Shown: positions 1-64,000 of the stretch, one piece after another
Numbering within the stretch: position 1 is the first letter of the stretch
How the letters are laid out: the number at the start of each line of letters is the position of its first letter
Source: Selaginella tamariscina
Lineage: Eukaryota; Streptophyta; Lycopodiopsida; Selaginellales; Selaginellaceae
DNA length: 64,000 nucleotides
Direction: 5' to 3'
Assembly: GCA_003024785.1 (NCBI GenBank)
Contig: PUQB01000058.1
Coordinates: forward strand, 1-64,000
Notes under the pieces: model-generated
The model's input: only the letters and a program-made list of their open reading frames with translations
The model's database searches: none
What the model was told of the DNA's origin: nothing
Made by a program: the position numbers and the translations under genes

Positions 1-819
1 TGGCCAATATATGAATGTGTTCTACTAGAGATTTTAATACCTATGGTTCTGGAGCCATTATATCGGGTGTAATCATAGCCTATCTGAATGTAATAGTCAC
101 ATATTTTTTATTTTTTATTGTGTATCTGACATGAAGACTGACAAGGAGATGAATATTCGTATATTCTATTAATTTCCACTCATATTTGCCACTTCATGTT
201 TGTATATACCTCAAAACATCTTATCAACAAAGAACATGGAGTTCGCAACCGTATAAGAACAACCAGTCCAAGTTTAACAGAACCTACAATATGGATGACG
301 TCTGAAGTTCTATTGTGACATGGTTTCCAAGAGGTTTCCTTTATGAAGGAGGCTATTAGTAACCTCAGGGCCCAACATATATAATGTATATATAAGTTCC
401 ACTGTCCAGCACAAAATCAATGTGTGTGTGTGTGTGTTGGGCACGGGCATTAAGGATAAAAATTTGGACAATGAGTCTTGCAAGTAGTATTGTCGGTGTT
501 TTCCTTAAGGGCATAATAGGCTTCCAGCCCTTGGAGAACACGGTACATATTTACTTCACGTTACATCATAACTTACCTAGTGTGAGACATTTTGGAGTGT
601 ATAAAGGAACTTCTTCGTCTTAAAGAAAATACTTTCACTAAAGCATAGAAGACAAAGAGATCTTTATTGAAAGCACCTTCTCAAACAGCAATCTTAAGTC
701 CAGGTCAGTATAACAACCAGTCCCTTTGGTGCAAATTTAAAGAAAATATGTAAGGCTTTGTCATCTGAATCTCTTGTGACTGACTTTTCAAAGAGTGAAG
801 TTTGTAGGAAACCTGGGGA
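1..819. other. AT-rich non-coding stretch
   Basis: No coding region I can support. Short open frames here lack any recognisable motif and sit in low-complexity DNA. A short GT run at about 421-436 is followed by a GGCACGGGC motif that recurs near 1268, which fits the local duplications described for this end of the window. Confidence 0.5.
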
Positions 820-1058
820 CACGGTCATGTATACGCGTCCTGAGCTATAAAGTATATTTTATATATGTACATATGTAGGAGGGATTCAGGAGATACTACC
901 GTGGTCAAATTTGTGCTTGCTGTTCTATTTGGCATTTTCTGTATTTTGCAAGGTATTCGTGAACTGCACTATATAACGTAATTACTATTGCTTCTTAACA
1001 GTCATCACACATGTGGAATGCATTTGATCCAAGAAGTCCTGTTAGCAATAGAGAGTAA
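820..1058 (+). repeat. Dispersed repeat module M1, copy 1
   Basis: This block resembles 9321-9577 over its whole length: shared strings include TATAAAGTATATTT, ATGTAGGAGGGAT, GGAGATACTAC, GGCATTTTCTGTATTTTGC and CACACATGTGGAA. No protein is encoded. A weaker partial copy lies near 1290-1420. The two main copies flank the copia insertion and may mark an old segmental duplication or a non-autonomous repeat whose ends I cannot define. Confidence 0.7.
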
Positions 1059-1764
1059 GCTCTGACTTAAACAAGTAATTGTTGTTGTTGTTGGAGTTTC
1101 TAACAAACTGACTCTATCAGGGCCAGCTATGTCATCCAGTACCACGATGTTCAGGCCAAGGCATAGGAAGAGATAAACCAGAACCATAAGTGTGTAAAGC
1201 CAGCTATTAAGTTCTTTAATGCGCGCGTTAACAAAAAGAGTTAATTAGTGAAATCTACAATGTGTGTGTGGGCACGGGCGCCATGTGTGCATGTATAGAG
1301 GAGAGTAATCACAAAAGAAGATACTACTGTGGCCAATAAGTGTTTAAGTTTTTTCTTATTGTTTAACACTCATCAACTATGTGGAAGGCTTTAGAAAGGA
1401 GCGTTGCTTGCAGATAGTGATCTTGTCTTTTTTCTTTTTCAAATATTTGTTGTTGTTGAACCTTATATTTTGTTAATTGTAATCCACTACCCTACCAATT
1501 TAAATTGTAAAGGCAGTCGAAGAGGTATACTCCTCTATATAATACGTTTCTTATATTCAACTTGAATTTGTATTAGTTCATTTTCATTTTGCGTTAGAGA
1601 GGAGAGAGAGAGAGAGCAACTTTCTGGGAAATCAAGTATGCTATATAGTACATATCTGAGATTTTTGTATATATGACCTAGAAAGTGATGATTAAGAGTC
1701 GAAATATATACAAATCTGCATTAAGAGAATGTTACAGCATAGACACTCATGAATGTAATGGTGG

Positions 1765-2090
1765 CTCAGGACTCTGTTGCTCTCCACAGAACTTTACTGG
1801 ATTACATTGAACTGAACAAAGTGTCTAAGTTAACAATAACAAATATTTGAAAAAAATGTGGGCTCACTTTGTGCAGGTACATGTTTCTCGCATCTGCAAC
1901 CGCTCCAGTCTAATCCCTTCCACATGGTTGATGCCTGTCAAAATAACAAGAAAGCTACATACATATAAAGATCCAATAAGGCATTGTACCTTGCCATATA
2001 CACAAAATGCCACATAGAACAGAAAGCACAAACTTTAAACTCATGGTTCCCAAGCAGTATCTGCTATTTGTGATGTTTTCTATATTATTC
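1765..2090 (+). repeat. Dispersed repeat module M2, copy 1 (carries the empty copia target site)
   Basis: Similar to 2900-3053 and, continuing, 7271-7395. Shared strings include GGATTACATTGAACTGA, AATATTTGAAAAA and CATGGTTGA. Near 2003-2025 this copy reads through, without interruption, the site into which the copia element inserted in the other copy. It therefore serves as a paralogous empty site. No coding content seen. Confidence 0.75.
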
Positions 2091-2899
2091 ATGTGCATAT
2101 ACATATATAATATATATATATATATTATATTAGTTTGGAGTTGGTCTCCCATACGTCATGGACACGGCCTCTACGTGAGATTCATAGAAATTCCATGTTT
2201 GACTTGTGCAGAGTGTCTGACAGTAATATTGCAAGTAAAAAACCCTAAATGTAGCACACCGTAGAACTTTGCAAATTTGGTATTGACCGTGGTGTTACAC
2301 ACACAGGCACACGTAGTGTATACCTCAAGCTGATCTTTAACAACGACTAGTCTACTCTGCACAAGTTTAATCAGCGTGTAAAGAAACAGTTGACACAGAA
2401 GTTTCAGTGAAATCTAGTGATAGTTTTCAAAGGTTTTTGAGAGGCCTACACCACTATAAGTATGGTGAAAAGTCCGTCTAGCATAAGTCTTTGATGCGCG
2501 TTGAAATCTACAATGTGTGCCCGCGTAAGCGTGTGCACATGTATATAGAGAGTTGGAGTTTACAATTTAGATATTCTGTGTAATCCACTTAAACTTCTCT
2601 CTTTAGACTCCATAAATATTTAATTCATTTTATTTGAGCAGTGTTTATGTTGTGAGAGTGAATTAAATATGTTATAAGTAATGAAACGTAATTACGGTAA
2701 ATAATGAATGTAGATTATATATTTAAAAATCATGACAGTGTCAAGTGTTAAGATACTTAAGTAACAATAAGATTAAGAGTTGCTCATTCCATAAGATGAA
2801 TTACATGACATATTCAATTGAACTTGTGTATAAGAATACGTATTAAAGCGTGATTAAGAAACTTACACAATGAAGAGGTCACCATGGGAATGTGCAGGG

Positions 2900-3053
2900 C
2901 AAGGAGGATTACATTGAACTGACAATGCCAACAATATACAATATTTGAAAAATATGTGAGCTCACTCTGCCTCCAGTCCACATGGTTGAATGGTTTCTGC
3001 CTGTTAAACAATAGATCCAATTAGCCATTGTACGTTGCCAATACACATAATGC
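2900..3053 (+). repeat. Module M2, copy 2, left of copia insertion
   Basis: Left half of a second M2 copy, interrupted at 3053 by the copia element. Its last five bases (AATGC) are the left target duplication. Confidence 0.75.
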
Positions 3054-3169
3054 TGAAAGAATAAGATTTAAACTGTATATCTTTGCAAATGTCATACATC
3101 TTTAACAAAATAATATACTAAATAAGAAATGTTGTAAGTCATGGTTTGACATACGGATAAACTCCAACA
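3054..3169 (-). repeat. 3' LTR of copia element (116 bp)
   Basis: Starts TGAAAGAATAAG and ends CTCCAACA on the plus strand. It matches 7120-7270 at both ends but lacks about 35 bp in the middle. Confidence 0.88.
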
Positions 3170-3181
3170 CTCCCTCCAAGC
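3170..3181 (-). promoter_or_regulatory. Polypurine tract of copia element
   Basis: Minus-strand reading TTGGAGGGAGTG lies directly inside the 3' LTR, the expected place for plus-strand DNA priming. Confidence 0.7.
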
Positions 3182-3586
3182 CGACATTCCCAAGGCTTGC
3201 CTCAACTGTAGAAACCTGCTTCTGGAAGTGCCTTGGTGAAAATGTCTGCAAGCTGTTTTCTACTGGAATATATCCAGCACTATATCCCCCCAGCTACCCT
3301 CTTGCGGATGAAGGTTGATGTTGGATCTCTATGTGTTTCGTGTGTGTGGAAGACTGGTTGCAAGTCATTGCAATAGTACTTTTGTTGTCACAGTACAAAA
3401 CGTGTTGCTCCTTCTTGCTGAAGATGTAACTCCTCTTCAGCATTCGCAAAGCCATACAACCTCTCTCACTGCTGTAGATGCAGCCACATATTCAGCTTCA
3501 GCATTAGACAATGCGACTGTGGCTTACTTCATGAGACCGAGCTTGCCCCAGCAAACAACAAACACCTGACGTTGAATGTCTTGTAT

Positions 3587-4012
3587 CTATATCCCCAGCC
3601 CAATCTGCATCTGAATAAGCCGAGTAACTGCATCTTTTGAGATTCCCCTGACCTGTACAATAACCAATATGCGAGTTCCCTTCAAGTAACGTAAAACCCG
3701 TTTACCAGCCTTCCAATGCGCCTCTGTTGGACAATGCATATGTCTGCTGAGTAAACTGACAGCAAAACTAATGTCTGGACGTGTGGAAGTCGATGCATAC
3801 AACAAACCACCAATCAAAGATTGATATAACCTATGATCCTTGAAAGGAATATCCATGTTCTGTGAATATTTTACCCTGTTATTAATCCTGTATACCAAAT
3901 TGCACTTAAAAGCTTGTCTATATATGCCTGTGAGAAAGTTTAATCGTTGATGACTCGTATCCCTGTGTACCTCCATTCCTAAGAGTTGACTAGCTGGTCC
4001 AAGGTCAAACAT
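3587..4012 (-). pseudogene. Copia RNase H domain
   Basis: The frame reads FDLGPASQLLGMEV near its start, then LYQSLIGGLLYASTSTRPDI, then HWKAGKRVLRYLKGT. These are the hallmark connection and RNase H blocks of Ty1/copia Pol (usual forms LGMEV, YRSLVGSLLYLTNTRPDI and HWKAAKRVLRYLKGT). The domain would degrade the RNA strand of the RNA-DNA hybrid during cDNA synthesis. It lies downstream of the RT on the minus strand, as expected. The frame is open for 141 residues but is cut off from the RT by frame changes, so no complete Pol can be made. Confidence 0.88.
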
Positions 4013-4019
4013 GATAAAC

Positions 4020-4668
4020 CAAGATGAGAATCACGCTTTACTCTCCTAAGCAGCTCATCATTGTTGCAAAACTAGTAAACAGTCATTCACATAAAGAGCA
4101 ATCACACAAAATGACCTTCCACACTCCAAGAGATATAAGTTACAATCCAAATTGTAGCTTGCTAAAACCCACACTAAGAAGAAATGTGTCCATACACTCG
4201 TACCATTTCAGAATGCCTGCTTAAGTCCATACACTGTTTTCTTGAACTTACAAACCAATCCTTCATACTTCACAAAACCTGGTGGCTGTCTCATGTATAT
4301 ATCCTTGTCCAAGTCTTCATTAAAAAATGCTGTTTCATGTCATGTGATGAACCTGAAGATTGAACTCTATAGAAAATGCCAATAAAGTTCGAATGTTAGT
4401 CATTTTGACAATTGGTGAGAATGTTTGATCGAAGTCAATACCTGGAATTTGTAAAGAATCCCTGAGCAATCAATTGAGCCTTGTACCTTTTTGATGTCTG
4501 ATCTGGGTTTAATTGCAAGCGGTACACCCATTTGCCATCTTGTAATTGATCTGCCTTCTGGCTTGTTACCTTAAATGAATCCTGCATGGTAGCAATCCAC
4601 CTGTCTGCATCTGGACAAGAGATGGCGTCTTCATATGTGGTTGGTTCAAACAACAATGATGTAAGCAA
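4020..4668 (-). pseudogene. Copia reverse transcriptase, inactive
   Basis: The amino-terminal RT block is visible at 4435-4668: DADRWIATMQDSF, then GKWVYRLQLNPDQTSKRYKA and LIAQGF, matching the copia consensus W..AM..E, KWV.K.K..G...RYKARLVA.GF. The catalytic box lies at 4082-4093 and translates as Y-V-N-D, followed by CLLVL. The family requires YVDD, so the first metal-binding aspartate is lost. The stretch between these blocks changes frame. RT makes cDNA from the element RNA; this copy cannot. Confidence 0.85.
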
Positions 4669-5240
4669 TGCTCAGTGTGTTATCTACTGGCCCTCTACCA
4701 TATTGTGTGTTATCTACTGAAAAATTCCCTAACAAGTCGTTCTGCCTCTGTGGTCCTTGCACGGGATGACAACCTGGTCATACGAGTTTCCCCATTCTCC
4801 ACGTGTCCAAGCCCACCTGAATCTGTAGGTAAAAACTTCCTTTGGATGCCTCAATTGATGGTGAATGGTACAACTGTGTCCAAATGTAGAGACGCTTGGT
4901 CTGCTTCATCTTCCCAATCCCAATCCAATAGGTTCCCAATTATGTGATGGTTTCATATGCTGCTGCTTCTGATCTTTGTTCATCAAAAACAACATCTGTG
5001 AACACAAGGACCTTACGTGTTGTTGGATTGTAAATCTATAACCTTTGATACATCACCATATCCAACAAGGTAACACTTTGTACTATGTTCTTCAAGCTCT
5101 AAGAACCCCTACTTTCATGAGTGCAAAAGCTACAGATCCATACCTCTTAAAGGGTTTCACGCTCTAGTTCCTCTGCATGAAACATGCGGCAAAAGGTTCT
5201 AAACATGTACAGCTGCCCTAACAGCTTCATCCCAGAGGTA

Positions 5241-5692
5241 TCAAGGAAGTCCAAAAGAGATCAGTGCACTCCTTACAGCATTCATGATGGACCCGTTCTT
5301 GCACTCTGAAGTTCCGTTATGTTGAGGTGTGTGTGAACAAGTGAGCTGATGTATTATGCCCTTTATCTTGTAATAATCCTTGAACAAGTTTGATGTGATG
5401 TGTATTCTCCACCAGAGTCTGAGCGAAGTACTCTCACTTGTCATCCTATCTGATTCTCTGCTTCGTTTACAAACTCCTTGAAGGCTGCAAGAGCTTGAGA
5501 TTTTATATGCAGAAAGTATACCTTTGTTCTTCTGCCGTAGTCATCTATGAATGTGATGAAGTACCGCTTTCCTTGTCTTGACGGCATTCTCATCAGCCCA
5601 GACACATCAGAATGAACAAGATCCAGAGGTGCCTCTGCACGCTTTGTGAAGAAGAAGAAAATTGTCGTCGAGTTTGCTTGCCAAGGATGCAA
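5241..5692 (-). pseudogene. Copia integrase core
   Basis: 5441-5692 reads APLDLVHSDVSGLM and then RYFITFIDDYGR, carrying the first and second catalytic aspartates of the DDE core. 5241-5444 reads HQLTCSHTPQHNGTSECKNG, which carries the catalytic glutamate. A frameshift separates the two parts. Just upstream on the minus strand, in another frame, C..CILGKQTRRQF matches the GAG-pre-integrase zinc region. The enzyme would join cDNA to target DNA. The three acidic residues survive but the reading frame does not. Confidence 0.87.
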
Positions 5693-6107
5693 TCATGGCA
5701 AAGTCCGGGAGTTCACCCTCAAGGTCAGTCTACCAAGTTGTGTTGCTGCATATATCTTAATGTGGAGAAGTTTACATGCATTAACTGTGAATGCCAGTAG
5801 TTGGCATTGGCTGTATGTAAAATGGTGGGTGTATGATATATTGGTATTCATATAAATCAACTCGTCTGTGCCCCGTGGCTATGGTATGACCTTTAGTGTT
5901 TTGGATAGTGCAATGGTTTCTAAAGAAGTGGATATTCATACCATATCACAAAGTTTAAAAACATAAATAAGATTTTGAATTACTGAGGGAACGTACCAAG
6001 CATTTTTTAACAAAAGATATTTATTTTGATTGTACCACATACTTTAACAGCCTGTAAACCTCTATTTCTTACACGCACAGACTTTCCTACACAAGGCTTG
6101 ACACTCT

Positions 6108-6290
6108 CTAAAAGACTTGTGAATTTACTATATGTCTCTCACTCCTTGAGTCGAGAACAAAGTGAGAATGATTATGGGGCACAGACTGGTTTAGGGTTGA
6201 AAATGAACTTACCACTTCTTCATCATGCATCTCTTCCTCGGTGTCACTAGGAGATGGTGCTGGTGCCTCCTCATCCTCTGCTATTGTCAC
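6108..6290 (-). pseudogene. Copia aspartic protease remnant
   Basis: The frame ends in HFVLDSRSERHIVNSQVF. Copia proteases have W.LDSGAS.HM at this place, so the catalytic D-S-G has become D-S-R and the enzyme should be dead. An acidic linker (EDEEAPAPSPSDTEEEMHDEE) precedes it. It sits between the CCHC knuckle and integrase, as expected. Confidence 0.8.
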
Positions 6291-6351
6291 GTTGCAAAAC
6301 ACGAAGTGGAATATGCAGATTTTTAAGTGCCACCGCAATTGTCTGTATTGG

Positions 6352-6393
6352 GCAATCCGCCTTGAAGTGTCCCACCATGTCACAAGCATGACA
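6352..6393 (-). pseudogene. CCHC zinc knuckle of copia gag
   Basis: Minus-strand translation CHACDMVGHFKADC fits CX2CX4HX4C exactly. It is preceded by a basic, glycine-rich stretch (GRGELAGIGHGRG) typical of nucleocapsid. It would bind the element RNA. Confidence 0.88.
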
Positions 6394-7100
6394 ATGGTCA
6401 TTTCCACGTCCATGTCCTATGCCAGCAAGCTCTCCACGCCCTTGAGTTGGCCTGTTGCGACCTCGAGCCATGGTTGCCCTCGTTCAAAAATCTACCCCCT
6501 CTTCCACGTATGCCACCTCCTCGAGAAGAACTAGCAGTATACAGGGTATGGGTAGAACTTTCATCTGTCACCCATGATGTTCAAGCTCGCTTTGAAATAG
6601 AGTTTCTGATCCAAGAATACTATCTCCTAATTGGTACCTAAGATTTGCAATTCGCTATTCGATCACGCTAATCTGCATAGTTTGGAGCATCTGATAGTTA
6701 TTGATCAAGTAAATCCAAATCTGCATGGCATTATCTTGCACATGCAGCAAGATGTCATCACTAAGTTTGGCAGTGATGATTATTTCGAGCCCTCTCCATC
6801 TTCTTCAGCATTCTGAGCAAGCTGTTCGCCTTCCAAGTTTCCTCTGCTATTTGTGTCAGCGCAAGGGCTTCGTCCTCATCTAGGACCTCTCCTTCGTGTG
6901 CTGCAGCAGCTGCAACTCGAGGAAGACGCAAAGGACCAACTTGGGCATCATCCCAAAGACCATCGTTGCGAAGAACAGAGATCATTCTCTGTTGCCATGT
7001 ATAAAAGTCACCTTCTCCATCGAACTCTGGATGTTCTGAAGAAGTACTGGAGTGAGACGATTTGACATGAAGAGTACTCAAAGAAAATAAATATATATAA
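6394..7100 (-). pseudogene. Copia gag capsid region
   Basis: 6761-7100 reads HPEFDGEGDFYTWQQRMISV and LRNDGLWD, matching the opening of plant copia Gag (F.G.NY..W...M...L...LW). After a frame change it continues near 6580-6760 as MQIWIYLINNY, a Gag helix. The frame that runs through the primer site from 7162 begins inside the LTR, so the true start is uncertain. Gag would form the particle shell. At least two frame changes make it a pseudogene. Confidence 0.8.
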
Positions 7101-7107
7101 GAGCGAT

Positions 7108-7119
7108 GCTCTGATACCA
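7108..7119 (-). promoter_or_regulatory. Primer binding site, initiator tRNA-Met type
   Basis: Minus-strand TGGTATCAGAGC lies directly inside the 5' LTR. It is the standard complement of the 3' end of plant initiator tRNA-Met. It contrasts with the chromovirus family in this window, which has no such site. Confidence 0.9.
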
Positions 7120-7270
7120 TGAAAGAAATAAGATTTAAACTGTATATCTTTGAAAATGTCATACATCTAATGTCTATATATGTACAGAGAGGTTCTACCT
7201 AAGAAGATACTATATATACAAATAAGAAAGTGTCCTAAGTCAAGGCTTGACATACGGATAAACTCCAACA
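7120..7270 (-). repeat. 5' LTR of copia element (151 bp)
   Basis: TG...CA ends on both strands. It is the longer LTR and contains a central segment missing from 3054-3169. Confidence 0.88.
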
Positions 7271-7395
7271 AATACCACAGAGAATAGAAAGCACGAACTT
7301 CAAAACTCATTGTCCCAAAGCAGTACTGCTATGTGTGATGCTTTTCATATATATACGATAGATATTTTCCTCTAGTGCTTGAGTTGGTCACATAC
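7271..7395 (+). repeat. Module M2, copy 2, right of copia insertion
   Basis: Continues the M2 copy broken at 3053; shares AGAAAGCAC.AAC.T and CAAAGCAGTA.TGCTAT with 2015-2070. Confidence 0.7.
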
Positions 7396-9320
7396 GTCCA
7401 TCTACGCTTCCTCTACCACATAAATTACATACAAGAAACATTCTTTCATCAGTGGCTTTACATGTTTGACTTCAGCAGAGGAGCAGAGGAAACGGGTTGC
7501 TGAGCAGGGTGTGTTGTGTTCCTTCTTGAGAGTTTCTTATGTGCATAAACTAATATTCTTTAAAACTCCAGATGAATGTTGAGCACAGAATCGAATATTC
7601 TGCACGTAGCAGAGTATAATTCGACTCCAGGGTGGTAGGTCTGCATTCCATTCTCATAGAGGTGCTGGATAGCCCAAAATGGATGCCCCCTGTTCACGCA
7701 ATTTATGCGATCCATGGGACAGTGGAATGCCTTGATGTATACATTTGCTCCTTTATATACATATACATACACGATACACTAATCTGAAGATTTTTGTATA
7801 GTATGCTTCTGTGTAGAAGTCAGCACAGTTGCAAACCGTACGTTCTCTAGGATGTGTCTCCGAGTACTCTATTCCTCTCCTTGGAAAACATGAAAATCCT
7901 GTAGATTCTGAACTGATGGCAAAGCAAAATTCAGGGGTTCATAACATCAGGCAACTAGAATCCAATTTTGTGTGCGAGAGAGAGAGTACCCTTCTATCAA
8001 CATCATATAAATTAAAAATTAAATTTTAAATATTAATATAAAAATTAATAATGTTTTAAACACAAGTTAAACATTTAAATGTATTTAAAAATAAATAACA
8101 TATGAAAAATTATTATGTATTTTGTTCGTAAGCTTGTGACATTTTTAATATAAATTTTATTAATAATTTCATGTTAAATTGTGATCATATCCTAAAACTG
8201 TAAGATTTGAGTGAAAGAAAACCGTGTTTCACATCACAGTGGCCAAATACTCAACATAAGTATATTCTGAGCAAAAACAAGATATGAACATATGAAAATA
8301 TTGACATGGGTTAAGTATGATTTATTAATCACTAAATAAATAGAGTAATATATTTAATATATAATTATGACGCGTTGTGACAAGGCAGGAATTTCAATCA
8401 CATGTTATTATTAGCACATGGAAACCGAATAATTTTGTGGATTTAGGGCACTTTAATGTATAATGTAGGATACACATACCATGTGTATTTCTACTTTACA
8501 TAGCAGATTCCACATAATATGGTATAATGCGTATCTGTGTACATTCTTTCTAATGGTTATGTATAAGGGAAACTATCTAAATTATACATAATGATTGAAT
8601 GTTCTTGTTTGCATGCATGACTTTTAAATAGTTCATTCATTTCGTAATAGTGTAACTAGTTCAGTTAAATTTCATTAGATTTAAATTGGAAATAACTCAT
8701 AGTTTGGCCGTTTGAACATATTTATAGTTATGTATGTGTACATTATTACTGCTTAATATAATTAAATTTAGGGAAAATTACATATATACCCCGAAGGTTG
8801 TTGTATTTATATATAATACCCTAGAAATTTTAAATCTACATATATATACCCCTGAAACTTCAATTTAAAACTTCATAAATTTCAAAATTAAAAATTAAAA
8901 AATTTTTAAAAAATTAATTAAAAAATATAATTAATTTGTTATTATATTTTAGTCCAAAATACAACCTATTAACATATATATCACAATATAATATAATCAT
9001 TTTAAAAAATATCCATTTTTTACTATGACATTTTATGACATTTAACACTTAATAAACTTTAATTATTTCATTTGCAATATATTATGAATTAAAAATAATT
9101 TTAGTTAATATTGTTATTTACTAATAGCTTCATTAATCTATTATGAATATACTAGTAATTAAGATTTATTAATCTTTATGAAGATATTAATATTTGTAGG
9201 TAAGTGGGACTTAAATATACGTTCGATATATGAACTATTTATATTCAAATGATATATACATCAGTACTTTTGAGACATATTGTATGAGTTCGATTTTGAA
9301 TGGTTTATTTACAAATCTCA

Positions 9321-9577
9321 GAAACATGTACATGTATAAGCATCTTGAGGTATAAAGTATATTTATAAATGGTATATATGTAGGAGGGATAGGAGATACT
9401 ACTGTGGAGAATGAGTCTTAAAATTTGTGCTTGTTGTTTTATTTTGGCATTTTCTGTATTTTGCAAGGTATTGCACTTAGAATTAAAATATATACATAAT
9501 TTTACTATTGCTTTTAATAGGTATCACACATGTGGAAAGCATTTCTATCCAAGCAGTCCACTAACAATAAAGAGTAA
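9321..9577 (+). repeat. Dispersed repeat module M1, copy 2
   Basis: Same order of shared strings as 820-1058, including GGCATTTTCTGTATTTTGC and CACACATGTGGAA.AGCATTT. No coding content. Confidence 0.7.
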
Positions 9578-10159
9578 TATGAAAATTAATTAACATGAAT
9601 ATATTAATTATAAATCCTCATTCTTATTTTTATTTCATTTTTGATGTGCATTATTACAAAGTGTTTAATTTTGTTGTTGCAAAAATTTCATTCAAATTAT
9701 GTTAAGGAACTTAGAATATTTTTCTTGCTAAATATAAATAAGCAAACCAACAAATTAGTAAAATTTTGTATATTGGTCAATATTATTTTATAATTTAAAT
9801 TATGATTTCTTTTCATTAAACTTATGAGTGAGAAGGAATTTATGAAAAATTTAAATATTAAAATGCCTTAGTATATTCAAAATATATCACAATATATACA
9901 AAAAATATTGGATAAGTTTATAATTTCTCAACCTATTTCACATATCAATTATAAACTCACTATAATTACTTTTAAAGTAAAATATCTTTTAATTATTTGA
10001 ATATATTAATTTTCATTTGTATTAAATTTATTTAAATTTCATTTAAAATTATTAAATACAAATAAAGATATGTAATAAAAAATAAAATAAAAAATCATAT
10101 AAAAGCATATCTACATATACTTGTTTATGTATGTGTAGTATCCATATATGTATAGAAAT

Positions 10160-10395
10160 AAAAAATGATTAACTCATTTGCAAGTGTATATTGTATAAAT
10201 ACTATAATGATTTACATTATGCATATAAATATTTAAAATAAAAAATGTTTACTCATTTACAAGTGTATATTGTACAAATACATATATTGATTTACATTTA
10301 TGCATATAAATATTTAAAAAAAAATGTTTACTTATTTGCATGTTTGTATGTATAAATACATATAATGATTTACATTTATGCATATAAATATTTGA
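10160..10395 (+). repeat. Triple tandem repeat, about 79-80 bp unit
   Basis: Units begin near 10160, 10240 and 10319. Each has the order AAAAAATG, ACT.ATTTGCA.GT, ATATAATGATTTACATT and TATGCATATAAATATTT. The copies differ by point changes and small indels, so the array is old. No coding content. Confidence 0.85.
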
Positions 10396-12646
10396 ATTAA
10401 TAATTTGTGAGGTTACAAATATTGATTATATAAGTTGTCATTATAGAGTTAATTAAAAATCATATAAGAATTAATCCTATGAAATTTCACAATTATTTTA
10501 CATGGAAAATCTCAGTTACTTTTTTCATTATCAAAAAAGCATGAGATATTATTTTTATATATAATTATATATTATTGCACATGCATATTATTAAGCAACA
10601 GTATATGCATGCCATATATATATATACTTAAGTATATTATAATTAAAATAACTTTTATTATTATATATCACCATTTAAAGTCATATCAAGAGTAATGCCA
10701 TGGTCATGTGTATTTAAGATACATTTTTATACACATCCATTATTATATTTTCTATTATTACTTATAATAACTAATATTCTTATTATTTTAAAATATGTTT
10801 ATAAAGATTTTTACTTGAATTAAAATTTATTTTTAATTTTTTGCTTTATTAATTGTTACATAAAATCTTGTGAAAAATAAAAACTCTCACAAATTTTTAT
10901 CAGAAATTAATTATACATTTTCAATGTTTGAATAAAAATGTATTAATTTTTTGTTAATAAAAAGAATATTACAAATATCTAAAGCACAATGTTGATAATA
11001 ACTTATAAAAAAAATGATATTGTATATCAAGGTTTCATTTGATAACATTTAATTAAATTACATTTATAAACTTTGTAAGAAAATGAGATAATCATTATAT
11101 GGTAATATTATTACACCTTAATGTATACATATGGTCATTATAACTTATTAATATTACATTTATATTTTAATTAAAGTTCTATTTATTTTAATAATATTAT
11201 AAAATTTCATATATGTTTGCATTTTAATGAGTCAACACATAAAAGTTTCATTTATGGACATTTTTTAACATTTTAAAATTATTAAAGATTTTTCTTATTT
11301 TGACGAATTAAATTATTTCTGATTAATCATGATTTAATTTCAAGTATGAAATCAATTATAAATTAAGAAATATTAACATTATATAATAAATTATAAATAT
11401 ACAAACACAAACATTATGTAATATTAAAAAAAGAGATGGAAAATAAGTTATTATATTTTCCATTATAAAGTATAAATTTTTTGTTTATATATACTTGCCT
11501 ATACATATTTCTAAATTCTTTTTTATACTCGTTTAATAAACTTTGTAAATATTTATGAGTTCAATATTCTTTAGAGTGGAATCCCTATAAAAAAAATTAT
11601 TCACACACACACATTTAACTAGTAAATATGCTTTTTAAAATAAATGGTACAATTTAAAATGAATGTTCATATTATGAGAATAATATAGTTAAAATAACTT
11701 GGATTATGTTGTAGCATATGAAACAACAAGTAATTTAAAATTTACAAATGCTCATTTAAAAAAAAAAAAAAAACATTTAAGAGAAATTAAAAATAAATAG
11801 AACATGAATTTTATATTTAATAAATTATTACGATGCATTTAAGTTCATCATGAGATTTATTATTAATAAATTATAACGAACCCTTTGATATAAATAAAAA
11901 AAAGTGATATATGCTGTACTAAAAAAAATACTACGGATTAGTAATTAAATTAGATTAGTAATTAGTAAACTAGTAATTATATTAGTAATTAAACATTTCC
12001 GTAGCATTTTTTGACTACGGATTTAATCACTGATAAAAAATAATTGATAACTTTAAAGGATTTGTTATATAAAATTTGAAATTGATTATATCAATTTCAA
12101 TATTACACCAATATTAAAATTGTTAATATATATATAAGAAAAATAATGTGTGACACACACATTATCTTTCTTATACACGCACAATTTACATTGTAATTTA
12201 TGTATAAAAAGAGTTACATATATATAATTCTGTCACACAAGATTATGATAATGATATTTTTAAACACAGAAAATTATCAATTTTAACTCTAGTTTTTTGA
12301 TGAAAGAATGTTAAAATTTTTATTTTTTAAAAATATTTTAAATATTGAATTTTTATTCTTTATTTTGGCAAAATTTAACCATGGTACTAATCATACATCA
12401 TAGCTTTAACATGAAAGTTTTATATAAATATATTAAGCAAAAGACCATATGCATGTATGTGTGAGTGTGTGTATGTATGAGTTGTAATAAATAATGCTCA
12501 TTATACTCATCTTTTAATTGACAAATTTTGTAATGAATAAACAATGTATTTAAATAAAAGTTTATCTAAATAGCAATTCATGCATGTGTATTTGAGAAAG
12601 AGATGTATATATGTACATAAATTGTGTGTACAAATAAATGAATGTG

Positions 12647-12650
<4 letters not shown>

Positions 12651-12703
<53 letters not shown>
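12651..12703. repeat. TA microsatellite
   Basis: Uninterrupted alternating TA tract of about 52 bp next to the left LTR of the outer gypsy element. Confidence 0.95.
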
Positions 12704-12706
<3 letters not shown>

Positions 12707-12721
12707 ATCTAAATTGACAAG

Positions 12722-12885
12722 TGTTGTAAGATCCACGTGTACGGCTGCATGTGCACATACTATTATTAGCGTAGTGGATTTTGATAGCCGTCAGATTGGA
12801 TTTAATCTAAACCACTCGCTTTTGTATATAAGTTAAGGTTTCTGAACTAATGGATATACACATTTCTATATTCTGAGCTCTCACA
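12722..12885 (+). repeat. 5' LTR of outer gypsy element
   Basis: TGTTGTAAGATCC to GAGCTCTCACA, matched at 30109-30273. It contains TGTATATAAG, a possible TATA box, about 65 bp before its end. Confidence 0.88.
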
Positions 12886-13039
12886 TTGGTGGAGATGAAG
12901 GCACTTCTAATTGTTCCTACGGAGTGTTCGGATTTGTGTCTTTTTATTAATTTTCTTTGTTTTCTTAGGTCTAGCTTTTCCATTGTCTAGATATATTCAT
13001 TTCTTATAGATTTTATCTTTTCTTCGTTCATGAATCCAT

Positions 13040-13980
13040 AACAAATCCTTTGTCTGTGTGAAGCAGTTACTCATGCAGTTGTTGAATGCCATGCATATGC
13101 AATTGAACAATCATTCTCAGCTGATGACAGCATTCATAGTCCAGGGTACTCCTCCTACTCATGTTGCAAACCCTCGTGTCTGGCCGGATTTCTTTCGCAG
13201 AAATCCTGGAGATGATGTGTACCATTGGTTTGACCACTTCACTATGGTTGTCACATATCATTCGTGGGACGGTGCTCAGTGTTTGCGCGAGTTTCCTACT
13301 TGTCTTCAAGGGAGGGCGTTGTAGTGGTACAATGGTCTGGACGCGTGGAGATTAGAGTATTCTTCCAGAGATCTTCAAACGTGCATTTGGGCATGCGGAC
13401 GACTGTGATGATGTTTTTCAGCAGTTGCATCGTATTCGTCAGGAGTCATCTGAGTCGGTGATGTAGTTTGGTATTTACTTTTGAAGCCTTTTGCTGCGTG
13501 CAGAACTTAACATGTCGGAACGCATCAAGTTAGGTATGTTGTGGCCAGCACTTCATTAAGACATTGGGGGTTTGTTCATGCACTAGCTCCAGTGACTCTT
13601 GACAATGCTTTGAGGCTGGCACAACGATATGAGTCGTCACCTCTCCCACTTGCGCTTTCACGTGCTCTCGTTCCACTTCATGTTGGGGATGGACCTGCTT
13701 TGATGGTGTTGCCGCTCGTGTACTAGCACAAGGTGGGCCTGTGGACGAGGACGTGGACGTGCAGTTCGTTGTTGGGCGTGTGATGAGGTTGGACACACGT
13801 ATCGGCGATGTCAACGGTTTCCCAATTGGCGTCCCTCATTTCCAGGATGAAGGCCATGGCGTCAACAACGTTCAGTTGGTGCTGCTGCAGTGGAAGGTTA
13901 TGATGCGGTGGATTTTTCGGGAAACGACGAATCGCATGAATAGAGGAGGGTCCTCGTGCGAATAAATTAGTGACCCCTCC
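13040..13980 (+). pseudogene. Outer gypsy gag with CCHC knuckle
   Basis: 13058-13324 reads PDFFRRNPGDDVYHWFDHF and LREFPTCLQGRAL, followed in frame by WYNGL across a stop. This matches the Retrotrans_gag pattern F.G.......W...F and L...L.G.A..W. A zinc knuckle CWACDEVGHTYRRC (CX2CX4HX4C) lies at 13770-13811. Several stops and frame changes separate the two parts. Gag would form the particle and bind RNA. Confidence 0.82.
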
Positions 13981-14079
13981 GTTTTTCTTTCGAGAGTATC
14001 ATTAAGGGGTTCACTTGGCACCAAATCATCCGGTTTTCACTTTTCAAGCTCGATTTAATCACACGCCATGTCCTGTTTT

Positions 14080-14345
14080 CCTTTCAGTGTTGGTGGATAC
14101 AGGTTCGAGTTTGTCCTTTATTTCTTAATTTGTTGCTACACATTGCATCCTTCATTTGCGTCGTGCGGTAGAACCAATCTTCATTCTGTACGGCAACAGA
14201 CACACTCATGCTTGTTCGTGGGATTAAGTTGACATTGTTGTTCGTGTGGATGATCATGAGCTCGAGCTTCAATCTTTGTGGGTGGTGCCGAGTCAAGCTT
14301 TTCACCTTATTCTTAGTATGGATTGGTTAATTTGCAATCATGCCA
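14080..14345 (+). pseudogene. Outer gypsy aspartic protease
   Basis: Translation shows VLVDTGSSLSFIS, with the catalytic D-T-G, then a stop. Further on it shows FHLILSMDWL, matching the family flap-distal block (D.ILGMDWL). It lies between the CCHC knuckle and RT. Broken by stops. Confidence 0.85.
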
Positions 14346-14529
14346 TGTAACTTTGAAAAGTCTCCCCCTTGTTTGACTCTTCCTCGTCTTTTTCATTCTT
14401 CTTACTTTTATTCCACTTCGTCCATCTGTTTCCACCTCTGCTTTCATCACTTTTGTCTCACCCTTATTTCCAACCATTTTCCCTTCATGCTTTTCCTTTT
14501 CTCTAGATCCATTAAATAATCGTCATGTT

Positions 14530-15370
14530 GTAGTTGTTGATAAATTCAAGGAGTATATTGATCTTTTCAACTTCGATTTGTCATCTGGGGCCAAGATTGT
14601 GACACGCCACCCTATTCCAACTGAAGATGCTAGGCCAATCAAGGTACATGTTCGGCGTCAGTCACTAAAGGAGCTCAAGATCTTATGAGCAAATGTCAAA
14701 AAAATGTTGAAGAAGTGTGTTATCCAGAAATTTCGAAGTCCTTGGGCATGTGAACCTCACCTTGTGACGAAGCCTGATGGGAACGTTCGATTCTGCATTG
14801 ACTATCGTCCATTAAATGAGGTAACCGTCTTAGATGTGTACCCACTTCCTCATATTGCAGACCTTTTGGATCGACTGGGGCAGAGCCGTTGGTTCACCAA
14901 GTTAGATCTCGTATCTGGATATTGGCAAGTTCTGATGGCTGACATGGACATTCCCAAGACTACTTTTCGGACACTATTTGGCATGTACGAGTTCTTGGTG
15001 ATGCCTTTCAATTTGAGCAATGCTTAAGTAACTTTCCAGCGTATGATGGACAAGGTTCTTTGCAACATGCCGGAGGTGACTGCCGATTTCATCGATGATG
15101 TTTTGATCTATTCGGATAGAACGTGGGAGGAGCATGTCGATGATGTACGTAAGGTTTGGATTGGCTGCGAAAAGTTGGTTTGAAGTTGAAGCCATCTAAG
15201 TGTGTGTTTGGATCAAAGAACACCACTTATTTGGGTTATCGCATTTCACGTGAAGGTTTGCAAGTCGATCTTGACAAACTAGTTGCAATTTTGAAGTTCT
15301 CTACGCCAAAGTGTGTGAATGATGTGCAATACTTTCTTGGTAAGGTACAATATCTGGGTCGTTTTATGGA
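14530..15370 (+). pseudogene. Outer gypsy reverse transcriptase
   Basis: 14704-15027 is open and reads SPWACEPHLVTKPDG, RFCIDYRPLNEVT, YPLPHIADLLDRLG, FTKLDLVSGYWQV and MPFNLSNA. After a stop, QRMMDKVL leads to the catalytic F-I-D-D-V at 15088-15102, where the usual residue is Y or F followed by IDD, so both aspartates are kept. 15156-15370 continues with LKPSKCVFG and YFLGKVQYLGRF, the connection to RNase H. Copy A interrupts this block at 15376. Three or more stops break the frame. Confidence 0.9.
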
Positions 15371-15375
15371 TCATC
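15371..15375. other. Target site duplication of copy A, left
   Basis: TCATC here and at 28076-28080, directly outside the TG...CA ends of copy A. Removing 15376-28080 rejoins the outer element's RT to its RNase H region. Confidence 0.95.
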
Positions 15376-16005
15376 TGTCACAACCCGATACAGAATACAG
15401 GATTCCGGATACAGGACATGGGTTGCAGGACTTTCCTACAGGATTCCGGATACAGGATATGGGTTGCAGGATTTTCCTACAGGATATTCCTACTAGGATT
15501 CCGGACACAGGATTCGGTTGCAGGATATTCCTACAGGATATGCCACAGGATATGCCTAGAGGATAAGGGACATGTGGACCCATCTTAGCCTCTGCATGCA
15601 TGCAATCACTTTTGCATGCATGCAACCACTTTTGCATGCATGCCTAGATTAGCTCTTGGAGTTGTGAGCATAAAAGCTTCGACCTAATTGTTGTACAATC
15701 AGTTACTATCAACACCAGTCTTACTACGATCAATTTCGTCTTGTCTTGTTGTCTTGTTCTCGTCTTGTTTCCTGTCCTGTTCCTGTCTCGCTCCTGTTTC
15801 CTGTCCTGCCCCTGGATCCTATCCTACTCCGGGATCCTGTCATGTTCCTGTCTCGCTCCCGGATCCTATCCTGATCCTGTCTTGCTCTTAGATCCGTCCT
15901 ATTCCTATTTCCAGTTCCTGTCCTGCTCTCGGTCCTGTTCCTGAGTCAGGCCTTCATGTCCTTGGAATCCTGTTCTCTTCCTGGTTCCTGGATCGTGGCT
16001 TGACA
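15376..16005 (+). repeat. 5' LTR of copy A (630 bp)
   Basis: TGTCACAACCCG to GGCTTGACA. It begins with tandem CAGGATTCCGGATACAGGATAT-like units, followed by three RY repeats, a CATAAAAG box, and a long C+T-rich part built from CCTGT/TCCTG repeats. The opposite LTR (701 bp) has one more unit near its start. Confidence 0.93.
15593..15712 (+). promoter_or_regulatory. LTR core promoter of copy A: RY repeats, TATA box, predicted start
   Basis: Three TGCATGCATGCA blocks spaced about 21 bp apart lie at about 15594-15645. They contain CATGCA, the RY element bound by plant B3-domain factors. A CATAAAAG TATA-like box lies at 15669-15676. About 30 bp downstream, at 15700-15712, is CAGTTACTATCAA, the expected first bases of the transcript and the reverse complement of the primer site at 16008-16020. 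Confidence 0.72.
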
Positions 16006-16007
16006 GT

Positions 16008-16020
16008 TTGATAGTAACTG
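16008..16020 (+). promoter_or_regulatory. Primer binding site of copy A, self-priming type
   Basis: TTGATAGTAACTG lies two bases after the 5' LTR. It does not begin TGG, so it does not match the CCA end of a tRNA. It is perfectly complementary over 13 nt to 15700-15712, the predicted 5' end of the element's RNA. Tf1 and sushi elements prime minus-strand DNA from their own RNA 5' end in this way. Confidence 0.78.
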
Positions 16021-16098
16021 CTTCATAGTTCTCCGTTTTTCAGCTACCTTTTTCTTGATTCCTTTCCTTCATTTTCCTCCTTTTTTCGTTCCTAGATC

Positions 16099-16520
16099 AT
16101 GACTGATTTTGAGCGTTTTCAACACGAGCACCAAATGCTACTTCATGAGCTGGCCACTTTGCGCCAAGTGGTCACCGACCTGCAAGGTTCCACCACTGCG
16201 GCACATGTAGCTGCTGATGCATCCTCCAAGGCTGTTGCGCAGGCTCTCTCCCAGGCATCGGTGGTTCCCTCTTCATCAAACTTTTCTTTGGAGCCGAAGG
16301 TTAGCATGCCAGAGAAGTTCAGTGGCAATCGTGTCGATTTCCAAGGTTTCCTGAATCAGATCCGGCTCTTGATCCGTATGCAACCACGGCGCTACTCGAC
16401 TGATGCTCAAAAGGTGGGTCTTTTGGCATCCTTACTAAGTGGATCTCCACGGGCTTGGGTTGCCCCCTTGCTGGAGCGTGACGATCCATTGATGGAAGAC
16501 TTTGAAGGTTTCGTGGCTGC
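16099..16520 (+). pseudogene. Gag of copy A, first part
   Basis: ATG at 16099 opens MTDFERFQHEHQML, a coiled-coil-like amino terminus with heptad spacing, then an alanine-rich spacer. KFSGNRVDFQGFLNQIRLLI and LLASLLSGSPRAWVAPL follow, which are the capsid blocks of the Retrotrans_gag family; the L.G.A..W box resembles sushi and PEG10 Gag. The start matches the ATG of copy B, 90-95 bp after the LTR. The reading frame is cut at 16520 by copy B and resumes at 22836. Confidence 0.9.
16516..16520. other. Target site duplication of copy B, left
   Basis: GCTGC here and at 22831-22835. Deleting 16521-22835 restores the gag codons for FVAAFEAC. Confidence 0.96.
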
Positions 16521-17135
16521 TGTAAAGCCACGATCCAGGAACCAGGAAAGGAACAGGATTCCAAGGACAGGAAGGCCTGACTTAGAAACAGGACCGAGAG
16601 CAGGACAGGAACTGGAAATAGGAACAGGACGGATCTAAGAGCAAGACAGGATCAGGATAGGATCCGGGAGCAAGACAGGAACAGGACAGGATCTCGGAGC
16701 AGGATAGGATCCAGGGGCAGGACAGGAAACAGGAGCGAGACAGAAACAGGACAGGAAACAAGACGAGAACAAGACAAGACAAAATTGATCGTAGTAAGAC
16801 TGGTGTTGATAGTAACTGATTGTACAACAATTAGGTCGGAGCTTTTATGCTCACAACTCCAAGAGCTAATCTAGGCATGCATGCAAAAGTGGTTGCATGC
16901 ATGCAAAAGTGATTGCATGCATGCAGAGGCTAAGATGAGTCCACATGTCCCTTATCCTCTAGGCATATCCTGTGGCATATCCTATAGGAATATCCTGCAA
17001 CCGAATCCTGTGTCCGGAATCTTGGTAGGAATATCCTGTAGGAAAATCCTGCAACCCATATCCTGTATCCGGAATCCTGTAGGAAAGTCCTGCAACCCAT
17101 GTCCTGTATCCGGAATCCTGTATCGGGTCGTGACA
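16521..17135 (-). repeat. 3' LTR of copy B (615 bp)
   Basis: On the minus strand TGTCACGACCCG to a terminal ...TTTACA (the other LTR has TTGACA). Carries three RY repeats (about 16875-16925). Confidence 0.93.
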
Positions 17136-17150
17136 GCACCTCCTCCAAAA
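17136..17150 (-). promoter_or_regulatory. Polypurine tract of copy B
   Basis: Minus-strand TTTTGGAGGAGGTGC abuts the 3' LTR. The small change here relative to the CTTTAGGGAGGAGG of copy A removes the pol stop, so the frame runs on into the LTR. Confidence 0.75.
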
Positions 17151-17181
17151 GACGAGTTCCACGAGTCTTGGGACCTGGTTT

Positions 17182-17346
17182 AGCAGGATAATGCCGATGG
17201 AAGGCAGCAACCTTGGAAGAAGCATGAAGTAAGTTGGATGCAGGTTCCCAAGTGCGATCAGTAGGCAGGTACCCTTTCCAATCCACCAAGTATTGGAGTT
17301 GGTGACGATGAAGACGAGAGTCAAGGATGGCTGCGACTTCGTACTC
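17182..17346 (-). pseudogene. Chromodomain of copy B
   Basis: Residues read [31 protein letters not shown] and VAAFHRHYP, a full chromodomain fold. The aromatic cage positions known from HP1 correspond to Y of EYEV and W and Y of DWKGY, all present. Such domains direct chromovirus integration to methylated-histone chromatin. It follows the integrase GPY module (RLGPYRIV, about 17500-17526) by roughly 50 residues, the usual layout. The domain itself is open; the polyprotein around it is broken. Confidence 0.9.
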
Positions 17347-18472
17347 AGGTTCCGTGTCAATGACCACAGGAGGGGGAGGAGAAGAAACACGACCGGGAAG
17401 AGAAGAAGGATGATACGGCTCCAACAAAGAGGTGTGAAACACAGGATGAATTTTCACCGTGGATGGTAACTCGAGTCTGAAAGTTACAGGATTTACCTCC
17501 GCCACGATCCTATAAGGGCCCAATCGTTGAAAATCCAACTTAGAAGAAGGCCTGTTGGTGCGAATGTGTCGACGAAGAAGCCACAAGATCACCAATCTTG
17601 TATGCAGGTGCCGGCTGACGGTGAGCATCAGCATGATGCTTGTATCGTTCCTGTGCCTGTTAAAGATGAACCTGGAGATCATCCTATACCTGCCGAAGAT
17701 GCTGAAGACGATCCTGTACTACGGGAGCGGAAGAAGGAGAAGCGGGAGGAGCAAAGTCAAAACGTGGATGGTGGCCTGTAAGAGTAAAGAAGGGTGTTTG
17801 TCCTGTAGATGCGTGGATGGAGTTGTTGTAGGCAAACTCCGCCATTGGAAGGAGGTCCAACCAGTTGTCCTGCTGGTAACTGATGAAGCAACGAAGATAT
17901 TGTTCTAAGGTCTGAATTGTGCATTCGGACTGCCCATCGGTTTGTGGGTGATATCCTGAAGAAAGATCCGCTTTGACCTGTAGACTCCGAAGAAGCTCTC
18001 GCCAAAACTTGGACATGAATTGTGGACCTCGATCGGAAACAATGCTCTCAGGAAGACCATGATGTCGGAACACCTCGCAGATCACCAACTCGGCAGTTGT
18101 CTGACCTGTAACTGTCTTGTTGCAGGGTAGGAAATGAGCCTGCTTGGTGAAACGGTCAACAACCACAAGAACTGCATCAAATCCACGAGAAGGAGGAAGA
18201 TCTGTGAGGAAATCCATAGAAATGGATCTCCAAGGAGCAGACGGAACAGGAAGAGGACGAAGAAGACCAGAGGGTGCATGATGAGGCATCTTCGACCTGC
18301 TACAAGTATCACAACTCCGTACAAACCTCTCCACAAAACCTCGCAACCCCGGCCACCAATAGTTGCGAGTCACCAACTCCACTGTCTTGGCCACACCAAA
18401 ATGTCCTGTAGCCGGGGTATCATGACAATCTTGTACCACGCGAGTCCTGGAAATACCAACAGGAACGTACAA
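17347..18472 (-). pseudogene. Integrase of copy B
   Basis: 17684-18472 is open and reads the zinc-binding HHCC region ([19 protein letters not shown]), then [11 protein letters not shown] with the first aspartate, IVSDRGPQF with the second, and DGQSECTIQTLE with the glutamate. An R-to-C change follows that glutamate. [16 protein letters not shown] and DRFTKQAHFLP are typical of Tf1/sushi-type chromoviruses. After a frame change near 17685 the GPY module (RLGPYRIV) and chromodomain follow in the frame starting at 17682. The enzyme would insert cDNA. Confidence 0.9.
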
Positions 18473-18839
18473 GAGACCTTCCGGTACAGGAGTCCATCCT
18501 GTATGGTGAACAGGTTGTAGTCTGGACGGGAACTGGAGGAAGAGGAACTTGCAACGTCATGATGAATGTGTGAGAACACATTCTTTGCCAAGTCATCTCT
18601 GTAGCCAACTGCGAACGGACGTCCTGTAGGAGTGTTGAATTTGCTGGAGCCTGATGAACCTGCAATGCCGCAAGCCGGAAACGATCAGGACCCAACAACA
18701 CTTGCCTTTGACCGTCAAATGCAGGATCGCCCGGGCTTGGTGCAAGGTAAGAGCGCCTAGACAATGCGTCCGCCTTGCCATTCCGAAATCCGGGCCTGTA
18801 GACAATGACGAAGTCAAAACGTGATAGGAACTCTGCCCA

Positions 18840-19347
18840 CCTAGCCTGTCGCCGACTGAGGACTCAAGCCGTTTGAAAGTACTCCAGGTTCTTGTGATCC
18901 GTAAGAACTTGTACAGGATGTGCAGCAACCTTCCAGGAAATGCCGCACTCCTCAAACGAATCCACAATGGCCTTGAGTTCCTTTGTCATGAATCTCGTAG
19001 TTGATCTCCGCCGACAGGAACTTACGAGAGTGAAAAGCTACAGGATGAAGCAACTTGTCCTCTCCAACTTGCGATAGGACGGATCCTACTGCAAAATCCG
19101 AGGCATCTGCTTCAATGAAGAAAGGATGAGAAGGGTCAGGATGTGCTAAAATCGGAGCTGTCGTGAAAACGTCCTTGAGTGTTGTGAACGCGTGTTCCGC
19201 CTTGTCGGACCAAGAGAAAAGTCCTGTGCGCTGGTGAGTTCTGTGAGTGGAAGTACACGCTTGGAGAAGTCCTGTATGAACCGCCTGTAGAAGTTTGCAA
19301 AGCCAAGGAAACATTGTACATCTCGTACCGACTTGGGCCTCTCCCAC
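18840..19347 (-). pseudogene. RNase H region of copy B
   Basis: Reads [58 protein letters not shown], the standard Ty3/gypsy connection and RNase H blocks with the catalytic D of EADAS. A deletion at about 18980 shifts the frame (DKGTQGH instead of DKELKAI). The downstream TGA at 18866-18864 is shared with copy A. Confidence 0.87.
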
Positions 19348-20150
19348 TCCACGATGGTCTTCACCTTGTGCATGTCCATGGAAACGCCAGCAGGAGAGAC
19401 GATGTAGCCCAAGAACTCCACCGAATCCCTATCGAAAAAACACTTCTCCAACTTCGCGTACAGGCCATGCTCGCGAAGCCGCTCTAAAACTAGTCGTACA
19501 TGCTTGTCATGTGCCGCCTGGTCCTTGGAGAAAATCAAGATGTCGTCGAGGTAGATCACCACAAACTGGTCCAAGAAGTCACGGAAAATGTCGTTCACCA
19601 TGTGTTGGAACACGCTGGGGCATTGGTAAGGCCGAAAGGCATTACCGTGTACTCAAAATGTCCATACCTTGTACGAAAGGCAGTCTTCCACTCATCGCCG
19701 GGACGAATCCGTACAAGGTTGTAGGCCTCGTAAGTCGATCTTCGTGAACACCTTTGCTCCTCGCAGCCGATCGAGAAGTTCCGGGATCAATGGCAACGGG
19801 TACCGATTCCGAATGGTGACTTGATTCAAACCCCTGTAGTCCACAACCAAACGTAAACTCCCATCCTTCTTCTTGACAAAGAAGATAGGAGCTCCTGCAG
19901 GGGACTTTGAGTGACGAATGAAGCCGGATGCCAAGTTGTCCTCGATGTACTGACGAAGAACCTCCAACTCTGTGGGTGACAATGCATAAATCGGTCCGAA
20001 TGGTGGAGTCTTTCCTTCCGCAAGATCAATAGGACAGTCGTAGGACCTGTGAACAGGAAGAACTGCAGCCTTGTGCTTGTCAAAAACGTCCTTAAAGTCG
20101 TGGTACTTGGATGGTAGGGAAGAAGGAGGAGAAGGAGAAGGAGAAGGAGA
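19348..20150 (-). pseudogene. Reverse transcriptase of copy B
   Basis: Blocks in order: [76 protein letters not shown], and after a 2-bp deletion near 19735, [12 protein letters not shown] and the catalytic Y-L-D-D at 19542-19553, followed by [10 protein letters not shown] and [16 protein letters not shown]. All motifs are those of an active Ty3/gypsy RT; only the frame change breaks it. The acidic K-D-G and Y-L-D-D residues are intact. Confidence 0.9.
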
Positions 20151-20458
20151 AAAAACAGGGAGTCGGATACAGGAAAGGTAGAAGAGGACGTAGGAGTTAC
20201 TTGAAAGGCAAAAAGGTGGAAGGGGCAGGATCAGTGGCGAGTTCATGCATGGTAGTGGTAAGAACTCGGAGAGGAGAAGGAGGGAGCTGTGACTGAAAAA
20301 GAGGAAGGATCTTGGGGGATGGAACAGAAGCAGGGTAACAGAAAGAAGCAGGATTGGAAAAAACCTGTGTGGGTGATGAGTGTACAGGATTGGAAGAATC
20401 CTGTACAGGAGTCCGTGGTTGCGCAAGAGTGGAAGAAGCCTGCGAATGTGCTGACGAA
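20151..20458 (-). other. Proline-rich spacer between protease and RT of copy B
   Basis: Encodes a proline/serine-rich linker ([22 protein letters not shown]) rich in CCTGTA and TACAGGAT strings, then a run of CTTCTC repeats encoding SPSPSPPSS. Length and frame vary between copies; copy A keeps the 3' half open (24275-24440). Confidence 0.75.
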
Positions 20459-21160
20459 TCAACAGGAGGTGGATCCTGTTGAGGAGGAACCTTCGACACT
20501 GATACAGGATTGGAAGAACCCTGTACAGGACACCGCAAACTTACAGGAGTGGAGAGAGCCTGCGGATGTGCTGAGGAACTGATGAGGTGAATCCTGTCGA
20601 GGAGGAGTCTTCAACACTGGTACAGGAACAGGCACGGTCAATCCTGTAGCTTGTACTGCCTCAGATACTAAGGATGTATCCTGCACGCAGGAAGGTACAG
20701 GATTGATCCTAGCTGTTGGAGAGGAAAACGTGAGCGTCCTAGACCTCCAGTCGATCTGCGGATTTGCAACAACGAACCATGGCATGCCCAAAATGATGGG
20801 AGTCGACCGAGTCTTGATCAAGTTGAAGGAAATTGAACAGTTGAATGTGCCATACCTGCAGGAGAGAGGTTCGGTAGCATGGGTAACTGCACCAGAAGCA
20901 ATTAGACGCCCATCGGCCACCTCTACAGGAACTGCACGCTTCAACTTCACCACCGAAATGCCATGTTGAGTTGCAAACGTGTCATCCATGAAGCATGCAT
21001 TTGCACCAGTGTCTAACAAGGCAAACTCCATGAGCTCTCGATTATTAAGATGAATGTGTACAGGAAACTTAAGTGATGGGATGGTATGAGCAGCACCAAT
21101 GGAGCCTGCACCTACGTCCAACTTCGCGGCTCCTAGACGAAGTGGACATTGGAGTTTTCC
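20459..21160 (-). pseudogene. Aspartic protease of copy B
   Basis: Pol opens in the -1 frame relative to gag. It reads LDVGAGSIGAAHTI, then ALLDTGANACFMDD with the catalytic D-T-G, then PIILGMPWF. The frame stays open from the gag overlap to 20459, where a 2-bp deletion diverts the proline-rich tail. Cleaves the polyprotein in related elements. Confidence 0.88.
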
Positions 21161-22108
21161 GACTGAACTTCAGCTTCACTTCACGCGTCTTGAAGTTCCT
21201 GGCTTTAATAGGACAATCTGCCACCTTGTGTCCTGCTCCACCACAATACAAGCACAGGTTCTCACTGCGACGACGTTGCTTCTCGCAGCGGAAAGAGAGC
21301 CACGCTTGGATTTCTCAACCTCCATAGGAACTACTCCAGAAGGTGGTGCAGGAACATGTACCACAGCTGCAGGATTGGTTTGCAGGAACTGTTGACGGGA
21401 TCTTTCCTGACGACGCTCGAACAAACGGTTGTCGCAACGAACAGCTTGTTGCATGATCTCCGCTAATGTTTGGGCATCCGGTAACGTAAGGAGAAGGTCC
21501 TTCACGTCGTCCCTCAACCCAAAACGGAAGTGTTCGATCAATGCAGTCTCGTCCCATGGAATGTTCGTGCAAAGTTGCTGAAATTCGGATGCATAGACGG
21601 AAGCTGGTCGGGATCCTTGAGTGAGCTTCCGTAACTTCGTGCATGCAGAACGGTACTTATCAGGATCTCCAAAACAGGCTTCAAAGGCAGCCACGAAACC
21701 TTCAAAGTCTTCCATCAATGGATCGTCACGCTCCAGCAAGGGGGCAACCCAAGCCCGTGGAGATCCACTTAGTAAGGATGCCAAAAGACCCACCTTTTGA
21801 GCATCAGTCGAGTAGCGCCGTGGTTGCATACGGATCAAGAGCCGGATCTGATTCAGGAAACCTTGGAAATCGGCACGATTACCACTGAACTTCTCTGGCA
21901 TGCTAACCTTCGGCTCCGAAGAAAAGTTTGATGAAGAGGGAACCACCGATGCCTGGGAGAGAGCCTGCGCAGCAGCCTTGGAGGATGCATCAGCAGCTGC
22001 ATGTGCCGCAGTGGTGGAACCTTGCAGGTCGGTGACCACTTGGCGCAAAGTGGCCAGCTCATGAAGTAGCATTTGGTGCTCGTGTTGAAAACGCTCAAAA
22101 TCAGCCAT
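21133..22108 (-). pseudogene. Gag of copy B
   Basis: ATG at 22108 gives MADFERFQHEHQML, capsid blocks KFSGNRADFQGFLNQI, LLSGSPRAWVAPL, FEACFGDPDKYRSACTKL, LIEHFRFGLRDDVKDLLL, and a nucleocapsid with CLYCGGAGHKVADC (CX2CX4HX4C) at about 21210-21250. A single-base deletion in SLSAAEKQRR, near 21290, shifts the frame before the knuckle. The stop codon TAG at 21135-21133 is conserved in copies A and C. About 320 residues in the undamaged form. Confidence 0.9.
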
Positions 22109-22186
22109 GATCTAGGAAAGAAAAAAGGAGGAAAATGAAGGAAAGGAATCAAGAAAAAGGTAGCTGGAAAACGGAGAACTATGAAG

Positions 22187-22199
22187 CAGTTACTATCAA
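22187..22199 (-). promoter_or_regulatory. Primer binding site of copy B, self-priming type
   Basis: Minus strand TTGATAGTAACTG, two bases inside the 5' LTR, perfectly complementary to the predicted transcript start at 22493-22481. Same arrangement as copy A. Confidence 0.78.
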
Positions 22200-22201
22200 A
22201 C

Positions 22202-22830
22202 TGTCAAGCCACGATCCAGGAACCAGGAAGGAACAGGATTCCAAGGACAGGAAGGCTTGACTCAGGAACAGGACCGAGAGCAGGACAGGAACTGGAAATA
22301 GGAACAGGACGGATCTAGAGCAAGACAGGATCAGGATAGGATCCGGGAGCAAGACAGGAACAGGACAGGATCCCGGAGCAGGATAGGATCCAGGGGCAGG
22401 ACAGGAAACAGGAGCGAGACAGGAACAGGACAGGAAACAAGAGAACAAGACAAGAGAAATTGATCGTAGTAAGACTGGTGTTGATAGTAACTGATTGTAC
22501 AACAATTAGGTCGGAGCTTTTATGCTCACAACTCCAAGAGCTAATCTAGGCATGCATGCAAAAGTGGTTGCATGCATGCAAAAGTGATTGCATGCATGCA
22601 AAAGTGATTGCATGCATGCAGAGGCTAAGATGAGTCCACATGTCCCTTATCCTCTAGGCATATCCTGTGGCATATCCTGTAGGAATATCCTGCAACCGAA
22701 TCCTGTGTCCGGAATCCTGGTAGGAATATCCTGTAGGAAAATCCTGCAACCCATATCCTGTATCCGGAATCCTGTAGGAAAGTCCTGCAACCCATGTCCT
22801 GTATCCGGAATCCTGTATCGGGTCGTGACA
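22202..22830 (-). repeat. 5' LTR of copy B (629 bp)
   Basis: TG...CA ends. Carries four RY repeats (about 22550-22622), one more than its partner LTR, and a CATAAAAG box (minus strand) about 30 bp before the predicted transcript start at 22493. Confidence 0.93.
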
Positions 22831-22835
22831 GCTGC

Positions 22836-23391
22836 CTTTGAAGCCTGTTTTGGAGATCCTGATAAGTACCGTTCTGCATGCACGAAGTTACGGAAGCTCA
22901 CTCAAGGATCCCGACCAGCTTCCGTCTATGCATCCGAATTTCAGCAACTTTGCACGAACATTCCATGGAACGAGACTGCATTGATCGAACACTTCCGTTT
23001 TGGGTTGAGGGACGACGTGAAGGACCTTCTCCTTACATTACCGGATGCCCAAACATTAGCGGAGATCATGCAACAAGCTGTTCGTTGCGACAACCGTTTG
23101 TTCGAGCGTCGTCAGGAAAGATCCCGTCAACAATTCCTGTAAACCAATCCTGCAGCTGTGGTACGTGTTCCTGCACCACCTTCTGGAGTAGTTCCTATGG
23201 AGGTTGAGAAATCCAAGCGTGGCTCTCTTTCCGCTGCGGAGAAGCAACGTCGTCGTAGTGAGAACCTGTGCTTGTATTGTGGTGGAGCAGGACACAAGGT
23301 GGCAGATTGTCCTATTAAAGCCAGGAACTTCAAGACGCGTGAAGTTGAAGCTGAAGTTCAGTCGGAAAACTCCAATGTCCACTTCGTCTAG
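22836..23391 (+). pseudogene. Gag of copy A, second part
   Basis: Resumes gag after copy B: FEACFGDPDKYRSACTKL, LRDDVKDLLLTLPDAQTL, then a TAA at 23140-23142 where copies B and C have CAA. The nucleocapsid LCLYCGGAGHKVADC lies at about 23269-23313. The normal gag stop TAG is at 23389-23391. Confidence 0.9.
23355..23391 (+). other. gag-pol overlap, candidate -1 frameshift site
   Basis: Gag (frame 0) ends at TAG 23389-23391. The pol frame is -1, open from just after a TGA at 23352-23354. Within the 37-nt overlap is G-GAA-AAC at 23364-23370 in gag frame. The arrangement is identical in copy B (21160-21154, TAG 21135-21133) and copy C (54297-54303, TAG 54322-54324). PEG10, a domesticated sushi relative, uses G-GGA-AAC. 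Slippage here is inference. Confidence 0.6.
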
Positions 23392-24062
23392 GAGCCGCGA
23401 AGTTGGACGTAGGTGCAGGCTCCATTGGTGCTGCTCATACCATCCCATCACTTAAGTTTCCTGTATACATTCATCTTAATAATCGAGAGCTCATGGAGTT
23501 TGCCTTGTTAGACACTGGTGCAAATGCATGCTTCATGGATGATACGTTTGCAACTCAACATGGCATTTCGGTGGTGAAGTTGAAGCGTGCAGTTCCTGTA
23601 GAGGTGGCCAATGGGCGTTTAATTGCTTCTGGCGCGGTTACCCATGCTACCGAACCTCTCTCCTGCAGGTATGGCACATTCAACTGTTCAATTTCCTTCA
23701 ACTTGATCAAGACTCGGTCGACTCCCATCATTTTGGGCATGCCATGGTTTGTTGTTTCAAATCCGCAGATCGACTGGAGGTCTAGGACGCTCACGTTTTC
23801 CTCTCCAACAGCTAGGATCAATCCTGTACCTTCCTGTGTGCAGGATACATCCTTAATATCTGAGGCAGTACAAGCTACAGGATTGACCGTGCCTGTTCCT
23901 GTACCAGTGTTGAAGACTCCTCACAACAGGATTCACCTCATATCAGTTCCTCAGCACATCTGCAGGCTCTCTCCACTCCTGTAAGTTTGCGGTGTCCTGT
24001 ACAGGGTTCCTCCAATCCTGTATCAGTGTCGAAGGTTCCTCCTCAATAGGATCCACCTCCTG
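23392..24062 (+). pseudogene. Aspartic protease of copy A
   Basis: Reads LDVGAGSIGAAHTI, ALLDTGANACFMDD (D-T-G at 23511-23519) and PIILGMPWFVV, then the proline-rich spacer. A deletion near 23925 (CTCACAACAGG) shifts the spacer frame. Confidence 0.88.
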
Positions 24063-24274
24063 TTGATTCGTCAGCACATTCGCAGGCTTCTTCCACTCTT
24101 GCGCAACCACGGATTCCTGTACAGGATTCTTCCAATCCTGTACACTCATCACCCACACAGGTTTTTTCCAATCCTGCTTCTTTCTGTTACCCTGCTTCTG
24201 TTCCATCCCCCAAGATCCTTCCTCTTTTTCAGTCACAGCTCCCTCCTTCTCCTCTCCGAGTTCTTACTACTACC

Positions 24275-25076
24275 ATGCATGAACTCGCCATTGATCCTGC
24301 TCCCTTCCACCTTTTTGCCTTTCAAGTAACTCCTACGTCCTCTTCTACCTTTCCTGTATCCGACTCCCCTGTTTTTTCTCCTTCTCCTTCTCCTTCTCCT
24401 CCTTCTTCCCTACCATTCAAGTACCACGACTTTAAGGACGTTTTTGACAAGCACAAGGCTGCAGTTCTTCCTGTTCACAAGTCCTACGACTGTCCTATTA
24501 ATCTTGCGGAAGGAAAGACTCCACCATTCGGACCGATTTATGCATTATCACCCACAGAGTTGGAGGTTCTTCGTCAGTACATTGAGGACAACTTGGCATC
24601 CGGCTTCATTCGTCACTCAAAGTCCCCTGCAGGAGCTCCTATCTTCTTTGTCAAGAAGAAGGATGGGAGTTTACGTTTGGTTGTGGACTACAGGGGTTTG
24701 AATCAAGTCACCATTCGGAATCGGTACCCGTTGCCATTGATCCCAGAACTTCTCGATCGGCTGCGAGGAGCAAAGGTGTTCACGAAGATCGACTTACAAG
24801 GAGCCTAAAACTTGTACGGATTCGTCCCGGCGATGAGTGGAAGACTGCCTTTCGTACAAGGTATGGACATTTTGAGTACACGGTAATGCCTTTCGGCCTT
24901 ACCAATGCCCCAGCTGTGTTCCAACACATGGTGAACGACATTTTCTGTGACTTCTTGGACCAGTTTGTGGTGATCTACCTCGACGACATCTTGATTTTCT
25001 CCAGGGACCAGGCGGCACATGACAAGCATGTAGACTAGTTTTAGAGCGGCTTCGCGAGCATGGCCTGTACGCGAAG
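24275..25076 (+). pseudogene. Reverse transcriptase of copy A
   Basis: 24275-24808 is open from the spacer through [67 protein letters not shown] and FTKIDLQGA, then TAA. The catalytic Y-L-D-D lies at 24976-24987. A 2-bp deletion near 25032 breaks the frame again. Catalytic residues are intact; the protein is not. Confidence 0.9.
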
Positions 25077-25664
25077 TTGGAGAAGTGTTTTTTCGATAGG
25101 GATTCGGTGGAGTTCTTGGGCTACATCGTCTCTCCTGCTGGCGTTTCCATGGACATGCACAAGGTGAAGACCATCGTGGAGTGGGAGAGGCCCAAGTCGG
25201 TACGAGATGTACAATGTTTCCTTGGCTTTGCAAACTTCTACAGGCGGTTCATACAGGACTTCTCCAAGCGTGTACTTCCACTCATAGAACTCACCAAGCG
25301 CACAGGACTTTTCTCTTGGTCCGACAAGGCGGAACACACGTTCACAACACTCAAGGACCTTTTCACGACAGCTCCGATTTTAGCACATCCTGACCCTTCT
25401 CATCCTTTCTTCATTGAAGCAGATGCCTCGGATTTTGCAGTAGGATCCGTGCTATCGTAAGTTGGAGAGGACAAGTTGCTTCATCCTGTAGCTTTTCACT
25501 CTCGTAAGTTCCTGTCGGCGGAGATCAACTACGAGATTCATGACAAGGAACTCAAGGCCATTGTGGATTCGTTTGAGGAGTGGCGGCATTTCCTGGAAGG
25601 TGCTGCACATCCTGTACAAGTTCTTACGGATCACAAGAACCTGGAGTACTTTCAAACGGCTTGA
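25077..25664 (+). pseudogene. RNase H region of copy A
   Basis: Reads [51 protein letters not shown], a TAA at 25459-25461 where B and C have CAA, then [19 protein letters not shown] and [16 protein letters not shown], then TGA at 25662-25664, shared with copy B and explained by CGA to TGA as copy C shows. Confidence 0.9.
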
Positions 25665-25763
25665 GTCCTCAGTTGGTGACAGGCTAGGTGGGCAGAGTTC
25701 CTATCACGTTTTGACTTCGTCATCGTCTACAGGCCTGGATTTCGGAATGGCAAGGCGGACGCA

Positions 25764-27016
25764 TTGTCTAGGCGCTCTTACCTTGCACCAAGCCCGGGCG
25801 ATCCTGCATTTGACAGTCAAAGGCAAGTGTTGTTGGGTCCTGATCGTTTTCGGCTTGCGGCATTGCAGGTTCATCAGGCTCCAGCAAATTCAACACTCCT
25901 ACAGGACGTTCGTTCGCAGTTGGCTACAGACGATTTGGCAAAGAATGTGTTCTCACACATTCATCCTGACGTTGCAAGTTCCTCTTCCTCCAGTTCCCGT
26001 CCAGACTACAACCTGTTCACCATACAGGATGGACTCCTGTACGTTCCTGTTGGTATTTCCAGGACTCGCGTGGTACAGGATTGTCATGATACCCCGGCTA
26101 CAGGACATTTTGGTGTGGCCAAGATAGTGGAGTTGGTGACTCGCAACTATTGGTGGCCGGGTTGCGAGGTTTTGTGGAGAGGTTTGTACGGAGTTGTGAT
26201 ACTTGTAGCAGGTCAAAGATGCCTCATCATGCACCTTCTGGTCTTCTTCGTCCTCTTCCTGTTCCGTCTGCTCCTTGGAGATCCATTTCTATGGATTTCC
26301 TCACAGATCTTCCTCCTTCTCGTGGATTTGATGCAGTTCTTGTGGTTGTTGACCGTTTCACCAAGCAGGCTCATTTCCTACCCTGCAACAAGACAGCTAC
26401 AGGTCAGACAACTGCCGAGTTGGTGATCCGCGAGGTGTTCCGACATCATGGTCTTCCTAAGAGCATTGTTTCCGATCGAGGTCCACAATTCATGTCCAAG
26501 TTTTGGCGAGAGCTTCTTCGGAGTCTACAGGTCAAAGCGGATCTTTATTCAGGATATCACCCACAAACCGATGGGCAGTCCGAACGCACAATTCAGACCT
26601 TAGAACAGTATCTTTGTTGCTTCATTAGTTACCAGCAGGACAACTGGTTGGACCTCCTTCCAATGGCGGAGTTTGCCTACAAAACTCCATCCACGCATCT
26701 ACAGGACAGACACCCTTCTTTGCTCTTACAGGCCACCATCCACGTTTTGACTTTGCTCCTCCCGCTTCTCCTTCTTCCGCTCCTGCAGTACAAGATCGTC
26801 TTCAGCATCTTCGGCAGGTACAGGATGATCTCCAGGTTCATCTTCAACAGGCACAGGAATGATACAAGCATCATGCTGATGCTCACCGTCAACCGGCACC
26901 TGCATACAAGATTGGTGATCTCGTGTGGCTTCTTCGTCGACACATTCGCACCAACAGGCCTTCTTCTAAGTTGGATTTTCAACGATTGGGCCCTTATAGG
27001 ATCGTGGCGGAGGTAA
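25764..27016 (+). pseudogene. Integrase of copy A
   Basis: The HHCC zinc region is split by a frame change at about 26160 (ATGHFGVAKIVEL, then CDTCSRSK). The core keeps all three acidic residues: [24 protein letters not shown] and [12 protein letters not shown]. Downstream the frame changes again near 26685 before the GPY module. Confidence 0.9.
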
Positions 27017-27363
27017 ATCCTGTAGCTTTCCGACTCGAGTTACCATCCACGGTGAAACTTCATCCTGTGTTTCACACCTCTTTGTTGGAGCCGTATCATC
27101 CTTCTTCTCTTCCCGGTTGTGTTTCTTCTCCTCCCCCTCCTGTGGTCATTGACACAGAACCTGAGTACGAAGTCGCAGCCATCCTTGACTCTCGTCTTCA
27201 TCGTCACCAACTCCAATACTTAGTGGATTGGAAAGGGTACCTACCTACTGATCGCACTTGGGAACCTGCATCCAACTTACTCCATGCTTCTTCCAAGGTT
27301 GCTGCCTTCCATCGGCATTATCCTGCTAAACCAGGTCCCAAGACTCGTGGAACTCGTCTTTAG
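26923..27363 (+). pseudogene. GPY module and chromodomain of copy A
   Basis: The frame reads RLGPYRIV (residues 21-28), [16 protein letters not shown], then the chromodomain at 27163-27327 ([38 protein letters not shown]) and ends at TAG 27361-27363, directly before the polypurine tract. Aromatic cage positions Y, W and Y are present. This carboxy terminus is intact over its whole length. Confidence 0.92.
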
Positions 27364-27374
27364 GGAGGAGGTGC
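27362..27374 (+). promoter_or_regulatory. Polypurine tract of copy A
   Basis: AGGGAGGAGGTGC abuts the 3' LTR and overlaps the pol stop codon. Confidence 0.8.
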
Positions 27375-28075
27375 TGTCACGACCCGATACAGAATACAGG
27401 ATTCCGGATACAGGACATGGGTTGCAGGACTTTCCTACAGGATTCCGGATACAGGATATGGGTTGCAGGACTTTCCTACAGGATTCCGGATACATGATAT
27501 GGGTTGCAGGATTTTCCTACAGGATATTCCTACTAGGATTCCGGACACAGGATTCGGTTGCAGGATATTCCTACAGGATATTCCTACAGGATATGCCACA
27601 GGATATGCCTAGAGGATAAGGGACATGTGGACCCATCTTAGCCTCTGCATGCATGCAATCACTTTTGCATGCATACAACCACTTTTGCATGCATGCCTAG
27701 ATTAGCTCTTGGAGTTGTGAGCATAAAAGCTCCGACCTAATTGTTGTACAATCAGTTACTATCAACACCAGTCTTACTACGATCAATTTCGTCTTGTCTT
27801 GTTTCTTGTTCTCGTCTTGTTGTCTTGTTCTCGTCTTGTTTCCTGTCCTGTTCCTGTCTTGCTCCTGTTCCTGTCCTGCTCCTGGATCCTATCCTACTCC
27901 GGGATCCTGTCCTGTTCCTGTCTCGCTCCCGGATCCTATCCTGATCCTGTCTTGCTCTTAGATCCGTCCTGTTCCTATTTCCAGTTCCTGTCCTGCTCTC
28001 GGTCCTGTTCCTGAGTCAGGCCTTCATGTCCTTGGAATCCTGTTCTCTTCCTGGTTCCTGGATCGTGGCTTGACA
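27375..28075 (+). repeat. 3' LTR of copy A (701 bp)
   Basis: TGTCACGACCCG to GGCTTGACA; longer than the 5' LTR by extra CAGGATTCCGGATA-type units and a duplicated TTGTTCTCGTCTTG segment. Three RY repeats, one with a substitution. Confidence 0.93.
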
Positions 28076-28080
28076 TCATC
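28076..28080. other. Target site duplication of copy A, right
   Basis: TCATC, identical to 15371-15375. Confidence 0.95.
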
Positions 28081-28700
28081 TTTTAGATCGTATTGCACCA
28101 TTGCATGCGTTGTTAAAATCGTCAATGACTTCTTTTGTTTGGTTTAAGGATTGCAAACAGGCATTTGCAAATCTCAAAGAGTTTTTGACGACTCCTACAG
28201 TTTTGGAGTACCCGAATTACACTCGTCCTTTCATCTTGCATGTAAATGCTTTTGACATCGGCCTCGAGGGCGTATTGATGTAGAAGAGTACAAGTGTTCT
28301 TGGCCAACGACATCCCATTGCGTACATTAGCCGTACATTGTAGCTAGTAAAGGTGAATTACTCCACGACAGAAAAGGAGTGTTTAGCAGCAGTTTGGGGT
28401 TTTGAAAGCTCCATGTCTACTTGCATGGTTTGTGGATGTTGTTGGAAGGCGATCATGCAGCAGTCACTTCGTTGTTGAAGCGGAAGAATTTGATTGGTCG
28501 TACTGCTCGGTGGGCCTTGAAACTTCAAATTTACGACTTTGAAGTTGTTCATTGCCCAGGAAGTTCCATGGCTGATGCTAATGCTCTTTCTCGGGCTCCT
28601 CTTCCACCTTCTCTCTCTTCTGTTGCCCAGAGGAACCAGTTATTCCAGCTTCATAGACTTTTTGGACGAAGATTCCGTACCATCAGCAATTGTTGTGCTT
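28081..28700 (+). pseudogene. Outer gypsy RNase H region
   Basis: Resumes after copy A: LHALLKSSMTSFVWFKDCKQ, AFANLKEFLTTPTVLEYPNY, PFILHVNAFDIGLEGVLM (the catalytic D of D-A-S is replaced: N-A-F), then HPIAYISRTL and VNYSTTEKECLAAVW. 28421-28702 ends in FEVVHCPGSSMADANALSRA, the usual close of the RNase H region. Stops and frame changes throughout. Confidence 0.86.
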
Positions 28701-28734
28701 GATATTTAGTGTCCACAGAATGCAGAGTTAAATT

Positions 28735-30000
28735 TGCCTTCTTTGGATGAGGTTCGGGAAGCTCAAAAGGTTGAGCCGTGGATTCGAAGGCTTCGTGATG
28801 GGTTTGAGAATCCTGCAACACTTGCTGATGACTTGCATTTCAGGCATTTACATTTGTAATATCGCCTTTATGATGACCTTTTTTATTTTGTGGGGACTGA
28901 TCCAAATGATCCTTTGCAGTTGGTGGTGCCTTCAATCTTCATTCCACGCTTTCTCCATGCTTACCATGACTCTCCTATTCTTGGCAGGCACATGAGACAT
29001 CGTCGAGTGATGGAGAAGCTGCGCAAATCTTTTTATTGGCCGGAGTTGCGAGGAGATGTGATTCGGTATGTGCGTAGCTGTGTGTGGTGCCAAGCTCGCA
29101 AATACTCCCCCATGTGCTTCGGAAGGACGGTTGGAGTCAATTGCAGTTCTCGTCCGTTTGAGTTGGTGGCATTTGATTTGATGGGACCTTTTCCGCGGTC
29201 AGCTGCTGGTAATGAGTACGTTATTATTACTTCTGATTACTTAACTCGTTGGGTAAAAGTTGGTGCTCTTGCTAGTGCGACTGCTTCTGCTGTGGTCAGT
29301 TTCTTCCTTAATCGGGTTGTGTTTCAGCATTTTTGTCCGGAGTGAATTCTCTCGGATAATGGTCCTGCATTTATGGCTGAGGCATTTAATGTTTTGACAT
29401 CTCAATTAGGGATATGCCCACACTTCACAAGTGCTTATCATCCTTAGATAGATGGTTTAGTGGAACGGCTCGTCAGAACCTCAAGGGGATGATCGCGAAG
29501 TATGTGAACTTTCAACATTCGATTGGGATGGTTATTTGCCGTCTCTCCGATATGCTTATGTCACTGGAGTTCAAAGTTCCATTGGTACTTCCCATATAAG
29601 CTCTTGTATGCTCATGACTTGGTGTTGCCAACAAAGTTGGGTTTGCCTTCTCGGTTACCGCGAGCTGTTGATGCTAAATCGTGGGATCGGTATCTAACGA
29701 GCATTCTTCATTGGTTCGTGTAGAGTCAGCAGAATACTTGGGCCGTGTACAAGTAGGACAACAACAACGCTACAACTCGCATCATCGTCCTCCTGCAGAG
29801 TACAAGGTTGATGACTGGTGTTGGTTCGTTTTCCCAAGCTACAATACGTGGTTTAGCTAAGAGTCTATTTCCTCAGTGGAACGGACCGTATCGAGTGCTA
29901 CGGCAAGTAGGGCCACAAGTTTATGAGGTTCGGCACGACATTTAACCCAATCCTCTAAAGGTTGTACATGTGCAACGGTTGAAGCATTTTGTGTAACGGG
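28735..30000 (+). pseudogene. Outer gypsy integrase without chromodomain
   Basis: 28890-29345 is open: LHAYHDSPILGRHMRHRRVM and CVWCQARK form the HHCC zinc region; ELVAFDLMGPFPRS carries the first aspartate; after a TGA, ILSDNGPAFMAEAF carries the second; DGLVERLVRTSRG carries the glutamate. About 29870-29990 reads PQWNGPYRVLRQVG and VVHVQRLKHFV, the GPY module and end. No chromodomain follows. The wording of the core (GNEYVIITSDYLTRWVKVGA) resembles non-chromodomain gypsy lineages. Confidence 0.87.
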
Positions 30001-30108
30001 AATAAGTTGTGTCGCCTACAGATTCACCAATGCCTTTTTATGTTCCTCCAGATCCGAGCCCATCTACTAGAGAACCCTAACCAACTTACACCCTTCCGAG
30101 AGGAGGGA

Positions 30109-30273
30109 TGATATAAGATCCATGTGTACGGCTGCATGTGCACATACTATTATTAGCATAGTGGATTTTGATAGCCGTCGGATTGGATTCAATCTGGACC
30201 ACTCGCTCTTGTATATAAGTTAAGGTTTCTGAACTAATGAATATACACGTTTCTATATTTTTGAGCTTTCACA
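30109..30273 (+). repeat. 3' LTR of outer gypsy element
   Basis: TGATATAAGATCC to GAGCTTTCACA, preceded by GAGAGGAGGGA, a polypurine tract. Similar throughout to 12722-12885 with scattered substitutions. Confidence 0.88.
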
Positions 30274-30710
30274 CTGTGTATATATAATTGTATGAATAAA
30301 TACTTTTACTTTATCCAACAAATACTTCATGGACTTGGTTATTTCATGTGTGATTATTTGCTTGGTATTAACATAGAAAACATAATATTTATTTAATATT
30401 AACGACTGTATATGTATACAATAAGAACATGTAAAATTAAATAATTAATAAGTCTATTTGCATGAAGTGGAAAGGATGAGCATAATTAAAGTTTTTTTTA
30501 CTCTTTATAAGTAATGTTCTTATAACACACCTTTTCAAAGTCACAAGGCTGCTTAGGTGATTAATTAATTATTAATTTTTAATTAAATAAAAGCAAGTTA
30601 GTCTTGCGTTTTGTTTTCTCTTTACACATAAGGTAGTTACTATATACATTGTACATATAATATACATACCTATATGTTTATTAATACTAATCCATACGAA
30701 TGTACAATAT
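30274..30710. other. AT-rich non-coding DNA
   Basis: No gene or recognisable element seen. Confidence 0.5.
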
Positions 30711-31537
30711 ACATCTTATATATTTATAACATTTATATTGCCTTATTAATAACTTTGAGTTCCTAACAATTGTAGAAAATAACGAATTTATATATTGATA
30801 TTAAAATAAATTAATAAGATGTATTTGTTTCGCTTTTTATGTAAAATAAAAAAATTTTATATTTTTTATTTAATTAGATATTTATATACAAATTAGAAAG
30901 GTACTTACAAATTTATTTTCTCATACACGGCATCAAGTGTGTGTACATGTGACAATGAGAGCGTGTTAAAATCTATAAACCATAATATATACTAAATTGC
31001 AAATAGTAATGTAAAATATATACTTAATGTGAAAAACAACATTGAGAGCATGTTAAAGTTTATTAAACCATAATATATACTAAATTAGAATGGTATCATA
31101 AAATATATATTTAGCGTGAAAAAGAACATTGAGGAAATAAAAGATATATTAACGATTCTTTATTATATTATTTCTGAACGTTCTTTTTACATTACCTCAT
31201 GTTACCATTTGTAATTTAGTATATATATAGTTTAACGAACTTTAACTCTCTCTCACACCTACACTACGTGTAGTGTTTGGGAAAATAAACCTGTAACATG
31301 TGTTTTTCTAGCTTGTATATAATTAAAATATAAAAAATATTTAAATAAAAATAATATAACTCATTTTTTAATTTTTTTTATATATAAAAAAACAAGACAA
31401 ATATGTATTATTAAATCCATCTTAAACATCAATATATAAATTCATACTTAAAAATTTACAACTACTATACAATGTTAAAAAACTCAAAGTTATTAACAAA
31501 AATTATATAAATGTTATAAATATATAACATGTAAAAC
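30711..31537. repeat. Long fold-back element, arms about 400 bp
   Basis: The left arm (from ACATCTTATATATTTATAAC at 30711) recurs as reverse complement ending near 31537. Matching blocks in order: ATATATTTATAACATTTATAT, TTAATAACTTTGAGTT, GAATTTATATATTGAT, TTTATTTTC.CA.ACAC, GTTAAA.T..A..AACCATAATATA. The left arm also holds a tandem duplication at about 30955-31110. The loop is near 31120-31170. No coding content. It looks like a fold-back or MITE-type DNA transposon. Confidence 0.75.
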
Positions 31538-31938
31538 TAAAAATCTATATTGTTGTTTTTAAAGTTAGTGTCATCGTTTGAAATAATATATGAACCTCGA
31601 TCGTATAAAATATTTTCATAGATGTGTATAGATAAGTATACTAACATATATATATAATAATATATATATATATCAATGTTATACATATATAAATTAACTA
31701 CATTCTGTGTGTAAAATTAAACTTAATTAAAAAATCAACAATTGATTATCTGACTCATGTTGTAACTTTGGAAGGCATGCTCCATCAGAATACAAAATAG
31801 ACTAAGCAATAATAAGTGTGTGGGATGGGAGGGATGAAATAATTAAAGTTTTTAATATTTATATTTTTACTCTTTACATGTGACGAGAACATAATAATAT
31901 ATATACACTTTATATATGTATGTATATATATATATATA

Positions 31939-31979
<41 letters not shown>

Positions 31980-32100
31980 CCATCGTGTTGCTATATTAAG
32001 CATTAGACCGAATCTCATGCATGGGCTTAACTATTTCAACCCACTTATTATCCTTAACTTCATGAGTTTTTTTTAAGTTAGACCTTTAAAACAGACCAAG
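31538..32100. other. AT-rich DNA with TA microsatellites
   Basis: TA-rich tracts at 31650-31675 and 31921-31977. A minus-strand frame across the second tract encodes only IY repeats and is not a gene. Confidence 0.6.
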
Positions 32101-32939
32101 AATTTCTACACGGAGCAACTGAAGAGATGCAGGGAGATTTCATAGGCAAGTAAGCTACATAACCAGATGCTTCAGAGTGGGATCAATTTAGAGAAGGATA
32201 GGTTCCTCGCGAATCTAACTCTGGATATGTATGGCATTTGCGGATAACAGACTGTGCTCGTAAGGTTTTGATGCAATTGCTGATAAGAACAACTTCTCAT
32301 GGACTCTTATGCTTCGTGCTTATGTGCTTAATGGACGTGATAAGCATTGTGTTCATCTCTTCTTTGAAATGCTCCTTGAAGGTATTCAAATGTATAAGTA
32401 TACTGTATACACACTGATACGTATAGTTCAGGTGTCCGGCCAGATTCATATATTCTGAGCATCGTGATCGGAGTCTGCTCTCTAGAACAGGAAGAAGAAT
32501 ACACAAAGATGTGATCGACGGTGGAGGATATTCCAACTTGGTTGTAGAGAACTCTTTGATGAGTATGTATGTCAGGTATTGGAACTGCTCGGGAATTGTT
32601 TAAAAGTATGCGGGAACGGGATTCTGTCTCATGGAACACTATACTTACTGCGAATACCAGGAACGGGGATTTTTCCCGAGCAATAATTTTATTCCATGAG
32701 ATGCTTCAGGAGGGTGTTGAACCACCGAGAGTACTTTTGTTGGAGTTTTAAGTGCGTGTTCGATGTCCTTTGACATTGAACGAGGCAAAATCATTCACCG
32801 ACAGGTGCGTGCATGTCCGCGCGCGCGCGCGTAACAAACGTACATAAATGGTAGTAAACTAAGGCTTCAACCTTCTTCTGCAGTATATACAGTTAAATAG
32901 AGCCACCGTAATGGATGCACTGGTAGTATATGTCTGTCT

Positions 32940-33007
<68 letters not shown>

Positions 33008-33902
33008 AAGATTGCATACATATATATACACGTTAAGAACTGCAAAAGGACACAAAGTTGCAGACACATGCTTATTATTATTTATCCACTAATCACTATT
33101 TTAACAGGTAATTGAGACTTCTGGTTCGTTGTAGTGGCAAACTGCCTTGTGAACATGTATGGGAAATGCAATCAAGTTTGTGAAGCAAGGAGGTGTTTGA
33201 TTCAATGAATGTTCGTATTGTTTCTACATGGAACTCAATGATTTCTGCATATGCCCGAAGCGGCCAAGGTTTGTGTGGTGTGTGTGTGATGTGATATGTA
33301 CATGTAATACTGATATGTACATACATATATGTTAAACAAGGTCGTGAAGCAATTGAACTATTTGAGCAAATGGATATTGAGCCGGATGAGGTGACTTTTC
33401 TTGGAGTATCTCTGCATCTACGGTATTGAACAAGGGAGAAAGCTTCACAAGCGTGCTGCAGACATGGGATTAGATAGAAATGTGCTCCTTGGCAACCTTC
33501 TTATCAGGTTGTGTGTGTTGTGTGTGAGAGAGAGAGAGAGAGAGAGATTACTATATACTAGGGATACATCTAATATATGCCTGCTCATATACTGTACATA
33601 TACGCAGCCACTTGTATACATGACCTCCTATGTATGTTTGTCTACTTTAGCACAACCTCCTGTGTAAGTGTGTGTATACGTGTGAGATATTTATTTGATT
33701 GTATTTTAGTTTTTATGGGAAGCTTGATGGAGGACTGGAAGATGCGAAGTGTGTTTTCTACAAAATGCGTGAAAAAGATGTTGGTTCATGGAATGCACTT
33801 ATTGCAGCATATGCCGGAGCTGGTCATCCAAGAGAAGCCCTTGAGGTAGTACTACATTCACAAGCACACACATGCATATATATAAGAGTGTTGTGTTGTG
33901 TT

Positions 33903-33939
<37 letters not shown>

Positions 33940-34653
33940 GATGCCAATGTACTAATATGAATCCTTTTCACGAAATGGACTTGGAAGGTGTCAAGGCAGA
34001 TTTAAACACGTTCACAAGTACTTTAGACGCATGTACCCAGCTTGAAACAGTTGATGAAGGTATTTACACACCCACACATAGACACTCCAAACAAACCACA
34101 AACACACGCACATGCGTGTACATTTTTAGGTGAAAATCTCCACCGTCGATGCAAAACATGAATATAATGGATGAGACGGCACTCATTAATTTCTACGGGA
34201 AGTTTTCGCATTTTGCGATGGCAAGAGAGATTTCCGAGGCTTTATCAACGTAATAATGTACATTGACACACATTACACACACATAGATATATGTATATAT
34301 GTGCTTTTGCGTCTGATATCTAGGAAACACACACTCCCACACACACAGAGTATATACAACACATAAGCTCCACTAACGTGTGTGTGTATGCAACATACTT
34401 TTTTGTTACAGTAGTAAAGACATTGTTGTGTGGAATGCTATGCTGTGGCATATGCAAGATCTGGGAATATAAATGAGGTACTGGGGACATTCTATAGAAT
34501 CTGTTTGGAAGGAATCCGTTACGATGACACCACTTTCGTTAGTCTGCTGAATGCGTGCAGCCACTTCGGTTTGTTTAACGACGGTCATCAATACTTTGTG
34601 CGGATTTCTATTGATTATGGTTTGTCTCCAACTGCAGGTCCGTATGTGTGTAT

Positions 34654-34716
<63 letters not shown>

Positions 34717-35063
34717 GTTTATATAGATACATTTAACAAACAAAACACACGCACACGCACATATTACAGGTGTTTAGTTGATTTGCTGGGAAGAGCAGGG
34801 CAACTAGGTAAAGTTGAAGAAGTAATTCAGAATATGCCTTACTGCATAAACTATACGAGCTGGATGGCTTTGCTTGGAGCTTCTAAGCTACAGGAGAATA
34901 CAGAATATGCACATTGGTAATTCGTATGTGTATATATACATGTATATATGTATACGTACTTGTGGTTAATTTTATTTTATGTAGGGCTGCTGACCAGATG
35001 TTGAAGCTTGACTCACGAGACGCTTCCATATACACTCTGCTGTCCAATATGCATGTTCTTTAG
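32100..35063 (+). pseudogene. PPR protein gene (PLS class), multi-exon, decayed
   Basis: PPR proteins bind organellar RNA. Repeats seen in order: NQMLQSGINLEKDRFLANL; FDAIADKNNFSWTLMLRAYV; LFFEMLLEG joined to VRPDSYILSIVIGVCS; ARELFKSMRERDSVSWNTIL; LFHEMLQEGVEPPR; CLVNMYGKC and STWNSMISAYARSGQ; AIELFEQMDIEPDEVTFLGV; VFYKMREKDVGSWNALIAAY; HEMDLEGVKADLNTFTSTL; ETALINFYGKF; TFVSLLNACSHFGLFNDG; then an E-domain (VCLVDLLGRAGQL, SWMALLGASKLQ, LKLDSRDASIYTLLSNM). Introns, by GT-AG and frame joins: 32382-32431, 32805-33107, 33269-33340, 33508-33709, 33846 to about 33974 (acceptor unclear), 34060-34129, 34250-34411, 34638-34769, 34917-34984. Frameshifts in several exons and missing start and DYW end indicate a pseudogene, though TAG|GTAAAG at 35061 may be a further donor. 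Confidence 0.85.
32946..33003. repeat. TC/AG microsatellite forming a perfect inverted repeat in a PPR intron
   Basis: A (TC)n run of about 28 bp is followed directly by an (AG)n run of about 30 bp, so the intron can fold into a long hairpin. It lies in intron 32805-33107. Confidence 0.9.
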
Positions 35064-37866
35064 GTAAAGTCACCCCGTTAACACGCGCACACAGAGTGTA
35101 AGAAGTATATATATTTATTAACAATAAGTTGTTCACATGTAAAACTAATTAAATTTTGATTAATTATAAGGAAAATTACTCCCAAAATGTCTCTTATTTT
35201 GCATAATAAATTATTTAAAAAGTTATGGCATTTACTAACATTTGCTTATTTAATTTATTTCAATCCAATTTGTTATAAATATCATTCTATTTCATTCCAA
35301 TTTGTTATAACAAATTACATATCTATTGTACTTTGATTTATTTTATAAAAAATAATAACAAAATATTTCATTAGTTTTTAAATAAAGTCATTAGCATTTG
35401 GGTTTGGTTAAATAAATTTTATATTAAACATTGTTAGAAATATTTTATGTTATAATTTCTAATGACTAAAATTTAAAATATTAATATTAACATTAAAGTT
35501 AAAATGTGTTTTGAATATTTTTAAGTTAGTTTAAGTTTTTCTTGTTAAATTATAATTATGTGTATAAGAGTTTCTGGTTTTGATTTAGGAAATAAGAAAT
35601 CTCGATCAAAGTCATTTTTAAAGAGTATTGAAGTTTGATAAGAGTAATTATGTAAATATAAAAAATTTTAAAGGTAAAAATGTAATTATTAAATATATGC
35701 AAATAAGATAAATTTGAGGGTGTAAATATAATTTTCTCTTGATTTTATCACTTTAAAAGAGTATTAGTTTAAATTTAATAAATAGTATTAGTACAGTAAT
35801 TATATTATATTAATTAAATATATCTAGTGTCTACATAAAATATCTATGTTTTCTGTTAATTAATAAATGTATATATTTTATTTATATTGGGAAAATTATC
35901 AAACTGACCATTTAGTATTATATAATTCCCAAATTATCTAGGTTGCCCCTAATGGTGAAATTAACTTGCATAATTAGTGGTAAATATACTCAAGGTCAAT
36001 TTAGGAAGTTATTTAAAAATAAATTATTTTATTGAGTGATTTTGCTACCTTCCAAAATAATTTTGTTTTTTACTAAGATGTATAATATTTTAGTTTAAGA
36101 GTTTAAAACACGTGCTTTAGTAATTTTATGACACAAGTACAGTGAAACCTTTATTATAAATTAAATCTCTAACTTAACAATAAAAAGTTAATGATTTAAT
36201 AATATTAAGCCTTAAGTATGGATATTGAGCAAAGTTAAAAATTGTAAAACTATGTTATATAATGAAACAAAAAAAAAAGGACTACTTTATAAAATTATGT
36301 TTAAGTATTGATTAAAATGTTATTATCTTTAATGTTATTGATCTCATTTCCTCCTTAACTTAATACAGTGCCTGAAAATATAAATAATATAATTATATGC
36401 TAGACTTGACTCTGCATATTGTATCAGAACCATTATTTTTACTAAAATAATATGTATTCGTGTTTCTCAATGGTGAAAATTTTAAATATATATATTTAAT
36501 GAACTCCATGTACAAAATGAAAAGATGCTTTAAAATTTAATTTAATTATAAGTGTTTTTGTATCTTTTTAACCTAAAAAGAGGGTTAATATAATGTTATT
36601 TTTAAGTATGAAGTCTTAAATATATTTTGAGTTAAGTGTTTTAAATCACTCATGTATATTTGTTAACATTTATTTTAATTTACCTACACTTATAATTGAG
36701 AGTGAACATTTAAATCATAGAAACAAAATAATAATGAATTGAATACTTTATAATAATTACACATTTGTTTGCTAGAACATTCGTTCGTGTGTGTATTATT
36801 TATAAGGATTCCACTTAGTATATAATAAAGATATTAAATTCATAAGCATTTTAAAAATTTATTAAATAAAGTTTTTTAATTTAAATATATAAAAGAGTGT
36901 GTACAAACGAAGATTTATCTTAACTTGGGTGGAAAGGAATGATTTATTAGATAAATCATTTAATTTAAGCATATATATATTTGAAATTTTATAACTTTAT
37001 ATGCTAAGATACTAAATAACACATCTTATGTTAAAATCTAAATCATTTTGAATGGAATGTTCTTGTAAGGTTTATTCTTACCTTAAAAAATTAATATTGT
37101 AAAATGTAATATGTATGAAATAAATATCTTAATGATAACACATTATTTATATTTATATTAAAAAAAAAGAGAACATAAAAATATTTAGTTTCATTACTAC
37201 AATGCTTGTGCATACTTGTTAAACACAACATACCCTTAAAAAAAACCATATACATGTTTACATGTTGAGAATTATTAGTGCATTGTGTAAATATGTAAAT
37301 CCCCTTACGCAAATACTTTTTTCAAAAAAATTTAAGAGTAACATTTTATTTAAAAGCCTTTTACATCTGGTGTTTAAATCGGTGACTATTCTGTGCGCTA
37401 TTCTGTAAGTGTGTTGCACATTAGGAGTGCACAATTATATGGAATATACTATGAATATTCTTTTTAAATCACTCTTGTGCTAATGACCACATATTTAAAT
37501 TTGATCTCCCTCATTTGTATGTGAATTCGTGACACATAGGTTCCTCCAGTGTTGAGGTTTAGTGTCAGAAGGGTTTAGACTGACAATTGTTTTTGACAAA
37601 TTTTTTTTGTTAATTTGTTAATCAAAATGATGTGTTTAATTGCTAGATTATTTGAAGCCAATCAATATAGTATTTGAATATGTAATTCATTATCTAGCTT
37701 GATTTTCACAATAACACACATAATTTTTTTCATAAAAATTGATGAATTGATTGCACAAAATGAATTACAAAAAATGCATTTGAAGTATATATATACACTA
37801 TATAATTACAAAAGGGCATTATTATCCTAATTTAATATACTTCCATAGCTATATAGTAAATACCTA
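35064..37866. other. AT-rich intergenic DNA with MITE-like remnants
   Basis: No gene seen. 35165-35742 has inverted ends (listed separately). 35888-36020 opens GGGAAAATTATCAAACTGACC, another MITE-like end, without a clear partner. The rest is low-complexity AT-rich DNA. Confidence 0.5.
35165..35742. repeat. MITE-like element with inverted ends
   Basis: The left end TAAGGAAAATTACTCCCAAA and CTTATTTTGCATA recur in reverse complement at the right end (TATGCAAATAAGATAAATTT, GGGTGTAAATATAATTTTC). No coding content. Confidence 0.55.
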
Positions 37867-38262
37867 TCATTTGTTTTTCTTTTTGGCACCACCTTTTGGT
37901 TTCTTTGGCTTTGGTTGCTTATCATCACCTGTGGACTATGTAGAAGATTGAGTCCTAATTGGTTGTTCTTCAAAGGCAATGCATTTAGTTGTTTTCTTCT
38001 TGCTTCTCTTATGTGAAGTATCTAAATCTTCCTCACATGCAGTACCAGGGTCTTGTTTCTTGCCACTCTCTTCTGCCTCTAAATGCTTTCTTTTTTCCCA
38101 CCTCTTCGCATCTATCTGCCACATCATCTCTACCATGTCATCTGTCTTCGCATGTGCCATGTCACCTTTGCCTCTATCAAGGGGGCACAACGAAATTCGA
38201 GTGTAGGTCAACGAGCTTGACCAAGATTCATGAATGTGCCATGTCACCTTTGCCTCTATCAA
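37867..38262 (-). pseudogene. Lysine-rich tail fragment, possibly of the MULE protein
   Basis: Open frame of 108 residues with WEKRKHLEAEESGKKQDPG and SHKRSKKKTTK, then a TAG at 37938-37936; the same frame continues 22 residues as STGDDKQPKPKKPKGG and a lysine run to TGA at 37869-37867. Strongly basic and nuclear-localisation-like. Its start lies inside the 82-bp tandem duplication. Assignment to the MULE is by position only. Confidence 0.45.
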
Positions 38263-38315
38263 CGGGGCACAGCGAAATTCGAGTGTAGGTCAACGAGCTT
38301 GACCAAGATTCATGA
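38152..38315 (+). repeat. 82-bp tandem duplication
   Basis: Unit starts ATGTGCCATGTCACC at 38152 and again at 38234. The two copies differ at two or three positions (CAAGGGGGCACAACG versus CAACGGGGCACAGCG), so it is recent. Confidence 0.92.
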
Positions 38316-38619
38316 ATATTCTTGAATATTCGTTGTTATGTACGATTTCCGTCTAGATATTCTTGAATATTTTGTACGAAATTTTTTTTATTGCCAAGTG
38401 TACACATGATTGGACCTTACAAAATCTTTGAGAATATTCTAGTGCGATGGCCGCGTACAAAATATGGTAGTATATTTCCGTTGTATTTGAAGCAAATATA
38501 GGTTAAATTACTTAAAAATATGCTAAGCATAAAATTACCATCAAAATTTATATTAAAAATTATAAGTATAAAATTGAAGCTATTTGAAAACAAACCAAAC
38601 ACATTACATAGATGGTGGA

Positions 38620-39010
38620 AGATGGAAGATCCTAGCATCAATAAAGAACTCAATTCACGGGGTGCAAGTGTACGACGTTGCAAATGCTTGACAACTCGAG
38701 GATCAGCTCTTAGTACACGCTTGTAAACAAAATACATATGTTTGCAAGGCACCCATTGACGACCATTGCAGAACTCCGAGCATGAACAAGATGGTGTGCT
38801 GCAAATGACAACCCAAGCAGATGTATGGTTGTTCTCACATACTCTGAAGCGAATGCATGTTGGAGGATCAACCACGTCAACTTCTGCGACATATGCTCCC
38901 ATTGTCAGACATGCTTCAAAACTTACCTGCTGTTTCTTAGACATCCTTGAAGGTGTTCTTGTTGCACGACCACTTGCAAGAACAGGAGGCATAGTTACGA
39001 ACACGAACAC
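38620..39010 (-). pseudogene. SWIM zinc-finger domain of MULE transposase
   Basis: The frame reads VCENNHTSAWVVICSTPSCS, then CSCSEFCNGRQWVPCKHMYF and VYKRVLRADP. The CxC...CxH pattern (CSC, then CKH) is the SWIM zinc finger found at the carboxy end of MULE and FAR1-type proteins, where it binds DNA. The open frame from 39010 runs to 38417, but the last 60 residues are hydrophobic and probably not original coding sequence. Upstream TTACGAACACG is a motif repeated in the palindrome-rich block at 39396-39555. Confidence 0.8.
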
Positions 39011-39395
39011 GAGCCTTAGATTTCAGGAACCCGATCACACACGATGGCTCACGAATATTCTAGTGAATATTCTAAGAATATTCTAATTTTAATTCTAGAA
39101 ATATGCTACTTGCCAAAGCAATGATGAACTACATTCAGATCCGTCTAAAAGAACTCACCAGAATTGAGGGTCTTCTCCAGTTCAAATCCGTTGAATATCA
39201 AACAAAATGCTGGCTCTGCAAAATGTCGCCTTGATCGGAGCCGCACCACAGCTCCTTTTGCTCAGATCCGTATGGCATCAATTTGTCACTTATGAACAGC
39301 ATGAGATCTGTAGAATCCCGTAGAATGAAGATGAACTCACCAGATTCAACAAGCCCTAGAAAATATTATTGCGTGTGCCCTAACCCTAAGTTGGT

Positions 39396-39555
39396 GTTAC
39401 GAACACAAGCCGTGATCCCAACAACCACGGCCAGGATCATGGCCCATGTTCGTAACAGTATATATTGTTCATGAACACGACCGTGGAAACATGACCCATG
39501 GCCGTGTTCATGAAACATGGTGAACACGGCCGGGATCCCGGCCGTGTTCGTAACT
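39396..39555. repeat. Palindrome-rich block with a 28-bp perfect palindrome
   Basis: 39522-39549 is a perfect 28-bp palindrome starting GAACACGGCCGG and centred on GATC. GTTACGAACAC at 39396 pairs with GTGTTCGTAAC at about 39545-39555, so the whole block can fold. More copies of GTGTTCATGAA and its complement lie between. It is GC-rich within AT-rich DNA and lies between two blocks of the MULE remnant. Confidence 0.85.
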
Positions 39556-39700
39556 ATGATAGGAGGTCCATGAAATTTTGCAGGGGGTGTTGAAAATCCA
39601 ATGACTCCAACAGGAACTAAAGGAACATGAGGTGTTGAAAACCTGGCACTCCTGCATGAGCTGAAGGAAGCCTAGCTAGCATAAAACCCGATTTGCCAGA

Positions 39701-40940
39701 TCATTGATCCCACACCGCTATCAGCTTTGTGCCCACTTGAACTTTCCAAATCGAGGTAGAAGCTGGCAAAGAAACAATAGTTGGTCTTGGATGTCTGCTA
39801 CAGAGCATGTTTGTTGGACAAAAATACATCATTTGACATTCTTCACTAGTTTCTTTGTCGTTGTATCTAATCCTTCCGAAAAAACAAGGAGCAGCCACTC
39901 GATTACCACTAGGACTGATCTTTTTGTCATAAGCACTCCACTGGCCTCTTGAAGAGGGAAAGCCTGCCAAACATTTCATAGAACTTCTTTCACCGCATCT
40001 TCTAATCGCCCATTATCCATGTGTAACATCTTGTTCTTCAACCAGAACCTATTCTTCATGTTTTTTTGCAACATGAAAATCCAATCGTCGCTTCCGTCTA
40101 CATTGTGTTGGAATAACATGTTCGCTATAGAAGATGTCCGATCGGTGGGATCGTTCAACCTCATACCCCATATTTCTTTCCACAGTGCGATGTTCAACAT
40201 TGTGGTAGCCACAAAAGCAGTATCTTGCATGCTTGATGGAGCAACATTTTAACTAAGTTGATGATAACCTTTACTATAGGTGTTGTTGAGTTAGAATTTG
40301 ACATTCTTCTCTTGAACCTTGTAGCTCCTCTAAAGTCGGCCCGAAACCACTATACCTTCTATCTCTAAAAGCCTTCACATTGTCGCATTGATTCAGTCAG
40401 GTCGTGGATACAATGAAATGTATTTTGAATCTCTAGCCCTCCTCCATCTTCCGTGAACAGACTTCGACTAGTTTGTCATGGGCACAACCCTTGCCAGCAT
40501 TCTCCGGCATGCTTTCAAGAACAACATTTGAAATATGATTCTTTGTCTTTCCCACCATGAAAACCACGTCGCATAACTCCAACATCTTGCACATTTTCAT
40601 TCCAAAAGCGGAAAAGATTATTTTCAATTTCTTCACGATCAGTTGTTGATGTGGCTGTTGGCCATGATCTCAAAAGTTGAAGATGTTGTTTTTGATGTTC
40701 AAGAGGGACCCACTTCCTTGTCACACGTTGTATGGCTTGTTCATAGTGAAAGATACAGCTCCGTTCACGTCCAGGAATTTCTTGGCCATTAAAGAACACA
40801 TTCCTAATTGCTTGCCAGATCGCTCCTGCTTCATCAGACATAAACCCAAGCGAACTGCACATTGTAGATTCCCTTCTCGGAACAGACATCCAACATAGCA
40901 CGAAAAAACTTCTCCACAGCTCCATCCTTTGTCTCTTCAT
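39701..40940 (-). pseudogene. MULE transposase core
   Basis: 40515-40940 reads FMSDEAGAIWQAIRNVFF, ERSCIFHYEQAIQRVTRKWV and EIENNLFRFWNENV, matching the MULE core (a catalytic D followed by a histidine-containing CIFH..Q block). In another frame upstream, EKFFRAMLDVCSEKGIYN precedes it, so a frameshift lies near 40860. 39976-40230 and 39701-39979 add MLQKNMKNRFWLKNKMLHMD and a cysteine-containing end in other frames. The enzyme would cut and join element ends. Confidence 0.72.
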
Positions 40941-41446
40941 GTCACTGTAAGCAATGGTGGATAATGCACACTATAAAATAATCAAAGAGTTAAGCAAACA
41001 CAAAAAGATAACATCTTACTTTGGGTCGTAAACATGCAATGCCAGAGTGATCCACTTATCAAACACGGTGTGTGATCAAGTAGAACCCAACTCTTCTGCA
41101 AAGGGCCAAGAGGAGGTTGGCACATCCTTACATAATCGATTCCAGAACCTGGCCCTGAAACCATCATTCTTAAAAACTAATGCATGGTCGTCTGAACCAT
41201 AGAAATTCATCCAGGATAGTGAATCACGTGGATGAATGGGATAACAACCTTCATTTCAGCTCCAATAATCCATCAATATTCTCTGGCATTTCAGCAGCAG
41301 TTCTCTTTACGGACGCTACCCATTGACGAACTCTGCATCAAAGGTATTATCAAAGAATGCTAGCACAAAGTAAAACTCTAATTGTACCTTCGATTGTTTG
41401 ATAACTGCAATGATCCATGAGCTTATCCCAACTTCCAGGCTCAGAA

Positions 41447-42339
41447 TTATCTAATAGGAAACCAAAGATAGCATTTTACATGCTGCCATTTCGATGACTT
41501 TAGACTAGCTCTGGGAGTTCTTTCTGTTGCATTTGGAGCCAGATGCATTTCTTCTTTGTTCGATGCAGAAACACCATCACCCACTGGATGTGAATGTTTT
41601 CCGTGGATAAACAATCTAGTCTTGGTTATGTCGTATGGGAAAACACAGAATGCCACAACAGGACAAACTTTAAGCACAATGGATTTTCTTTACAGAAAAA
41701 ACATGTAATCCTTTTGCAGTTTGTGATTGAAGGTGGGGAAACAATACATCTTTCCATTTAGTGCAGTTAGAAATTGCCTTAGAAGTAGGGCAGTCCGGGT
41801 TGATACAGCAAAGGCTCTCAACACATTGCTCCTGGACACCCTCGCTTGAAATTCCATTGCTGGTCATTCCTACAGTCCAGGTATGTCCATCCTCTTTCGA
41901 TTCATTCCTTTGTATTTGTACTCGGAAGGAGGGAGCTCAAAAATGACATCCTCATCATACGCAACAGGCAATTCATTTGTATGAATGATCATGGAGCCCT
42001 CAATAAGAATTCTTCCCTTTTTCCAGGTATTAGAAGTGAAAAGGTCCTTCAATGTTGAGTATTCAGAGTCAGAAGCAACGACAAGCTTAAATAATGGTCC
42101 CCATCCGGTAACAAAACATATCCAGATTATCCTTCCCCCTAGCATTGGTCCTCGTTTATTTCGATCTCTAAAGCAGATTGCCCATGGAGAAGTTTAAAAA
42201 GGCGAACACTTTGCCAATCAAAAATGCCAAAGAGCTTTCTGATCTGATTATTAAGAACGATTCCAACACCATTTATCATAGGAACATCGTGATCCAAATT
42301 ACCGTAAACAATCCTGGCCATTGTGCAAACAATTACCAC
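41447..42339 (-). pseudogene. Amino-terminal region of MULE protein
   Basis: Blocks in different frames: GWGPLFKLVVASDSEYSTLK and LPPSEYKYKGMNRKRMDIPG (41870-42145); CINPDCPTSKAISNCTKWKD (41670-41867); CVFPYDITKTRLFIHGKHSH (41447-41677). A cysteine pair followed by HGKHSHP resembles the zinc region before MULE cores. No intact frame. Confidence 0.55.
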
Positions 42340-42340
42340 A

Positions 42341-43599
42341 AATGTAATAGAAAAACAACAGCATTACCTAATCATCTTTTGGTAAATATCCAAGAATTCA
42401 CAATCATGACTCAACGTGGACAGATATTTAATTCGAGGAAACGTATAGATCTTAGATGCTAATATAGTGTAGCACTTCACGTAAAGATAAAGCAATCTTT
42501 ATTGCCTTTTAAATAAATGTGTGTCTAATCTACATTCATCTGACATATTTATTTATGATTTATTTAGACATTATCAATACATATTTTTACACGAATATTT
42601 GTTTAATTATATAATAATATATTTTTTAACATATAAATCATTACTTAAATATGTGTTTGTATTTGTATCCTTTTGTATAGTACGTTATTTATCGTAAGTA
42701 TTGTATATATTGTTGCATAGTTTGATTAAACATAGTTTATGGTTAAGGGTCAAAGGGTTAAGGGTTAGGTTTTAGGGTAAAGGTTTAGGGCTGGCCACTC
42801 TTCTTCTCCTACGAGAGGGCACTTTTGTTTTTTTTTTCGCAGCCGCTCTTGTTCTCCATTTGTGGCAACAAGAGGCTAGTGTGAGCGTCACGGCGACATG
42901 GCTGCAAGTAAAATCTTATGTATGTGTGTGCAAATTCAGCAGCAATTTCTTTGCATGTATGTGTGAATTTAGTAGGATTTCTCTCTATTCACGAACGCAC
43001 ACAAACATACAGACACCCCACCTCTTCGGCAACATGAGTTCTTGCCATTTTCGGTAGGATTTTCTTGCCGAATTTGGCAGGGAATGCGTGTGTGTGTGTG
43101 TGTGTCTATATATATAAATACATACTTAAAAAGACTTGTTTATATTATATAATATAGTCTTAGTATTCGTTATATATTAACAAGTCTTATATATATATAT
43201 ATAATATATATTATACTTACTAATATATATGTATAAGTATATGAATTTAAAACTTGTATATATGAAATGACGCTTTTCCGTTTGTATATACATACCTGTG
43301 AAGAGATATGAATATACCCATATTCGGAATCTCTCTCTCTCACACAGACACATCACAAAACACAAACAACATTGCACACACACACACACACACAAGCAAC
43401 ATTACACACATACACACACAAGTAACATTATATAATGAGCACACACAAACAACATTACACATGTACAAATATGTGTGTGTGTCGTGCGTGTCCATATATA
43501 TTGATAGGCATACATAGTGTGTCCATAAATTAGAACAACTCACACACACACTCTTATTAGTTGTTGTAATTGCAGAATGAGGTAAAGACAGAGTAAAAG
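42341..43599. other. AT-rich spacer with microsatellites
   Basis: No gene. Contains degenerate telomere-like repeats (42741-42790), GT runs at 43086-43106, TA palindromes at 43185-43215, and CA runs at 43377-43395. Confidence 0.6.
42741..42790 (+). repeat. Degenerate telomere-like repeats
   Basis: GGTTAAGGGT, AAGGGTTAGG, TTTTAGGG and GGTTTAGGG occur within 50 bp, resembling the plant TTTAGGG repeat. Too short and degenerate to be a chromosome end. Confidence 0.7.
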
Positions 43600-44035
43600 A
43601 CTATAAGATAAATATAAGACTTTGATAATTCAGGAACATATCGTCCAAGAAGCTCTTGCAGATATGGCTCAAAAACCTCGTGGCAAGAAAGGAGGCCGAG
43701 AAGGTGCCACAACTGCAGCGCGAGGAGATGATGTTGACGAACACTGAACCTGTGGATAATTTGCAAGTAATTGATGAACATGCTATGGTAATGCCTAGAG
43801 ATAGGGAGATCGCAGGAAGCTCTGCAGAACACGGTAATGCAGAGGAAGTATCGGACATTGATCTTGGCAGTAAAGCGTTCAACAAGAAGAGGAAATTGGA
43901 TGCTTTTGAGGATGTTGCCGAATCGTATGCAATTCCAGAACGGCTGACACTTGAGGCTCCATCCAAGCTTTTTCAGGATCTTGTTATTTATTATGACACG
44001 GATATTGACACATCGCTACAAGGAAAGACCACTAC

Positions 44036-44481
44036 GTTCCAGTTGAGCTTGGCGAGCCTCCGCGTATCCCGGTTCACAGGTTGCTCCCACACCAACGTTT
44101 GAGGAATGTCACTAAGGACGGCGTGAAAGACCTTGTTGGATGGATTAGAGTTAAAGGATTTTAGCAAAAGACATCAGTGTTCACCTTATCTTTTGGACCA
44201 TAGCTGAGTGTAGACAAACACCGAAGCTAAAATGAGTCAGAAGCATAGGTCAATAGAGAGTTTGAAGCAGATTTGCATAAGCTAGCATTTTCTGTGTGGT
44301 ACTGGTTTTTTGAAAGATGCAAAGTTTTTGGGTGGGATGGGAATCATCGTCGGGTTGCTTTGAACACTCTACTTGTGAAGAGCCAGGCTTGAAATGGACT
44401 TTGTGTGTACGTGCAACACTCATAGCATCCACAGCGCAAGAGGAGAAGAGACTGATTGCTGCTTGCAATCGGTTGAATGAG
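44036..44481 (+). pseudogene. ParB-like N-terminal nuclease/DNA-binding fold (copy 1)
   Basis: One frame reads VPVELGEPPRIPVHRLLPHQ, then RNVTKDGVKDLVGWIRVKGF, a TAG, TSVFTLSFG, further stops, then FERCKVFGWDGNHRRVALNT. The pattern (I-P-V..L.P.Q, L...I...G, then V.DGNHR..AL, at 44336-44362) matches the ParB/sulfiredoxin superfamily, whose G.HR motif binds nucleotide. In a different frame ATLIASTAQEEKRLIAACNR continues to the intron. Four in-frame stops. Known ParB domains recognise DNA or bind CTP; here the role is inferred from fold only. Confidence 0.66.
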
Positions 44482-44577
44482 TAAGTGACTTGTTTGTTTC
44501 ATTATTTAAATACTAAACAAATGTTGTTTCACACAACAATTCCGTAAGAACTGCAAGGTGTGAATGATCGTTGTAGG

Positions 44578-45254
44578 AACCACACGAGCAGTTGCAGATC
44601 ATTTTACCGATCATGTTCTTCGCGGGATGCCGGAGGAAGATAAAAAAGCTGTGGAAATGTGGAGATTGAATAGAAAAGAAGACGTTTGGTATGAGTATCC
44701 AAAGATGACATTGGTGAAGATTTTTTAGAAGGTAATCTTTTCTTCTTCTTTTGATCGTTTTTTGATTTTCGATTTCTTTTGCAGAATCAACTGAAGCAAC
44801 AAATCGTTACAAAACTTGCGAATAGGAAACCAAAACTAGACAGAATCTCATATCCTCTCCAGCGTTTATAAGACATTCACAATTCGGATGAACAAATTCC
44901 TCACCATTGCTGATCCGGAGGTCAGGGAAGATTGGTTCAAGGTGATCATAGATATCACTATCAAACCATTAACAAAGCAAATAACTCTGGAGAAGCTTCA
45001 AATGCTCGCAAAGTCCCAGCTTCCTTCCAATATTAGACTTGGTATTATGTAGTGGCTATAAATAAAATTTAAAGGACTAATAAATAATCAAAACTTAAAA
45101 TGGCACCATATATCCTTGGGAAGCTTGTGCACATTCAAGAACGTGGCGTTCTTGAGAAGCTAGTGAACATGACGGAGAAAGACAAGAAGGAAGGTGTCAC
45201 CGGCTGGCTTGACAACGATTACATCAAGTTTTTACACATCTTTACTTACTGGTT
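44578..45254 (+). pseudogene. Helical region between ParB-like and methyltransferase-like parts (copy 1)
   Basis: Exons encode TTRAVADHFTDHVLRGMPEE, then across intron 44732-44784 NQLKQQIVTKLANRKPKLDR, then MNKFLTIADPEVREDWFKVI, then APYILGKLVHIQERGVLEKL and NDYIKFLHIFTYWF. Copy 2 matches part of this at 63820-64000: MHKFLSS, TQLGEEWFQKVTNI and RYLNKLTRLESKA. I do not recognise this domain from other proteins. The last exon is cut by the TRIM at 45256 and its final codon resumes at 46190. Confidence 0.62.
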
Positions 45255-45255
45255 C

Positions 45256-45427
45256 TGTCATAGTTCTACCTAGTGAGTTGATTACCTAGGTAAAGATAGT
45301 GGGATATGTGGGATATGTGGGCAAAAAGACTCAAGCGTAACTAAGTCATCATGACCAAGGGCCCTCTCATAAACACCAATTGGCCCTTTGCCTAGTTGGC
45401 ATAAGGGGAGAGGGAAAGGCTCTGACA
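45256..45427 (+). repeat. Left terminal repeat of TRIM
   Basis: 172 bp, TG...CA ends, matched at 45984-46184. Confidence 0.9.
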
Positions 45428-45501
45428 TTTGGTATCAAAGTGGTTTAGGGGATAAACTTTGAGTAAAGCTCACACCACTAAGGTTGGCGCACTTGTCCTT
45501 G

Positions 45502-45945
45502 CCTAACTAAACCCCTCGATCACATGTGTATAGCCAAGCGGCTCTGTGATTACCTTTGGCCAGATTGACATGTGATGCGAGTACAGCCAGCGAGCTAGAT
45601 GTGAGCCAAGCATGAGTAGAAACGCCTTTGGCTGTACCTTCTGGAGGAAGGGCATGAGTAGAAACACCTCTGATTGCACCCTCTAGAGGAAGGCATAGTA
45701 GCAACCACAGACCCCCTAACTAAACCCCTCGGTCACATGTGTACAGCCAAGCGGCTCTATGATCGCCTCTGGCCAGATTGACATGTGATGCAAGTACAGC
45801 CAGCAAGCTAAGTGTGAATCAAGCGTAAGTAGAGCCAAGCGTGAGTAGAAACGGCTCTGGCTGCACCTTCTGGAGGAAGCGCATGAGTAGAAATGCCTCT
45901 GGTTGCACCTTCTGGAGGAAGGCATAGTAGCAACCCTTTGGGTTT
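45502..45945 (+). repeat. Internal tandem repeat of TRIM (about 213-bp unit, two copies)
   Basis: Both units start CCTAACTAAACCCCTCG and include TGTACAGCCAAGCGGCTCT-like text and CAGATTGACATGTGATGC. Each holds two roughly 45-bp sub-repeats ending in GGAGGAAGG.CAT. Confidence 0.88.
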
Positions 45946-45983
45946 GTGGATGAGGGCATCCACTTTTTCAAATGGGTGAAAAG

Positions 45984-46184
45984 TGTCATAGTTCTAACCT
46001 GGTGAGTTGACTACATGGGTAAAGATTGTGGTGAGTTGACTACTTGGGTAAAGATTGTGGGATATGTGGGATATATGGGCAAAAAGACTCAAATGTAACT
46101 GAGTCATCATGACTAGGGCCCTCTCATAAACACCAATTGGCCCTTTGCCTAGTTGGCATAAGGGGAGAGGGAAAGGTTGTGACA
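45984..46184 (+). repeat. Right terminal repeat of TRIM
   Basis: 201 bp; longer than the left copy because of an internal 29-bp duplication (GGTAAAGATTGTGGTGAGTTG region). Confidence 0.9.
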
Positions 46185-46240
46185 GGTTCCAGGTAATTTA
46201 GTATTTATATTTTCCATTTTTACTTGTTTTATTATGCCAG

Positions 46241-46690
46241 GTCGGGGAGGCAGTTAAAGAGCTTCTGGTTGAGCATGGAAGTAGTTACGTTGATGAATTT
46301 ATGGCCTGGTATACGAAGATGCACAATGAAATCAAGTTGGGTATGTACCAGAGCATGCTCGAGAATGAGTTCAGTGCGACAATTCCACCTTCTCGACTAT
46401 TTGAGTTGGAAAAGTTTGCGAAAAGAATGGTATTCAGGCAAGTCTTTTTTTTTTTGTTTCTTTATAGATTTTTATTTATTTTTGTAGGTTTTTTTAATGG
46501 AAAAATGATGCACTCCCTGAAGATTTCAAAGAGTGGATGGATGTTGCCAAGGATTCTAGCATGTGGAGCCAGTTATTATGTGATATCAGTGATTACGAAG
46601 TGGAACACTGTCTTTTCTGGCTGGATATCCTTCTAGTGACTGTCCCAAATGGGAGATGGCCAGCTATAAGATACACAAGGATGATTATTA
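46241..46690 (+). pseudogene. Conserved middle exons of the ParB/methyltransferase-like gene (copy 1)
   Basis: 46241-46437 encodes VGEAVKELLVEHGSSYVDEF, MAWYTKMHNEIKLGMYQSML and LFELEKFAKRMVF. After a 50-bp GC-AG intron, 46488-46690 encodes WKNDALPEDFKEWMDVAKDS, SMWSQLLCDISDYEVEHCLF and WLDILLVTVPNGRWPAIR. Copy 2 aligns as VDFMSWFDEM and as HMWSKSRGAL and EREHVPFWLDC, with an intron at nearly the same place. One in-frame TAA follows the splice join. No outside homology recognised. Confidence 0.66.
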
Positions 46691-46693
46691 TGG

Positions 46694-47308
46694 AAGAATG
46701 ATAGTGTTGCAAGAAAGCTCCATGTGAAGATGGATATCAGGTTTGCCAGATCGGCAAGCAAGGTCAACAAGGGACATGCTTCTTCTTTAGCCCCATCCTT
46801 CATCTCGGTTGGATTGGAAGAAGATGATATGTTGAGGATGGTGATGCCTGATAAGGGAAACGGAAGCTGGGAAATTATTCATGCAGATTCAGAGAACCTT
46901 GCAGTCTAGTACTTCAAAGTCGGAAGGCCTTTTCCGCTAGGATTGAAGGAGCTTGAGGATTGGATCGTGAGTCACAAGTCAAGTTGGACTATTCATGTGT
47001 TTGGTGCGAAGCCTCCACCGAAATGCATCCAGGAAGCTGTTGATCTCGTTGTCATCGACCTGCCTACCGGATGCGTTGCTGAGGCAAGCGGGATGGTGGA
47101 TCAATACACAAAGTTCTTGGATGCTTTGCTAAAGAACTTGGTGAACCTTGCTTTCGGGATACTAGATAGAGCTGGCCACGTGGTGGTGTTTGTGCTACCG
47201 GATGATGTTTCAGCTTTGAAGAACACTACAGAAACTTGCAAGCTAAAGTTTCTGCAGATGAGTTATGTGCACACAACAAGGTCTTGGGGATACTGTTTCT
47301 CTAGAAAG
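46694..47308 (+). pseudogene. Methyltransferase-like domain, motif IV half (copy 1)
   Basis: One frame with a single TAG (46907-46909). It reads MLRMVMPDKGNGSWEIIHAD, then KELEDWIVSHKSSWTIHVFG, then QEAVDLVVIDLPTG. The I-D-L-P-T-G at about 47057-47071 takes the position of the D-P-P-Y catalytic motif IV of N4/N6 DNA methyltransferases. YTKFLDALLKNLVNLAFGIL, RAGHVVVFVLPDDV and TTRSWGY follow, matching the helix, G-hydrophobic-VF strand and aromatic end usual after motif IV. Loss of the canonical P-P-Y means activity is doubtful. No motif I was found downstream in this copy. Confidence 0.62.
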
Positions 47309-47356
47309 GTAATTCTTCTTTTTGAGAATGTCATTTTCTAATGTTGGTTTTTTTAG

Positions 47357-48211
47357 GAAAGCATCATTGCCATGTGTATTTTTGGTTCCCCCTACTCTAA
47401 GGTTGTGAAGAACAAGGAGATCTTGGACACTCGCTACACTCTTCTTCTTGACGAGCGGATAGAAGCAAAGCAGAAGTTGGTTTCGAAGTTAGAGGAGTAG
47501 TTATCCATGGTGAAGTCCCTAGTGATGGTTCTGTTGTAAGCGGTTTATGCCCCGTTTAATGAGGTACATGACAAGGGTAAGGCCATAGGAGATGAGCATG
47601 TGGTTGAGCTGCTGAAGGAGAAGCGGAATGTTCCAGAATCTATTCCATCCTAGAATATTCCATCTCTGCCAATTGGGTTGGTAATGGAGGATATAACCGG
47701 TGAACCAGCTTTCGGAATTGGGAGCGAGGACATGACTATGGCATGCGAATTGAAGTTCCCACGGCATCAATTCAATCCGCCACCCTTTCAGCAATCACCA
47801 TGGCAAAGGTGCATATAGAGCAGCGGATCGCATAACATGCAAGTCAGTGGTTTCCAATTTGAGGAAGAAGATCCACACCAGCAGCAACAGCATGAGAGGG
47901 TGCACATGTAGATATATCTTTCAAGTGTCGGAGAGCGTTTGCAAGGAAGGACACATAGGCTACAAATATCTAGGTGCAATTCGTTGTGGCAAACCTTTTC
48001 AATCATTTGGTCAACGCAAGAACTGGCATCCAATGACTGATTATTCAAGCGGTGGAGAATGTTATGGCACCAAAAATGGCGATGATTCAAGGCGTACTTA
48101 ACAAGGGGGTGCATCATCTAGGGAAACCGTGTACACCTAGTCCAATTGTGGAGATCAAGCCTACACCGACAATGCATGAGCCAATGACATTGTTTCAAAG
48201 GCTTGTGTGAG
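47357..48211 (+). pseudogene. Carboxy-terminal part of the ParB/methyltransferase-like gene (copy 1)
   Basis: 47357-47500 follows a 48-bp intron in frame: ESIIAMCIFGSPYSKVVKNK, EILDTRYTLLLDERIEAKQK, then TAG. Beyond, the frame continues with stops (EKRNVPESIPS, LPIGLVMEDITGEPAFGIGS). About 48050-48211 encodes VENVMAPKMAMIQGVLNKGV and PIVEIKPTPTMHEPMTLFQR, ending at TGA. It differs from copy 2, which has motif I here. Confidence 0.5.
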
Positions 48212-49590
48212 CTTGAGACGAAAGTCAATAGACTATGACTGTCTTGACAATGGTAGTTGATAATTCTAGCATCTTCAAGAGGAAAACGAGCAACTTATGA
48301 AGGAGATGCATGCTTTTCATCTCCAGGTTGCAATGATATATACAGCAGCAAGGAGAAGGCATAGTTTCAGAAGTATAAGGAACATGAGAAAGTTGAGTAT
48401 CATGAGGATACTCAGGACGTGTTGCCATGAAGACACAACAACAAATAAGGAGTGGATAGTGTTAAAGGTGGAATATTAGGAACATAGGACATCCTATGTG
48501 GAGAGAATAAGGGTTAGAAGGTCCGTAGGTAGTTTGGAAGAAAGGCTACATAGGAAAGAAATCCTTATCGAGAGGAACAAGATGAAGGAAAAGGAAAAGG
48601 ACATCTCGGGACGTAGAGAGTGGGTATGTAAAGGTAGTTAGGGCAAGAGTAGGGGTCTTCTATTCATGTTCAAAATAGAAGGTGCATATTATATAATCTT
48701 TGTATAAAATTTATATATATTTCCAATGGATATGTCAACAAAGCAATAGCCAAAATTCATTCTTGCCTTTGATTTTGGAGAGCAGTCTTGGTGGCACAAA
48801 CATGAAGTAAATTGATATATGTACTTTGAGGGATGGAAAGAAAAGTGTATAGCATTTTCTAACTATTCCGAGAAGGCAACGGTTAAATAGGAAAATGTAA
48901 GTTTTCCTGTTTAACAATAAACATTCTAAATTAAGTGATAAATTCCAAACAGTGCTTTGTAGTGATGTTCCAGTTTAATATATACTCTAACATTATTAAT
49001 TAATTAATTTAATTTGATTTGATGATCTTCTCATCTCATAATAAAATGTTCTTATAAGAGCGGCAATTAAACATGTGAGTTAACCTATTTCACTCAAAAT
49101 ATAAAAATTTTGACCCTCCACCTATTTAATTATATTTTAAGTAAATTTAGTCAAAATTTAATTTATTAAATTTTGTAACCACATTTACCCAACATGTTGC
49201 TTTTAGTAAACGGTTGTCAATGGCCAACCACTGCCTCTGATTATCCTTTAGAAATCAAGAGTGTACAAAGGCTGAAATTTTGAGGAAGGTCAAGAACGAT
49301 CAGGATTACTTTGAATCACAGCCTACATTTGGTGTCTGATGTGGCATTGTCTATTCTATTCTTACATATCTCTTTACTTGCATGGCATGTTCGAGAAAGA
49401 TGCGCACAAACTCAGAATGGGCCATGTGTGTGTGTGTGAGAGAGAGAGAGGTGTGTGTGTGTGACACTGTGTGCACACCTACACACAAATGCATATACTA
49501 ATTAAAATTGTATACAGTTGCAAAGAAACATGGTATGTTGAGACAAAACACGAAATTTGATTTCATCAAGTTGATAGTAAACCCCTTGTT
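48212..49590. other. Non-coding stretch
   Basis: No gene I can support. 48290-48640 may hold further decayed coding sequence, purine-rich, without motifs. The rest is AT-rich, with GT and GA microsatellites at 49425-49465. Confidence 0.5.
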
Positions 49591-50217
49591 TGTCAAGCCA
49601 CGATCCAGGAACCAGGAAGAGAACAGGATTCCAAGGACAGGAAAGCTTGACTTAGGAACAGGACCGAGAGCAGGACAGGAAACAGGAATAGGAACAGGAC
49701 GATTCTAGGAGCAAGACAGGATCAGGATAGGATCCGGGAGCAAGACAGGAAAGCGCAGGACAAGATCCAGGAACAAGACAGAAGCAGGACAGGATCCAGG
49801 AGCATGACAGGATCCAAGAGCAGGACAGGAAACAGGAGCGAGCCAGGAACAGGACAGGAAACAAGACAAGAACAAGACAAGACGAGATTGATCGTAGTAA
49901 GACTGGTGTTGATAGTAACTGATTGTACAACAATTAGGTCGGAGCTTTTATGCTCACAACTCCAAGAGCTAATCTAGACATGAGTGCTAAAAGTGGTTGC
50001 ATGCATGCAAAAGTGATTGCATGCATGCAGAGGCTAAGATGAGTCCACATGTCCCTTATCCCTAGGCATATCCTGTGGCATATCCTGTAGGAATATCCTG
50101 TAGAAATATCCTGCAACCGAATCCTGTGTCCGGAATCCTGGTAGGAATATCCTGTAGGAAAGTCCTGCAACCCATGTCCTTTATTCGGAATCCTGTATTC
50201 TGTATTGGGTCGTGACA
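49591..50217 (-). repeat. 3' LTR of left arm of copy C (627 bp)
   Basis: TG...CA ends. Two intact RY repeats plus one altered block (ACATGAGTGCTAAAAGTGG), the same variant as in the right-arm LTR. Confidence 0.92.
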
Positions 50218-50470
50218 GCACCTCCTCCCTAAAGACGAGTTCCATGAGTCTTGGGACCTGGTTTAGCAGGATAATGCCGATGGAAGGCAGCAACCTTGAA
50301 AGAAGCATGGAGTAAGTTGGATGTAAGTTCCAAGTGCGATCAGTAGGCAGGTACCCTTTCCAATCCACCAAGTATTGGAGTTGGTGACGATGAAGACGAG
50401 AGTCAAGGATGGCTACAACTTCGTACTCAGGTTCAGTGTCAATGACCACAAGAGGGGAGGAGAGAAACAC
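50218..50470 (-). pseudogene. Polypurine tract and chromodomain, left arm of copy C
   Basis: Minus-strand AGGGAGGAGGTGC abuts the LTR. The frame from 50470 reads [33 protein letters not shown], then a one-base deletion changes frame. Confidence 0.86.
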
Positions 50471-51798
50471 GACCGGGAAGAGAAGAAGGATGATACGGCT
50501 CCAACAAAGAGGTGTGAAACACAGGATGAAGTTTCACCGTGGATGGTAACTCGAATCGGAAAGTTATAGGATTTACCTCCGCCACAATTATATAAGGGCC
50601 CAATCGTTGAAAATCCAACTTAGAAGAAGGCCTGTTGGTGCGAATGTGTCGACGAAGAAGCCATACGAGATCACCAATCTTGTATGCAGGTGCCGGCTGA
50701 AGGTGAGCATCAGCATGATGCTTGTATCGTTCCTGTGCCTGTTAAAGATGAACCTGGAGATCATCCTGTAACTGCCGAAGATGCTGAAGACGATCCTGTA
50801 CTGCAGGAGCGGAAGAAGGAGAAGCGGGAGGAGCAAAGTCAAAACGTGGATGGTGGCCTGTAAGAGCAAAGAAAGGTGTCTGTCCTGTAGATGCGTGGAT
50901 GGAGTTGTTGTAGGCAAACTCCGCCATTGGAAGATACTATTCTAAGGTCTGAATTGTGCGTTCGGACTGCCCATCGGTTTGTGGGTGATATCCTGAAGAA
51001 AGATCCGCTTTGACCTGTAGACTCCGAAGAAGCTCTCGCCAAAACTTGGACATGAATTGTGGACCTCGATCGGAAACAATGCTCTCAGGAAGACCATGAT
51101 GTCGGAACACATCGCGGATCACCAACTCGGCAGTTGTCTGACCTGTAACTGTCTTGTTGCAGGGTAGGAAATGAGCATGCTTGGTGAAAGGTCAACCACC
51201 ACAAGAACTGCATCAAATCCACGAGAAGGAGGAAGATCTGTGAGGAAATCCATAGAAATGGATCTCCAAGGAGCAGACGGAACAGGAAGAGGTCGAGAAG
51301 ACCAGAGGGTGCATGATGAGGCATCTTTGACCTGCTACAAGTGTCACAACTCCGTACAAACCTCTCCACAAAACCTCGCAACCCAGGCCACCAATAGTTG
51401 CGAGTCACCAACTCCACTGTCTTGGCCACACCAAAATGTCATGTAGCCGGGGTATCATGACAATCCTGTACCACACGAGTCCTGGAAATACCAGCAGGAA
51501 CGTACATGAACCTTCCTGGTACAGGAGTCCATCCTGTAGGTGAACAGGTTGTAGTCTGGACGGGAACTGGAGGAAGAGGAACTTGCAGCGTCAGGATGAA
51601 TGTGTGAGGACACATTCTTTGCCAAGTCGTCTGTAGCCAACTGCAAACGGATGTCCTGTAGGAGTGTTGAATTTGCTGGAGCCTGATGAACCTGCAGTGC
51701 CCAAGCCGGAAACGATCAGGACCCAACAACACTTGCCTTTGACAGTCAAATGCAGGAGGATCGCCCGGGCTTGGTGCAAGGTAAGAGCGCTTAGACAA
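50471..51798 (-). pseudogene. Integrase, left arm of copy C
   Basis: Fragments in three frames: LTRNYWWPGLRGFVERFVRS-type zinc region and CDTCSRSK (51085-51429), SMDFLTDLP region after an indel, [18 protein letters not shown] and [12 protein letters not shown] (50937-51125), and the RLGPYR region. A segment of about 60 bp around the [13 protein letters not shown] codons (near 50937) is deleted compared with copies A and B. Confidence 0.84.
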
Positions 51799-53502
51799 TG
51801 CGTCCGCCTTGCCATTCCGAAAGCCGGGCCTATAAACGATGACGAAGTCAAAACGTGATAGGAACTCTGCCCACCTAGCCTGTCGCCGACTGAGGACCAG
51901 CCGTTTGAAAGTACTTCAGGTTCTTGTGATCCGTAAGAACTTGTACAATGTGCCGCACCTTCCAGGAAATGCCGCCACCTCAAACAAATCCACAATGGCC
52001 TTGAGTTCCTTGTCATGAATCTCGTAGTTGATCTCCGCCGACAGGAACTTACGAGAGTGGAAAGCTACAGGATGAAGCAACTTGTCCCTCCAACTTGCGA
52101 TAGCACGGATCCTACTGCAAAATCTGAGGCATCTGCTTCAATGAAGAAAGGATGAGAGGGTCAGGATGTGCTAAAATCGGAGCTGTCGTGAAAACGTCCT
52201 TGAGTGTTGTGAACGCGTGTTCCGCCTGTCGGACCAAGAAAAAATCCTGTGCGCTTGGTGAGTTCTGTGAGTGGAAGTACACGCTTGGAGAAGTCCTGTA
52301 TGAACCGCTTGTAGAAGTTTGCAAAGCCAAGGAAACATTGTACATCTCGTACCGACTTGGGCCTCTCCCACTCCACGATGGTCTTCACCTTGTGCATGTC
52401 CATGGAAACGCCAGCAGGAGAGACGATGTAGCCCAAGAACTCCACCGAATCTTTATCGAAAAAACACTTCTCCAACTTCGCGTACAGGCCATGCTCGCGA
52501 AGCCGCTCTAAAACTAGCCGTACATGCTTGTTCATGTGCCGCCTGGTCCTTGGAAGAAAATCAAGATGTCGTCAGGTAGATCACACAAACTGGTCCAAGA
52601 AGTCACGGAAAATGTCGTTCACCATGTGTTGGAACACAGCTGGGGCATTGGTAAGGCCGAAAGGCATTACCGTGTACTCAAAATGTCCATACCTTGTACG
52701 AAAGGCAGTCTTCCACTCATCGCCGGGACAAATCCGTACAAGGTTGTAGGCTCCTCGTAAGTCGATCTTTGTGAACACCTTTGCTCTCGCAGCCGATCGA
52801 GAAGTTCGGGATCAATGGCAACGGGTACCGATTCCGAATGGTGACTTGATTCAAACCCCTGTAGTCCACAACCAAACGTAAACCTCATCCTTCTTCTTGA
52901 CAAAGAAGATAGGAACTCCTGCAGGGGACTTTGAGTGACGAATGAAGCCGGATGCCAAGTTGTCCTCGATGTACTGACGAAGAACCTCCAACTCTGTGGG
53001 TGACAATGCATAAATCGGTCCGAATGGTGGAGTCTTTCCTTCCGCAAGATCAATAGGACAGTCGTAGGACCTGTGAACAGGAAGAACTGCAGCCTTGTGC
53101 TTGTCAAAAACGTCCTTAAAGTCGTGGTACTTGGATGGTAGGGAAGAAGGAGGAGAAGGAGAAGGAGAAGGAGAAAAACAGGGGAGTCGGATACAGGAAA
53201 GGTAGAAGAGGATGTAGGAGTTACTTGAAAGGCAAAAAGGTGGAAGGGAGCAGGATCAGTGGTGAGTTCATGCATGGTAGTGGTAAGAACTCAGAGAGGA
53301 GAAGGAGGGAGCTGTGACTGAAAAAAGAGGAAGGATCTTGGGGGGTGGAATAGAAGCAGGGTAACAGAACGAAGGCAGGATTGGAAAAAACCTGTGGGTG
53401 TTGATGAGTGTACAGGATTGGAAGAATCCTGTACAGGAGTCCGTGATTGCGCAGGAGTGGGAAAAGCCTGCGAATGTGCTGACGAATCAACAGGAGGTGG
53501 AC
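51799..53502 (-). pseudogene. RNase H, RT and spacer, left arm of copy C
   Basis: Contains [19 protein letters not shown] and [16 protein letters not shown] (52161-52535), [20 protein letters not shown] (52581-52778), and the spacer running into RT (52667-53275, [11 protein letters not shown]). At least eight frame changes by one or two bases. Ends abruptly at 53502 within the spacer. Confidence 0.83.
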
Positions 53503-54324
53503 CCCTCGGTGGTTCCCTCTTCATCAAATTTTTCTTCGAAGCCGAAGGTTAGCATGCTAGAGAAGTTCAGTGGCAATCGTGCCGATTTCCAAGGTTTCCT
53601 GAATCAGATCCGGCTCTTGATCCGTATGCAACCACGGCGCTACTCGACTGATGCTCAAAAGGTGGGTCTTTTGGCATCCTTACTAAGTGGATCTCCACGG
53701 GCTTGGGTTGCCCCCTTGCTGGAGCGTGACGACCCATTGATGGAAGACTTTGAAGGTTTCGTGGCTGCCTTTGAAGCCTGTTTTGGAGATCCTGATAAGT
53801 ACCGTTCTGCATGCACGAAGTTACGGAAGCTCACTCAAGGATCCCGACCAGCTTCCGTCTATGCATCCGAATTTCAGCAACTTTGCACGAACATTCCATG
53901 GGACGAGACTGCATTGATCGAACACTTCCGTTTTGGGTTGAGGGATGACGTGAAGGACCTTCTCCTTACGTTACCGGATGCCCAAACATTAGCGGAGATC
54001 ATGCAACAAGCTGTTCGTTGCGACAACCGTTTGTTCGAGCGTCGTCAGGAAAGATCCCGTCAGCAGTTCCTGCAAACCAATCCTGCAGCTGTGGTACATG
54101 TTCCTGCACCACCTTCTGGAGTAGTTCCTATGGAGGTTGAGAAATCCAAGCGTGGCTCTCTTTCCGCTGCTGAGAAGCAACGTCGTCGCAGTGAGAACCT
54201 GTGCTTGTATTGTGGTGGAGCAGGACACAAGGTGGCAGATTGTCCTATTAAAGCCAGGAACTTCAAGACGCGTGAAGTTGAAGCTGAAGTTCAGTCGGAA
54301 AACTCCAATGTCCACTTCGTCTAG
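53503..54324 (+). pseudogene. Gag, right arm of copy C
   Basis: Begins mid-gag at SVVPSSSNFS and is open to the conserved TAG: KFSGNRADFQGFLNQI, LLSGSPRAWVAPL, FEACFGDPDKYRSACTKL, RFGLRDDVKDLLLTLPD, LCLYCGGAGHKVADC. The longest undamaged gag stretch in the window. In frame upstream it is fused by chance to inverted-arm sequence from 53398. Confidence 0.9.
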
Positions 54325-55260
54325 GAGCCGCGAAGTTGGACGTAGGTGCAGGCTCCATTGGTGCTGCTCATACCATCCCATCACTTAAGTTTCCTGTACA
54401 CATTCATCTTAATAATCGAGAGCTCATGGAGTTTGCCTTGTTAGACACTGGTGCAAATGCATGCTTCATGGATGACACGTTTGCAACTCAACATGGCATT
54501 TCGGTGGTGAAGTTGAAGCGTGCAGTTCCTGTAGAGGTGGCCGATGGGCGTCTGATTGCTTCTGGCGCAGTTACCCATGCTACCGAACCTCTCTCCTGCA
54601 GTATGGCACATTCAACTGTTCAATTTCCTTCAACTTGATCAAGACTCGGTCGACTCCCATCATTTTGGGCATGCCATGGTTCGTTGTTGCAAATCCGCAG
54701 ATCGACTGGAGGTCTAGGACGCTCACGTTTTCCTCTCCGACAGCTAGGATCAATCCTGTACCTTCCTGTGTGCAGGATACATCCTTAGTATCTGAGGCAG
54801 TACAAGCTACAGGATTGACCGTGCCTGTTCCTGTACCAGTGTTGAAGACTCCTCCTCGACAGGATTCACCTCATGTCAGTTCCTCAGCACATCCGCAGGC
54901 TCTCTCCACTCCTGTAAGTTTGCGGTGTCCTGTACAGGGTTCTTCCAATCCTGTATCAGTGTCGAAGGTTCCTCCTCAACAGGATCCACCTCCTGTTGAT
55001 TCGTCAGCACATTCGCAGGCTTTTCCCACTCCTGCGCAACCACGGACTCCTGTACAGGATTCTTCCAATCCTGTACACTCATCAACACCACACAGGTTTT
55101 TCCAATCCTGCCTCTTTCTGTTACCCTGCTTCTGTTCCACCCCCCAAGATCCTTCCTCTTTTTCAGTCACAGCTCCCTCCTTCTCCTCTCCGAGTTCTTA
55201 CCACTACCATGCATGAACTCGCCACTGATCCTGCTCCTTTCCACCTTTTGCCTTTCAAGT
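54300..55260 (+). pseudogene. Protease and proline-rich spacer, right arm of copy C
   Basis: LDVGAGSIGAAHTI, LLDTGANACFMDD, then a one-base deletion near 54600 (CTGCAGTATGG) and IILGMPWFVVANPQIDW in the next frame. The spacer shows the densest TCCTGTA/TACAGGAT motifs (54760-55080). Confidence 0.87.
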
Positions 55261-55896
55261 AACTCCTACGTCCTCTTCTACCTTTCCTGTATCCGACTCT
55301 CCTTTTTTCAATCTCCTTCTCCTACTCCTTCTCCTTCTCCTCCTTCTTCCCTACCATCCAAGTATCACGCCTTTAAGGACGTTTTTGACAAGCACAAGGC
55401 TGCAGTTCTTCCTGTTCACAGGTCCTACGACTGTCCTATTGATCTTGCGGAAGGAAAGACTCCACCATTCGGACCGATTTATGCATTGTCACCCACAGAG
55501 TTGGAGGTTCTTCGTCAGTACATCGAGGACAACTTGGCATCCGGCTTCATTCGTCACTCAAAGTCCCTTCTGTGGAGGTTTGGTTGTGGACTACAGGGTT
55601 TGAATCAAGTCACCATTCGGAATCGGTACCCGTTGCCATTGATCCCGGAACTTCTCGATCGGCTGCGAGGAGCAAAGGTGTTCACGAAGATCGACTTACG
55701 AGGGGCCTACAACCTTGTACGGATTCGTCCCGGCGATGAGTGGAAGACTGCCTTTCGTACAAGGTATGGACATTTTGAGTACACGGTAATGCCTTTCGGC
55801 CTTACCAATGCCCCAGCCGTGTTCCAACACATGGTGAACGACATCTTTCGTGACTTCTTGGACCAGTTTGTGGTGATCTACCTCGACGACATTTGA
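55261..55896 (+). pseudogene. Reverse transcriptase, right arm of copy C
   Basis: [20 protein letters not shown], then a deletion that removes the [12 protein letters not shown] block ([14 protein letters not shown] instead), [40 protein letters not shown] and the catalytic Y-L-D-D at 55879-55890, followed by a deletion and stop. Missing the K-K-D-G block, it could not work. Confidence 0.88.
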
Positions 55897-57113
55897 TTTT
55901 CTCCAAGGACCAGGCGGCACATGACAAGCATGTACGACTAGTTCTAGAGCGGCTTCGCGAGCATGGCCTGTACGCGAAGTTGGAGAAGTGTTTTTTCGAT
56001 AGGGATTCGGTGGAGTTCTTGGGCTACATCGTCTCTCCTGCTGGCGTTTCCATGGACATGCACAAGGTGAAGACCATCGTGGAGGGAGAGGCCCAAGTCG
56101 GTACGAGATGTACAATGTTTCCTTGGCTTTGCAAACTTCTACAGGCGGTTCATACAGGACTTCTCCAAGCGTGTACTTCCACTCACGGAACTCACCAAGC
56201 GCACAGGTTTTCTCTTGGTCCGACAAGGCGGAACACGCGTTCACAACACTCAAGGACGTTCACGACAGCTCCGATTTTAGCACATCCTGACCCTTCTCAT
56301 CCTTTCTTCATTGAAGCAGATGCCTCGGATTTTGCAGTAGGATCCGTCCTATCGCAAGTTGGAGAGGACAAGTTGCTTCATCCTGTAGCTTTTCACTCTC
56401 GTAAGTTCCTGTCGGCGGAGATCAATTACGAGATTCATGACAAGGAACTCAAGGCCATTGTGGATTCGTTTGAGGAGTGGCGGCATTTCCTGGAAGGTGC
56501 TGCACATCCTGTACAAGTTCTTACGGATCACAAGAACCTGGAGTACTTTCAAACGGCTCGAGTTCTCAGTCGGCGACAGGCTAGGTGGGCGGAGTTCCTA
56601 TCACGTTTTGACTTCGTCATCGTCTACAGGCCCGGTTTTCGGAATGGCAAGGCGGACGCATTGTCTAGGCGCTCTTACCTTGCACCAAGCCCGGGCGATC
56701 CTGCATTTGACTGTCAAAGGCAAGTGTTGTTGGGTCCTGATCGATTCCGGCTTGCGGCACTGCAGGTTCATCAGGCTCCAGCAAATTCAACACTCCTACA
56801 GGACGTCCGTTCGCAGTTGGCTACAGACGACTTGGCAAAGAATGTGTTCTCACACATTCATCCTGACGTTGCAAGTTCCTCTTCCTCCAGTTCCCGTCAG
56901 ACTACAACCTGTTCACCATACAGGATGGACTCCTGTACCGGGAAGGTCTCCTGTACGTTCCTGTTGGTATTTCCAGGACTCGTGTGGTACAGGATTGTCA
57001 TGATACCCGGCTACAGGACATTTTGGTGTGGCCAAGACAGTGGAGTTGGTGACTCGCAACTATTGGTGGCCTGGGTTGCGAGGTTTTGTGGAGAGGTTTG
57101 TACGGAGTTGTGA
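55893..57113 (+). pseudogene. RNase H region to integrase zinc finger, right arm of copy C
   Basis: A 406-codon frame holding [74 protein letters not shown] and [17 protein letters not shown]. Two indels bracket the fingers-connection region. At the RNase H position where A and B have TGA this copy has CGA. Confidence 0.88.
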
Positions 57114-57960
57114 CACTTGTAGCAGGTCGAAGATGCCTCATCATGCACCCTCTGGTCTTCTTCGTCCTCTTCCTGTTCCTTCTGCCTTGGAGATCCATTT
57201 CTATGGATTTCCTCACAGATCTTCCTCCTTCTCGTGGATTGATGCAGTTCTTGTGGTGGTTGACCGTTTCACCAAGCAGGCTCATTTCCTACCCTGCAAC
57301 AAGACAGCTACAGGTCAGACAACTGCCGAGTTGGTGATCCGAGGTGTTCCGACATCATGGTCTTCCTGAGAGCATTGTTTCCGATCGAGGTCCACAATTC
57401 ATGTCCAAGTTTTGGCGAGAGCTTCTTCGGAGTCTACAGGTTAAAGCGGATCTTTCTTCAGGATATCACCCACAAACGATGGGCAGTCCGAACGCACAAT
57501 TCAGACCTTGGAACAGTATCTTCGTTGCTTCATCAGTTACCAGCAGGACAACTGGTTGGACCTTCTTCCAATGGCGGAGTTTGCCTACAACAACTCCGTT
57601 CACGCATCTACAGGACAGACACCTTTCTTTGCTCTTACAGGCCACCATCCACGTTTTGACTTTGCTCCTCCGCTTCTCCTTCTTCCGCTCCTGCAGTACA
57701 GGATCGTCTTCAGCATCTTCGGCAGGTACAGGATGATCTCCAGGTTCATCTTCAGCAGGCACAGGAACGATACAAGCATCATGCTGATGCTCACCGTCAG
57801 CCGGCACCTGCATACAAGATTGGTGATCTCGTGTGGCTTCTTCGTCGACACATTCGCACCAACAGGCCTTCTTCTAAGTTGGATTTTCAACGATTGGGCC
57901 CTTACAGGATCGTGGGAGGTAAATCCTGTAGCTTTCCGACTCGAGTTACCATCCACGGTG
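57028..57960 (+). pseudogene. Integrase, right arm of copy C
   Basis: [19 protein letters not shown], then frame changes; [20 protein letters not shown] (57344 frame); [20 protein letters not shown] and [19 protein letters not shown] (57508 frame). The glutamate-bearing GQSE block is out of frame because of a one-base deletion at about 57478. Confidence 0.86.
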
Positions 57961-58045
57961 AAACTTCATCCTGTGTTTCACACCTCCTTGTTGGAGCCGT
58001 ATCATCCTTCTTCTCTTCCCGGTCGTTTCTTCTCCTCCCCCTCCT

Positions 58046-58263
58046 GTGGTCATTGACACTGAACCTGAGTACGAAGTTGCAGCCATCCTTGATTCTCGTC
58101 TTCATCGTCACCAACTCCAATACTTGGTGGATTGGAAAGGTATTTGCCTACTGATCGCACTTGGGAACCTGCATCCAACTTACTCCATGCTTCTTCCAAG
58201 GTTGCTGCCTTCCATCGGCATTATCCTGCTAAACCAGGTCCCAAGACTCGTGGAACTCGTCTT
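58046..58263 (+). pseudogene. Chromodomain, right arm of copy C
   Basis: [20 protein letters not shown] and VDWKG, then a 3-5 bp loss shifts the frame; the remaining text of [11 protein letters not shown] is in another frame. TAG just before the polypurine tract at 58265-58277. Confidence 0.87.
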
Positions 58264-58277
58264 TAGGGAGGAGGTGC

Positions 58278-58909
58278 TGTCACGACCCGATACAGAATAC
58301 AGGATTCCGGATACAGGATATGGGTTGCAGGACTTTCCTACAGGATTCCGGATACAGGATATGGTTGTAGGATTCCTACCAGGATTCCGGACACAGGATT
58401 CGGTTGCAGGATATTCCTACAGGATATGCCACAGGATATGCCTAGAGGATAAGGGACATGTGGACTCATCTTAGCCTCTGCATGCATGCATCACTTTTGC
58501 ATGCATGCAACCACTTTTAGCACTCATGCCTAGATTAGCTCTTGGAGTTGTGAGCATAAAAGCTCCGACCTAATTGTTGTACAATCAGTTACTATCAACA
58601 CCAGTCTTACTACGATCAATCTCGTCTTGTCTTGTTCTTGTCTTGTTCCTGTCCTGTTCCTGTCTCGCTCCTGTTTCCTGTCCTGCTCCTGGATCCTGTC
58701 CTGCTCCTGGATCCTGTCCTGCTTCTTGTTCCTGGATCTGTCCTGCGCTTTCCTGTCTTGCTCCCGGATCCTATCCTGATCCTGTCTTGCTCCTAGATCC
58801 GTCCTGTTCCTATTCCTAGTTCCTGTCCTGCTCTCGGTCCTGTTCCTGAGTCAAGCCTTCCTGTCCTTGGAATCCTGTTCTTTCCTGGTTCCTGGATCGT
58901 GGCTTGACA
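58278..58909 (+). repeat. 3' LTR of right arm of copy C (632 bp)
   Basis: TGTCACGACCCG to GGCTTGACA. Two intact RY repeats plus the altered CCACTTTTAGCACTCATGCC block shared with the left-arm LTR. Confidence 0.92.
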
Positions 58910-58925
58910 ACCTGGTTGATTCAAC

Positions 58926-60430
58926 TTGCAGCACTATAAGTTCATCAGGCTTCAGCAGATTCCACACTCCTACAGGACATCCATTTGCAGTTGGCTACAA
59001 CGACTGATAAGGAATGTGTTTTCACACATTAGTCCTGATCGCAAGTTCTTCTTCCTCCAGTTCCGTACAGACTACAAGTTGTTTGCTATACATGACAGAT
59101 CCTGTACCGGAAGGTCTCCTGTACATTCCTGTTGGTGTTTGTAGAACTCGTGTGGTACAAGATTGTCATGATACCCCGACTACATGACATTTTGGTGTGG
59201 CCAAACAGTTGAGTTGGTGATTCGTAACTATTGGTGGCCTGAGTTGCGAGGTTTTGTGGACAAGTTTGTACGCAGTTGTGACACCTGCAATAGGTCGAAG
59301 ATGCCTCGTCACGCGTCCTCTGGTCTTCTTCGTCTCTTCATGTTCTTCTACTCCTTAGAGATCCATTTCTATGGATTTTCACAAATTTTTCCTTTTCGTG
59401 GATTTGATGCAGTTCTTGTGGTGGTTGATTGTTTCACCAAACAGGTTCATTTTCTTACCATGTCACAAGACTGCTACAGGCCAAAACAACCGTTGAGTTA
59501 GTGATCCGCAAAGTATTCCGACACCTGGTCTTATTGAGAGCTTGTTTCTGATCGAGGCCCACAATTTATGTGCAAGTTTTGGCGAGAACTTCTCCGGAGT
59601 CTACAGGTTAAAGCGGACCTTTCTTCAGGATACCATCCACAAACTGATGGGAGTTAGAACACACGATTCAGACTTGAAGCAATATCTTCGCTGCTTCATC
59701 AGTTACCAATAGGACAACTGGTTGAACCTTCTTCTAATGGCAGTTTGCCTACAACAACTCCGTTCACACATCTATAGGCCAAAGACCTTTCTTTGCTCTT
59801 ACAGGCTACCATCCACGTTTTGACTTTGCTCTCCTACTTCTCCTTCTTCGCTCTTGCAATACAGAATCATCTCCAGCATCTTCGTTAGGTACATGAGATC
59901 TCCGGGTTCATCTTTAGCAGGCACAGGAACGGTACAAGCATCATGCTGATGCTCATCATCAACCAACACATGCATACAAGATTGGTGATCTCGTGTGGCT
60001 TCTTGGTCAGCATATTCGCACCAACAAGCCTTCTTCTAAGTTGGATTTTCAATGATGGGCCTTTACAGGATTGCGGCTGAGGTCAATCCTGTAGCTTTCC
60101 GACTCGAGTTACCCTATGGTAAACTTCATCCTATGTTTCACACTTCTTTGTTGGAGCCATATCATCCTTCTTCTTTTCCTGGTCGTGCTTCTTCTCCTCC
60201 CCTCATGTGGTCATTGACGGTGAACCTGAGTATGAAGTTGCGCATCCTTGATTCTCGTCTTTATCGTCGTCAACTTCAATACTTGGTGGATTGAAAAGGT
60301 TTTTGCTTACCGATCGCACTTGGAACCTGCATCCAACTTACTCCATGCTTCTTCCAAAGTTGCTGCTTTCCATCGGCGTTATCTTACTAAATCAGGTCTT
60401 AAGACTCATGGACTTGTCCTTAAGGAGGAG
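58926..60430 (+). pseudogene. Integrase and chromodomain of copy D
   Basis: 59184-59501 reads ELVIRNYWWPELRGFVDKFV, RSCDTCNRSKMPRHASSGLL and [18 protein letters not shown]. Later fragments show [19 protein letters not shown] text in broken frames, then VNPVAFRLELPYGKLHPMFH and [17 protein letters not shown] (60052-60294) and [20 protein letters not shown] (60248-60571), the chromodomain end. Numerous indels. Confidence 0.82.
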
Positions 60431-60436
60431 GCTTGC

Positions 60437-60929
60437 TGCACGACCCGATACAGGATACAAGATATAGGATACGGGTTACAGAATATACCTACAGGATATT
60501 CTTACAGGATATACCTACAGAATATTCCTACAGAATATACCTACATGATATTCCACAGGATATGCCTATAGGATATACTTACAGGATATGCCTGCAGGAT
60601 ATTCCTACAGGATATGCCTATAGGATATACTACATGATATGCCTAGGGATAAGGGTCACTATCTTTAGCTCATGACCAGATTACTCATGACCAGATTAAC
60701 TTGGAGTTGTGAGTATAAAAGCTCCAACCTAATTGTTGTACAATCAATTATTATTAACCAGTCTTTCTACGATCAATCTTGTCTTGTCTTGTCTTGTTCT
60801 TGTCTTGTTTGCTCATTGCCTCTGCTCTTGTCTTGTTCATGGTTCCTAGTTCCTTGTTCTACTTCTAAGTCAAGCTTCCTTGTTCTTGGAATCTTACTCA
60901 CTTCCTTGTTCCTGGATCGTGACTTGACA
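60437..60929 (+). repeat. 3' LTR of copy D (about 493 bp)
   Basis: TGCACGACCCG to GACTTGACA. Its first part is expanded to about 12 units of (C/T)AGGATAT.CCTA type (60480-60645). RY repeats are absent. The TATA box TATAAAAGC is kept, but the transcript-start motif is altered to CAATTATTATTAA. Confidence 0.85.
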
Positions 60930-61564
60930 TGTGGTGAAAACGATTGAGTAACATGATACCAATTGTTATAGTTGTATAATTGATAAAAAGAGAGATAATG
61001 CAAGTGTGGATACTATTGACTTAAACAGTTTTTAAATGATTAACATTAGTGTACTTTGAATAGTGTCTAAAACCATTTAGAGATTCCAAGAACTTTAAAG
61101 TCAATTTTTTATTTTTAGATTGATTGTTAAGATTAATCAACAGTTTGTCAACATCAATTGACGATGTTATAGTTATTATTTTAACAATAATCACTTCAAT
61201 AAATCATGTTTACTCAAATAAATGGATGATAAATATATAGCTCATCTTGGTGATTAATAAAGATATTACTCTTCCAAATAGTTGATTAACAACTTCTACA
61301 AGTTTGTGGCCATCTCATTTAAATTTGTTCAAGTTTAAATAAATTGTATTTAGTCGTAAAGATTCATGATAAGGTTCTTGGCAAAACCAATGGGTTTATA
61401 ATAAAAGTTCAGTTTGACCTCGTTACCAAAATTGGACAAGCTATTCCGGTTGTTCTTCACAAACCTCAAAAGCCTCAATATGAGAGAGAGGCAGGACGAA
61501 GAGATGAAGAGATGAAATAGTGATACACTATCACCATAACAGTCCAAGCAAGGGAGATCCACAG

Positions 61565-61693
61565 CATTCATTAACCTTGACAATGCTCTTTAGGCCATAC
61601 ATGAGGGCAAAGGAGTTATTGTCAAGAGCTCCATGACATTCACTAATCTTGACAATGCCCTTTAGACCATGAGGGCAAAGGAGTTAATTGTGA
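61565..61693 (+). repeat. 72-bp tandem duplication
   Basis: Units start CATTCATTAACC at 61565 and CATTCACTAATC at 61637, sharing CTTGACAATGC, CTTTAG.CCAT and GAGGGCAAAGGAGTTA. Confidence 0.88.
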
Positions 61694-61927
61694 CACGAGA
61701 TTTGAGAATGCATTTCATACATGAGTTTATATACCAATATCAAATATATATATATATATATAAAGATATATACACTGTCGATAACATATTAATTTTTAGC
61801 CTTTGTGTTCCATACACCCGAGTTCAAGTTCTTTGGGTTCATTAGGATTCGACACACCAAGACCACATTGCACATCACTGAGGAGTGTTGCCATTTTGGA
61901 GGCTTGGGGCCCAGGAGGCCTGGGCTC

Positions 61928-61958
61928 GAATATTCTAGAATATTTTAGAATATTCTTC
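61928..61958. promoter_or_regulatory. Heat-shock-element-like array
   Basis: GAATATTC-TA-GAATATTT-TA-GAATATTC: alternating nGAAn and nTTCn units at exact 5-bp steps, six units, one imperfect. This is the textbook HSE layout, but the sequence is also a simple palindromic repeat, so function is inferred. It lies about 90 bp beyond the stop codon of the minus-strand gene. Confidence 0.45.
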
Positions 61959-62050
61959 TAGTCGGCAGTATTAGCCTCAGTTGGCAAAAAAAACTTTCTA
62001 GTAAAACTGTTGTATTTCTACCTTATTCTTTTTTATATTAGCTTAATTTA

Positions 62051-62367
62051 TTACTCAATACCATTAGCTAAAGTTTCTTCTTCATTCTTAAGTAAAGCTG
62101 CAGTTCTCGAACCACCAGCTAGGCTTGGACGTGGAGGTGTTTGAGTAGGTATTTCCTCTAGTTTAATGTTCTCTGCGAGCTTGTTTGTTGCCAACCTAGA
62201 GAGTTCCAAAACTCTTCTCGGTTCCTATAATATTCCTTCTGAGCTTGACGGCAGCTAACAACAATGATCCAATTCCGGAATCAATATCCCAGACTAGGTC
62301 GCCATGTCTACTAAGATGCTCGATCAAAAACTGCATGAGTCGAATACTCTTCGGTTGAATCATCATC
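62051..62367 (-). pseudogene. Copy 2 last exon: SAM-binding motif I
   Basis: Reads MMIQPKSIRLMQFLIEHLSR, HGDLVWDIDSGIGSLLLAAV, KLRRNIIGTE. This matches the N6_N4 methyltransferase carboxy-terminal block (KP..L...LI...S..GD.V.D...G.GS...AA..L.RN.IG.E) closely. D.DSGIGS at 62265-62288 stands for the D-P-F-x-G-x-G-T loop that binds S-adenosylmethionine. A frameshift follows, then RVLELSRLATNKLAENIKLE and a tail ending at TAA 62053-62051. Confidence 0.75.
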
Positions 62368-62576
62368 CTGCAAAAACTTCTATAGGATAAACAAAGTAAA
62401 GTACTTCCTTACCAAGCCTCCTGAAAACGGTCGGCGGTATCGACGAGGATCGTGTTCGTCAACGCCAGAGGTTTGGCCTCTTCGACTTCTTCTCAGAGCT
62501 TTGCAAGCCCAAGAGAACCAACAAGTTATCTTGCCACATAACCAAGTTAAACTTGAACTTGAATAGCTAGCTTACC

Positions 62577-63428
62577 TTAATTTTGTCACGATATCCCCAG
62601 CCTTGTGCACGGTAGATGCTGTAAGTCCCTACAACCTCCAAGTTGATTACCAAGCCGCCTGAATCACCAAAATAGAAGGAGAACTCGCGAAGACGACCAT
62701 GAAATCGCTGCCAGTGCATTCCACTGAAACTGCAAGGCCTCCTCAAACTTCACCGGATCTAGCTGCACAATGTCCTTGTTGATGCTAGCACCTCCATATA
62801 AGCTCATTGGGCAAGTCGAGGATGATGAGGTTGAAGCCATATTCACCTACCACTTCCTGGAACACCGTTTGTGACTCAGCGTATGTAGTCTATCAACCTG
62901 TTGTCGAGCTTGGTGTACACCTCTATCTAGAAGCACTCGGCTCGAAGAAAGACCTGCTCATCTCCTCCATATCGCACACAGCCAGGTCGTAGGATCCACG
63001 GGATGCAGCCAGTGTCGGGATGAAGGTCATCAGGTCGTCCTTGATGTCCAAACCAGCTACAAGTGGCTGCACCTCATTGATTGTAAAGTCGATTGCCGGC
63101 GGAGGTGCTGTAGAAGAGCTTGGTCCCGCTCCCGATCCCTTTGCAGGTGTAGTTGTCTTCCGCACCGTCTTCTTCATCTTGCTCTTCTTGATAGCCTCTA
63201 CTTCGTCCGGCTCCCAAACAATCGCTGGTAGATCATTGCCATGCACGTCGAATAGTGAGCTCTCCCAAGCTGGTGGCTGTTGCGACGGACAGTCGAGCCA
63301 GAATGGAACATGCTCCCGTTCGAACGGTGTTAGAGCTCCTCTGCTCTTCGACCACATGTGAGGCTCGCTTGTATGATCTGTCCACAGCTTCATCATCTGA
63401 CGGTGCCATTTTCTTCGCCAGTATGAAC
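62577..63428 (-). pseudogene. Copy 2 exon: W-rich block and methyltransferase motif IV
   Basis: From the acceptor: WRRKWHRQMMKLWTDHTSEP, HMWSKSRGAL, EREHVPFWLDC, then a basic linker (KKSKMKKTVRKTTTPAKGSG), SYDLAVCDMEEMSRSFF, TAG. In the same frame further stops, then TVFQEVVGEYGFNLIILDLP-NE (motif IV at 62803-62820). After a frameshift: DIVQLDPVKFEEALQFQ; then SDFMVVFASSP in the first frame and VVGTYSIYRAQGWGY in a third. The same elements in the same order occur in copy 1 at 46488-47308. Confidence 0.66.
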
Positions 63429-63474
63429 CTGTAACACAAAGTTAGTCAGTAGCAATGCTGGAATGAAAGCTTAC

Positions 63475-64000
63475 CTCCATATCATCCGACGGCAGACTCC
63501 TCACGCTCCAGAAACTCATTCGGCTCCATCGAATAAGTGAACCGTATGCAGTCATGGAAGGGCTGAAAGACCAGGCACTTGCTCCGAGTTCGCATCTCGT
63601 CAAACCAGCTCATGAAGTCGACATCCGTTCCAACTTCTTCACCATCCTCTCGCAACCCCTTAAGGATCTGAATGGCTTCCTCGCGCACAGCCTTCCAATA
63701 TAAGTCCAAGGTGAACCACTTGATCCACTCTTTGTCCTGCATGCCTGGTAGCCCAAGTGTCTGTTGTTCTGCCTTGGATTCGAGACGAGTGAGCTTGTTC
63801 AAGTATCGGAGTCGCAGCATGTTTGAATCTTCGCCTTTGACATCGCGTACAGCTTCTCAATGCCCATCCAGCGACACTGCTTATGAGAGATGTTCGTCAC
63901 CTTCTGGAACCACTCCTCCCCCAACTGGGTCTATGATGAGAGGAACTTGTGCATACGCTTGTCATGCTTCTTGTACACTAGCTGCTTCAGGTTCAGCTCA
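63475..64000 (-). pseudogene. Copy 2 exon: helical and linker region
   Basis: Reads LNLKQLVYKKHDKRMHKFLS, TQLGEEWFQKVTNI and WMGIEKLYAMSKAKIQ, then in the next frame LRYLNKLTRLESKAEQQ, DLYWKAVREEAIQILKGLRE, DVDFMSWFDEM and MEPNEFLEREESAV, then TGA before the donor at 63474. Pairs with MNKFLTIADPEVREDWFKVI, YILGKLVHIQERG, AVKELL and VDEFMAWYTKM of copy 1. Confidence 0.66.

Follow-up and report, generated by a model that had tools for sequence, protein, structure and literature searches.

The 64,000-nucleotide stretch of Selaginella tamariscina DNA analysed here (the window) ends in part of a multi-exon gene whose motifs an earlier note had likened to those of bacterial and phage N4-cytosine/N6-adenine DNA methyltransferases. 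Liverwort has an N4-cytosine methyltransferase. The locus raises the question whether the gene writes 4mC or 6mA in the genome of this plant, as the note had suggested, or serves something else.

The gene at the end of the window

Both motifs behind the comparison were found on the minus strand, in the claimed order of IV before I. The motif IV-like L-D-L-P-N-E sits at 62803-62820 in an exon of its own, upstream of a separate exon with the motif I block (GDLVWDIDSGIGS...AAVKLRRNIIGTE), which falls within the ORF at 62196-62408. The motif I ORF matched PF01555 with E=7e-8 and 33.1 bits, above the curated Pfam cut-off of 26.7, and the motif IV exon alone gave no Pfam match. PF01555 was the best match. 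We rejected a C5 or MT-A70 methyltransferase, as the note had done, on finding no such Pfam match; several general methyltransferase families reached only E 0.027 or weaker.

The gene (gene 2 below) is present in the window as its 3' part (62068-64000, minus strand). The 3' part of exon 3, belonging to the middle region (63475-64000), is followed on the same strand by the 46-nt GT-AG intron 3 (63429-63474) and by exon 4 (62576-63428), which encodes the linker and the N-terminal half of the methyltransferase domain, motif IV included. Then come the 45-nt intron 4 (62531-62575), whose acceptor is altered in this copy, exon 5 (62413-62530), the 45-nt intron 5 (62368-62412) and exon 6 (62068-62367) with the motif X/motif I half (PF01555 positions 165-212) and the tail. 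The three short introns reported before fit this layout and match introns 3-5 of the family B consensus (see below) in position and phase; that consensus has six exons, 1,015 codons and five introns of 51-60 nt, all GT-AG.

Exons do lie at the window end, but the span given earlier needs correction: the reading frame stops at 62068 and not at 62051, and the gene extends beyond the window to an ATG near C926:65258 (a calculated position). The window copy is broken, as had been seen, by frameshifts and by a changed motif I (62262-62288, minus strand) that differs from the family's. The attribution to a plant agrees with a single match to the LEAFY domain PF01698 in the genome (E=7.8e-38) and none in 14 prokaryote controls, a result that marks the genome as that of a streptophyte and most probably of a land plant.

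The transposon that carries gene 2

The window copy of gene 2 lies in a DNA transposon of 7,941 bp (C926:61883-69823; family A), whose ends and target-site duplication we located. Its 3' part occupies 61883-64000 of the window on the minus strand. One side of the 9-bp duplication, at 61874-61882, differs by one base from the other (C926:69824-69832), so that 8/9 duplicated bases match, and 7 match in the family A copy of C1293. Because of these imperfect duplications, the exact start of A is uncertain by a base or two. Four A copies were fetched, and C14 and C565 came without the far end, leaving the window copy and C1293. Family B has exact 9-bp duplications in C90, C147 and C726 (three of the four copies fetched with both ends); for C504 the 9-bp duplication was identified by visual reading and has one extra base next to it. 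The boundaries were sharp in the copies examined.

All gene 2 copies examined fall into these two families. Identity to the window element is 92-96% for the other A copies (94-95% for C14, C565 and C1293); in family B, three more copies match the C90 copy at 97-98% identity across roughly 8 kb. A 32-base motif I string of family B had 188 exact sites in the genome, and the motif I string of family A had 378 when up to three mismatches were allowed; control searches with the reversed patterns gave 0 for either. A PF01555 scan of the 300.7-Mb genome yielded 739 candidates, and all of the 150 that were scored passed; among the matches listed, all end at profile positions 217-220, the end of motif I. 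The methyltransferase-like gene is gene 2 of a two-gene DNA transposon of about 8 kb that is abundant in the S. tamariscina genome, and the near-identical family B copies point to a probable recent burst. We rejected a host 4mC gene because of this location in a repeated element. More generally, a 4mC/6mA writer for the host genome finds no support, since the gene sits in a high-copy transposon and its catalytic tetrad, DLPN, has no aromatic residue.

Two arrangements of copies were seen in passing. In C565:316001-336000 (L019, L013), a B and an A copy of gene 2 point the same way, separated by about 7 kb. Some 7.8 kb past the far end of the window element lies a 4.35-kb stretch that matches, at 98% identity, C14 DNA directly abutting a truncated A copy, which suggests that the shared stretch is another repeat.

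Gene 1, a putative transposase of 1,018 codons when spliced in the B consensus, lies on the opposite strand, and the two genes diverge around an interval of about 1.05-1.1 kb. Its label is based on context, the 9-bp duplications and a weak match to the SWIM zinc finger (E=0.017-0.026, below the cut-off); possible D, D, CxxH and E residues were picked out by eye only. Spliced gene 1 gave no match to the MULE transposase domain PF10551 and none above cut-off at family level; compared by hhalign with four PF10551-positive ORFs of the same genome, it scored Prob 0.2. The PF10551 profile does work in this genome, as a separate Mutator family (L034, G000) gave 16 matches of identical score (95 bits). 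Mutator-like (MULE) target duplications measure 8-11 bp, a range that the 9-bp duplications fit. Since PF10551 and hhalign were both negative, we dropped a firm Mutator assignment and regard the element as a DNA transposon with 9-bp duplications that is Mutator-like at most.

Domain, decay and selection of gene 2

The gene 2 product has about 1,000 residues (1,015) and a C-terminal, circularly permuted beta-class amino-methyltransferase domain. Its motif I or cofactor-binding half matched PF01555 with E=7.5e-10 in family B exon 6; PF01555 alone did not cover the catalytic (motif IV) half. A profile of the two families aligned with six phage and bacterial beta-class enzymes over 200 columns (hhalign Prob 97.6, E=2.9e-12; Prob 0.2 for an unrelated control alignment) and placed DLPN on their motif IV column. 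The beta-class kinship first read from the motifs is upheld by the Pfam match to the window ORF and by this alignment. Searched against the PDB, a two-sequence profile of the domain hit MboIIA, DpnA and CcrM best, via the motif X/I half (E=1.5e-4 to 4e-3). The best NCBIfam models, a corrinoid-protein methyltransferase (1.5e-6) and CcrM (1.1e-5), were both far under their cut-offs.

Both family consensus sequences retain the cofactor motif DIGSGTGSS. Motif IV reads D-L-P-N in both, with Asn in place of the aromatic residue that stacks on the base, and neither A nor B has the catalytic (D/S/N)PP(Y/F/W) pattern. The six compared enzymes carry DPPY (2), DPPF (2), DLPY and DILY and all keep the aromatic. 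The Leu at the second position is thus seen in nature, in the phage enzyme L041, whose DLPYGT differs from the DLPNGT of family B only in the aromatic; of the sequences compared, this element alone has Asn at that place. The gene thus resembles phage and bacterial beta-class enzymes (PF01555) in domain profile, motif order and motif I, and differs from them in the missing catalytic aromatic, the long N-terminal extension and the eukaryotic introns. With a tetrad lacking the aromatic, methyltransferase activity is doubtful, and we infer that catalysis by gene 2 is reduced or lost, cofactor binding being possible. The missing aromatic does not prove that activity is lost.

The N-terminal region carries R..NP.DL..L..S.K and CWDGNHRL, which we take to resemble ParB boxes. 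To this extent the ParB kinship proposed earlier has motifs in its favour, but the profile comparisons were negative. No ParB-like domain was matched in gene 2 by Pfam, searches with PHROGs, PDB sequences and phage tblastn were all negative or insignificant, and hhalign against four phage ParB-like proteins gave Prob 0.3. In view of these results a ParB-like DNA-binding domain may be present but is unproved. Searches of 5.8 billion proteins found no convincing full-length relative: one gave none at 1e-3, another gave two at E 1.3 and 2.1, and a further one gave nothing even at E 10. An IMG/VR scan with the methyltransferase alignment gave one relative among 78 pattern matches. AlphaFold returned no usable model for the exon 1 and exon 4 pieces (pLDDT 38.6 and 30.2).

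We compared 11 family B copies of gene 2 with the consensus, to which six of them had contributed. Over the exons they were 98.15-100% identical to it in substitutions. One copy, C571, had no frameshift or internal stop and is the intact relative that had been expected elsewhere in the genome; the other 10 had 2-6 frameshifting indels each, and single-base deletions made up 28 of 40. Coding indels were more numerous in B copies than the few substitutions would lead one to expect, which hints that they are partly residual long-read assembly errors. If so, more copies are probably intact than this count shows. Among A copies, most differences are C>T/G>A changes (47 of the 82 substitutions in the window copy); these exceed the reverse changes in 10/10 A copies, some of them with few changes (4 in L004). 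Such an excess is as expected under host 5mC, to which we would attribute it.

Between A and B, 867 of the 1,015 codons of gene 2 were aligned, with pS at 0.83 (saturated) and pN at 0.27, a value lowered somewhat by the removal of poorly aligned windows. By part, pN was 0.25 in the conserved N-terminal region, 0.24 in the middle and 0.264 in the methyltransferase region, compared with 0.224 in the transposase-like gene; the charged N-terminal tail was looser (0.50 over 72 codons). Since synonymous sites are saturated and yet amino-acid identity is about 59%, gene 2 is, on the codon evidence, under purifying selection about as strong as that on the transposase-like gene. Selection persisting between saturated families means that gene 2 has long been needed.

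Motif arrays and the role of gene 2

A noncoding motif common to A and B, TGCCGACTG, forms arrays, palindromic or inverted, in the interval separating the genes and also occurs near the ends. In an unbiased 8-mer comparison of the consensus sequences, CAGTCGGC/AGTCGGCA headed the 8-mers common to the noncoding DNA of both families, with 10 sites in A and 19 in B (Markov mean 0.03 and 0.02) and 0 in the coding DNA of either. Exact sites lie mostly in the central interval (8/10 in the A consensus, 18/19 in B). Single ones occur close to the 3' end in A and B alike, and close to the 5' end in A alone, B having variants there. In the B consensus a 20-bp palindrome, CCAGTCGGCATGCCGACTGG, is repeated in the intergenic interval; its core CAGTCGGCNNGCCGACTG was present in 4/4 B copies (9, 7, 7 and 10 occurrences), spaced mostly about 40 bp apart (35-50 within the array). 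The sites of family A form inverted pairs without a tight palindrome. Two subterminal GCCGAC-type sites, one of them decayed, lie at 61961-61986 (minus strand) of the window copy, and 3 GCCGACTG sites occur in the 61.8 kb of the window that the element does not cover.

Another motif found in both families, AATATTCT, has 9 sites in A and 9 in B, clustered at both ends; a subterminal cluster with GAA/TTC arrays is at 61929-61957. GCCGAC, contained in the central motif, is the sequence of the DRE/CRT core, and the AATATTCT-type GAA/TTC and GAATATTC repeats resemble heat-shock elements. The element may respond to stress. The survival of both motifs amid otherwise differing noncoding DNA suggests a protein that reads them. 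The gene 2 protein is our first candidate and the transposase the second, although for TGCCGACTG the transposase would be as good a one.

Genes of this kind are already known, since ParB-like/methyltransferase genes in algal transposons are in print. The accessible text of PMC12477816 describes a ParB-like/DNA methyltransferase accessory gene in the Ectocarpus transposon Sola1-1_Ec32 and cites green- and red-algal transposon proteins (Iyer 2011, Petroll 2025). Compared by that description, the two proteins are alike in size (1,104 residues there, 1,015 here, both about 1,000), in an N4/N6 methyltransferase domain and in being encoded opposite to the transposase of a DNA transposon. Unlike Sola1-1_Ec32, as far as it is described there, our element has a land-plant host, 9-bp duplications, DLPN and hundreds of copies, and a ParB domain that is unconfirmed. 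The bdelloid N4CMT carries SPPY and acts on transposons of its host, according to the portion of PMC8885841 available to us, whereas here a transposon itself holds the gene, with DLPN. Parallel cases, as far as their available text goes, are TET/JBP genes in fungal transposons (PMC12730594) and methyltransferases in virus-integrated mariners (PMC3627910).

The literature searched (titles and abstract openings, with subscription papers mostly outside) reported no transposon of a land plant carrying a ParB- or amino-methyltransferase gene. The bdelloid and liverwort enzymes and gene 2 have in common the eukaryotic use of a bacterial-type amino-methyltransferase domain. Our case adds a land-plant host, abundance in the genome, an altered catalytic motif and the arrays of sites. 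Such genes were noted in algal transposons without a known function; with many near-identical copies, a gene under selection and a short list of candidate sites, the role of an accessory protein becomes testable. DLPN predicts a non-writer and so separates self-methylation from DNA-binding or anti-silencing ideas. Our findings also call for caution, as methyltransferase-domain matches in plant genomes can be transposon genes and not evidence of host 4mC/6mA.

With somewhat less than even confidence, we favour the explanation that the element encodes, in gene 2, its own sequence-specific regulator. This protein would bind TGCCGACTG sites in the divergent promoter and termini of its own element and, once bound, would counteract host silencing or autoregulate expression. 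The methyltransferase fold would chiefly be a module that binds cofactor and DNA or mediates dimerisation, and not an efficient 4mC/6mA writer; METTL14, which carries a degenerate EPPL motif, offers a comparison. A more far-reaching version is doubtful: a land-plant transposon would have turned a phage-type methyltransferase into a catalytically degenerate, self-targeting anti-silencing factor acting on palindromic TGCCGACTG arrays, which permitted a genome-wide burst. If true, this anti-silencing pseudo-methyltransferase would resemble the VANC system while having evolved on an unrelated protein fold. VANC is the anti-silencing protein of a Vandal (MULE) element (PMC13317346, in the part available). 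Compared by the description given there, Arabidopsis VANDAL (Mutator) elements and ours share an extra gene in a plant DNA transposon and element-specific short noncoding motifs, and the same text mentions no methyltransferase fold for VANC.

Accessory proteins of plant DNA transposons provide the model for another role, in which gene 2 binds subterminal and central repeats and assembles the transposition complex, with no part in silencing. The TGCCGACTG sites near the termini and the retention of gene 2 alongside the transposase agree with this, but most exact sites are central and not terminal, and we consider it unlikely. It is likewise unlikely that gene 2 is an active amino-methyltransferase, writing 4mC or 6mA at the element's own sites despite DLPN. 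Homology over the whole domain, the retained motif I and the strong constraint on gene 2 would suit a writer, the second-position Leu has its precedent in the DLPYGT of L041, and for the Ectocarpus protein a 4mC/6mA product was predicted and self-modification suggested (PMC12477816, accessible text). In A and B, however, Asn replaces the aromatic that stacks on the flipped base, and changing SPPY to APPA, which replaces the Ser and Tyr, abolished the activity of bdelloid N4CMT (PMC8885841, in the part available).

The identity of the motifs (DRE/CRT core, heat-shock-like repeats) and the rank of AATATTCT as the next motif common to A and B would fit arrays of host stress-factor sites that switch the element on under stress while gene 2 does something else. 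Palindromic units about 40 bp apart suit a dimeric, element-encoded binder better, and AATATTCT clusters terminally, far from both start codons, which makes this account improbable. Mutator elements do capture host genes. That gene 2 is an ordinary host gene or a passively captured fragment is nevertheless very hard to credit, given the same gene in two synonymously saturated families with pN near that of the transposase and at least three introns at identical positions in A and B.

If the promoter is protected, less C>T decay would be expected in the central interval of old A copies. The raw C>T rate was higher there, at 0.0217, than in gene 2 (0.0078) or the transposase gene (0.0121); relative to changes at A/T sites, C>T was lower there, about 1.9 compared with 3.7 and 2.2, both central values coming from a poorly aligned interval. 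In the rest of the window, positions 15396-28000 and 49700-60650 look retrotransposon-like by eye, with tandem arrays of ATCCTGTAGGAATATCCTG-type units, and 8001-12000 and 30001-32000 are very AT-rich (GC 0.17-0.24) with tandem repeats of 78-87 bp.
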